Shown here piece after piece: positions 1 to 64,000 of a stretch of 64,000 bases of DNA (position 1 is its first letter; each line of letters opens with the position of its first letter). Origin of the DNA: Lepidurus packardi (lineage: Eukaryota > Arthropoda > Branchiopoda > Notostraca > Triopsidae); the NCBI GenBank assembly GCA_023053545.1, contig JAKZAN010000006.1, forward strand, positions 1,865,001 through 1,929,000, written 5' to 3'. The notes below the pieces were generated by a model. That model was not told where the DNA came from. It saw only the letters and a program-made list of their open reading frames with translations, and ran no database searches. The position numbers were made by a program, and so were the translations under genes.

Positions 1-560
1 CTCAAGTAGGAAGTGGGACCAGCACCTGAGGGCGTTTCAAGGAGAGGATTGCGTCGTGATACTGCGGCCGCCGCTGCCGCCACCGCCGCGGCTACGTTGG
101 CAGACGCGGAAGACGTTGCCGGTGAGGATGACCTGGCAGCAGTGGAAGCTCCGGCGCCAGCTGATGCTAGCCCTGCGGCTGCGGGTGTTGGTTGCCCTGA
201 TGACTGGGGTTCTTCGCATGGGACACCCGTTCTTTTGTTGTCCAAAGTATTGCGAGGACCCCCACCTGTGGCCAAAGCTGACGACGATGATGGTCTTGAG
301 CCTGAGCCGGCTTGGTGGTGATGTTGGGACGAGGCGTAATCGAAGTTGGTTCTCGTGGTTTCCATGCCACAGGCTGACGCTGACCCTGTTGACCGGGATG
401 ATTCTTCAGTGGCCGGTGCAGCTCCAGAAGCTAAAAAAGGCAACAAGGCCACCGACCGCGAGGGCAAAACGGGGCGAAAAGCGGAGGCTTCGCGCAAACC
501 GGGCCCGGCAGACGGAACCACGGGTAACAGGCTAGCCATGCCTAACGTGGTGTAAGCCAA
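1..560 (+). other. GC-rich patch with broken reading frame, possible end of an LTR-element polyprotein
   Basis: This stretch is much richer in GC than the sequence after it. In frame 1 an Ala/Asp-rich segment (13-321) ends in a stop. The same frame reopens at 346-555 with a charged Lys/Asp/Pro-rich tail. The stop at 555 is followed by a purine-rich run (GGGGGAGGAGGG, about 569-580) and then TGTTGG. A low-complexity C-terminus, then a purine tract, then TG, is how many Ty3/Gypsy polyproteins end before their 3' LTR. No protease, reverse transcriptase or integrase motif is in the window, so this is inference. It could equally be a terminal exon of a cellular gene that starts outside the window. 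Confidence 0.2.
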
Positions 561-3500
561 ATGGCTCGGGGGAGGAGGGCCTGTTGGTGCGTGAGGGTGT
601 CCATAGGGTCCTCCGGTTTGTTTGGGGTGACTTAAGGTAGTAGGATGAGGCGCCGCAAATGACGCGTGGATTCGCGCCAAGGCGTCTACTTCTGTCGCAG
701 AGGGCGTTTTACTGTCCGCCATTTTGGATTGTTCTCCAACCGTATCAAGGTATCTATGACGGGCGCTTGGCTCGCAATTTGGTGAGGTCCAAGCGTCAGC
801 TTAAAGGTAGCTATTGTTGTCTGAAACTGATCCTTGATATAATTCAGAAAAACAATGTTGACTATTGGCTTTCTCTTTCACTCAATCTTTTTTTCCTTTT
901 TTGCCTTGCGTGCGGCGTAAAGAGTATAATGGCTTCGTTACCGGTCTCGTCTCGCATGTAATAACTCGATCCTTTTTGCGGACCGAAAGCAATTGGCAAA
1001 ACCTGTACAGCAGCCAAAAACAAAAGAAAAGAAAACAATAATGAGTGACATGAAGTTAAAAAGGAATTTGATTTATGGTTCAGTTGCTCATTCTTGGCTA
1101 TTGCCAATGCATGAGTAGGGCTGCCGCTGTGGCTGTGGTAACCCGTTTGGTAGAACGGGGCTAACTTAGCCTCGCAAAATGGACAAACTTGGCCCATTCG
1201 CTAGGCTAGCTTAGCCCTGTATACGTAGAGCGGCTTTGGGAACGTCTGTTGGCATAGCGTCGACCATACATCTATGCCATCCTTCGCCTCCTTCGAAGGT
1301 AAAAAAAGCATAGGCTTTCTCAACTTCGCTCAAGTTCCCAAGACCCGAGCAGTAGGCCAAACTTGCATATATGATGTGCGTGAGCCACGCCCCTCTATCA
1401 ATATCGTCGAGTTTTCTTACCAGGCGTGTTGCTTTTTGCTTTTAGCAGGGTTTGGCAGTAAGAAGCATTTCACTGACACAACACATAAATCAAGTCGACA
1501 AAGTATGATGGATTGTGGTATTGGTCAACAGCCAAAAAACACATCCGAGCTCACATCCAGTGTTGCCTGGCACACGCAAGTTATTCCTTGTAGTACTAAC
1601 CACTCCGCGAATAAGTTACGATAGTTGAATCACGTAATCCTCGATTCATGGCGCAGTTATTGGCACTCAGTGTTGTAGGGTTATTGAACAAGTGGCATAC
1701 GTTATGTCACAGTATCGATGAAACGTTCATCTATCAATCCAATGAAGAGGAGGAGCACCATTACCACTACTACCAGAAGGTCCTCTCTCACGTCCGGTCG
1801 GTAGCGTGAATCCGTCCGAACGCGGCACAACAGACTGGTCTATCAAGCTACCTGTTGCCTCCGGAGGACACGGACCACGGACGGCGGGACTAAGATCCCG
1901 AATCCTGAGGCTCGAAAAACTGGAGGGGCCGATGAGGGGGCTAGAAAGAAGGGCCTCTTTGCTGTAGCTCTCCTGCTGCTGCCTGACCCCAAGCCTCATC
2001 GTTACGGCAACCCAACCCAATCCAAATCCAACCACTGCTTCTTGCTACTCCTGCTTCTGAAGAGAAACCCTTACAACCTAACATTACCTCCACACGTGGT
2101 GGCTAACATAGCGTCAGGTAGTACTTTAAAAAAAAAATGAGGCCTCCCCCCTTCCAAGACGCTTGTGAACCTCTAAAAGGCCCCTGTGGGCTGGTTTTCC
2201 TCACCGTTTTCTATACTTGGTATACCTGTGCCTGTCTTATGTGTGGCGCAGTATGCCTCGCTCAAACAAAAGAACTTCTTTTTCGTTCGTTTTTTAAGCA
2301 AGTCCGGAATTTTTTAATTCTATAGTTAAATTAATTGCACCTTAAAGCCTTTTGTAAAAAGCAAAGACAGCAGAGAGGAGAGAGAAGAATTTTAAACGCT
2401 CTAGAAAGAGAGCGTAGTATTAGCGGTTGTGGCTGAAATTGGGTTTCGGATTTCTTGCAGTTGTTGCTATTCAAGGGAGATTGCATAGTCTAGCGCACTA
2501 GGAAGGTGACCCTCTTTTTATGGCATCCATAGCATGAAGCGCAGGAAAGCTAAAGTAAAGATGCCGCGACTAACGAGAAAGATAAACAAGCCTGGGTACA
2601 AATTTTGCCTGTGTCATTGTGTCTACGCAGACTTTCCAAATCTTTTTTGTTTGCGTAACTGTACTGTAGAGCCAGGGAAACTTAGCTAAGCTTAGTACAT
2701 TTTTGCACATTTGGAAAATCTTTCAAGATTCGTTAGGTATGGAGCTGCGGGTTTATTTGGGGTTAGATGAGGTTTGGAGCATCTTTCTTTGGAAGCGAAT
2801 CCGGCTTACGAAGATAAAAAGAAGAGGAAGAAGGAAAAAAAAAGCCCTATCCCAACCCCGCAACTTTTATGACTTCTTTTTCCTTGTCCTGGCTGGACTT
2901 GGACTTGATATCCCCAGTCTGCCAGCAAGAAGCATCAAGGAAAAAACTTTTTGTTTTGTCCTGGTTTTTCGTGGGTAACCCAAGGTTCGGTTTTCCGAAG
3001 GGAACTTCGCTCCTCCAACGTTGTTTAAATGACCCCTCTAAACCTTCTTTGCATACTAGTGTTAGCTTTACCTGTAGGAAACTTGAGAGCAAAGCGAGGT
3101 GGAGAACCCCAAAACATTTTCCAGCCAGGGGAAGGCGAGCGAAAGTCACACACAAGAGGGGGAAAGAAAGAAGTGGAAGAAAACAAGGAGTAAAAGGTTG
3201 AAAAAGAGAAGGAACAGGTTAGTTTGACGCTGGCCATCAAGTTCCTCTGCACATGGCTACCTGCTGACTCCTCGTCTATGTATGCATGTGTGTGTACCTG
3301 CACAATGAGTCTGCGTTCCTCCCTTCCTCCCAAAAACCACCACGAGAGAAACCTTGGGATTCAGATGCCCATCATAAAGCAAAAAAATTAAAAAAAAATC
3401 TTTTTTTACTGGCTGCACGCTTTTTTAATTCCTTTTTTTCTGATCACAAAACCAAGACTCCAGAGTCCGGGTTCCGTCTCTCATGTTTCCTTAAGGTTTG

Positions 3501-4440
3501 AATCTTCATGCTTTGGTGGAGGAAGCAGCAGCAAGTGCAACAGCAGCTCAAGATGACTATAGGACGACCCACGAGAGCTTCCATAGGGTCAGTTCTTGAG
3601 TCAGGTTGATAAAGAAGACCAGCCAAATGGTCGGGTACCGTAACCGGACCTGTTGCCTGGACTTCAGGTTACTTTGTGTCCGGAGTTGCCGCGTTGGAAC
3701 TAGAAAAAGGGCTTGATCGTTCAACGTGTAACATACATGAAATCAGCAGAACGAGTTTCTGGTCTTTGTTCCATGTTTCAGCTGCCAGTTTCGCGGAGGA
3801 TGTTTTGTTTTTGTCCAAAAAGATACATTTGCTCTGCGTTTTGGTTGCTGATGGAGAAGAATGCAATTGCTAGTTGTGAAATAGTAAGAAGCAGAAACAT
3901 GCCATTTGGAATGCGTATTCTCTGGTAGTAGGTCGTAATATAACCAGTCAAGGTTTTTTGTTTAGGTAGTAAAAAGAAGCTTAGGAGAGAATAAATGTTA
4001 CAATATTCAGAAGTGTATGTCATTATGCAAGTAGCACTTTTGCAGCTGTCGTGTATTCAAAACACTGCTGGCTGCAGACACTCATGGTTCAGAAAGGAAA
4101 AAAGGAATTTCGGTTTGTTAGTTCTGCGTTCATTAATTTGAAAGCGGTCAGTCTACTCTCTTCTTGTGTATCTTTCTGGGGCTTTTTGGCTCGAAAAAGC
4201 GCAGCAAGGAGCTAACAGCAGCACGGACTAGAAGGGACTCTTCAGTATTCTGCTGCTGCCCATGGCATTTACATTGCATGGCGTAAGCTTCTTTCTTTTA
4301 AAAGAGCTAAAGGTGACCTTCTTTCCCATTACATGCAAAACTTGGAACACTTGGGGTCCGAACAAAAGGATTTAGCAATTGAAGCCGAATAGAAAAAGAA
4401 AAAAAATTCTTACTTGAAAATTTCTCGCGAAGAATTCCGT

Positions 4441-4464
4441 GATAATAATAATAATAACAATAAC
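4441..4464. repeat. (AAT)n-type microsatellite
   Basis: A run of GATAATAATAATAATAACAATAACAG, a slightly imperfect trinucleotide repeat in non-coding sequence. Confidence 0.85.
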
Positions 4465-5815
4465 AGTAGCCTCGGGGACGTTCTCACGTATGAGAGAACT
4501 CACGCAGACTCGAAATTTTAGCACATATAAAGTACATATAAGTGTGTGGTAGCCAAGCTAATACCTTTCCAACCTTAGCTTTCCGTCCGTTGCTAGGGAG
4601 TTCGGGGACTTTTACGACTCACATTTAAGAGAGTATAATAACAGTTCACTAACTTCCAGTTGGTTGGCAACTGAATACTTTTGCTCGCTTTGGGACAGTA
4701 GCCGTTGAGCTAAATGGAATTCCGTATCAGTAGTGTTGCGTTCTAGGTGGACATTTCGGTTGACGGTCTTTTGAAATATTTCCGCATGTTCAAAGCTAAC
4801 AAAGCATGGGTGGGAGAGGGTCTTAAACAAAAGACGGTCGGTAGTTTCCGCGTAATTAAGCCGGTGGCATGATTGGCACTATCGCCTCCCCCGCGCCACT
4901 TTCCTGATGAATAGAGGGCGGTCTCTTTCGTAAAAAAATGGGCACTCTTGCGTTAGTTATTAACGGTGATGTAATATATTCTAGTCCTATCTCGGAAATG
5001 CTTCCTGCTTTTTCAACAAAAAAGGTTCTGTAATCAGTTAATTTTTGTGTACCTACTTCCGGTCTTTTAGTGTGGCGTGATTTTACGAGGAAAGCTCATT
5101 CTGTTTGAATTTTCTGAAAAACTGACTTTATACACGGCAGATTAGATTACAGGTTTCTACTTTGTTTTTGAGGTTTGGGGCATGGAATGGCCATTTCATG
5201 ACATCCGTTGTAAGAACTATGCATAAATCCGCCTTTCGTCGTACAGTACAGATCTCGGTTTGTAATCTATTCGATTGCCGGGGAGAAACTCTTGTAGTCG
5301 TTTCTTAGAAACTTGGTGACCTGTAGGCGATTTCCTAATTGCTTCAGCACCTAAAATACACCTCGTATTATACTGTAAAAATAATTCCGAATCTGAACTA
5401 AATGTACGTTAATGTGTTTACGTATATTTATGTTCTAATTCTAACTCCGCAAATGTCTGTTTTCTAGTTATACCGTATTTCTTTTGTAATATTACAAAAC
5501 ATAAATCTTCAAATTAGACTGTAAGTATTATAATAATACAATCTTATCCTAACTTTCCGATTTCTTTATGGGCATAAAAGATGTCAAGTACCCGAATCTC
5601 TTGCAGGGTATAGAATTTAAACTTGATCCAGATCCAATTCAATTCTATTAGAAATTGAGATGGCAATAAAGTTTGAACAATTGTGAATCTGGGATATTCG
5701 AGCTACCCTTTTTAATAATAAGCGGCATAGTAGAGAGTAAACAAAACGTTCGAAAGATTCCGTCTCTTTTTTATATTGCATGGGGGTATTCCTTCCAAAA
5801 GATGTAGCCCTTAAA

Positions 5816-5831
5816 GGGGGCGGGGGGGGGG
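5816..5831. repeat. Poly-G tract
   Basis: Sixteen bases, all G except one C at 5821. This is a likely G-quadruplex or slippage site in AT-rich non-coding sequence. Confidence 0.8.
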
Positions 5832-7499
5832 ACTAAAAATCCGAGATATAAGCACGACAAAAATTCCTTTTATTTCCTTTCTTTCGTATGTGATTATTCG
5901 CCCGATAAAGTTTTAGACAGCTAAAACATGCTGCAATTGTTGGTCCAAGCGAAGGAGTTTGTGTAAACGGGCAGCAAAGAAAAAGCATTTGAAGAGGCAC
6001 ATTCCAAGACCCAATTCAGTGTGCCCAATGTGCTATTCTTCTCTTAATAGTGGCTATTGAACAGGTGGCAGGTCTATACAGCGAGCTTTTCCCCGCTTTT
6101 TCCCTACACCATAAAAGTATATTATAAACGAAAAACTAGGGATGGAAGCAATGAGGAGGTTCTCCCCTTGCCTCCCACAAAAAAGAAAAAAAAAATAGTT
6201 TGTGGCAAGGCACATTGTGATGAGCTCAGCGGGCGGGCGCCTCGTTTATAAGCTATACGTCGTGGGCCTATATCTATCTTATCTCCAATGCACCCCAACC
6301 CTATCCCTTTTTAACCAGCCCACCGATATACCGAAAAGTAAGCGGGAAGATTTGCAACTTTCCCACCATTTCCAATACATGTATTGATGTATGCCCAAGA
6401 AGATACTTGAATAAAAGGCACAGTAATGGTTTGCGGGACAGGTCTCGAAGCCCATACACATGATTTTGAGAATTAAGAGTGTTCCAGGGTCCAGCAAGAG
6501 GGTAAAGGTGGGGATGGAAAGCGTACAGGTGAGGTCATTTTCCTAGGGTTTTCGCTCAGCAGGCTAGCCAAGGCCCACAAGTGGGAAAGTGTGGCACAAA
6601 CCACGTTTCAGAAGCTGGAACCACACCGAGAACAGAGAGGGGGGTTTTCGTAGCAATTGACCGCCTCACTTATACATATTGAATTAATGTGAATCTGTTC
6701 GGAAACGCATGGAATGAGAGAGTTTTGGTCTCAGGGGCTCGAGTTCTTTCCTAAACATGAAAGGCAAGTTTTTCTGTGAGTTTTTCTGTCAAGTAGCGCA
6801 GTTAGAGTGGCTATTGATTTCTATAACCCTTTATGGGGCCTAAAAAACCAGTATGTTTTCAGTATAGAAAGGAGTGCTCCATGCAAGAAAACTCGTGTGG
6901 TTAATTTGCTTTCTTTCTTTTTTCTTACCAGACGAAAATTACAGGTCTGCAGCAGTCTTGGATCATTATAATTGTTTTAATTAGTAGTCGATGCACAAAA
7001 AAAAAAGATTAAGAAAAAAGTCTCTGCTGCTATGGAATGCGACGCTAGGACGCCAAGACATAAGAATGTTGCACTTCATGAATCATAAAAAACTTTAAAT
7101 TGGTTGGCATAGCTTTGGTTCGGGCTGGTTGACCGTGGAGGCGCCCCAAGCACGCAGACGCATAGCCCCAGCGTGATGACTTATGATTATGGATTCAGGT
7201 ATGCCTCCCAGGTTTCAAAGACAGAGACATTCTTGAAATGCTTGAATGGCACGCTAGGTTAGCTAGAACATGCCATATTACCTTTATTTTTGTATTTCTA
7301 TTTTTCTCGTTCGGTGGGCTAAACAAGTTTAAAAGAACGGAGAATAGGCTAACAGAAAGGAAATGTGGTCCGGTCTCATGAGCAGGTAAGACTGTTGTGT
7401 TCCCTCCCAAACCGGCCTTATTAGATATCTTTGGCATCAAGAGGAGATTTAGAAAAAAAGTTTAAAAAATGCCAGAGAAGGGAAGAAGGAAGTAAGCAC

Positions 7500-7521
7500 T
7501 TTTTTTTCTTTTTTTTTTTTT
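7500..7521. repeat. Poly-T tract
   Basis: Twenty-two bases of T interrupted by one C. No gene is attached to it. Confidence 0.8.
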
Positions 7522-7835
7522 ATCCTAAAGGTAAGGGCCGAAAAGTCCAGTGACAGTGCCACTACTACGGGCAACGCCTCCTACATATGGCGTGGAATGC
7601 CAACGATTTCTACACGGGGGGCGGGCCGTGTGTAGCATTCGTATATAATTTTTATTTCACAAGAGGGAGACGAACCATAGCTAAAGATCTCCATTGGAAC
7701 CCCCGGCTTTTCTTTTAGATGGTATAGAAAGATTCCAAAGGGGAAATCCGCAGCGAGGCACGTGTGGGCTAGCTTTTATATTGTCTTTCGTGCTGTGCCT
7801 CTATTATAATAGATTTGGCATAACCGCAAAGTTCC

Positions 7836-8282
7836 ATGCTTCGGCGTTTGCTTCATGACGATTTGAGTCTGCGGATCCGAATTGACAGTAATGACTCTAG
7901 CTACATTCAAGGCCATGGAAATGGTAAGGAAATTAAAGTTGTGAACCAAGTTTTGGGAGTTGCAAGACTCGATTTGGATTGGACAGTGCGACTGAGATTG
8001 GGAATGGAAAGGCTCAGTGGGACTTCAGTGGGGACTATAGGAGTGACTTTTATTGTTGCGATAGAGTCTGGATCAAAGGTCAGACCAGAAGATAGCTTGT
8101 CAACAGGTCCATTACAATGCAAAGAATTGTGTCCGAGAATGGCAGAAGGATCCCCTCCTGCTGATGACCTGCTGGTGTGCTACAGTGGTGTATACTATCT
8201 TTCCCAGGGCTGCTTACGCCCACCAACCGGTATCACCATCTTTTATTATGGATGCCATTCAACTCTTCGTATGCAAAAATAA
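7836..8282 (+). CDS. Unassigned 148-codon ORF, probably not a gene
   Basis: An ATG-started open frame of 148 codons, the longest ATG-started frame in the first 20 kb. The translation has no signal peptide, transmembrane segment or recognisable domain. Its TAA stop overlaps an AATAAA, which would suit a compact 3' end. Composition is mixed and no flanking exons could be linked to it, so chance is the leading explanation. I record it because the region is otherwise empty. Confidence 0.12.
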   Translation: MLRRLLHDDLSLRIRIDSNDSSYIQGHGNGKEIKVVNQVLGVARLDLDWTVRLRLGMERLSGTSVGTIGVTFIVAIESGSKVRPEDSLSTGPLQCKELCPRMAEGSPPADDLLVCYSGVYYLSQGCLRPPTGITIFYYGCHSTLRMQK

Positions 8283-11200
8283 AACTTAAAAGCGAAACCT
8301 ACTTTGCTTCAAATATTTTTTTTAAAACTGCTGTGAGCCACAGAGGAGCCACGCCTTGGTTTCTCAGAAAATTGGCCCAAGCCATGCAATAATGATTTCA
8401 GTTTCAGTATGAAGTCGTGAATCGTCGAGCATGAATTGCAACACAATGGGTTTCCAAGCCTGAGACCGTAGAGACAATAGACTGCTTTCCCCACGTGGAT
8501 GATGCAGTATATATGTGCTGTTCTGCATTCTTATGCATGATGAATGAGTCGAGCTAAGCGCGTGGGAGGCGGCAAGATGCAGATTATGATGGGTTTGGCT
8601 TTGGCTTCATGCTAAGTTGTAGCGGGTAGGTTACATTTACGCACGTGATTTGCGAAAGCGTGAGAAAATGGTTCACCACCTTACAACCATTGAATTGATT
8701 GGAATGAGAGTTGACAGGTTCAGAGGAACTAACGGGAATTAGCCTAGACTTTTGATTTTGATGTAGTAGCTGTCGGTACCAACGTAACCCGTCCGTCCTT
8801 CTTCGCCGTCAATTTTTCCGTCTTAGTTTCAGTTTTCAAGAACTTCATGAAGTATACACGCAAATTCTAGAAAATTCTTTGAATTGTATTGAGAAATTTT
8901 AGAGGAATAAGTGTAATTATTCGAAGCTTACAAAGAATTCAATATTTTTTTTCCCTTTTAAAAGGAATACATTTTTGTAGTCCAAAGAGATTTAACTTTG
9001 ATGTTAAGGGGTCAAAGGTCAGGTTGGTTATTAGTCTATATAGGTTTGGAAAAAAAGGGGTGAATCCCTCTTAGACCTCGCAAACAAGGTAAGCTTGTAG
9101 AAGATAGTCATTATCTGGTTATGGATGAACAGAAGGTGCTTTTTTGGTCCAAAAAAGGGGTTACAGCGTCTTGTAGAGATGCTACAGAGGGCGGTGTAAG
9201 GGTGCAGGTGCTAGGGCTAGGGGTTGATCTGTACGATCTGCGAACTTTGCACCCCGTGATTAAAACTTGTAAACCTGATCGTTAGCAATTTTTTCTTTTT
9301 TTTCAGGGTTCGAGTCTAATTGCTTCAACGGCAAAAATGGCTCGGTAGGGAGTCGAATGTGCGTCCACCTTGTAATTATCCGCATGTGCATAGTTGTAAC
9401 CACGCCCTCTACTTTTCTTTACCACGCCCCTCCACGTACTCCGTCATGTGTGTATGGTGTAGGAGGAGTTTTATGATCAAGAAGAAAAATCGTCTTTTAC
9501 TAAGTCAGGAATTTAAAATTAGAGCGCATTTCTGTCTTGCGGAGGATCGGGTTGCTTCGAAACGTCGAGGTATCTGGGTACAAAATTCCTGGCACACGAG
9601 TAGGAGGAGAGCGTGAAATTCTGGATAGATTCCACGTGTCTGGCGTCTAGTGTTTACGTGCTAGACTAATTATGCCATAAGCGAACTTGAAGTTGATAGA
9701 AACTTGAGAAGGCATGCACGCAGTTGTTAGATCCATTACGGCATGGATTACTCATTCCCGCCTCCTACATCGTTTGAATGCTTAAGATTCTTGGATAATA
9801 ATTGTGATGCGGTTGAGTATTAGCTTTGGTTCGAGATGCGTGTAAAGCGGTAGGAGAAAAGGATCTGCAAAGCGACGTGGTTTGTAAATGGCAAAAATAG
9901 GTCGTTGGTATCAGCTAGAGTTCATCTTCAGTTTACTAGAAAAGAAAAGACGCTACAATCAAGGTTGATTGTATCGCTTGATTGTGGCATTGGATTGGCA
10001 TTCTAGGGCAATACATAGCTTCTCAATAGATATATCGCTCAATAGGTTGTGATCATGCAGCGAAGGCTTCCATGTGCGTCTCTTGTTATCGGTGTGCATG
10101 CGATATCTTCTTTTACACAAGTTGATGAGACTTGAATGGGATGCTTCTTGAACTTTTGCTACATAACATCCATCATTTGCTGCGGGACGAACGTCGTCTC
10201 ATTCCCAAGACGGGCGCACGCGGATAGGGGGTCCCAGCAGGGCGGAAAAGAGCCCAACTGAACAATGCAGACGACAAGTCACAGTTCCATGTAGACTATA
10301 ATTCAAAAATGGCTCCGTTTGAATTAGAGATGCGGGCGTTTTCTTTTCGACTGCTTTTTAATAATTATTTTCACTTTAATGGTATTCTTAAAAAGATGCC
10401 TGCTTCCTTGTATCACACCAAAAGTATTGTAAGATCGCATTTGAACATTATAATTTACAATATTAACACGGAAAATTGTGGTAATTAATTGTTCAAATTC
10501 CTAAGCTTACGAATAAACACTTTACATGGTGTTACAATTAGAAAATAACTAGAACAATCAGAAAACTGTAAGTAAAGATTAAATAGGTGTTCTTGTAAAA
10601 TTAAGATGACTCTGTAGGAAATATTGTGTAGGAAATTCTAACGAGAACTTAAGCACATGTTTAGTTTTCCTTAAAGCTCGCATTGAAGCTCTATTGTATC
10701 AATTTCTGTAAATAAAAGGCTATAGGGTTTTACTATGGTTACAAGCTTATAGTGTTTCGTCGCAGCCACAACTCGATGTAGATTGCGAATGTTTCCCTTA
10801 CATATACTCTACACGGCAGATGTGGGATGGTTTTAGTTAAGTTAAGCAAAATTGGTGGGAACTTTCATGATTGCTCATAGTCAGGAAACAAGCAACCGCC
10901 CCTGAAATCAAGTCTGCCGCCAGGAAGACAGTGTCGCCGGGTGCCAAAGCCACTTAATTACAGGACTGGAGCTGCCGAAGGATTCTGCGGTGGCTGTGTG
11001 AGCTCCTTTATGACGACTCTGCGGCTCCACGAGTCCGAGTTTCCCTGGTTTTGCTACACCTATTCATTAGGCGAAGGTGTTAAAAAGTAGACTCCTCTTC
11101 GGAGTAAGGGAATCGAGACGCTTATGTACCCAAATGCTTTAACCAATAAACTACAAACCCAATAATTTCCCCAAAATCATTCCCTTATTAGTTGCTGTAG

Positions 11201-14200
11201 TTTATGACTGTCGGGAGATCGCATTCTTGGCCTATAGGTAATCTTGAACTGGCGCTATAGTCCGTCGTGCTTGTCGCCGGACGTCCTGTCGCGTCAGGTA
11301 TGTATATAGTGGAGAAGCTAAGAGAAGATCCAATCTGTTTTTACCAATACAATTCTTATGGGTATTGAAACAAAGCCGCGATTGAACGGAGACAATACGA
11401 CGACTTCAAAACATTAATAATTGTCTTCCCTCGGTAATATTGACTTAGAGTCTCGAAAGTCGTTTTCCTATTCTGTTGCTTTTTCTCTTATCGGTCCGAG
11501 CACTGTAATAAAAAGTAAAGGTAAAACCGCGTCATTTGCCCCATGCTGGGGCCTCCAAAGTTCAATTTTTCATCAAAAGCAGACCCTGGCTTGCAGCTTT
11601 TCGCCCGCCATGGAAGTCAGAAAAAGGTCGTTTGATTTTGGGTTTTTGGGGTGCCGAAAAACGCTGTTCAAAGATGTCCAAGTAGGAGCAATTCGGTCTA
11701 CTACTAGTCGGTTGGAGGCTATAGCTTTTACCCCCCATCAAGAAGGGTTTCTTTTTACCCTCAGCTCACCTGTCACAAGGAAGGACAGGATAGATGACCA
11801 CTGGCCGCCCAAAATTTGGCTCCTGTCGATGCTCTTGAGACGCTATTCGTACCGCAGTGATGGAAACTTTCGACTTGTTTTTCCTTCTGAACACTACAAG
11901 GGAAAATCCACAGATACATTTTCTCTTATCACTAAATCTAATCTTACTTACTGAGATACTTCCGAAATAGTCAAGCGTCCTTATCTGAACTTTGCTTGAA
12001 CTTTACTACTCTGGGAAAATCTGGAAACTAGTAACTTGTATACTACTGTAATAGTTATTAAGTTGATAATGACATAAGTTATAGTAACCTATCAATGCAG
12101 TATATCACTAAAAACATAATAACAACTTTAGAAACGCTATTTGAAGGATTATTTTTTTAATGTTTATTTTAAATGCCATCGTAGGCCTCGCCTATATATT
12201 GACGGCTACTTTTATCGAAATTTCATTATTGTTACATATCAATAGTGTTTATTTACACATTCAGTGTATATAACAGGATTCATTGTTGAAAGCCCATGAT
12301 TTGTTATGCATTTATTGTCAACATTTCCAGAATTATAGATATAGTATTGTCAACAGCAACATTAGGAATTTTTGACTCAACTTGCGTCTATTTATTGATA
12401 GATATTTTGAAAGGCTTTTTGCAGTGTAGCATTGGGGAATGTAGTAAGGATTTCTTGGCACTGGAAAATTACCAAGGAATTTCGCAAGGGATTAAATTGC
12501 AGCCTTGGGGAGAATAAGCGACATTACCAGAAACATGGAAGTGCCTGCCATATTTTCAGGTCAGAAAAAGGGGGGGGAGGGTGAAAGGGGATAGAAAAAT
12601 TATTACTAGAAAACCGAGAACGACTCATTATCGTATGCCACATAAAGTTCTCCTCCAAAAGTCGAGACCCCGAACGTATAGACGACATCCCGAAAACGTC
12701 CACGTAGTTAGAGCACATCAAGAGCCCTCCGTAGGGGGGCTCTTTTGGCCTGCGATTTTTGGCTTTGGTCTCGGTATCGTTTCCACTTTTATGCTTCGGC
12801 CGCGAAAAACTTCTTACAACGACTACTGGTCTGCCGACTGGTCAAGTCAATTTCGAGTCCCAGGTTCCCTGCTGATCCAGACTTCGTATTCCTTATAACC
12901 ACAGCTAGTTGGGAAAGGACTAATGACAATACAGACACGTTTGCTGGTAACCCGGTAGAATTGTATTCTCTCCCTTGCTATCTTGTACAGCAATATTTAC
13001 CAAGTTTCCATGGCTCAGGTTTGGGTTTCTCAAGGGATTTCGGTTCAGTTCACGGCCAAATTAAAACACCTCGGTTATGATGGAAGGGCGAATTCATAGA
13101 GTTGATGAGCCGGGCGCAAGCGTATCACTACCCCCAACTGATGTAGCGGCGGGAATGAGAAAACAAAAGCGGCGAGGCACCCTGGGGAGTCAGGAAATGG
13201 AGAAAACCTGCGCTGTTCCACTTGATCATCCCGCAACAATAATCCATAAGTCACCTAGCTTATCCCCCCATATCTCTTTTCGGCCGGCATGATTTGTCCA
13301 CGTTCCGAGTCGCGGTTTTTAAAAAGCTGCAATTTCCTAATTTCCCCCAAATCTCGAAGCCATCCCCAGGTGTGGTCTTTTTGGCAGAGTAATTTTTTTG
13401 GGGCTTCACAAAAGCTCAACGTTTCTGCCTGGATGGACACCGGGTATGTATGGCGGGAAAACCGACCATGGTCCGCAGCAACAGTACACTGACCATAGTC
13501 GAACCTCTGTAATTATCCTTTCGCTGCTGCTGTTCCCGTCTATCTTGTCAAGACTCGAAGTATCGGTGCTTACAAAATGAGCAGCCGTTTTCGATTGAGT
13601 TCCCTTTGTCGCAAAAAAACGAGCAAGTAAAAAAGACTGAAGCTGTCTGTCGGTTTACGTTAAAACGACCTAGGACTTTTCGGAAGAGGAAACAGTTGCT
13701 TTACAACATTGCCGACCAACTACCATCAGGTAGCCCTTGTCCACCCTCGCACTCACCCTGTAATTAGTATTCTCTTTCTTCACTGCCCATGCTAATTTTG
13801 GAGCATAGAGTCACACTAATTCCGAACCTTTTTTGTGTTTGCTGTAACAAGAGGGGCATGTATCCGGGTTATGTGGCTGAGGCATATGCATTTGTATTTT
13901 TTAAGCAATTAAGCCAAAAAGGTCAACGCGTGCCATGCTTGCAGGCAATATTCATCGAATGCAAATGAAGTTTTAGTGAACGAAATAGGAGTGTCGCTGC
14001 TGTAAAAACACAGCCGTTGTGTCTTGATTGCTTGCCGAGTCATTAAAGCCAGTTTGAAAGTCCTGACAAGAGTTACGGAATTTTTTTTTCATGCTACTAA
14101 GGAGCTTGATTATTAACGAGCTTCTTATGGCCCATCCCACCTGGATTTCATTATTTTTTTATCTATCCACTGGCGTTACTTATTGAGGTACTGCATTGGG

Positions 14201-16678
14201 GAGAAGGTTCGCTGGAAACCAGAATTCCTTAATAGTAGGTAGAAATGCATCACGTATACTCATTTTGAAAAGTATCTTTAAAATGGGTCTTAAGAGAACG
14301 CTATACTTACAGATTGCAGCTTTACGAAACCAACCTGACTATAAACAACCCAAAATGGAGTGAAAAGCGTCATCCTTGCGATAAGCAAATGAGGGTCACG
14401 TGTAACGCATTGGCGTGGGCGGTAAGAACAGGGATGAGCTATCCGTTTGCCTGAAATCTAGAAAATGTTCCTTGGGCTGATCTTAGATAGTGATTTAGCT
14501 ATAGTACTTATATGGTAATACGACTGTAATTCACAACCTCGCTTAATTCCGTATTTGGTGGGGTTTCTGGACTTGAAAGTCAGATCCGATCCGTAGCAAA
14601 TAGAACAATTGCTAGTTCACATCCCGAAGTGCCTTTTGTTGTATAGTAAGTTCGGTTTTGCAGGGTGGTCTTCACATTCTTGTGACAATAATAATGGTTC
14701 CAGCTAATATGTACTTGACCCGTCTCCATGTTTATTATACGGGCGTACTTATGACTGTCAGATTGTGATTTTCAAAGTAAATGGGATTGTGGAGGTGGAG
14801 CTTTTTTGCTGCCCAAAATTTGTGAGTCCGAAAACATTGGAAATTCTAGGGAAATTGTAACTTTCTTGTTTTTTCCCCTTTGAAAAATTTCGTATTACAG
14901 TCATTATTTGGTCGGGAAGCGCGAAAAGATAGGCAACTGCTTTGAAAGGGACACTATTATATGGTGAGCTAAATTACAATGGAAAAGGTTTTAAACCGGC
15001 CAATGATTTGTATAAACGTAGATATTTTCACAGGCGCCGTCCTGGCTTGAGCCAAACGGCTTATTTAGGTCGCTTAAAACCTAACTATATACAACCTGAA
15101 CATTGTAGGTCGGAAACTTTTGCCTTCAACCCCTTCGTTTTGTACTCCTCTACTATTGTTGGGAACCTTGTCCTTAAAAAAAAGATAGTCGCGGCGTCAT
15201 GAACTTATAAAACTAGTGTTTAAGTGTTCTAGATCTTTACTTCGTAGAATTCTGCTGACGTTATAGCCAAAGAAGGGTTATTGGTATGGAAACCTGTTTC
15301 CTAATCACAATGTTTGTATTGGTCTTTGTACTAAAGCGCTTCCCAGAAAAGTAAAAACCGAAATTCGAAACGATTGTAGAATATTAAGCGTTTTGGCGAT
15401 AAAAAAGACCGATTTCGGTGGTTTCCAAGGTAGCAATTAGTTGCGATGCGGAGGTTTGTAAAGGCTTGTACTTTTTACTAGGAGGAGAGGAGGGGCAGTA
15501 ACATTTTATAGTTCTCTCATTGGGTCGCCAGCCATAATTGAAATACCCGTTAGCAATGGTCAAAGTTACAAAGCAATTTTTGATCATCTCACCAAACTTG
15601 TCGATAGGCTTTTATCACCGTTTGCTATACGCGTCAGTGAAGGGCGGAATGCGCGATGGCGCAAACCGGGAAATTACTCTAATCTTTATTAGTTTTTGGT
15701 AAGCAGAGTTATCTTTAGGGCAGGGAACAATATCCTCCCCCCCCCACCAGAAGGAAAAGTCGTACGTTTTGTAGAGCAGTTAGGCAAACCGACACTTGAG
15801 ATAAACCAGACACTCATAAGCGGCAGTGGCAAAAGTTGCACCACCAAGGCGTTACGTTATCCCTAGGATGGGTTTGTAGTTATTACCGGGGTTTCCTGGA
15901 GAGTAATGAGAGTATCAGATTACTTAACTTTGGTTGGCAATGAGGCAAAACGGACAAAAGGGGAAAAAAATTCCTGTGCTTGAACTCGGGTCTTCACCGC
16001 AGACCAGGGCAATCCTTGTGTCGACAAGCCTGACGTTGGTAGGTCTGGGGATTAGTACGAGTACAAGTGCAGCAGTCAGGCGTTAGATAGAGGTTTGGAG
16101 GGGCGTTAAAAATCAGGTCACCAGGGTCAAAAATGCAGAAGCGAGAGAAAGTTTAAAGAAGGGGAGGATTGGGGATATTTGAAATTTGACTATCTGCCGC
16201 AGTAAGGGGGAACGAGTGCGAGGAGGGTGGTTCTGTAAGATGAGGTGCACACAGCCTTTCCGTCAAGGATCCCAAGGAAATAAAACTTTAAACTGGGGAT
16301 GCTGCTGCTGTGCTGCTTCGTTTCATTTCAGCGGCATACAGCCGTTAGATCGTCTTTACTACCCAAAAACTAAAGTAAAGAACAAGCTTCTTGCATTTCG
16401 TTTCCCTTTAAAGGCCCCAGATCTTTTTTTTCGCTTGCTTGTCGTCTTGCATTGGTGTCTGTGTAGTAATTAAATACCAGCACCCCTTTCCCCTATTACA
16501 GCACAAGCCCTATTAACGCTAGCTTGTGTGTGGCAAGGAGCGTACATGAAGCAGCGCTGTGCTAGTATATGATGACGGCCGTTTGACCCAGCACCAGATA
16601 ACTTTCCTCTAGGAAGGAAAAAAAACTAACCACGTCGTTGGAGTTCCATTTGGCCTTTTTCACTGTTAATGAGTAGCA

Positions 16679-16709
16679 TTTTTTTTTTTTTTTTTTTTTT
16701 GGGGGGGGG
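16679..16709. repeat. Adjacent T22 and G9 homopolymers
   Basis: Twenty-two T residues (16679-16700) are followed directly by nine G (16701-16709). The junction is abrupt. It is a likely slippage or assembly-error site. Confidence 0.85.
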
Positions 16710-17877
16710 AGGGCTGCTTGAAATCCTTGCACTTGAGCATAACCGCCACGAAATAAGCCTTTTTCTTTTGAGGAAATCATTTATTGACGAGGTCTTGGGC
16801 GCATCAGTTTTCGAACTTACACACGAAGCTATCGAGGATTTTTTTGCGGAAATATTTTCTCTTCATCTCTGCCCCAATCATCGACTCTCAAGCACAGTGA
16901 ATTTTCGAAATATCTATTGCAGTTCAAAATGTCTAGCGAATGGATGGGCGACTTAAGTATTATTCGGTAAAGTTGCTCAAGGGAAATTCTTTATAGGGGT
17001 ATATAAATGTAGCTCTCAAGAAATCTGGAAATTACTTTTGCAGAATGTCAAGATATTTTTGTTGGGTTGGACTTATGCTAAAGTGAACACAGTCGAGCGT
17101 CGTAATTGTGACACATGTGAGATATACGTTAAGGGTTGAAGTGTGTTACGTATATAATATCGAAAAGCGCAAAGGGGATTTTTATCACCACTTCTTTGCT
17201 CGTGTAGTGATGTAGATAGCAGAGCTGGGTATATACATAAACTCGGCCAAAACCCTAAGTGGCCTAGAAGTGCGGTCGTTTTTCGTTTGCTCGTCCTTTG
17301 CGTGGGTAAACTTGGTTAATGGGCATAGAGTAGAACCATACCCACGTAAACAAAACCAAAGAGCTTACAAGTATCTTTTTGCCCTAAACCGAAAATAAAA
17401 AAAGAGAAAAGATAATACTGTAAAGAATATTCCTCCCCAGATTACCGCCTGGTTAAGGTTTCACTAATATACTCCGAATAGTATTCTAACTCCTAAAGCC
17501 TGTGTAAATGCATAGAGGCGTCGCCCAGTACAAATGAAGGGGAGGAGAACCAACTCAAATTTGTATTGGAAACCGCGACGCTTTACGAATTTTCTCATCT
17601 GTTTCCGCACGCATTCGGGCATCAGGAGCTCTCCAATTCTTAAAGATACTATAGTTAGAAAATGTATACATATAGATAGGGAAATCCGGCCCGGCCTCGG
17701 TCTGTTCAGTCGCTGCCGAAGCGTTTTTGAGGCGTTGCCAAAGAACCGTTTGCTTTGGCGTTGGGCCGGCGCCTGTAATTTGGGTGGGACGACTAGAGGT
17801 GCCGCGAAATGTGGAGTGTCGCCTGCCTCCTCATCAACTCGCACAGGAACCCCTCATTAGACACAATTAAAAGCTAC

Positions 17878-17896
17878 AGAGAGAGAGAGAAAGAGA
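17878..17896. repeat. (GA)n microsatellite
   Basis: A GA dinucleotide run with a single AA interruption, in non-coding sequence. Confidence 0.8.
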
Positions 17897-19998
17897 GTTG
17901 AGAAGCTTTCATCCTATACAACCTATCACTTTTTCCTCTTTTTGCTATGCCGATTCACCCCCGCGCCGTTTTCTCGCCTCTGCTCTTATTACTCTAAGTT
18001 TTTCCAATTTGGCAACTCCATAAAACCTCTTTGATGCGTTGTCTTTAGTTCAAATTAACGAAGTTAATAGGAAGTTTGGGATCTATTTAGTTTTTTCTTT
18101 AATTTATTTTTTATTTTTGAAGGGGGGCCCGCGTTTCAAAGGAAACCTACGGAAATTGTATGCTTATCTCCTGTTAATGGTTAGCAAATATTGAAAAGAT
18201 GATAAGCCATAAAGCGAATCCGAGTACGCGGTAATGTAGCGTATGCAAGTCAGACGGACACGTGCGACCATAAGATAAAAGCACTCTCAGTGCCACATTC
18301 TTATCACTAGCTTCCTCTTTAAGTTGGTGTTTTCCCTTTTTTCCCCGAAACCGGGCTTGATAAGCGTTTTATCCCTTCTTAGGCATGGCGTTTATAAGTG
18401 GCTGCAGAAAAGCTAAGTTTAAGTGCCATTTCTCACACAAATCATGGCATTGGAATGCTTGGTATTGTTCCAGCGGATAACAGAGGGTTGTCCTGCAGGT
18501 ATCACGAGATAATAGTTGCTGAAAAATCCCCTTACCTTCTTTCTTTGGGAAAACTCAGCACGCGAAGCCACAAAGCTTAGCGGGATTCTTCTAACTTAAA
18601 TGTCCATAAAAGAACTTCACGGCAATCGCCAACGAGCCACGGAGAAAGAGACCCAAGAATTTGACGAAGTCTTGCCGGGTCAAAGGTGGTGGCATAAATT
18701 GAACATTAACACCTGTAAATGCTTAAAGCGATGCGCGTGGGAAAAAGCGGGGCAAAAGGTGTCAAAGCTAAACGTGGAGTTTTTCACCTTCACAAACGCT
18801 GCAAGAATCTCCTGGTTTCTTTGCTGTATTGGTAGACGATAAATTAGCAAATCTACAGCTTTGAAGGGTTTGTTAATAATATTCCACGGACTCCTCCCAC
18901 CGGCTTTGCTCTTCGATGAGGGAAAATTGGGACTTGGGAGCCAGAAGTGAGAAACGAGCATTTGCGTGACTAACTCTCATTTAGAAAAGACTAGAATATA
19001 TACCCTCCAAAAAATAACATCTTTTAATGATATTATCCTTTTGGCCATAAAAACACATCGATATAGACGTAGAATGACCGACATAGTTGGTTTGCTATTA
19101 GCACTTGTGAGTTTATCAGCTGCTTTCGTTGACAACCTTTTTAAGAGTAGGCTGGGGTTGTTTTACTAACAAAGTATTCATTGGCTTCCCTATTAAGCTC
19201 ATTTGTAGATAGTAGAAACGGTTTTTATCTTAAGTTTCTTCGCCGAATGCCGTATGAAAGCGTAGTATGTGGGATATTAGAGCTGAAACTGAATTTATTT
19301 GCGGTTTTGTGATGTGTATAATTACATTTAGACTGTTATTGAACAAGACTCGCAGACCAAAAACGAGAATTAGCAAGGGTACGTAAATGTGTAGGCGTGT
19401 CAACTACGGGTGGGTTGTTAATTTTGTTCACTGTCGGACGTAGCAAGAAATTTTGTAATACTGTAGTAACCGCTAGCACGTGCCCTTTGGGTTTGGCATT
19501 CGTCGTAGAATGACAGTGGGTAATTTTGAGTAGGAAAGGAATCCGAGGCAAAGTAGCAATCACACACAGAACGTTTCAAGGTTTAGCTTACTGTCTTACT
19601 GGTATAGCAATCATCCTAATAAGAGGCATAAGCAAGACTCGTGCTACGCCTGCAGCAGCTCCTTGTAACAGGCGAGTGCTTCCTTTTTTTCCTTTGTAAC
19701 TGTAAATCGGAAAGTCTGGGACTGTTAATGATTAGTATTAGTTGATTTGTTTACGTATTCCTTTACCAAGATTACCCGCCTGCGTACAAATTCAAGATTA
19801 AATGCTTAGAAATTATAGGCTCATATCTTGTATTTCGCCTCTCGCACTTGTGATCAAGTGGCATCCAGTTGTTCTTTTAAAAAAAGTGCACTTTCCATTC
19901 CAACAAAACCAAAGACATTTTCTCGCTGGTGCAGCCCAAAAACAAATAACCATGCGCTTCTTCGGAATGGAATCAAGCTCCATCAATTATCCCAGGTG

Positions 19999-22759
19999 TC
20001 ACACGCCACGGTTGGGCAGATCCTTCACTTTGTAAATGCGTACTAGCCAATGCTCAGTAGTATACGCTTCTTCCAAAACATCCAATTCAAAATCTTTGTT
20101 CCCAATCTCAGCATTACGCACACGATCATAGCCAGGTGCTTTACCTATAAGGTACCACGCAGAATTACAAACTGCAAAACAAAACTATCACGCCATTTGC
20201 TTACCCCCTTCGGTGTACACGCTCCCAAAGCGATAATAGCACATCTTGTACATCAGAGAGTTCAAAAGCGTGGGGGAGCCTTCTTTGTCAACGCGGAATT
20301 CCCCAGACGGAGTGTAATAATCGTTTTCCTTTATGTGTTCGCCTTTTTCCGTACTGCCACCAATGCGTACCATCCACAAGAACTTGTTTATATCTGAGAA
20401 ATCAAACAAAAGTTATTCTCCTGAGAAATTTAAAAGTTCTGTAAATCGAAGGCTACCGTCAGATGAATACCCGGTGAGACCACCAAAGATAACTAGTACG
20501 TAGTCGACATCTAATTCGCGCATTATCTCGTAAGCTTTGTCCTCAGATGACGCCATAGCTTGCCCGACACGCGAAATGTGAGTATTGTTCCATGTGTTGT
20601 TATCCACGAGAATAGTCCTGTTTGCCATAGCAGTAATTTGGTAGCCATAATCCCACCACGACATGATCTTGGCATCCTGTTTAACAGATCTAAAGTTTAG
20701 CCAACGATGTAAACTTAATCGAAAACACGAACTTCAGGGGTGTTCATTCTGAGCCAGTAATAAGCTTCACGGAAATCATCAAAAATGATACGCGAACCAT
20801 CGTAACCTCTCGCCGAAAGCACGATGCTAGGAGAACTGTATGCCTCTGATGTAACCCAGGTGCAGTGAAAGGTGTAACTGACGAGGAACAAGGTCATAAT
20901 GCCAACAAACGTCCAAGCAACCTACGAGATTTACCATACAACTTTTGAAGACAAGCTTGTTTATCTTAAATACTTCTGATTTGAGAGTGTTCTTGTCAAC
21001 ATCCGCCTTTTTCGCCTTCTTCTCGCCCTGTGCAGGTTTTGGTGCATCTAAATGTTTGCAATATGTGTTCAGCGTCGAGGAAGCAGCGATGCCGGACAAG
21101 ATGCACATAACGGGCGCCAAGACCAACATCAAACGTACCATCACACCCTAAACAATTCACAATATCAGGTAAAGTGGAATACATATCACTCAAGCAGCGA
21201 ACTTACAGCGAAATAGATGGAAGTTACACCATACAGAATTATAAAAATATTTGCGTCCGTGAGTTTGGCAAAGCAATAGTAGAGTCCAGCAGGGAAAAGG
21301 AAGACCAATAACTGTAAGTCAAAATAAAACGAGCTCCAAGATGTAGGCTGATGTTCAGAAACAGAAGCAATGATAGGAATGTTGTTCTTGGCGTAAGAGG
21401 GGTCCAATAAAGAATAAAAACGTCCAGTCCAGGGAGCAATTTTTCCTAGTTTACATTAAATTAATTACGTTGCCTTTTCTTAGCATTGACTTAAATAATC
21501 TTACCTGTGATGGTAAGAATACCCATTGCTGCAGCAGCAATAGTGCCAATTGCCAGGATTAGACTTCGGAAAAGAATGTCAAACTGTTCTTTGGTCAAAC
21601 GACTCCGGACATAATCCACAAACGCGTGCAACTGGCATAAGCCGAACACTCCAAACGCCTAAACAAATATAGTTTAATTACTCACGTTATTTTTTTAAAG
21701 ACGACTCGTTTACAAGCATGTGTTCTGAGCTTTGCACAGGCTGGAACCCAACAAATGAAATTTGCATGGACAATAATGTTCCCAAAGTGTAAAGGCAACT
21801 GTATGCAACATAGATACGATGAGAAAATCGGCCGGTCAACATGAGAGTCACCACGTGTAACGGAATCAAGTTAATCAGAAACACGTAGCCGCCCCAAGAC
21901 GAAACCTAAAATAAAATATTTACAACTATACTGTATTAGTTAGTTTATTTACCATGTAAAAGTAAGCCAAGGCGCACATCGTACTCCAAAGCAAACTACC
22001 GGTTTTTACGGCTTTGATCCAAAAGTAGTAGGTCAGCAACATACAGAAGATAGCAATACCTGCAAAAGAAGTGTTAATATCGTAACAACATTGTTGTAGC
22101 CAATACTACCTTCATTATCGTAGGAGCCAGCCACAGATCTAGAAATGTAGCCAGGAACGATGGCGATCATGGCAGCTGCTACCAAACCAGCACCAGTGTC
22201 CTTGAGCTCTTTGGTCAACAAGAATGTGACGATGGTGGTAAAACTAGAAAATAATGGCGCTAAGAAAACGCAGACGTTACGGACATCAATCGAAATGTGA
22301 AGCCAGTTCATGATGTGGTAAAGTGCGGCCGACGTGACCATGAGACCAGGGTAAATAGTGCCTGCGAAGAAAAAGGGAACGTGGGCATTTTTGAAAAAGG
22401 GAATGAGGGCATTTTTAAGTAATCTGTGTAAATCCTGATTCTTACCTCCAATAATGCGGCCCAATGGATACCATGCTCTATCATCAAACCAGTTGTGAAA
22501 ACTGTAAAATCCTTCTTCAGCTAGGTATTTGGTGGTCCTGTAGTTGAAGTAGGGATCAAACTCGTGAATTACGCTTTCAAAACGTAGCACAGAAAAAAGA
22601 CGTGTTGCAAATGCTGTGGAATGTAACATAAAAAAATATTTAATTAGCGCAATGGATGAGGCTGAAGAACTTACAGAGAACCGCTGCCATGGACAATATC
22701 CCAAGTTTCAGAAGAGTCTCTTGCTTTTCGACTGACATTCTCAGTCCAGTAAATGCCAT
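19999..22759 (-). CDS. STT3A: STT3A, catalytic subunit of oligosaccharyltransferase
   Basis: This is the catalytic subunit of the ER oligosaccharyltransferase. It moves the lipid-linked glycan onto Asn-X-Ser/Thr sites of proteins entering the ER. Twelve coding exons join in phase: 22675-22759, 22446-22613, 22110-22361, 21953-22059, 21714-21905, 21505-21658, 21207-21445, 20974-21147, 20733-20921, 20457-20676, 20205-20393, 19999-20144. The product is 704 residues, close to the length of animal STT3A and shorter than STT3B. Hallmarks seen: D48-P-Y (first acidic motif), D166-N-E (second), SVSE at 347-350 and WWDYG at 527-531, with many hydrophobic segments between them. The wording around these motifs matches STT3A better than STT3B. 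ATG 22759 follows a 5'-UTR intron (22770-22895). Two donors are weak (GTATTT after exon 8, GTTCGT after exon 9), but the flanking protein joins correctly. A broken partial copy lies at 25.8-26.6 kb. Confidence 0.95.
22370..22417. repeat. Two 24-bp tandem units in STT3A intron 2
   Basis: Units 22370-22393 and 22394-22417 differ at only a few bases. On the transcribed strand each holds a pyrimidine-rich segment, so the intron carries a duplicated polypyrimidine region before its acceptor. Confidence 0.8.
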
Positions 22760-23250
22760 GGTGAAATACCTGAACGAAATGATTTGTTTAAGAATATTTA
22801 GCAAAAAGGAGAAAGAAAGGATAACGGATCTCAATAATATTGAAACATAAGCCAACAATAACGACAAGAATATATCAATATATGAAGTCACTAACCTGGA
22901 TTGTTTTGAAACCTAGCTAGTCTTTCATTCGATCAATGAAAATTTGGTAAAAAATTAATCTTTCTACCCTTCTGAACTAACCAATTTTCTTCTTTAAATT
23001 TATATCGTACACAACAAGAGCCGGCAAGACGCGACCAATCGGAGACCGAAACGTTCTCGCCAAAGGTTCTAAATAGTGAGCTAGCTGGCCGTTCAAGGTT
23101 CAATTAAATTCTGCTGTTCGGTGTTCCCGTGAGTGAACGGAAGAAATCTGATAGGATTCCGACATGAGAACATGTTGAAATTATTCCCCGATATTATATC
23201 AGATCTTTCCAGGTCCAGAACACAACAGATCTTTTGAGGCATAAGAAACT
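22760..23250 (-). promoter_or_regulatory. STT3A 5' UTR, leader intron and upstream region
   Basis: On the minus strand a good donor (CCAG|GTTAGTG, exon end 22896) and acceptor (TTCAG|GTATTT, next exon starts 22769) define a 126-nt leader intron ten bases before the STT3A ATG. The promoter is presumably between 22.9 kb and the end of CFAP20 copy A at 23.5 kb. No clear TATA box was identified. Confidence 0.55.
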
Positions 23251-23496
23251 AGAGTTAGGACTGCGCTCTATTTTGACATTTTTAAGATTGTTGTATTACA
23301 TGATCAAACAAGAAATAAAATCACTGCAATTATGTACTCGGGTCTTTTTTCACCGCTTGTCGAACTCAGTCTTTTCTTGCATCACATCTTCTAGCAACTG
23401 CTTCGTCAAGATACAGCCAAGACTAAGGTTCTTAACTGTCGCACTTTTCAGCTCAAGTAAAAATTACCTATCCTTCCAAGAGAAAATTTACAACGC

Positions 23497-24149
23497 TTAA
23501 GCCTTGGCCTTGGCTTGCAAGGGTAGATACAACTTAAACTCTGCGGGTAATTCATCTTCGGAATAAAGGCGGTCAGAGAAGTACACCCTTCGTACTCTGC
23601 AATTCGCATGAATTTGAACCCGAAGAGTTTCCACGTAATTCGTGCCATACGCTCTGCGTGTGAAATCAGCTAAGTTAAACTGAATCTGGTTCCAGCCTTC
23701 GTCAAGACGCATAGGCATGGTGCAGATGAAAGGCTTCACACGAGTAGTGGACTGGTAGTTGCTCGCTCTGAATCTTCTTCTCACGTTCTTATCATCCAAA
23801 ATCTAACCACAAAAAGGAAGACAATCGACAAACCTAAGCATATCACCCATGTTTTTCTGGTAGTTTTCAATACCTGAACTTCAAATGTGAAGTATTTTTT
23901 GAGGTTCTTTACAATCATAACCAGATACGGTAATTTAATTCCCAGTGTCTTTTTCGGGTCAGCAGGGCAGGTAACGTAAGTAGTGCTCACATTAGTTCCC
24001 ACAATTTCCAGAACCAGGGATTGAATATCATTATCTGTAATTCTCTTGATGTGCCCATTCCTCACTTTCTTGTCCCAAATCTGTAACGGTTTGCTGCCTA
24101 TGCTGTACAGAATCGACAAGAAGCCACTCTGGAAAGTGTTTTTGAACAT
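23497..24149 (-). CDS. CFAP20: CFAP20 (BUG22/GTL3), copy A
   Basis: A conserved ciliary and centriolar protein. In other animals it is a microtubule inner protein of cilia that affects tubulin modification and ciliary beating. Two exons (23874-24149 and 23497-23802) join to give 193 residues, the same length as human CFAP20. The sequence is nearly identical to the vertebrate protein throughout, for example [20 protein letters not shown] at the start and [18 protein letters not shown] later. The 71-nt intron sits in the FEVQ|ILDDKN region. The predicted protein is identical to that of copy B. It lies directly downstream of the broken gene X copy and upstream of STT3A. The upstream flank matches copy B, so its promoter was probably duplicated too and it may be expressed. 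Confidence 0.95.
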
Positions 24150-24776
24150 CTTCTAACTATAGTAAAAACAAAGCAACTCACAAATTCTCAACCTGTACGC
24201 AAAGAAAGGGAGAAAATATTAACAGGTTATATCTACACGGGATACCTGACGCTACAAAGTTGGCAGCGTCATACCACACAAGTCCATAAATTTTACTCAC
24301 TAGGAATTTTGGCTGGAATGTAAATGTGACTTGCAGATTTGTTTCGCGTTTGATTCACTTTTGACATAAGTAAGATCTCAGGTCGCTAAGGCAAACAAGA
24401 AATCATCGCCAACTGTAGCGTGCATGTTATGTTTCTATTTGTTTAATCCATGCAGGTTTTCGCCATGGCAACGCGTCAGAGCTCAAGTGAAACGACGCGC
24501 GCGTAAGTGAAATGAAATAACGGTTGTCTAAAGGTAAAACGCATTCCTCCTTATTCTATCGTTCGATTTTTCAACCAGGCTTCTGTACTATTTTTGAAAC
24601 TGATGATTTATATAATAACTGCAAAAATGTATTTCTGATTTTTTCCATACTGGCTTTTTTTTTTTACTTTTTCTTAACATAACGCAACGGGGGAAAGTAA
24701 AAAAAGCAACCAAAAGAACTTTACGATCACTTATTTTCCAATCGGAGCAGTGAGGCATCAGGTACTACGATTCAAA
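24150..24776. promoter_or_regulatory. CFAP20 copy A upstream region
   Basis: A 627-bp gap between the chimeric gene X copy and CFAP20 copy A on the same strand. It is nearly identical to 33194-33819. It includes a T-run near 24655-24670 and a CGCGCGCG-like patch near 24495. It should hold the CFAP20 promoter and leader. Exact sites cannot be set from sequence alone. Confidence 0.4.
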
Positions 24777-25797
24777 CTAGTCTTTGTGTTTGCGAGGACG
24801 TTTTGATGGCGTAGGACACGCTGTTTCAACACCTGGTTCTGTGACACAAAGACAATTTAAGCCGCTTGTTCTAAATCAATAATGGGAATTACCTGTAACA
24901 TGCTTGTTAGTTAAGGCACCATGACCGTTAGATCTACATAATAAGATCTAACGGTTATAAAGGGTCATCAATATTTAAAGATATACGTACTTCTTGGCTT
25001 TGCGAGAGCTTGACTTGGAGGGCGGAACCGCCACCAGAATTTTATCGCTTTCATCACTACTTGTAGCTATACCAGTATATAATTCAGCAGCCCTGGTCCT
25101 AGTTGACTGACTTACGCGGCACAACTTTTCATGTTCCTAAGAGAAACATTATGTAAACCAAAAATCATCCATGCCATGGAAAACATACATCTTTTTCCAG
25201 AAAATCACTTGCAATGAACGTCTTTTGGCAATACGTGCAGCCGATTAGAGAATCCATGGTTCTTTTCCTGGTCACTTCAGGCAAACTGGGACTTCGAAGA
25301 AATTCAGCCCCATTCACGACCTCACAGCGTACGGCGAAAGAAGTACTCTGAGAAGATCCGGTATTATGCTTTGGTTTAAGTCTACGAATTGCGTCATACA
25401 CCATGGGAACTGGGGTGTGTTTCTTGTCAGTGAATTCCCTTGTGATATCCAAAGATACAGTACTTCGTGTATGAGTACCCGAACTAGAAGGCGAAGCTGC
25501 AGTACGCTTATTGGTTCCAAGTGACAATACAGCCACGACTTTAATTTCTTCCTCACAGTCATCCCGTCCCCGGCCTCTACCAACTCTTCGCCCGCACCTG
25601 TTTCTCCGTTTTGTACTCGTTGTTGTTCCCCTGGTCGATTTGCTAGCCCTTCCTTTGCTTCCGGCTGGAAGATGTTTGGAAGCTGTCTTTCTCTGTATCA
25701 ATTCGTCAGGTTCGAAGTCCTCGTCGCTGTCAACATAAGAGGGTTTGGCCAAAATACTAGCTCTGGTGTTAGTTGGAGCTTCACTTTTTGTAGCCAT
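24777..25797 (-). pseudogene. Chimeric gene X copy A: 3' half fused to STT3A exon 6 sequence
   Basis: Exons 4-6 and the last part of exon 3 of gene X are repeated here (24991-25136, 24893-24933, 24777-24838 and 25189-25790). All splice sites are kept and there are no frameshifts relative to the intact copy. At 25790-25794 the exon 3 copy joins sequence from STT3A exon 6. The join is in frame: the Ala-rich helix end ...AAAAM of STT3A runs into ATKSEAPT of gene X. The first in-frame ATG is that STT3A methionine (25795-25797), giving a possible 285-residue product with the C2HC finger. It has lost the N-terminal half of gene X and the normal promoter. Probably a non-functional by-product, but an open chimeric frame. 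Confidence 0.75.
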
Positions 25798-26621
25798 TGC
25801 TGCAGCAGCTATAGTGCCAATTGCCAGGATTAGACTTCGGAAAAGAATGTCAAACTGTTCTTTGGTCAAACGACTCCGGACATAATCCACAAACGCGTGC
25901 AACTGGCATAAGCCGAACACTCCAAACGCCTAAATAAATATAGTTTAATTACTCACGTTTTTTTTTTAAAGACGACTCGTTTACAAGCATGTGTTCTGAG
26001 CTTTGCACAGGCTGGAACCCAACAAATGAAATTTGCATGGACAATAATGTTCTCAAAGTGTAAAGGCAACTGTATGCAACATAGATACGATGGGAAAATC
26101 GGCCGGTCAACATGAGAGCCACCACGTGTAACGGAATCAAGTTAATCAGAAACCCGTAGCCGCCCCAAGACGAAACCTAAAATAAAATATTTACAACTAT
26201 ACTGTATTAGTTAGTTCATTTACCATGTAAAAGTAAGCCAAGGCGCACATCGTACTCCAAAGCAAACTACCGGTTTTTACGGCTTTGATCCAAAAGTAGT
26301 ATGTCAGCAACATACAGAAGATAGCAATACCTGCAAAAGAATAAGTGTTAATATCGTAACAACTTTGTTGTAGGCAATACTACCTTCATTACCGTAGGAG
26401 CCAGCCACAGATCTAGAAATGTAGCGAAGAACGATGGCGATCATGGCAGCTGCTACCAAACCAGCGCCAGTGTCCTTGAGCTCTTTGGTCAACAAGAATG
26501 TGACGATGGTGGTAAAACTAGAAAAATAATGGCGCTAAGAAAACGCAGACGTTACGGACATCAATCGAAATGTGAAGCAGTGCATGATGTGGTAAAGTGC
26601 GGCCGACGTGACCATGAGACC
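25794..26621 (-). pseudogene. STT3A fragment (part of exon 3 to part of exon 6)
   Basis: Matches 21523-22347 of intact STT3A, introns included, with many more differences than the CFAP20 duplication. In the exon 3 part a one-base loss near 26578-26582 shifts the frame and leads to a stop. A one-base gain follows near the exon 3 T-run (about 26521-26526). Conserved residues are changed, for example VPGY has become VLRY. The fragment ends on one side exactly at the LTR of the BEL element and on the other at the gene X join. It cannot encode a working transferase. Confidence 0.9.
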
Positions 26622-26867
26622 TGTCACGAATAAATGTAATGCGTTGTGTTGTAGAAGAGCAGACAACAGGATGGCTTTACCAAAATCATTTACCAATGTA
26701 TTTGCTTCTTAACTCTACCACTATCAAAATATTACTAACTTCATCATCTGACTTTGCATATTGTTCTGGACATACGTCAACGTAAGTAAAACGACGCATT
26801 TCTACAAAAAGGGAAGGAAGGACAACCACCGAAGGAAAAAGAGTCAAAAGAGTGTCAAGGGTAAGGG
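26622..26867 (-). repeat. 3' LTR of the BEL/Pao element (inner edge uncertain)
   Basis: The terminal bases TGTCACGAATAAATG (plus strand) at 26622 correspond to a ...TGACA end on the element strand. The inner edge is somewhere before the polyprotein stop at 26868. Several TGTC starts are possible and no clear polypurine tract was seen, so the span given is an upper limit. Confidence 0.5.
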
Positions 26868-29800
26868 TCAAGGATAGTATTTGTCATTTTCACCAAGACA
26901 TCCTGCCGCCCCGGCCAAAGTCTCGCCTCGTTCATCCATGCATAAACGTATTTTGTCACGGGCTTTGATAGCTGCTAAACGAGGCAGACGTCTTGTTGAA
27001 GAAACGGATGGCTGTGGCATCAGTTGTTCTCGCGAGGAAGTTGGATCGTAGGTCCCTTTGTTTACTTCCAGTGGATATATTTTACAAATATTACGATTCG
27101 CAACACCATTTTCCATCAGAATGTTCGCGGTGCGAATATACCCGTCAGGGCTGAGCTTTAACTCTAAAACTTTGGCCATCTTCCATTTAATTCTTTTTTC
27201 TTCCGAGTGAACATGTACAATGTCACCGACGTTTATGACGTTTTGAAAAGGTTTCTGACAATGTTGATGAAACTCTCGAAGGCTGGTTAGATATTCGTTT
27301 CTGAAACGATTCCACACATGAGTAAGAGTTTCTCGACGATATCGAATAAGGCGAGAAAAGCTTTCAGGGTCATCAGAAAAGGTCACATCGTGAGGATCAC
27401 TAAGGGGTAGGGCTGGAAATAATTTAGTTCTTTTTCCATAAAGAAGTAGGGAAGGAGTAATTGCAGATTCGTCACTTAATGACGAGGAGACATATGTCAG
27501 TGGGCGGTCATTGAGGATGGATTCTACTTCAGTGATTATAGTTTCCAGCTCTTCAGGGAATAACTTTCGACGCCCCAAAACTTTCTTTAAGGTATTCTTC
27601 GTTAAACCGATTAAGCGTTCCCACATGCCCCCAAACCAAGGAGCTCTTTTAGGAATAAACCTCCATTCTACGCGTGAGTCGATTAAGTATTTACAAAGCT
27701 CAGGGTCGTCAGCAAGAGAAGTCAGGTCTTTCGCTACACTTTCGAAAGTACGTGCGTTATCCGAAAGCATAAGAGAGGGCAGGGTTCTGCGACTAACGAA
27801 ACGTCGAAATCCTAAAAGGAAACTAGAAGAGTCTAGGCTCGGAAGCAGTTCGAGATGAACGGCACGGGAGACTGAGCAGGTGAAAAGACATATGTATCGT
27901 TTTCCAGATTCCTTATTGGGAAGTTTAACGAAAAGAGGACCAGCAAAATCGACTCCGGTGACATGAAACGCGTCGAAAGGCTGGAGGTGATTCTTAGGCA
28001 GAGGAGGTGGAGGAGGGTAAGGGTATGGGTTTCCCATAACTTTTTTGCAGGTTACACAGCCACTAATAACTCTTCTGGCGAGCTGACGAGCGGCGGGTAT
28101 CCAATACGACTTGCGAAGGTGACTGACCGTTGCATTGACACCGGAATGTAAGGTGGTCGTATGTGCCTTCATCATTAAGAGTTTAGCAGCGAGCGAACCT
28201 TTGGGAATGAGAATAGGGCATATGGTCTCATAAGTAAGGGGGGCATTAGACAGACGTCCTTTGCAGCGGATTATCAGTTTGTTGTCGAGGAATAAGTCGC
28301 GTTGGGAAATAAGAGGAGTGACTCCTTTCCTATTCGCATCTTTTAGTTGGTCGATCTCCTTTCGATATGACGCATTTTGAATCTCGCGGATTACGGATCG
28401 TTCCGACGACAACAGTTCGGGGAGGGACAGGGCGTTAGAGATCTTCATAATTCGGTTTAAGGAGTTTCGTAAGTTTGTAAGAAACCGGAAGACGTAAGCT
28501 ATAACTCGGATAGCTTTTTCCCAAGAACTGCATCGTGACAAGGTAGCGAGCAGCACAGAACGCTCCATAGGGAGAGGGGATGTAGAAGTGATAATACAGG
28601 TAACCCCGCTAGTTTCTTCGGCGGGCCATTCGTGAGGTGAAATCAGCCAGTCTGGACCAAATTTCCACATCTTATTTTTCAGAAGGTTAGACGCTGCTAC
28701 GCCTCTGGTTAACAGATCCGCTGGGTTTTCTTGGGAGATGCAATATCGTAAAGAAACGGCATGCTGTGATCGAACAGAGTTGATGGTGTTTACTCGATTG
28801 AAAATGAAGGTATCTTTTGAATGATTATTGAGTACCCAATACAAGGCAATTTTGGAGTCTGTCCAAAGAAAGGTACGTACGTTAGCCTTTGGGGGGAAAC
28901 TTAATTCGCCGATGATATAGATTAATAGACGACTGGCGATGAGTAAAGCCAAAAGCTCTAAACGTGCTAGAGAAATACATTTCAAGGGAGCAACTCGGTT
29001 CCTAGACATCACTAAGAGGGAGGAGTTGTCGTTTACCAGATAAGCCACCGCACCGTAAGCAGAGGGACTGGCGTCGGCAAAAACATGTATTGAGACTGTT
29101 GAGTTACGGGTTTTGCCAAGGTTTCTAGGGATGGTAAACTCACGGACTAGTTTCAAATCCGAAGTTAGTCTGTTCCACACGGCTTCCAAATTAGCGGGGA
29201 GAGGAGTATCCCAATCTAGCTTCTCTTTCCAAAGGGTTTGTAGGAGGATTTTTCCACGTATCGTTACGGGAGCAAGAAATCCCAAAGGGTCATAGAGGCT
29301 TGCGAAAGTCTGCAAAATGTTCCGTTTAGTACAGGTAGGATTTTGATTAAAACTTGAGGCAATTTTAAAGTAATCCAAATGAGGATTCCATAGTAACCCA
29401 AGAGCTTTCTGTTCGGTAGTACTTGCAGATTTCTCCGTTAGAGGTAAGCGTTCAAGCAGAGTGGGACAGTTGGTTATCCAATTCCGTAAATTCATCGAAG
29501 CTTCGTTGAGGACTGAGCGAGAAATCTCGTAGAAGGAGAGAGTTTCTTCACAAGAAGGGAAAGAGGCTAAGACGTTGTCAACATATAGACTATTAACGAG
29601 TTCCTGTGTTTCCTGACACGGTCTGCTGTGTAGGTGGTGATCAAGAACCGCGTTCAAAATAAACGGGGAAGAGGTAGCCCCAAAAATTACCACACGAAAA
29701 CGAAAGGTGCGCATGGGGGAATTGGGGTTGTGCAGTTCTTTGGGCCACATGAAGGAGAGGAAATTTCGATCGGATTCGTCTAATTCAATTTGGTGGAAGG

Positions 29801-32237
29801 CTTTTTCGATGTCAGCCATTACGGCGAATTCTGAAAGACGAAAACGTAGTAGAATTCCACACAGGTCTTTCTGTAAGGGAGGGCCTGCTTCGAGGCAATC
29901 GTTGAGACTCGGTTGCTCAGGGGAGGCTTGGCAAGAGCAGTCGTACACAATTCGAACTGGTGTGGAAGAGGAACTTTTAACAACAGGACGATGGGGCAGA
30001 AAGTGTGATTGAACCATCTGATCTGCGGAAAGGTAAGTTTCTTCAATAATACCTTTATTCAATTGTTCGTTTATTATCGAGTCATAGGTTTCCAGAAGCT
30101 TAGTATTGCTAGTTCTTGATAAACGGCGAACAAGACTCTTGGTGCGTTGGAGGGCAGGCTCAAAATTGTTTGGAAGGGTGGGGTGCTCCCTTTTCCATGG
30201 TAGTTTCACGGAGTATCGCCCTTCTCTAAAATGAATCGAGGTTTTCCGATATTCTTCTACATAGGGAACGTCTTCGTGGGACTTACCGGAAATCCCTATA
30301 GTTTCTAAGTCCCAAAAGCGTTCTAATGGGTCGGGAGAAGGAGGTGAATCTAGGATCAACAGATTGGTTGTGTTATTAGGGTCTTCAAGAAAAGGCAGGG
30401 GTCCTGACAAGAGATATCCGAGCTTAGATTTTAACGCGCAAGGTCCGGGACCACGGATGATTTCGTCTTCAACAAAGGACCAATAGTATTCCGATCCAAT
30501 GAGTACGTCTACTTCAAATTTCCCATGTGCATGCGGATGCGCTAATTGCAAGTTAGTTAAATAGGAAAGAGGAGTGAGAGATGCTTGAGTATGAGTTGTT
30601 ACTGGAGCACAAATACTAGGCAAAACATGAGCTTTAAGAAAAATAAGTTCTCCAGAGATTGTCTTAATGAAAAGTTCAACTATACCAAGTGAAACGGATC
30701 GGTTAGCTCCAGCGGTGTTAAGGTTAATTCTTTGGGGGATAATCATGCAATTTAAACTATTAGCTATACTCTCTGTTATTAAGGAATGTTGAGCTCCGGG
30801 ATCAAAGAGAATGTTAACTTGAGCTGTTCGTCCATTTGCTAATGCTTCGGCTTTAGCAGTTTGTAACAACGCGAGTTTGGGAGACTGTGAACCGACAGAT
30901 GTGAATCCACATTTGCGGCATTTTCCTTTAGAGGGGCAGTTAATTACTCGGTGTTGCCCAGATGAAGAGAGACAGTTGAAACATAGTTTCTTTTCGCGAA
31001 CTACTGCGGTACGTTCTTCGGGGGTTTTGTAACGCGGACAATTTGTCGGATAGTGGGTTTCTGTACAAAAAGCGCATTTAGGGGTTTTCTGTTTCTGATC
31101 TTGGGAAATAAGAAGAGCGGAAGCACTGCTATTTTCGTCTGGGGAGAGAGCTTGCTCCTTAGAGGTACCTTGTTTCTCAGATTCGTTGGATTGTTTTTTC
31201 ACAGGGACAGTAACTTCGTGCTCGTCGTTGATTTCTCGCATCTGTAGTTCACGAAATAGGGCTTCACGGAAGTTGTCAAGTGTCCAAATAGTTATATTAT
31301 TTTCTCGACGTAAAGCTCGCCGGGTGTCATTTGGCAGTTTGTCGAGTAGATTGCATACCAGAAGATCACCGTAAGAGTCGGTATTCTTACCAAGAATCTC
31401 CAGGCTACGAATGTAGGATTGGATAGTATCGTAAAAGAGACGAAACGTGGACACATCGTGTGAGGGGCTGGGAATGGTATGAAAAGCACGTAGAAACGTA
31501 GCGATTATTTTGTCCTCTTGCCCATAACGTTCTTTGAGCAAAGAGACAGCTAGCGGGTAGCTATCATTGGAGATAGTTAAGCCTTCAATTACGCGAGCGG
31601 GTTCAGGTCCAAGAAGCGAGTATAGATAGTTAAACTTACTAATTGGAGTTAGGGTAGGGTGCGCGTCTATTTCGCTTGAGAAAGAGTCTCAGAATCGTTT
31701 CCAGTGCATTAGATTTCCATCAAATGTAATGAGAGAGAGTTTTTGTAGTTTACTTGACATCTGATGGGGAAGAGGTGAAAACGGCGCTTGTGCATTTGTC
31801 AAGGATGGGTTTGGAGCATAAGCTCCAATGCTAGCGGGGGGAGAGATCGCTTGAGTCACCGCAGAGGGGTTAGGTACGGAGTCCGTTAGAGACGCCACTT
31901 CAAGACGAAGGTCTAGGCAGGCATCTCTGGTCCGAGCTTCGTGATCCTCATGGTCTTGAACGAGGGATGCTATTTCGTCATCCTGGGTGATTTCTAGCAG
32001 CTGCAGGTAAATCTGTTTGAGTCCAAGGAGTTTGTTTTCGATTTGCTGATGGTGATCTTGAAGCAGTAAAAGTTGTTTCCGAGGCACGTCCACATTCTGG
32101 ATAAGATCAGGTGTCTTATTTAACATTTTAGTCAGGGAACCACGTTGCCCGGTACGCTGTGCGATAAGGAGATTCTTGTTGGAGGTTTCACCAGTGCGTT
32201 GAGTAGTAGGAGGGTTTCTGGATGATTCGGAAGCCAT
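26868..32237 (-). pseudogene. BEL/Pao gag-pol polyprotein frame with one internal stop
   Basis: A frame of 1790 codons from ATG 32237, broken only by an in-frame TGA at 31689-31691. The gag region sits N-terminally. Two zinc-knuckle-like segments follow (CAFCTETHYPTNC and CFNC...HRVINC). The protease motif reads DPGAQ (about 30795-30803), where DSG or DTG is usual. The reverse transcriptase has MADIEKAFHQ, and its catalytic box reads YVDN (29574-29585), where YVDD is usual. The RNase H region has HVFADASPSAYGA. The integrase has an HHCC-type finger and the expected Asp/Asp/Glu blocks (VTGVDFAG, LSDNARTF, WFGGMWERL). A DUF5641-like tail closes it. The stop and the two active-site changes suggest it cannot move on its own. 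Confidence 0.93.
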
Positions 32238-32256
32238 CCTGGTCACGGCACCAAAA

Positions 32257-32294
32257 TGTCACGAATAAATGTCCTGCGTTGTGTTGTAGAAGAG
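32257..32294 (-). repeat. Residual 38 bp of the BEL 5' LTR
   Basis: Matches 26622-26659 with two mismatches, then switches without a gap to the CFAP20 downstream flank shared with 23251 onward. The rest of the 5' LTR is missing. Confidence 0.85.
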
Positions 32295-32537
32295 AGTTAG
32301 GACTGCGCTCTATTTTGACATTTTTAAGATTGTTGTATTACATGATCAAACAAGAAATAAAATCACTGCAATTATGTACTCGGGTCTTTTTTCACCGCTT
32401 GTCGAACTCAGTCTTTTCTTGCATCACATCTTCTAGCAACTGCTTCGTCAAGATACAGCCAAGACTAAGTTCTTAACTGTCGCACTTTTCAGCTCAAGTA
32501 AAACTTACCTATCCTTCCAAGAGAAAATGTACAACGC

Positions 32538-33193
32538 TTAAGCCTTGGCCTTGGCTTGCAAGGGTAGATACAACTTAAACTCTGCGGGTAATTCATCTTC
32601 GGAATAAAGGCGGTCAGAGAAGTACACCCTTCGTACTCTACAATTCGCATGAATTTGAACCCGAAGAGTTTCCACGTAATTCGTGCCATACGCTCTGCGT
32701 GTGAAATCAGCTAAGTTAAACTGAATCTGGTTCCAGCCTTCGTCAAGACGCATAGGCATGGTGCAGATGAAAGGCTTCACACGAGTAGTGGACTGGTAAT
32801 TGCTCGCTCTGAATCTTCTTCTCACGTTCTTATCATCCAAAATCTAACCACAAAAAGGAAGACAATCGACAATAAACCTAAGCACATCACCCTTGTTTGT
32901 CTAGTAGTTTTCAATACCTGAACTTCAAATGTGAAGTATTTTTTGAGGTTCTTTACAATCATAACCAGATACGGTAATTTAATTCCCAGTGTCTTTTTCG
33001 GGTCAGCAGGGCAGGTAACGTAAGTAGTGCTCACATTAGTTCCCACAATTTCCAGAACCAGGGATTGAATATCATTATCTGTAATTCTCTTGATGTGCCC
33101 ATTCCTCACTTTCTTGTCCCAAATCTGTAACGGTTTGCTGCCTATGCTGTACAAAATCGACAAGAAGCCACTCTGGAAAGTGTTTTTGAACAT
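32538..33193 (-). CDS. CFAP20: CFAP20 (BUG22/GTL3), copy B
   Basis: Second complete CFAP20 gene. Exons 32918-33193 and 32538-32843 encode 193 residues identical to copy A. The intron is 74 nt, three longer than in copy A, and differs from it at several bases, while the coding exons differ only silently. It lies 626 bp downstream of the intact gene X on the same strand, which is probably the ancestral arrangement. Downstream, instead of STT3A, the sequence runs straight into the truncated BEL LTR, so its natural 3' flank is cut about 245 bp after the stop. Function is as for copy A: ciliary doublet and centriole protein. Confidence 0.95.
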
Positions 33194-33819
33194 CTTCTAA
33201 CTATAGTAAAAACAAAGCAACTCACAAATTCTCAACCTGTACGCAAAGAAAGAGAAAAAATATTAACAGGTTATATCTACACGGGATACCTGACGCTACA
33301 AAGTTGGCAGCGTCATACCACACAAGTCCATAAATTTTACTCACTAGGAATTTTGGCTGGAATGTAAATGTGACTTGCAGATTTGTTTCGCGTTTGATTC
33401 ACTTTTGACATAAGTAAGATCTCAGGTCGCTAAGGCAAACAAGAAATCATCGCCAACTGTAGCGTGCATGTTATGTTTCTATTTGTTTAATCCATGCAGG
33501 TTTTCGCAATGGCAACGCGCCAGAGCTCAAGTGAAACGACGCGCGCGTAAGTGAAATGAAATAACGGTTGTCTAAAGGTAAAACGCATTCCTCCTTATTC
33601 TATCGTTCGATTTTTCAACCAGGCTTCTGTACTATTTTTGAAACTGATGATTTATATAATAACTGCAAAAATGTATTTCTGATTTTTTCCATACTGGCTT
33701 TTTTTTTTACTTTTTCTTAACATAACGCAACGGGGGAAAGTAAAAAAAGCAACCAAAAGAACTTTACGATCACTTATTTTCCAAACGGAGCAGTGAGGCA
33801 TCAGGTACTACGATTCAAA

Positions 33820-36160
33820 CTAGTCTTTGTGCTTGCGAGGACGTTTTGATGGCGTAGGACACGCTGTTTCAACACCTGGTTCTGTGACACAAAGACAATT
33901 TAAGCCGCTTGTTCCAAATCAATAATGGGAATTACCTGTAACATGCTTGTTAGTTAAGGCACCATGACCGTTAGATCTACATAATAAGATCTAACGGTTT
34001 ATAAAGGGTCATCAATACTTAAAGATATACGTACTTCTTGGCTTTGCGAGAGCTTGACTTGGAGGGCGGAACCGCCACCAGAATTTTATCGCTTTCATCA
34101 CTACTTGTAGCTATACCAGTACATAATTCAGCAGCCCTGGTCCTAGTTGACTGACTTACGCGGCACAACTTTTCGTGTTCCTAAGAGAAACATTATGTAA
34201 ACCAAAAATCATCCATGCCATGGAAAACATACATCTTTTTCCAGAAAATCACTTGCAATGAACGTCTTTTGGCAATACGTGCAGCCGATTAGAGAATCCA
34301 TGGTTCTTTTCCTGATCACTTCAGGCAAATTGGGACTTCGAAGAAATTCAGCCCCATTCACGCCCTCACAGCGTACGGCGAAAGAAGTACTCTGAGAAGA
34401 TCCGGTATTATGCTTTGGTTTAAGTCTACGAATTGCGCCATACACCATGGGAACTGGGGTGTGTTTCTTGTCAGTGAATTCCCTTGTGATATCCAAAGAT
34501 ACAGTACTTCGTGTATGAGTACCCGAACTAGGAGGCGAAGCTGCAGTACGCTTATTGGTTCCAAGTGACAATACATCCACGACTTTAATTTCTTCCTCAC
34601 AGTCATCCCGTCCCCGGCCTCTACCAACTCTTCCCCCGCACCTGTTTCTCCGTTTTGTACTCGTTGTTGTTCCCCTGGTCGACTTGCTAGCCCTTCCTTT
34701 GCTTCCGGCTGGAAGATGTTTGGAAGCTGTCTTTCCCTGTATCAATTCATCAGGTTCGAAGTCCTCGTCGCTGTCAACATAAGAGGGTTTGGCCAAAGTA
34801 CTAGCTCTGGTGTTAGTTGGAGCTTCACTTTTTGCTTCTGCCTTGACTTTACCTGGTTTATAATTGACTATCAATTCTTCATCCGAAGAAGCCGCAACAT
34901 AGAAACCACAAGAATTAGCTTGCCAGGACTTTTCTGCATCAAGATCTTGGGGATCATTCTTTCCGTCTTTCAATTGATCATCTTGGAGTGTAGTTTTACG
35001 TGAAGAAGATATCTTGTTTCTTTTGCTGCTGGAGAGTACGCGTGTGACGTACTTTGGTTGGTTAATTATCAAATCCACTTGCTCATCCAAAGTTAATGTT
35101 TCAGGATCTGGTGGAACATGTTTGGTGTTTAAAATCGTGTTTAATTTCAGGATTTCTTGCTGCACAATGGGATCTTCCAAAGTCTCAGGCCTGCAGAATT
35201 TAGGAAGATCTTTTACTTTATAGTTCTGCCGCTCTTCTGGACTGAAGAAGACAAGTGAATCTTCATTCCCAGTTAGGTTCATATTTTGAAGTTTCTGGCA
35301 AAACTTTTGCAGGTGATTCTTCACTTCTAAGGCGGTAGCTATAACGGGTGCATCAGTAATAGGCATATTATCTTTTGGAAGACTATATGTCGTCTCGGCA
35401 TTCGGAACAGTCTGAACGTCCTGATCTGAGTCTTCAATTTCCACCAACAGCTTTGAAGTTTTGAAAAGCGGATGGGATTCGGTTTCTAGGTCATCATCTC
35501 TCTCTAAATCAGACATACGACGATTAGGGTCAGGAGTGTCTTCCAAAGGAGGAGGACTAGATGAACGCTTAACTGGGGTTGCTTTGACTGTACACACATT
35601 CGCTTCACGCTCAGAGTGTGGATCGGACACAATGGCTACAACTTCTACGTCTCTTATTGACTAGATAAAGATATAAAAAAACAATAAAAATCTATCAACA
35701 AATTATAATTAAGTATTTATTTACAACTTTTTGGGGATGGTCCGTTGCACACTTCTGACTATCTGAACCATTAGCAACATCACCAACCGTGGAGCAGAGA
35801 TTACTTGGATCAGAACTTGAATGGTCAGGTGGATCCACTTCTTCCATTTGCAAGCGGCCCTGATGAGCACTAGCTTTACTATTCGAAACAGACATAGACG
35901 CGACTAGGGCTTCATAGTAATCACGTTTCTCTTGCAGGGTCATATCATCATCGAAAAGTCCCCATTCTAGTAAAAAAAAGAAGTATATAAAAAAACTTTA
36001 ATTTTTCTTCTTGTTTAGTTTTTAATCAGAAAATATAGAACAGACAAATTAAATTATTACCTTTCAAGAGCGCGTCATACTTTGCATTTTCTCTTTCTTC
36101 GTCACCGAGATTCGGCCGGTTACTATTCGCAGTCTTCCTTCCAACAGGCAACTTGCGCAT
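33820..36160 (-). CDS. Gene X: uncharacterised 672-residue protein with C-terminal C2HC zinc finger
   Basis: Not recognised. Six exons join in phase: 36061-36160, 35725-35966, 34233-35660, 34035-34180, 33936-33976, 33820-33881. The N-terminal 60 residues are charged (start MRKLPVGRKT, then EWGLFDDDMTLQEKRDYYEA) and look conserved in type. The middle is acidic and Ser/Pro-rich with SDEDFEPDE and an Arg/Gly patch (GGRVGRGRGR). Near the C-terminus C574-x2-C577-x14-H592-x3-C596 forms a C2HC finger resembling ubiquitin-binding (UBZ-like) or DNA-repair fingers. The finger spans the exon 3/4 junction. The tail is Lys/Arg-rich (SKRPRKHK), a likely nuclear localisation signal. A nuclear, chromatin or repair role is a guess. 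The 3' half is duplicated at 24.8-25.8 kb. Confidence 0.8.
33967..33998. repeat. 12-bp inverted repeat over the gene X intron 4 acceptor
   Basis: Arms ACCGTTAGATCT (33967-33978) and AGATCTAACGGT (33987-33998) are perfect complements around an 8-nt loop. In the transcript the hairpin would span the 3' splice site of intron 4, with the AG in or beside the loop. It is kept at 24924-24955 in copy A. Confidence 0.85.
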
Positions 36161-36368
36161 TTTCTAAACTTAAGTACGACGGAAACCTACACATGTACTG
36201 TACGTTGGAAGAATTTACATGTTCTTGAAACGCATGCAAAAGCCACACAGCAAACCTTATTGGAGGGATGGATGGAAGTAAATAAAGAAGCGCCACCTTA
36301 CAGAGACCACGACAGACTTGAAAATGGTATCGTAATGATTGCAACTTCGTAAAATACATCGCAAAATG

Positions 36369-36374
36369 TTTATT
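36369..36374 (-). terminator. Polyadenylation signal of the peptide gene
   Basis: AATAAA on the minus strand, about 195 bp after the stop of the peptide precursor and about 210 bp before the gene X start codon. It fits the compact spacing of this cluster. Confidence 0.5.
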
Positions 36375-36566
36375 ACATTATTCTGTTGTCTTTGCATTGT
36401 CCCACTAATTTTATAATGAAAACTCAATCAATGAAACTATATATATGGCTGCTAAACTCTTGAATATAACTAAAATATAAGGAACAATACTGAATACACA
36501 ACGCAGCAGACAAAGCAAAATCAAATGTCAAGAGTTGGAAATATAAGGACGTTAAGGTAAAACACT

Positions 36567-36984
36567 TTATCGTCTTTCTCTGGGTAACAAAAATGGATAA
36601 TTCGGTTGCGGGGAAGCAAAATTAAAACTAGTGTCTTCGGGTACGATTTCTCCATGCAGCTGTCCGTCAGGTCGTTCTAGTTGATGGAGACGAGATTCCG
36701 TGGGGTGCAACTTGTTGCCGTGTTCCCATAACCAATGCACTCTAATAAGATAATTTGAGGATAGTGAAATTCTAGAATTTGAATTGAATGACTTACCCAT
36801 GTGTAGGACTACTCCGCTTGGAAGTAAACAGCGTAAAACTGCAACGACAACCACCCACCATGCCATTGAAGCCGGTAGCCCGACAAAACATGCGACAATC
36901 GAATCGCTTTCCCTGTGCCGCGACGGCAGAGAAAAATAATACCAGTGTGCAGCAAGCCAATACGACGGTACCAATTTTTGCCAT
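36567..36984 (-). CDS. Secreted cysteine-rich peptide precursor (neuropeptide-like)
   Basis: Two exons (36797-36984 and 36567-36741) join in phase to encode 120 residues. Residues 1-23 are a clear signal peptide (MAKIGTVVLACCTLVLFFSA...). Just after it comes GKR, then a 28-residue segment starting FDCRMFCRATGF, then KR. That segment is thus bounded by dibasic sites and has four cysteines in the pattern C-x3-C-x11-C-x1-C, enough for two disulfides. The remaining 60 residues are His/Pro-rich without cysteine and resemble a precursor spacer. A leader intron acceptor (TTTTCAG) sits directly before the ATG. The layout is that of a neuropeptide or hormone precursor. I do not recognise the family. 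An antimicrobial peptide is an alternative, although the RCR-type cysteine spacing is unlike arthropod defensins. Confidence 0.75.
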
Positions 36985-39693
36985 CTGAAAATGTTAAAAA
37001 GTAAAATAAAAAATAATTGTCTCGAAAAGCTGAACTATCACAAGCTGTGTACTTCTCTCGACGTGGTCAATCCCTTTGTAATGACCTGCATCCCAGGATT
37101 TAAGCTTCCTTAAATCTAAATTGTTATTGATTTCTGACTACAACTTTTAATGCTGTCCATCTCGGTTCACCGCAGCTTGTATTATCCTTATCAATTCAAC
37201 CTCGATTGAGGTAGTGAATGCGAAATATGAAGCAAGTGAAAGATTGCCTTTTCATGGACGTAAAAAGTAATTTTTTAGACGAAAAAAGGAAAAAAATGAA
37301 CAGGCTTTTACAACAAGAAGCCCCTAGCGTAATATATATTTAAAAAAATGAGTTGCCTATTTTGCCTTCGTCTCATCCTGTACCCTAACGAAGTTGTGGC
37401 AAACATGTAGTAGCTAAAGCTAGTTAAGACTAGCTTACATGTTCTTCTCCCTACCACCTTGCTACTCCTTCACTTTTTAAACCATGTCCATGAACGCTAA
37501 TAACGAAAACAAAAATTCTTGTATCTCTGGGATAAAATACAGTATGTCAATAATAAGTCTAAACATAAACATACAACCGACCTAACGAGGATTTTTAAAT
37601 CCCCTTATTACATTAGGCCATCGAATGGCGCTATAGGGAACCAAGAGAACAACATCTACAATATACGTACCTCAAAGATCGTGGAAACAATAAAGCTGAA
37701 GCTTGAAACTCGCGGTTTCGCAAGGAAAACCTGAACAATAGGACGAAGGAGATACAAAGGGCTATTCAAAATGGATCGCAGCCCTGACCACGGTTTTGTG
37801 TCCATAATTTTTTGTATCTTGAAAGATGAAGTATAATTAACGCATTAAGGGCAATTTTTGTTTTCACAGTTCGGTGTATGATTGCCAGAATGCGGACTTA
37901 ACTTTTAGTAAGCAGAAAATACATGAAAACGTAGATTGGTTGGGTTTCTCAGGGACATTCCTCAAAAATCGCTTCGCAAAAGAAAATGATCGCAATCGCA
38001 AAGATAATCGCAATCCTTAATTAGAATATTCGAATCGAGAATCTAATCTCATCGAACAAATAAGTCGCTTAAATAGTGAGTAACTTCTCTAATACGAAGG
38101 AGCAATTCTTGTTCTCTTCAACCACACATTATGCCTTTATTCTTTCCTCACTCGATAGAAATGCACCGAAGCGACAACTCGTGTTCATAGGCTATAATAG
38201 GTGCCTAGAAATTGTACTGCCCCTCCAAATTTATATGATTTTTTCTACGAAAAGAAACCATTAGCTCGACAACACTGAGGCTTGTTATGCCAAGTTGGTA
38301 AGAGGTCTACTAACGAAGCTTGTAAAATAAAATACGCATATGTTTACCACCTCAACCGTCTTTAAGCGGAATTGTTTACTGCTTACGATAATGGTCACCT
38401 GTGTAGCCTACGCACCTTAATATATAATTAGGCCGGACAATGTGCCACCGAGGCATATCAAGTAACCTTTATGGAAGGAACTCTAATAACAAGACAACCT
38501 TATACAACTTAATAGCAAAAACAAAAGTGTGCCAGCGTTGGGGGTGGGAAAGTGAAGAGAATTGTACTTACGTTACGGTGATGGACAGGAAATCGTGCAA
38601 TCTCTTGCGGAGAAGAAAACACACTGACTGAAATGCTGTAGTTTCCGAAAAAATAACGTATGTCTTTCAAATACGAGCTGTGACCTACGACAAGCAAAGG
38701 TTAGCTTATATTAAAGCTTCGAGGATGGCGAATGCACCTTTTTATACAGGCGGCTTGGCCTTTGCTTCGTTGCTCCCGTTTTGCAGGTGAGATGCGCCGC
38801 GCCTCGGAAAGCTGCAAAACTTACCTTGGTCTTCATTCTTTTCCTCCACGTATGCACAACAACGCTAAGAAAAGCAAACTAAAAAAAAAAGAAAAGAAGC
38901 TGAGGACCAGAGCAGGCACGAATAAATGTACCGGGTAAAAAACACAATTAAGTATGCAAAACAGGCTAGGGGTGCACGGACTTAATCGGATAACAAGCTC
39001 TGCTTGTCATTGAACCACGCAAAGCCCCTTGGGCGAACAAAATAGTCGAATTAGAAAAGAAAATGCACCACAAGATAAAAATAACAGAAGGTGGTAGCAA
39101 TGTTTTCTTTCAAAACACCCGCAGAAGTGTGCGACGCGCTTTCGTGTATACCGTCATGAAAAAAAAAATAACTCCACTCTTAAACAGTGGATGAAAACGT
39201 ATCGAGTGCAATACAATTCACAAATCTTTGCACGAGTTAGAATGTCAGCATCATAGTTTGCTTATAAATAAATACAACGTAATTAACACCTTCTCTAAAT
39301 GTCAGACTTGTCTATTTTATTTGCTTTTCCACCTGTTCGAGTCAACGTTCTATTGTACATAATAGAGAGAGTTCCAGTTTAGCGCCACGTTGAATGAAAA
39401 CTTCATATCCTTTTTATATGGGGTAGTAAATGATTGCGTCTACATTAGTTTTAACGTTGCAAGGAAACCCCTGCTGATAAACCTTCCAAGACACCACACA
39501 CAAAGGCAGCAGAGAGCGTAATAGGGAAATTCTTGTCCGCGGGACTTCACGCTGCTCCATTCCTTCGTCGCTGCTATTAGTCATGTCCAGTCAGCTGATA
39601 TTAAGACGTCCGTTCAAGTTGGGCTCTACATCGTATTCCGTTCTCAGACTCGCAGCTAGCTGGACCTTATCCTAAACGTGTAGTGTACGCATC
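36985..39693. other. Intergenic region between the peptide gene and sulfiredoxin
   Basis: The peptide gene and sulfiredoxin are divergent, so both promoters should lie here. The sequence is AT-rich with short unconnected frames only. The first 150 bp or so hold the peptide gene leader intron. I see no further gene. Confidence 0.5.
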
Positions 39694-40155
39694 ATGAGTG
39701 ATTTTTCCAACTGTACTATGACCAGTATCCACGCCGGTACGATTACAGAAATTCATGATGTACCTATGGAAGCTATTATTCGTCCATTTCCTCCCGACTT
39801 AAATCACGAAAAAGTGAACAGCCTTACAGAAACACTGAAAGTAAGTATTTGGCTTATACAACCAAAAGTTCGATAGCAATTTTTATATCGCGCCTTTTGA
39901 AAGAAAACATCGAACCTTAATCTTTACTAATGTTTATTATTATAGAATCCGGAAACTCGCCACTTGGTACCGCCTGTTGACATTTTGTGGATCAGAGGAA
40001 GTCAAGGTGGTAACTATTATTATTCTTTTGGTGGTTGCCATCGTTACGCCGCCCACCAAAGACTTGGACTGCCTAGTATTCGGGCTAAACTTGTCGATTC
40101 TTCCGTCCACGATTTAAGAGTGTATCTTGGCGCTTCGACGCCTGATTTGAAGTAA
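39694..40155 (+). CDS. SRXN1: Sulfiredoxin
   Basis: Sulfiredoxin uses ATP to reduce over-oxidised (sulfinic) cysteine in 2-Cys peroxiredoxins, restoring them after oxidative stress. Two exons (39694-39840 and 39946-40155) encode 118 residues, slightly shorter than the human enzyme. The signature [10 protein letters not shown] is present; its Cys is the catalytic residue and the Gly-Cys-His-Arg stretch binds ATP. The rest matches too: [12 protein letters not shown] at the start, [20 protein letters not shown] before the active site, and [13 protein letters not shown] at the end. The first ATG of the frame is used. Intron 39841-39945 is a standard GT-AG. The gene converges on ATF6. No mitochondrial-type N-terminal extension is seen, so a cytosolic location is likely. 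Confidence 0.96.
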
Positions 40156-40825
40156 CTTATTGTAGTATAAAAGCCAACTTGCCTTGCAAAGGGACTTACG
40201 ATTTCACTTTCCATTGTAATGCCATTGAAAAGGGACCCACTTTCACTATCGAACAATAAGTGTCAAGTTTTATTGAAATACTAGTTCTGAAATAAACTTG
40301 ATAATTTTTTTTATTTATTACGAAACGGTCCAAACTCCGCCACCAACCTTTTATGTGCAAAATCCAATCCGTAGTAAAAAACACCACAATAAACCAAACC
40401 GCCTCAAGAGCTTCACTCGTGCTTTAATTTTTTTTCGCGTATCAGATTACTTCGCTTTTTTAACATATTTTATACCTAAAACGGAAAATGCTCTTTTTCT
40501 GACTTCAAAATACAAAATGCACGCTTTTGTCTCACTTTATCCGAAAGAGGATAAATAAAACATTTTTTAAATTCTGAATAGAGATCAACATAAAAATAAA
40601 CAAAAAAGAGCTCGTTGAAGCTTGACTTTTTGCTTTCTTTTGCTATGGTAGAGTTAAAGCCTCGGATGTCCGTTTGCCATTATCTGACCACAATGGCAAC
40701 CGGTCAAATTCATTTGTATCGTCAATGGTTAACGTCAATAAAGACGAATTATCTCATACTGCCGTGTCGTCGACAATGTTCAAAGAAAAATTGCATAAAG
40801 AATTTATAGATATCGAATATTAAGC
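40156..40825. other. Shared 3' flank of sulfiredoxin and ATF6
   Basis: A gap of 670 bp between two convergent stop codons. The plus-strand AATAAA at 40291-40296 fits sulfiredoxin. The nearest minus-strand AATAAA signals after the ATF6 stop are at 40310-40319 and 40269-40274. The two 3' UTRs therefore probably overlap by tens of bases. Confidence 0.5.
40291..40296 (+). terminator. Polyadenylation signal, sulfiredoxin
   Basis: AATAAA about 136 bp after the sulfiredoxin stop, followed by a T-rich stretch. Confidence 0.6.
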
Positions 40826-43800
40826 TTAATGAGAGTTGCCACTCGTTGGGTAGAAGCGGTTCAATGACTCCTGTTGGTTCGTTAACTGAGTGAAAGGTCC
40901 ATGGCTATGACTGTCGACTGGGAAACTCTCCTTTTCTACTTTACGATGCTGCGTGATATTCTCGGTATCACTCCTTCGTGGCACTTCATTCCGAACGTTC
41001 TGTATTGGTTTTATCTTCTTGAATTGCTTATTCCTACATAAATAATTAAATAATTAGTAAAAGTCATTACAATGCAGGTAAAACTAGAAAGAAGGATTGA
41101 CCTACTTTAAGTTTAAAGTATTAGGAATCGGTTTCTCTGCAACTGGTTCAGTTTTTTTTGCAGCACTTGCAGTAGTCCTGAAAGACGCGTTGCCTGTCTG
41201 GCTGCCGTGAGGTGGCAGTGAGTTTTCTGCAACGTGAAGCAGCTTGGTGTTGATAACTTCACAGTCGATTTGCATCATGGCCACATGGTTGGGAGGCGGC
41301 TGCATCGATTCTGCAACCCAACATTGCATTCGAAAAGTATAAATGTCCTAAATTAGCTAATTTGCAAATTTCCAAAGAGAATGCAAATGACTTACCGTTA
41401 AGAGGCAACGCCGGTAGAACTAAGGACATCCTGGGTCGCAAGGTATTGTTGTGCTCTGTAGCAGGCAACAATAAGTGATCGCCAGAAAAGGAAACCACAT
41501 AAAAAGTGTCATCTCGGCGCTGAATGGCTTCAAAGAAGGCAGAGAATAAGTAATGATTTGGGGCCGGATCCAACACTTGCAATTCATGTTTAGCAGGGAA
41601 TGTCCTATGGGTTACAAAAAATGCAATCAATACAGTTGAGCGTCCTTAATTAATATCTAGATCTAAAAAAGTAAAAACTTACTTGGAATTTTTCGGTTCT
41701 GTTAACAAATAACTTCTAAAAGCGGCAGGTGCTTCTTTACGCACGTGGCCCAATGCATTATGAGGAATTCGCTGATCTAGCATCCGTTTAAATTCCATAG
41801 GCTTTTTGGCTTGCTGGTGTTGCGGATTGGCATTGGCAGTTTCAGAAGGGCGCTCCAGACGAAACCAATCTCGGAGCTCGCTATCAATGCGCAGAGATTC
41901 GGTTTGGTTGATGTACATAGGACACATGGGGTGCAGTTTAGTGCGGTTCACTTGCGTCCCATTCCAAGTTGGAGCCAATATGTCGCCATCTAATAAAGCA
42001 TCTTCCGAGGCCCATAACAATGATCTGGAGTGATGGCGTAACTGGGGAATTGGCGAACTCACGGAAGGGTTTCCGGATAGCGATGAACTGGATGAGAGAA
42101 ACCCTCTATAGCCATAATAATAATTATACAAAAACCGTATTAAGGTACCAAAAATCAAACACGTGTCACAAGCGTGTTATGAAGTAAAATACAGTATATG
42201 CCGCTTATTGTGAGAAGTTTTGTCAAGTGAATATTGATTCTATTAAGCGGAGATTCTAATAACCGAAAATCGGAAATATGCATAGAATGTTACGATAATC
42301 AGCGCGTGAAGCGAACTGGCTTGTTTAAACCAAAGAAAACAGGGCATCGTTTCCTTTTTGGGCACTTTCCGATTCGTTTCTTGGATTCTGGATTCACTAG
42401 ACCCATTATTGTTAATTTCCTAACGATTTTTCAGCAATTTTCATAGAGACGATTGAGGAATTCCTAATTTAACGCCCGCTTCCCTTTGTGGCAAATCTTT
42501 TAAATTTAACTTGTCATAAGTTTCAATAAACTGCAAGTTCTCTTTTACATTTTAATCGACTCTTTTCTTGTTCGTCGCCATTCTTAAATAACCACACGTC
42601 TAAAACCAAACTAACACTGCACCTTTGAAGCCTACTCCTATGCTTAGGTAGGGTTACCAACACGATATCCCTTCTAATTTTTCCAGTCAATTAAAGGAAC
42701 TGGTCATTCAATTGAATAACCTGCTCATTTAGTTGACTATGGACTTTAAAAGGGATTTCTCCCTAAGCGTAGTGGAAGGCTGGAATTGACAGGATTGGTC
42801 AAAACAACGTATTAGCGAAGTTATTGGTCAATATGCAAAGTCCATCTAGTAATTACTACTGTGGTTTCGTTACTTTACATGTGAAGATTCTTTTGAAATT
42901 GATTCTAATATGCGATAGTGTGGTTCTAATAACCAATTGAACTGCTGTGAATTTTATCGTTTCAAATCGGTCCTTTAAAATTTGATTCCATAAAGCGGCT
43001 GATTCTAATAATCAGTGATTACAACAAGCGGCATCTACTGTAGTTGAAGTATAGAATAACCAGCAATTATCTTGAAACTCAGGCAGAACACAAGTTGAAT
43101 CGCCGTTAACCCAACGTAGTAGAACTTACCCTAAAGAGGCCAGGTTTAAAGACAGCAACAGCATGACGGCTAAAAGCGCTGTTGTTTTCTTAGTGGTAGA
43201 GCTTTTGCTCTGCTCTTTGCTGGGAGGCTGGCCTTCCCAAACTGACAATCTTTCCCTCAATGCCGCATTCTCTGCCTTTAACTGCGCGTTCTCGTCTGCC
43301 AAGTCACCCAATTGACATTCCAACAATGACAAGTATTCCTTTTTGCGCTTACGGGACATGCAGGCGGACTCGCGATTTTTTATCATACGCTGCTGTCGTT
43401 TCAGGCTCCTCAACTAAATGAATCCAAAAATTCTTATTACTATTAGAATTTCTTTAGAGCTTCCACCGTGCTAACTCCCAACTAACTTTAAACTTACATC
43501 GGATTCTGAAAGACCAGGGAACTTGGAATGCGACGTCATTATCGCAGGGGGAGGAGGTGGTGAACTCACAACAACTTTTGCTGTTGCTTTGGCTGCTAAA
43601 GGCGCTGGGTTAACCCGCGCTGTAGCCTTGGCAGGTGTGGTGATTTGCAATAAACCTTGCTGCGTTAAGGATGCAAATTCTTCCGCAGATAGAAGGATTG
43701 GCTGGCTCCCGCTTTTGGTGGTGACAGTTTTATTCTTCAGGATCATAGGATTACTGGCAGTAGTTGTGGTGGTCCCGTGTAACTGAGCTTGCGAAATTAT

Positions 43801-46800
43801 ACGTATGGCGATAGGTTTTGCGTTCGCCGTCTGGGTCAAGGGTGCATTTGCTGATGCAGCAGACTGAGGAACCGAAGTCACAGGTAGGGATGGAAGTCTA
43901 GGTTGCGTGGGCGCAGCTTGCAATGCAAAAGCACCTTGCGGGAGAGTCACTCCTGTAATACAATTATTGTTTGAAAAAGATCTGCTCCAAAGTTACTGAC
44001 TGATTAGCTTACGTTTGTTAACGCTGATGATTCTTATGTTCGGGTTCAAATATTTCGTTTTGTTGGCTGGCAAAATTGGCTGTGGTGAACAAGGTGGACT
44101 GCCACTTGACAATTGCGGAGGGGTCACGGGAGGCGTTTCCAGCTATTAAATAAATTAGGTATTTAGACGAGCGAAAGACAAACAACTTTTATGGAATTAT
44201 TTTATAATGATTGAAATATAGTTATGGATCATACGAATTATGTTTATTATATTACGTTATTTGTTCGTTCCCAAAAGAGACGCAGATAAGTGTAAAAAAG
44301 AAGAAGAAAGTACCAGGAAGGCTTACATTGGGTTTCATTTCTACGATTGTACTATGCCAGGACTCAAGGGAAATTTGCGGTGAAGGCGGTTGGGATGTGG
44401 GTTCCATTTTGATAGCATCGTGTGGGAATCCTAAGAATACTCAAAATAATTACATTCTTTGAAAGGGTAAAATTAAGTTGAGTCAAGAGCATACCCAAAT
44501 TGGTCTCGCAATTGACGTTCAGAAAAGCGTTCAAGTCAATACTGGGCAAGTCCATGTTCCCATAAATGTCGTCCAATGCAGACTCTAAATGCATTTCAGA
44601 CACCACGCCCATATCTACAGAGCTTGGCGAGTTTGGGAGCTCGTTTTCCAAGCTTATGTCGCTTTCTATAGAATGAGGCGATAGGGAAAATTCCCCGCTA
44701 TCGTCCAGCGGCATGGGCATCTAAAGAAAAAAAATAACATTAATTCCATGTCCTTGTAAACATAAATAGAGTTCTTTACTTCCAAATCACGATGCAAGTG
44801 CTGTAAACAATCCGTATCCATCTCGGAGTCAACATCCACGTCTACACAAGTAAAGGAATCCATTTAAGTTATTGACGTTGTGATTCCCTTTTCCAGGACT
44901 GCCCTCAATTCAAGGAAATGTATGTAGGGTTCAACACGTTGGTTGGAACACAACCCTACTGTTACTGTAAATGCGTATAGTACAAGAACATGGATCCGTG
45001 TACGAATACACTTTATTGCTAGGGTATGGATTATTCATATAACGCCCGCGCTTAGGACTGGGGTAGTTCGATTCCTAGTACAGACTTGTTGGGGCTGCTC
45101 CAAGGAGAGGCAAGGCAAGCGAACAACCAAGACAGACCATCTTTACTTCTTTTGTTTTAGAAAGGGTATAAAAAGAGAAAAAAAACGCTGAATGATATTA
45201 ATTTACTGAACTAGAAACGGTCAAGATTTATACTCCAAAAACCGGCGTTAATTATTTGATCAACTAAAGTATTCTAGAGTACGACTTCATGCATCACGCT
45301 TATGTTGCCTCACAACATAAAAGCCCGACCGGATATCCTCCTTACGTTACCTGGATTCTCCTCGGAATAACAACCAACCCAGCCATACTTTTCCCTTTCT
45401 TGAATAAACCACGGCCGAATTATTCCTCTGCAGCTTTCACTGCTCAAAAATTATATGTAAGGAGCCCCCTCAATGACCATATTCAAATTTTTTCTTCCAT
45501 AGCTATTCTAAAAAGTCGAATGCAAACTGGAAATAGGATTCTCCGAACCAGCCGTTAGGGAGGCGTAGAAAGGGGCGTTTGCGGGAGAATTGAGTCCACT
45601 TGTTTGCGGTTCCAATATAATTTTCAAATGAAAATCGCATAGTGGAGGACCTGTATACCAAACAAGTTTTCCTGCTTCCTGTACCCTGACTAAAGTAAAG
45701 AAGGGGTCAAAAAACCCGAACTGGTGCCGCAAGCCTTGCTATACTCGGCACGGGGGTTTTCAAGCCAGTCAAGGTGAAACAACCAACGCCCCTTTTCGGA
45801 AATTCTTTATTTGGTACACAGCATCTTCAACGCAATTTAATTAACACAACATATGGTTTAGAAGGTCTGCAAATCAGTCAGCTGGTTTTCCATATGATGA
45901 TTTAATGGCAAACGAAAGTGTTCACTATGCATGCAGTAAACCAACATTCAAGGACAACTTTCTGCTTCACCTTGGCCTTGGGAAGGCAGCCAGGTGCTCT
46001 CATGAGAAAAGTTGTGCCTACTGGCCTGCTCCTGAATCCCCAAAAACCTGCATTCACGTTGAGTCTTTAACCTGCCATTCCTGAGTGCGTAAGCCCATGG
46101 TTTCCCTTTCTCTCCAAAAAACCAAAGACCTTGAAAACAGACACTTATTTTTCAGGACGCTACACAATATTTTGCCGAGTCGTATTACAAAGTCTCAGAC
46201 TGCAGCTTTTTTTCCTTGTGCTTTCCGCTTCTGAAATGTTGGCACGCAAAATAAGGATCGTAAAACTGAAGGATAGCTATTTTATCAGGTAATTCATGAG
46301 AAGCTTGTGGGTGAAAGGTTATAAGATAACGAACGTACGGACGCTACGAGGGTTTTACGTGCTTTTCCCAACCAACTCGGTAATGACGGCATGTAGAAAA
46401 GGGGAGGAAGAGAGACTCGAAAACACATGGCCGGTCATGTGTGTTAGTGGAGATGGAAGTAAGAGAGGAACTAAAAGAGATAGGGGAGCAAACTCTCGGA
46501 CAAAACAACATATAAGGAACTCGAATGAAACTGTCAAGCTATCTGCTTACATGCAAGGCTTGGTTCAGTTTTCGGGCCTGCTGGCTTAAGCTTTTAGAAT
46601 TGATAGCAAAAGTTATTCATTTAAGCTCTCATACATGTTTTGAAATAGTTGCTAAATAGGAAATTATAGCAGTCGACCTATACATGGGAAAGTCCAGAGC
46701 GTCTAGAGAATGAAAAACATGTACTATGTTTAACGGCGTAAAAAGGCAACAATTCAGACGGTTTGCGGCGTATATTCCACTTGATATTTCCAGCACCCTC

Positions 46801-47161
46801 CCTATTCTCCCTCTACGGCTCCCACCTCAACACCTATGAATACATGCACACAGGCATTTGCGCAGGTGTTACTTTGAGTCATTTAAGCTATATAATATGT
46901 ACGGCATTAAAATTGGACGACCTAAAAGCAAGCCGGTAGGTAAAGAAGAGAAGACAACCGATCGATGCGATGCCATAAAAAAATTCGTCAGGCTAACGCT
47001 AGTGGGTTTTTGGCGTTAAATTCATCGGTTTGGCTAAACTTAATTTTAGTTAAACAAGCATAAGGATCAAGATGAAGTTGCTTACCAAATGTGAACTCGT
47101 TGGAGCTCATATCTTCAGCAAAGAAACGAGACTCCAGACTTGAAATTAAATCCAGAGACAT
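40826..47161 (-). CDS. ATF6: ATF6, membrane-tethered bZIP transcription factor of the unfolded-protein response
   Basis: ATF6 sits in the ER membrane. Under stress it moves to the Golgi, is cut by S1P and S2P, and its bZIP half switches on chaperone genes. Eleven exons join in phase: 47086-47161, 44780-44841, 44495-44720, 44327-44430, 44013-44142, 43498-43952, 43130-43413, 41683-42105, 41396-41604, 41106-41310, 40826-41033, giving 793 residues. Seen: an acidic N-terminal activation region; a basic region with [10 protein letters not shown] (NRESA at 364-368) and a heptad zipper; a hydrophobic segment about 427-446 for the membrane; RSLL at 473-476 as a probable S1P site; and luminal blocks such as [15 protein letters not shown] and [10 protein letters not shown], typical of ATF6. 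A model starting at ATG 44863 is worse, because that region is the polypyrimidine tract of exon 2. Confidence 0.93.
42192..43040. mobile_element. Non-autonomous TIR DNA transposon (MITE) in ATF6 intron 7
   Basis: The ends CAGTATATGCCGCTTATTGT (42192-42211) and the reverse complement of the right end, CAGTAGATGCCGCTTGTTGT (43021-43040), agree at 18 of 20 positions. TA flanks both sides (42190-42191 and 43041-43042), as expected for a Tc1/mariner or pogo-type target duplication. Short related motifs (GATTCTAATAA, AAGCGG) recur near both ends inside it. No transposase frame is present. Without it intron 7 would shrink from 1024 to about 170 nt. Confidence 0.8.
44842..47085 (-). other. ATF6 intron 1 (2244 nt)
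   Basis: Donor TTTG|GTAAGC after exon 1 and acceptor TTGTGTAG|ACG before exon 2. Far longer than nearly all other introns here. First introns often hold regulatory sites, but none could be named. Frames inside are short and unassigned. Confidence 0.7.
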
Positions 47162-50100
47162 GGTACAAATAGAGATGTAGAGTAAGTTGCACTTTCGGCT
47201 CACTAGTTATAGTAATTTTATATTTGGAAGCCAACTAAACGTAGAAAAGACCACTACACCGGCCAAGAAGTTACACACACCCTATCACGCCTTCCAACAC
47301 GCTTTGAAGCTTCAGTTCTAGTAATTTCTTTTCCGTGCGTTAGTGGACGCGAGAGAAGTGATCGTCAAGCTCTGGGCAAAGCCGTGTGGTGCCGTGAGCG
47401 TCGTTTTACCTTGATGCCTTTGCTTCTTCCAGCCTCGAGCGTCAAACGCTTAGTACAAATATCGCTCTCGAGATGGCAAACCTATTCAGTGGTTACTTTG
47501 CTTACAGGTTCTCCGGTTAAAAACCCAGAGGTCAAATATGACACATGTGTCACATAATTGCATAACGTTCTCAGGAAAATAATGATAAGTGGGTATCAAT
47601 TGAGTTGAAAATTGGTAGTTGGATTGGAAATGAATTAGGCTAGGTTAGATTAGGTTAGCGATTTTCACCAACTTTCGTTAATGAGAATCGTTAAAACTTG
47701 TACTTTCTTGCACTCGACTAGCTGAAAAAAATAATTGTTCAAAAATTGACACAGTAGTGTCAATGTTTACAGCGAAGTGCATTAGACCCATTTGTCACTA
47801 AACCTGAAGAATATGTTGTTAATTTTGCGGGTCCTACTTGTCAACCTACAAACGTGAAGGCGTTCATGTATTTCAAAAGTTGAAAAGTTGGCTCAAAGCA
47901 CCGCCCTCCTAGTTATTGCCAATAAAATTATTCGTCGAAAAGGAACAGCGAAAAAGATAGCGTTCCTTGATACAAATTTTGTCATCCCATCATGGAGTTA
48001 CATGGTAGCATAAAATTACAGCCAGCAAACGCGCAATACTGAACCACAAATTGGCGCCAATAAACTTAGAAGAAGACGAGTAAAGTAGTATAGCGGTAAT
48101 CACATCACTATGATCTCCAAAGAAAAACTTGTCGTAAACGCATCACGTTCTTGTTAACGTATTTAGGCTGAGAGTACTATCGAGAATATCCTGTACACTG
48201 CTTTTATTCTCATCCGAACTCTGACCTAATGTTGAAAAATATAATAGTCAAATATTCTACGTTATATACTCATGAATTAATGTGTTATTAAAGCCGCTAT
48301 CGTAATATACATGCACGGATTTTTTTTAGTGTCCTGTGTTCTAAATATTACGCAGCTGTGTATGCGGTATGGTCCTTTCTTTTTCTTGGCTGATACGTTT
48401 TTCTGCAATGACAACACAGGAAAACAGAGCATCACAGGTCGGCTGCTTATTGCGTAGGGATCTAAAAATAGTAATGGTATATCTACTGGGGGAGAGGAAA
48501 ACCCCATAATTACATTTTCTTGTCCAGACAAATACCCCCTATAGATTTTGCCTTTGTTGTTGCTGAGATGCAGGCTAGCTTGGCTCCCAGCCCGGCATCC
48601 CGCCTCCTGACGTCCTAACTGACTTCCTTCCCGCCCCACAGATATATACCAACGAGCCAACAAGCATCAGCATAGCAAAGATTTCCTCTTATTGCACGTC
48701 ATCAACGCGGACTTCATTACGATATAAACGATCCCCAATAAAGTTTATGTTCTTACAAAAAATATGCTCTTATGCTCAGTGGCTTGGAAACCTTTAGTAT
48801 ATAGTGTATTGCCTTTTTAGTTCAAGACATATTTCTTTTTACGAAAGACGAATTTTGTTCTTTTATAAAAAACATCAGATGAACCCAATTAATTTTCTAT
48901 GTCAGTTTGGTAACGAACTTAAGGGAAAACTGCAAGGCCGCAGCGCGTGCCACCGCTAGGATATATATGGGCAGCCAGCACACGGTTTGTATGTACCCCG
49001 GCTTTCATTATCGATCGACGCTGTAAAAGCACCGGGACGCAAATGTCTGGGGGTCATAGCGCTGCGTCCGCATGCCACGATTATCTCCTATGCCCGCAAT
49101 ACCGAGAGTAGATATACACACGAATATTTCCGCCCACACATTTTTATATTTTTACAAATGCATTTGGCAACCGCAGTCCTAATGTAAGTTATAAAGTTTC
49201 TCAAAATCTCGAAAGATACTATTATAATCCTGATCCTGGACCCACATTGTCGTGCAATCGCACGACCATTGATCGCCAATTCGGGATTTTGTCCAAGAAA
49301 ATTGCTGATGGCTGCGGCATTGTAAACAGACCGTCAGCAACAATGGCAAGTCTAAAGGTGATACGTTTGTTTCACATCTAAGAATTTAAGACACCAAAGG
49401 GCCGGGAAATCAATAGCAATGATAACCGGACCAGCAGGCGAGTATAAAAGAGCGCTTTAAAAATAAAAAATAAACTAGCCGTGTTGGGTGAAAGTATATT
49501 TGCTCTTGTATAATAACCCTAGAAAAGGCATAGGGGTATTGAAACATGTTTGCATTTAACTGGAGAATAAGACCATAGGGAGTATTCAACCATTCGGTCC
49601 AAATCTAAACGAAGGAATCTAGGGGTAGATGGCGAGCCAGCGCCCACGGAAGACGTCGCACGCGGATGTGTAGAGCAGGTTTGTTCGTTTACAGCTGCCG
49701 AGCCGGCGCTCTGGGTACATGGAATTTGGCTTGGCGTTGCAGTTGAGCCATGGCTGTCCCTGGCGTATGTAATGTCAACGTCTTAATAGCATCTAGGAAG
49801 CCGGAAGTACTCATCGTGAATTGAAAAAGGAAAGTGACCAAGGAATTTCAGTCGAAACGGGCGTAAATGTACTCACCCTAAATTGCCAGTAACATGTAGG
49901 CAAAAGCGTGAAAAGAAAGTGGCATCGATTCCTAAATCAACTACGTTTAGAAAGCGTTTACGGACCCCGCTCAATTGGACGAAGAGCCCTATATTTTTTT
50001 ACATATGTCGGAATTTCTACATTTCTTTGTGATGTGGGTTGATTCTTAAATGCAAAAATTCACTCGAAACGAGTAGAATGTGTATCGTGTTACTGCCTTC

Positions 50101-50352
50101 TTCCACGGGCCCTATGCTGCTGCTGCTGCTTTTGCCCGCGGCCAAGGCCCGCGAAGTCCCAGTCGAGGTGCTTACATAACCGAATTTATCTAATTCTGCA
50201 GTGCTTGAAGTTCATGGAGCTAGAGTAGCTAGAGTGGGTTACTTCCTTCCCTTCAACCCCAAAGATTAAAAAATTTCAAGCTTGACACGGTTTTGCTAGC
50301 TGACTTCTGGCTAGCTGTTGGGCCGTCTTTACTGGATGGCCCAGCAACCAAG
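47162..50352. other. Divergent intergenic region between ATF6 and DGK-theta
   Basis: Both promoters should be here. A degenerate AGGTTAG-type repeat lies at 47635-47660 and a (TGC)5 run at 50115-50130. The 60 bp before the DGK-theta ATG contain GCTAGCTG twice (about 50295 and 50311). No other gene was supported. Confidence 0.5.
50115..50130. repeat. (TGC)5 trinucleotide repeat
   Basis: Five TGC units about 225 bp upstream of the DGK-theta start codon, probably in its 5' UTR or promoter. Confidence 0.75.
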
Positions 50353-53300
50353 ATGGCGGCTGGAGGTGCGGGCGAAGACTACGTACCCACCACCGGAAGT
50401 CATGGGCACTACTTCGTCAAGAAAACCTTTCATAAGCCTACCTACTGCCACCACTGCCAGGATTTACTCTGGGGATTGATTGGACAAGGTTATGTCTGCG
50501 AAGGTGAGCTTTTTAACCCCATACTCAAGCCAGTTCTTCAGTCTCAGGACTAACTCGCGATCAATACACGGTCCCAATCCATTCCTACCCGATACAGCTC
50601 TGGTCAAAATTGGCTATTAATTGTTTTTGGTATGAAGACCTTCGCTAAAAATAATTTCCTATAGCCGAACTTTTCGTTAGACTGTGATAGAATGCAGTGC
50701 ATTGTACATACACAATAATGAAAACTAAGATTTTTAAGTCCAAGGCTTCGAGCTTTAAACACAGCAAAGGCGACAAGCAACTTCAGTTTTCACTCCGTAT
50801 TGAATGAGGAAGGATAAAAACATACGTGTCTGTTGTGTTCCATTTGTGTTGGTTACGCTGGAGCCAAATTATCTTAAAGTTAGCATGGGAGGCAAAGGCA
50901 CAGAAGAAACCTTCGACACTGTTGTCGTCTTGTCGTGTTTCTCTTTGCCTTGGCTGTTCCCTTATCACCTAAAAATAGCCTAAGGGCTCGAGTAAGATCT
51001 AACCGCTCCAGGGGACTAACACGCTTCAGGCCTAGTCACCTACAGCAGATTATTTGTATATACAGGCCGCTCTCACACACACGAATTGGCGTTCTTATTT
51101 CTCCCGTATCTTTTTAGTCCTTAACAGGCCCCAAAGCAATTTTTAGATGCTAGGAAAATAAGTGCCAGGCGCTAAACATCGAGGGCAAAGCCCCAGAATA
51201 ACTTTCTTGTTAATAATGAGCTATATGCACTATATTTGGCCTCTTCGAGAAAAATGTGAACCGCTTAGGCTAGTAGGGTGAGAAACATAACACGTGTAAC
51301 CAAAAGAGCAAATGCTGTTTGTATCACTGGTTCATCACTGCCTGCGCGCAAAACAAATTTTCGCACAGACAGCATTTGCGCTAAACTAAAAACGGAACTG
51401 CAATGGTACGGTTACCTTATTGATTGCACATTTTCAAATACTTATGAGTTCTTCAGAACATATCAAGTGCAGAATAATTTCTGGGGAAAGAAAATGTTTC
51501 CTGCCAATTGATACATATAGTGTGGCAGAGCATTTTCCTGTTTGGGTATTTTCTTGTGGCTATTTTGCGGCCTCCTTGCTTCCGGTTTCATTTCATAAAT
51601 TGTAATTCTCGGTATAACCGGTTGCTAAAGTAACTATCTAGAATAGGCATCAGCATTTCGAAAACACAGATCTCGACAAAAAAGTAAATGGCCTCAAACC
51701 AACTGAACAGGATTTTCTAAGGGCCGAGTTCCTATGGCAAAAACTTCAAGTCCGAATCAATCAGTTTTTGAGATCTTCAATCAGTCTGAAATAACATTAT
51801 CAGCTAATTTGGTGAACTTGTTCCCGAAAGCTTTCTTTATGTATATGTTCGACATTAATAAAAACCAATAAAGTTCCTTTCATTGCAGTGTGTAATTTTG
51901 TGGTACACGACCGATGTTTAAAGACGGTGGTTTCCCCTTGTACCAGCATCGCAGCAGCTCTTATTGAGGTAAGAAACTTCCAAGCCAAAGCAGCTAGCCT
52001 GTTGCGCTTAAACTCATTTGTCATTAGCACTAATGCCTGACTTGTAATAGGCATATCATAACAAAGAACTTAACCCTGCTTCTGTGGGTATTCTGTTGCC
52101 TTCGGCTGACACCATAACAGTAATATATAAATGTCATTCTGCACATGGCAAGCGGATGACGTTAGTAGCGGCATAATGCGCTGACCCAGACCCGTGTCTG
52201 ACGTAGCCTTAGGGCCTTCTCCGTAACCCTCAAAACTGCCTACCTTCGACACAAGCAGTCTCCATTTCGCCCTCCTATCGATGATCTGCATCCCTTTGGT
52301 TGGTTACATACATTTAGCATGGCTTAAAAGCTGTCACACGAGCAAATACACACTCACATCAAGGGTTTACGAACCACGAATTTAAACGCCTCAAGGAATT
52401 AGTCTGGCCGGAAACGATATACTATACACACCCTGACAGTTCTATACATTCTTCCGACTGTCAGTAGGCCTATTTGCTCTTTCTTTTAAGAAAAAGTTAC
52501 CAACCCAGCAACAGCCACGTTCTATACCTGTGACAAAATTTGAAGCAGAGTACAGGCAACACTTCTCTGCAATGTTGCCAGACCGCTACTTTATTTATTG
52601 ATTGATCCAGTCCCAGTTCCAATTCTACTTAATCAGACGTTTGGACACTGTCCCTTTTTAGAAAAATAAAGGTAAACAAGCTTGCGCGTTTGACAAACAA
52701 TTAAGCTTAGGGACGTGCATCTCAAAATCGGCCGTTTTAAACTTCCATGGGTTTTCTGCGGAAAGTTGACGTCTTGGTACCGTAACAAGTGGTCGGTAAG
52801 GACTTTCCTATAAAGACAGACTTGGATCATCCCTTTGGGGAATCTTGAATTGTGTACATTCTATCATGCACCATTTTAGTCTGGGTGGGTTAAAGCTTAA
52901 TTCGCTAGGAAATGCAAACGTTGCTATATCTTGACGTTATCAACGGTAAACAGACCGTCATCAGGCCAATTCAGGCCCTGTAACGTAGCAAGATTCAGAT
53001 TGCTACACTGCAGTGCGCACTCACATAACACAAACACAGCAGTACTTCGGAATGGTTGTCATGGCGACATCCTCCATCGATCTTTCGCCAGCTTCTCGGA
53101 CGACGAGAAAAGAGGATATGCTCTTAGAATCAGGAACCAGAGCAGAAACTGGGAGAGAATGACTATTTCTTTTGTAGACGCCCACTCTGTAAAGAGAAGA
53201 CACGGGGGTGATTCTTTTTCCCTTTGCTGCTTGTTTTGTCAACCTCCGTTTTGGAGGCCCGGCGTACAGGAAGTGGTTGTTCCTTGTTGAAAACTGCAGC

Positions 53301-56300
53301 ACCAGCCATCGTTCCTAAAATGCTAGGTATCGACGAACTTCTGAATAGCTTCAAAATATTGTTCATGAGCGAGCACCGACAGTTATTTGCCTTCACTATA
53401 GGCTCTCCTAGTATTGCTGGCTGAAAAACATTGGAAGGAAGGAAGTTTCAACAAGACTTGAAAACTAAAGTTCTGGGAAGCTTTAGTTAAGAAGAGCGCC
53501 GAAATAAATGTAGGCATAAACGCTATGCTAAAGTACATGAGTAATAGTCTAACTGAGAATCAAAGCAGAATCGATGCCAGAATTTGTTTGGGGAATTGGA
53601 AGTGGAGGCTTGCTTGCATCCATTAAGAAAATACATCAACGAAGGAATAAAAAGTCTATGGCAAATTCGGTTGCCAAGCTTATATGATGAAATTAATTGC
53701 GATATTAAAACGTAGCGACTGTGATACATAAAACATCTGCTCTTAACTTTGTCATGTAAGAAGAGCAATTTTCGTAGCTTGAACCGAAACACTGTCCCGC
53801 AACGACTTAAGATTTCAAGTCACATCGCAAACAGCGGAAACTAGAAAGAAATCGAACAACTCGACTTTCATGAAAAAATTTCTCGTGCACATCATTATCA
53901 TTTCCTTTTGCTTGATTCAGACGAAGCTGCAAGAGACGCTGAATGACAGATTTCCTGGCCAGGAGACGAAAAAATAAATAAAAAAAGGACAGAACGGCTC
54001 TTACACTTGATTTCCGGTATTGATTAGAGACTAAAGTCTTTCTTCAAAATCTTTTCTAGACTCCTGTCGCACATTTCTGGGCCGAATCCACGCACCAGCA
54101 GCAGAAAAGACGATTTTGCAATGTATGCCGTAAACGCCTGGATGACACGTGTTCATTTCGTTGCGAAAGTAAGCCAAGTTTAGCCATGAAATATGTTAAT
54201 AATCTTAACCGTGAAATATGTTTATTTCTGTATACTCGAAAAAAGCCTATCTAAGAAGTATTCTTTGTAAGGAAACCCTGTCCTCGGTAAATTGTTGTCA
54301 TTTTACTGGCGCCAGCAATCATGTGCTCCAAACGTCATAACATGCATGACAATCTTTTTCATACTATACAGCGGCCTCATTGGCCTCCTCTTTCTGAAAA
54401 CTCATTTTGGGAACAAGACAAGGGGAAACGATATAGCTAAAAGCATCTTGATTCTATTCGAGTGTTGCCTTCTCTGTCTCTGCCTACGTCAGCAAGTGAC
54501 GTCCTTACCCGTAAAAACAGGGAGGGGACCGAGGACGTGAGTAATAATAACGCTACGTTTTTGTTTTGTTTTTAAAAGGCGGAGAAAACAGGCGAAAGAA
54601 AGGCTTAAAGCTTAGCATAACTGTATTTCGTCTCTTGTTGTTCTGTTATAAGTTTGCGAGTACCACACCCATGCCGAATGCCAAGATGGCGCTGCTGCCA
54701 ACTGCCGTCAAGCTGCTAGCTATGTGCCGGGTCGCGTTCTGGCGGACATTAAACCTGTTCATCACTGGCGAGAAGGAAATCTGCCTACTGGAGCTAAATG
54801 CGCCGTTTGCAAAAAATCCTGTTGGAGCGCAGAATGCCTTTCGGGCTGGAAATGCGAATGGTGTGGTGCAGCGGTACGATATATTGCTTCTAGATACCTG
54901 GATGCTTTCAAATTCACTTGGAAATCATTTTGAAATCAATGAAAATAATAATAATATAACACAGGCACATTCGGCTTGTTATCGACATGTGAATCCGGAA
55001 TGTAACTATGGGACACTTTGCCCTATCATGCTCCCTCCGCATGCGGTTAGCATGCCCAGGACTTCCTTGGCTATTGAGACTATTATTGGCTTCATGCCAC
55101 GTAGAAGAGATACCCTCTCACGTGAGTTCAATATATTTTGACCGAATCAGGTGTTGCTGCGTTACTAAGGCTGTTGACGTTCATAGCTCGGAGCATATCA
55201 GAAGACTTTTCAAGCGGAGGTGAAACGAAAACTGGAGCGGGTCGAGATGCCATGGAGGAATCCAGCAGCGGTGGACGAGAGCGAGACCGTGATCGATCGC
55301 GAGAACGGGAAGACCGTGACGAAGAAGTGATCAAGGTGTTCGACGGCAATGCCTCCTTGCGTCATAATGTGTACAAATTGATCTCTCTGTCGCGGTACGT
55401 CACCGCGGAACAGCTTTTAGCTGCCACACTCTGGGCATTCCATATTACTGCCGACCCAGGTACATATTCTCCTCTAAAACTTCAACAAGCTAAGAAAACA
55501 AGTCCAATTTCTTTGACAGCGGGATTTTACCTAACGGACGCCCATAGTGACGATGACAAAGAACTGACCAACCCTCATCCCGTAACTGCTCTGACGCGGC
55601 TGGATGGTAAACGGCCCGCCGTGCTTCTCCGCTTCAGGTAACCTTACACAGAGTAACCCCAAAACAAATATCGAAATTAATTGTATGAAACACTTTTATA
55701 CAGACATAACATTGACACGGGTTGGGTCCGGGTACACGCCGGCCGATTAAAAGTTTCCGAATCGCCCAAATTAGTGCCCGTCACGACGTATACCACTGTC
55801 GAGCATCTCATCGAAGAATCTTTACCCTTATTCGGTCTTGAACACTCTAACACTCTAGACATTTCTATGTGTGAAGTCATTTTAGACAAAGGAGGAGGTA
55901 AACTGTCGTGTTCCCCTGTCCTGTATCTAACACGCCTTCACTTTTCACGTTACAGTGAGCGAGCGCGTCGCTAGCAATGACGAAATTCCATGGGAAAACC
56001 TCAAACAGATTGGCAACGAATCTTTGCACCAAATGCAAATGACGCGGTTTTACCTGCAGCCTAAAGAAGACCCACACGGACCTAATGTAGCAGTCTTCGT
56101 TGGGAATTTACCACCCAACTTATCCCAACGGCAATACGAAAATATTCTTATGGACTCACTGGGCAAAGGTACAAATTCAAGTAATATCTACCACGAGAAC
56201 TACAATGTTACTATTTTCAGAAAACAAATTTGTATCTATTGGGCCTATCTATTACGAATACGGGTCTATGGTAATTACCTACAAGACTTCAGAATCGGCA

Positions 56301-58618
56301 ATCCAAGCTTGCGAATCGCTTCGTACAGCGACCTACGAAAACGACAAGAAATTTCTAGGTAACTTTTGAACCTGTACGATGTTAACATTCCAAAAGCTTT
56401 CTAAAAGAAAATGCTAAGTAAATTATGCATAACTTGAAAAATCCAGTCCGACAAGAGCTTGAAAGTAATTTTCTCCTGCTTCAGCGATAATCAATGCTTC
56501 GTAACGAAATCACGAGCTCTCAATGAAATGTCATGGAAACGTTTGCAAATATGCCCGTTCTGCTGGTATAACAGTAGTACTTCCAACCTATTATGGCTTC
56601 CTAATTATACCGATTATCAAACAGGCGTAGGAATTTATATGGTCAAATTTGTTTTTATCTTAGTGGTACTGTTACCCAACATCATACCTCATCTCATTCC
56701 ATCTGGAGTTGTCCCTCTCCTTGTCTTTGTAAACGTCAAGTCTGGCGGCTGCCAGGGCCTAGAACTCGTCACGAATTTCCGCAAACTTTTAAACCCTTAC
56801 CAGGTTTACGATCTAGATATTGGTGGGCCTCTGCCAGGGTAAGCTTTCCACACTTTTTAGCTTCCCGTGTTTAATCAATCATAACGATTTGCCCACAGGC
56901 TTTACGTCTTCCGGCACGTCCGGGACTATCGTATATTGGTATGCGGCGGAGACGGGACCATCGGCTGGGTGTTACAATGTTTAGACAATGTGGGGCAAGA
57001 CAGTGAATGTTCTTCACCGCCGTGTGCCATCGTTCCCCTCGGAACTGGTATACCATAATTATTATGGATATTCTAATCTTCAGTCATCGAATGTGTTGGC
57101 GTTATAGGCAATGACTTGGCCCGTGTATTGCGCTGGGGACCGGGTTATACGGGAGGCGAAGATCCCATGACTTTGCTCCGGGATGTCATCGATGCCGAAG
57201 AAATTCGCTTGGACCGATGGACGGTCGTGTTTCATCCAGAAGAAAAAAGCGATAAAGACGATAAGACAGGTCTTAGTAACTCCACAGGTACGAAGTTGGC
57301 TGTCATAAAGAAACGTGACGTCATCGTCCCTTATTTTCCCCGAAAAGGATCAACGAATGAGGATAATACACAAATCTTTGTCATGAACAACTACTTCGGT
57401 ATCGGCATCGATGCAGACCTATGTTTGGATTTCCACAACGCCAGGGAGGAAAACCCTAACAAATTTAACAGTCGCTTACATAACAAAGGTGTATATGTCA
57501 AAATGGGTCTGCGCAAAATGATGGGCCGTAAATTGTGCAAAGATTTGTACAAAGAAATCAGACTCGAAGTGGACGGGAAGTTGGTTGAACTTCCACCTGT
57601 AGAAGGCATTATCATTCTGAATATTCTCAGGTAACATCAGTTTCTTAAAAGGCTCGCGATCTAAAACTCAGCTACCTCAAAAAAAAAGTTGGGGATCTGG
57701 CGCCAATCCATGGGGTCCTGAACGAGAAGAATCTTTTTCCAAGCCAAATCACTGGGATGGGATGCTGGAAGTCGTGGGCGTAACGGGAGTATTGCATTTA
57801 GGACAAATTCAATCCGGCCTAAGATCAGCTATCCGTATTGCTCAAGTAAAAAAACAAAACCAGGAAAAAGGAACAATAAAGAAAGCGTTGTCTGCTCGAT
57901 TTAAGTATTGATTGTGCAATCCTCTATTTCTTTGCAGGGTGGTCACATTAAGATTAAGATGCACTCGGAGATGCCCATCCAAGTAGACGGCGAGCCATGG
58001 GTACAAGGCTCTGGCGAGATTGTTGTTCTCAAATCAGCTTTGAAGGTAAGCATTGAATGCATATAACCCGATAACTGTCCTAGAGACAACAAAGGAGTAA
58101 ATTTACTCGTTGGGTTCGTACTAACAACTTGTTCCGATCTACCGTTGCGAATTCCAGCTGTCGCGTAAATGACTTTGAATTTGCTTGGACTCGATCTGGA
58201 AAATGCGATGCTGTTGGCGAGCTCTGTAGGATCTTTAAGAAAAATCTGAATTCTGGCTTGCTATCATTCTAATTGGTTTAAAAGCTTCATCGCCTTCAAC
58301 TGTGAACGTTTTGTTTGTCTGTTTGTTGTGTTGCTTCTCATATAGGCAACAATGCTCAAGAAAAGCAAGGGCAAGCATCGCTGCGTCCAGTCTGAGCAAT
58401 TGGGCATTTCCTATGACGAAACTACCACTCAGACCCATAACAGCAATAGCAACACATCTGAGCCCTCTATCCTAAACAGTAGTAGTATAATACCGGACCA
58501 CCATCACACCACGACCATTGCTGAAGTCCTCACTCCTCCCTTGGCCAGTAGTACCCATGCCCCCCAGCACAACACCCCTAAAAGTGCACTGCGCACGCTT
58601 TATCATACTACTGTCTAA
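50353..58618 (+). CDS. DGKQ: Diacylglycerol kinase theta, long isoform
   Basis: Phosphorylates diacylglycerol to phosphatidic acid, ending DAG signals at membranes; the C. elegans orthologue DGK-1 modulates synaptic release. Sixteen coding exons join in phase: 50353-50503, 51889-51968, 54060-54168, 54653-54873, 54965-55121, 55187-55459, 55520-55637, 55704-55897, 55956-56168, 56221-56358, 56664-56838, 56899-57047, 57108-57630, 57689-57845, 57938-58045, 58346-58618. The product is 1012 residues. Three C1 domains lie at about 19-68, 82-131 and 151-200. A charged [12 protein letters not shown] linker precedes a Ras-associating region from about 287 ([17 protein letters not shown]). The catalytic domain has [10 protein letters not shown] and GGDGT at 626-630, followed by the accessory domain ([20 protein letters not shown]). 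This set of three C1 domains plus RA defines the theta type. Exon 14 uses an A-rich acceptor with no pyrimidine tract. Confidence 0.95.
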
Positions 58619-58944
58619 ACTTTTTGTTTTCATAGTTTGTTTGTATCCCCTTGCACACCAATCGGTCATCCGCGCCCTGCCCTGCCAGTGTCAATTTTCT
58701 TTGGTTTGGAAACAAGCTTTCAAATTCGCACGCTTTTACGAACACACACAGACTTACACACCACCAAACACACATGCACTTATCTCTGTATAAAACAACC
58801 CTCTGAATTAAAATTACCCTGTCTAATTATGTATTGTCTTTTCTTCTATGTTCCGTTTTCATCTCTGTACCCAATTGCCTGGGTTCTTCTTGCACCTGCT
58901 GTCTACCACCCACACACTGAACTTGCACCCACTACTCCAATCAG

Positions 58945-59091
58945 GCCACCATGTTGAAAAAAGTTCGCGCTAAAGTGAAGCGACGTAATACGGACCCGTT
59001 TTTATCACTTCCACCATCCTCGTCAAGTCCGCAGGCGTTGCCAAGTGCCCGGAGTGAGCCTGCAACCACAAATAGACCATTAGGAATGTAA
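58945..59091 (+). CDS. DGKQ: Alternative last exon of DGK-theta (short isoform)
   Basis: After an acceptor at 58944 (CAATCAG) the frame GCC ACC ATG TTG AAA AAA opens in the same phase as exon 16. It encodes ATMLKK followed by a basic stretch (VRAKVKRRNTDP) and a Ser/Pro/Ala-rich tail, ending at TAA 59089-59091. Exon 16 at 58346 also starts ATMLKK. Splicing exon 15 to this exon would give a 970-residue protein. The basic start resembles the C-terminus of vertebrate DGK-theta. The two exons look like duplicated, mutually exclusive last exons. Confidence 0.75.
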   Translation, partial: ATMLKKVRAKVKRRNTDPFLSLPPSSSSPQALPSARSEPATTNRPLGM

Positions 59092-59939
59092 CTCAACCAA
59101 GAATTTTGCACCAAATCTCTATGGGGAAAAAGCCCTTGGAAAAGAGAGAAATCGCGAACGTCGCTTTTGACGCACATCGACAGCCATGGTAATGCACTTA
59201 TTGGCCGGTTCAACTGTGTTGGCTCGGCTACGGATAACGAACAGTGTTCAGTGTTTCTATTAAATGTCAGGAAATCTCAAATTATGAAAAAACGACATTA
59301 TTCCGTTCCTGAAAATGAGCGAAGAATTTCCAATGCTACTCCAAAACTGAGTTCATAAGCAAAATCTCCAACTCTCCAAATCTCCCACCCCCAGCCTCCC
59401 TCCATCCTCAACTCCATCCCAAGGAAAAACAAAAACTCGGTGTAACTGCTATGCAGGAGACAGAATGTTTGTTGGACCGGATTTTCGTAGGTCCTTTTCA
59501 TTTCCCCACTAAAGACTTCGTCACCTACTATACATCCTATAGTGTTTTACGTTTCCAACCCCGAATCCCCACCGAATATCTGCTGCCCCTTCGCAGGAGT
59601 ATTACACTTCTACTATCCCCCCACCCCCCCTGGCTATTGACTCTGGTTTCTTTATACTTAAGAAATTACTAGATCTTTTTTTTATGCATTTTCGTCCTAT
59701 TTCTCTTCGTCTTGAAAAGCCCTTCCTTCTAAATCCAGTTGCCAGAATCCTATATTTGCTGGGTGCTCCAAAGACAAAACTCTCTAAATACCTGCCAAGT
59801 GACTGAATTGAAAGTGTGTATTGTGTACTAGCAAAGGTATTCCTCAGCACCCAAATTTACAATGCGGTCGATCTCATCGAGTGCCAAAACGGACCTTTTC
59901 CTCTTGAATCTTTAAACCTTCTTTAAAAAAAAGAGAACA
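59092..59939. other. Probable DGK-theta 3' flank
   Basis: Pyrimidine-rich stretches (for example near 59380-59410 and 59615-59632) and an ATTAAA near 59259 that could serve the short isoform. No gene seen. Confidence 0.4.
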
Positions 59940-60170
59940 ATGTCTATGGAAGAAGCTTATCAGTTCCTTTACTGCGCTCAGTTTTTAACGCCCTGTGGTG
60001 CCCTCAGTTCCATTCTATATGCCGCGCAGAAATTGTTGATTGCCTGCGGAATTAGTTTGTTAATTTTTCTAATTTTCTGTTCAGCCATATTGGATTGTTA
60101 TCACGTTTGCGCAGAACGAGCCAAAAGGAACCCTGGAGATCTTTTGGTCCGCGGACTGGGCCTTGTTTAA
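59940..60170 (+). CDS. Small ORF with one predicted membrane segment
   Basis: A 76-codon ATG frame with a good start context (GAACAATGT). The product begins MSMEEAYQFLYCAQF and has a strongly hydrophobic stretch (LLIACGISLLIFLIFCSAIL, about residues 32-51) followed by a basic tail (CAERAKRNPG), so a small single-pass membrane protein is conceivable. No relative is recognised and no introns or promoter can be assigned. It lies 850 bp after DGK-theta and could simply be in its 3' UTR. Confidence 0.2.
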   Translation: MSMEEAYQFLYCAQFLTPCGALSSILYAAQKLLIACGISLLIFLIFCSAILDCYHVCAERAKRNPGDLLVRGLGLV

Positions 60171-63100
60171 ACAAAAAAATTAAACTCCTTATAAAAGATT
60201 ACTTTCATGCCTAGCTTCAATTCCTTCACTTGGGCTCAGTTTACCTGGTGAACTAATGGATTCGCGGGTAAAGAGTGCTGGAATTTTGGTTATGCACGGA
60301 GTCTTTGATATGTAAAGGCAGATGTCCAAAGATCTTCGTGTTAAAATATTTGGTTGAACAATGTTGTACAAGTTACAAAAAGCGGCTTTAGGCTCAACAC
60401 AAACAAGAACAAGAATTAGCAGGCCAGTATTGGTAGACATCTTTGACGGCTGCAGTCTGAGTTTCAGATATAATTGCAAGTTACAACGATGGTTTGATAA
60501 TTTGGAGACGGAAGTCTACCACAAAACGCTTAAACGAACTTTTTTAAAAGACGTGCTGGATAGCTAAAGACTGGAAAAAGAAGAAAAGAAAACACCCAGT
60601 TTAACCCTTTCTTGAATCTTTTGATCCCATAAATTGCTGTCTCCGTCTTAAAACCTTTTCTTCTAATCCAAACGTTTTTTTAATGCGGGTTGATGACGGA
60701 TCGAAATAATTTTAAATTGTCACTTCCATGCCTCGTGGCAGTCTGCTATTTATTTTGTTTGGAGTCTAATGCACTTCTAATACCTTCCAAATACTCTCCA
60801 AAGAAAAGAAACCTCAACGCATACGGCAAGGTTAAACGTATTTTACTTTAATTTGAACCTCCCCAAGCATTTGGTTATTGCAATGATAGGGAAAAAAGAA
60901 CTTGTTTTTATTGTGCGAAACTTGACAACTGCAATAAGGTCGAGCGGTTAGGTGAAAACGCAAAACATAAGCGAACAGAGCATTCTGTGTACCAGATTTC
61001 AATTCAATAAAAGCCGTGATGGGTGTGCCGATTTTCTGCATTCAATCTTTGATTCATAAAGTCACATTTTTTTTATGCGTAATATTTCAGATGTAAATGG
61101 CAAAGTATAAAGAGACAATCTGCGGCTAACTCCTATAGTACTGAACAAGTACACATTTTTAAATACCTGACAAAAATTCTATAATGTGTCATAAAAAGAC
61201 ACTCAAAATCTTTAGGAATGGAAATTGTAGTGGCGCTGTAATACAAAATAAGCACAATTTACATTGAGTTGAGTTTTGTTACAGTGGAGTGTGCAGAGCT
61301 CTCATGACTAACGAATCGCAACTGTAACATGCCGCAATACCGTCTGCTTGTAGTGTGACTTGAAGAGCCGTGTGCTGAAACGATTCGTCTAATTTTGAAA
61401 GTAGCTGGCGTGGAATTTCAAGATAAAAAGACAAAAAAATTAAAGCTAAATCTTACCCCATACAAAAGAGTATGAGCTACCGCTCGTAATACTCAATAAT
61501 GAATACTTTGAATTAGAAGATCCCCTGCTCCTGTAATAGTCTAAAATCCCATACTGATATAACAAAGAAAAAAGAAAACTAATACTTTTCTATTAATGAC
61601 AATACATCCCCAAGGAATTGCCTTGAAATACAGTGGGTAAAAGTAAAAGAACTAGAAGGCATACGTTATTGCTTACGATCTATACATAAAGTTATTAAAA
61701 AAACAGGTTTGCGGGCCTTCCAATTTAAAGGTCTGACGAGTATGCGCAACAAACCACAAAAAATTACAATCCTGTTAAAAATCCCATGTTGCGTAGCTTT
61801 TAAGAGTCACTAGGTCTCCCAAAACACCGTTTTCTAGTACGAATTCTACAGGAATAGGCTCTCATTAATTTACTAAACGTAATTTATTGATGAATATGAA
61901 GGTCCTGAACGCTGAAGCTAAGCTACATCTCAATCAAAGCAATTATTTAGCATTACAAGCTTAGCTTATGGTCCAAACTCCACTTTTGGGATTTTCTCAA
62001 AAAATAGAGACGAAATTTCCCAACTAGGCCGTTTTTATGAGCTTTACCAAAATACAGAATTTCGATAAACCTTTGCGCAACTAGCTTGCTCCCTGTCTAC
62101 AATGCGGGTTAGTACGTTTTGTACTGCATGTTTCTTTGCACCGAATGAAATAGTCACGACTGAAATACCGCTGGCAGTAAAGATTGAATCGCCAACGCTA
62201 TCAACATTTCCAGAGCCGCTAGAGCACTTGGAAGTTGTACTGTCGAAGCATTTTCACTTGCCAAAGAGGCGGAGCTTGTTTTGATCGAGTGCCAATATCG
62301 GGTCGTTAGCAAGACAGGGTCATGGCTCAAGTACCGGGGTCAAGAACAAACCGTAGCTACCTTAACTGATCTACTACTGTAGTAGCGACATTTATGAAAC
62401 TATACGATGTTTAACGGTTCTCTTATCAATTGCCTTCCAGGCCGCTTTCAGGAATGATACAAGGATCAAGAAAGGCCTAATTTCCTGTAATACTGCATAA
62501 GCTACGAAGACAATCAACGAAAAGAAGTAATACAGCAGAGATTAAAAACTACCTTGCTGCAGTAATTGTTGTTCAGTAGCCAGGCGCCTGCGCCAAACCC
62601 GGGTGTTCGTGCAAGAAGACCATCGAATGCCCTACCGACGTGCTGGGCTAGTTATAGGCTTCTCACGACCTTATGCCCGTGTAGTATGAGACCAGCTCAG
62701 AATTTCTGCAGGCGTGTTAGCACGAGAAGCTGTTTACACCCACCTGTCCCTTAAATGTATTGTTAATTGTTATTAGCTACGTTCAGATAATACCTGGATT
62801 CTGCTTGTGGGTGGTCAACAGTTTACAACGTTAAATGAATGTGACTTATGTTACATTTCTATGAACAGAATATTCGCTTGAATTCTCAGCGCGGCTGTCA
62901 TGAGTGAACACAAAGGATGGTTAAATACTAGTTCCAGTGTTTAGACGGAAAACGCACCAAAGTGATAATCTTAGAGGCCCCGTCGACATTGTTGATAACG
63001 TCATAAGCGTGACGGATAAATCGGAGTTTTCCCTTTAAGGTTCGTAACAGGACGGGGGCTGACAACACAGAATGGAGAAAACAGTTGGATTTGAGTAACA

Positions 63101-64000
63101 AATTATTGTTACTCGTTGTTTCTTTTCAATGTTTGCACATTATACAAATAGAAGACAACTAAAACACAAAGTTAAGTTGTAACGTATAGTGCATGTTATT
63201 ACCCACTGTGAAAAATAAATTGTTTCTTAGATTTTATGTACCCATCCTGTTGTCGAGCGAAAATCCTTACGACTGGTATCAAACTTGGCACCTTTTCTTT
63301 TTGAAGTCGTGAACGTGACTTTTTTTTTATCATACCGGCTCTGACGGTGAAAAAAAGTATGCTACTACTCTAAAAATACGCGCATGACCAGACTATTTCT
63401 TTGCAGCAACATTGCATGGAAAGCAGAAAAACTTTTATTTTATCTTTAAGCAAAATCCTTGCCAATAGTTTACAATCAAGTTTTCTAGACAGCAATTCTT
63501 ATTTTAAATCATTTTTCATTACCCGGTCAACTGAATTAACCATTGCGGTACTGTACTCTTGAGGCTAAGGACGAGTTTGCTGCGATGCTAATCGAAACAG
63601 ACAAGAAGACTTGAATCTGATTTGGGCCATGGTCCAAAAGAACCTTGCACCACGAGCGTGGAGAAATTAGGTCCCTTTATTAGAACAGTCAAGATTATAC
63701 TTCAAGCCTCAAGTACGCGCCCCTTAAAGCTTCCAACGATGATTGGAAAGCAAGATCTCGTAGTTACATGGAGTAAAAAGTTGACATGAAAGCTTCGCTA
63801 ATGAGTTATGATAACATTAGGTAATAACATAATTAAAAGCCAACAACGCTAATCCCATGTGCTCTCATTTTCAATTTCCCAGATGACGCCAAAATTACGA
63901 TCTGCATTTTGAAATCTTCATCCAACTCTCGAGCCGCTCGCGTTGATAACAAGGCGAAACCAAAGACTTTATAATGGACTATTTGTCGTGAGACTTGCCA
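60171..64000. other. No supportable gene
   Basis: AT-rich sequence with short frames only. An AATAAA at about 61007 is the first canonical plus-strand signal seen beyond DGK-theta. Nothing else could be tied to a family. Confidence 0.45.

Follow-up and report, generated by a model that had tools for sequence, protein, structure and literature searches.

A probable gene for a secreted four-cysteine peptide in Lepidurus packardi, a candidate hormone precursor

The minus-strand segment 36984–36567 of the window (the whole stretch of 64,000 nucleotides of Lepidurus packardi DNA that was analysed) probably represents a real gene, of which one copy was found, with a predicted secreted product that carries four cysteines in a pattern that we could not place. 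Joining of the two exons and translation gives a product of 120 amino acids with the order MAKIGTVVLACCTLVLFFSAVAAQ-GKR-FDCRMFCRATGFNGMVGGCRCSFTLFTS-KR-SSPTHGVHWLWEHGNKLHPTESRLHQLERPDGQLHGEIVPEDTSFNFASPQPNYPFLLPRERR. In our judgement there is an even chance that the gene encodes the precursor of a peptide hormone or neuropeptide that would be secreted, cleaved at its two KR sites, closed by two disulfides and active on a receptor. The peptide is a good lead; its hormone role and its newness are both unproven. The parts of the gene are as follows.

36797–36984, minus strand: coding exon 1 (MAKI...KRSSPTH), 62 codons and 2 nt of the next codon
36916–36984, minus strand: predicted signal sequence, residues 1–23, MAKIGTVVLACCTLVLFFSAVAA (from hydropathy; putative cleavage point)
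36904–36912, minus strand: GKR, upstream dibasic site, residues 25–27 (from translation)
36820–36903, minus strand: 28-residue core FDCRMFCRATGFNGMVGGCRCSFTLFTS, C-x3-C-x11-C-x-C (from translation; helix-strand-strand by AlphaFold2)
36814–36819, minus strand: KR, downstream dibasic site, residues 56–57 (from translation)
36742–36796, minus strand: predicted intron of 55 nt, GTAAGT...TTATTAG (from site scores)
36567–36741, minus strand: coding exon 2, cysteine-free tail up to TAA (from ORF, translation and codon score)
36369–36374, minus strand: AATAAA polyadenylation signal, about 190 nt past the stop codon

The N terminus of the precursor is signal-like: the mean hydropathy over 12 residues is 2.98 and small residues stand at −3 and −1, so that a signal peptide is predicted on hydropathy alone. 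Dibasic sites, GKR and KR, are found on both sides of the core. The core is cationic, and the tail of 63 residues contains no cysteine and is acidic, with a net charge of −4 when the last two arginines are left out. The initial annotation had described a signal start, GKR, a 28-residue C-x3-C-x11-C-x1-C core, KR and a cysteine-free spacer, and the translation bears out every one of these elements. It had also assigned a polyadenylation signal to the gene, which is the AATAAA at 36374–36369. The next gene downstream lies on the same strand and, from ORF reading only, possibly starts near 36163.

How rare such an architecture is was asked with two ORF rules, both of them devised after the peptide ORF had been seen. 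The first (signal-like start, a K/R-R pair, four cysteines and a second K/R-R pair) picks out 1 ORF in the 64-kb window, the peptide ORF itself, and finds at least one match in 1 of 60 first-order Markov versions of the window. With the demand for KR dropped and the hydropathy cut made slightly stricter, the peptide ORF was still the sole one listed in the 64-kb window. The start codon is directly preceded by TTTTACTTTTTAACATTTTCAG, the acceptor of which is in the top 0.6% of 7,791 AGs, and only 4 of the 1,989 ATGs in the window are abutted by an acceptor of equal or greater strength; the splice-site scores used here and below are built on generic weights rather than on weights trained on Lepidurus. 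Because a strong acceptor abuts the ATG, it is likely that an upstream leader exon precedes it. The sequence suggests two candidates for this exon, one with a TATA box at 38746 and a donor at 38571, the other with a donor at 38824.

36985–37010, minus strand: polypyrimidine tract and CAG acceptor abutting the ATG, top 0.6% of AGs
38738–38746, minus strand: candidate TATA box TATAAAAAG
38825–38836, minus strand: putative alternative leader-exon end ATGAAGACCAAG before GTAAGT, in frame

The leader behind the TATA candidate TATAAAAAG would span 38720–38572 and is free of ATG, with a middling donor at 38571 (top 1.6%). The donor at 38824 is the best on the minus strand between 36990 and 39200 (top 0.03%), and a leader ending in ATGAAGACCAAG would extend the N terminus by MKTK, as a check of the frame confirmed.

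The 55-nt intron and its splicing are predicted from site scores. Its donor at 36796 is in the top 0.65% of 7,207 GTs; its acceptor at 36742 is middling (top 3.5% of 7,791 AGs), ranks third for this donor and gives the longest protein among the eight best splice choices. The core is whole in four of these eight, all with donor 36796, and the remaining four, with the weaker donor 36858, cut into it. Without splicing the cysteine frame runs into TAA directly after residue 63. An unspliced frame of 155 codons (36570–37034) is open across the intron and has a hydrophobic start of its own, MAWWVVVVAVL.... A rival reading is that the locus makes this different product, or that the peptide ORF is due to chance and there is no gene. 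We consider this very improbable. The ATG behind the strong acceptor serves the cysteine frame, and over exon 1 the codon score of the latter, based on the codon usage of genes in the window, is −13.0, a value reached or undercut by just 0.5% of random windows. For the cysteine frame the value is +4.1, a level also attained by 22% of random windows. In a control of the score the true frame came out ahead of the other two in 73 of 89 host segments, and the control was weak for the membrane protein STT3 (8 of 17 segments). An earlier version of the score gave 2.5 and 3.9 for the antisense frames of exon 1 versus 4.0 for the cysteine frame, and codon scores do not separate the cysteine frame from the antisense frames. 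The codon test thus counts against the rival sense frame and is by itself no proof of the cysteine frame. In exon 2 the coding frame is the best of the three sense frames (3.6 versus 0.0 and −0.1), which is not decisive between the models because the spliced and the unspliced model read this exon in the same frame.

If the product is a hormone precursor, release of FDCRMFCRATGFNGMVGGCRCSFTLFTS would take a prohormone convertase to cut the two KR sites and then a carboxypeptidase to trim the C-terminal KR. The released peptide would have a free, non-amidated C terminus because no glycine stands before the second KR. Should the first KR stay uncut, the product would be a 32-mer beginning with Gln. 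The calculated MH+ is 3110.302 for the 28-mer with two disulfides and 3579.578 for the 32-mer with free Gln. Disulfides C1–C3 and C2–C4 could tether a short helix, which carries CxxxC, to a beta hairpin with CxC, and this minimal CSalpha/beta-like ligand would bind a cell-surface receptor, most likely a GPCR as for trissin. What speaks for a hormone is the architecture, its rarity in the window and in simulations, the acceptor abutting the ATG and the disfavoured rival frame. To these are added the core kept in half of the splice choices, the single copy found, the trissin-like tail and the alpha-beta-beta prediction of AlphaFold2.

It is important to note that the same predicted fold would also suit a defence peptide. 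CxxxC followed by CxC is a mark of the CSalpha/beta motif. AlphaFold2 predicts helix-strand-strand for the bare core, in which the helix carries CxxxC and the last strand CxC, and with modest confidence we take the core as a minimal two-disulfide CSalpha/beta-like arrangement. The peptide could then be a reduced defensin-like CSalpha/beta peptide, cut at KR, that acts on microbial membranes or cell-wall precursors; the alpha-beta-beta prediction agrees with this. We hold such a role to be possible and on the whole doubtful, and it keeps this standing because the core is cationic and its cysteine order defensin-like. Against it, there are four cysteines and not six in three disulfides, the Pfam family Defensin_2 was matched neither by the precursor nor by the core, and one copy only was found in the genome. 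Behind the core there is also another KR, with a tail that is long and acidic. The mature part of defensins usually ends the precursor, and the second KR with the 63-residue tail therefore fits a hormone precursor better than an antimicrobial peptide. A Defensin_2 search of the Lepidurus genome gave no match and 14 control genomes likewise gave none, so this search is uninformative; the portions available of two immune reviews (PMC4833078, PMC5437397) yielded no decisive statement on water flea defensins. The architecture of a secreted hormone precursor, as initially annotated, is confirmed, and the label of neuropeptide or hormone is a reading of that architecture with which a defence peptide competes.

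Relatives of the peptide were searched for in several collections. No Pfam family was found for the 120-residue precursor (E up to 1) or the 28-residue core (E up to 10), and no match to the peptide turned up in PDB sequences, phage records, viral contigs or prokaryote genomes. In the 108.6-Mb genome of Lepidurus (E up to 0.001) the one copy found was the gene itself. Since the collections searched were microbial, phage, viral and solved-structure ones and the animal's own genome, the missing relatives say little. Motif fragments gave nothing relevant in the text of 5.39 million open-licence papers, a search that covers running text and leaves out figures and supplements, the usual place of sequences. 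GGCRC was absent among the matches listed from the open literature; a firefly midgut sequence shares GGCRCT with the peptide, as far as the accessible part of PMC11209139 goes. At the level of nucleic acid, no Rfam family was found in 34000–40000 and no tandem repeat in 34000–41000, and the transcript shows nothing special in its RNA structure (z 1.56). It is a real possibility, though the smaller chance, that this is a signalling peptide which carries a hypothetical-protein annotation in relatives or has been described in the literature, in which case it would turn out to be ordinary in a search of an animal database. The reach of the search, confined to open-licence papers and to microbial, phage, viral and solved-structure collections, leaves room for it; the motif fragments, for which no relevant paper came up in open text with figures and supplements outside the search, speak against it. 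Our confidences in the hormone and the defence readings overlap with this possibility.

Around the gene, the window contains two direct duplications, one 98.6% identical (23251–25790 and 32293–34834) and one 97.4% identical (21520–22347 and 25791–26621). The duplicated blocks take in a segment of a CFA20-domain gene, the end of the gene that follows the peptide gene on its downstream side, and a portion of an STT3 gene. A transposable element (26871–32258) lies between duplicated blocks; in one piece of it DUF1759 scores higher than its curated cut-off and aspartyl protease families fall just short of theirs, a combination that we take to be typical of BEL/Pao elements. A bZIP transcription factor gene on the minus strand (41100–44860, leucine zipper exon 43126–43413) is presumably ATF6-like, and on the plus strand, at 55126–57631, there is a gene for a diacylglycerol kinase that has Ras-association and accessory domains. 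Genes such as STT3, CFA20, bZIP and diacylglycerol kinase mark the DNA as eukaryotic and are in keeping with an animal. A GAPDH primer of Daphnia magna gave no match at up to 3 mismatches, but it may span an intron.

To our knowledge, new peptide hormone families are rare. According to the accessible part of PMC4888303, duplication of known genes seems to account for every new neuropeptide gene in decapods and insects, with hyrg as a possible exception. That the peptide stands for an undescribed animal peptide-hormone family, in which a minimal two-disulfide CSalpha/beta fold, otherwise a defensin scaffold, serves as receptor ligand, is a tentative proposal and rather unlikely. If it is true, the peptide would together with trissin suggest that antimicrobial-type scaffolds were recruited into neuropeptides. 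A ligand with two disulfides and a cysteine pattern not yet listed would offer receptor screens a short target that can be made synthetically, and it would put the connection between defensin-like scaffolds and neuropeptides to the test.

The initial annotation could not place the cysteine pattern. No family was matched in the libraries searched, and to that extent the statement holds; what it missed is the nearest named parallel found, the spacing of trissin. According to the accessible parts of the sources, trissins have six cysteines, a conserved CGTxxFRxCCFN and the spacing C2-x3-C3-x11-C5-C6 with a vicinal CC (PMC8449533, PMC7179676, PMC7212414). Their precursors are 88–117 residues long, usually with RKR after the peptide and then a tail (PMC7179676); trissin is a GPCR ligand for which an antimicrobial role has also been considered (PMC3510462). 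The spacings x3, x11 and x0/1 are expected by counting in 0.1% of random placements of four cysteines in 28 residues, for a pattern chosen post hoc. This spacing prompted the idea of trissin homology, which was rejected, as no residue similarity beyond the cysteines was found. With the cysteines set aside, 69–91% of core shuffles score as well as the 17-residue C-x3-C-x11-C segment against three trissins, and in an hhalign profile comparison the core reaches a probability of 0.1; for these reasons we do not class it as a trissin. Trissin queries gave no match in the Lepidurus genome and the DH31 positive control gave none either, so short-peptide searches of this genome are uninformative. A strongly diverged trissin in which one disulfide, with C1 and C4 of trissin, is gone and which acts on the trissin receptor would fit the spacing and its rarity among random placements, as well as the basic-site end that both have and the place behind the signal peptide, which they share where it is described for trissins. 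In the excerpt of PMC3510462, raalin of the honey bee is trissin-like with only 5 Cys, and thus cysteine number may vary in trissin-like peptides. The Daphnia pulex peptidome is reported without trissin in the accessible part of PMC4770511, which would be relevant if the genome is from a relative of Daphnia pulex. We nevertheless find such a descent improbable, given the shuffles, the profile probability and the loss of the CGTxxFRxCCFN signature, which a sequence comparison found absent from the core.

Compared with known systems, the peptide resembles trissin (Drosophila CG14871; receptor CG34381) in that, as far as the consulted parts of the trissin papers tell, both directly follow the signal sequence, close with a basic site and have a spacer after them; C-x3-C-x11-C is common to both. 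Trissin has six cysteines with a vicinal CC and the core four with CRC. By analogy, the peptide may act in a trissin-like way, as a disulfide-bridged GPCR ligand. With CSalpha/beta peptides, i.e. arthropod defensins and their relatives, the core has in common CxxxC before CxC and, in the AlphaFold2 prediction, alpha-beta-beta. These have three disulfides, whereas the core has two at most and no Pfam match, and unlike them the precursor continues past the core with another KR and a long tail. Hyrg, a putative crustacean neuropeptide that the available part of PMC4888303 proposes as a lineage-specific hormone, is like our peptide a short secreted protein; it is described there without classical convertase sites, whereas the precursor studied here has two.
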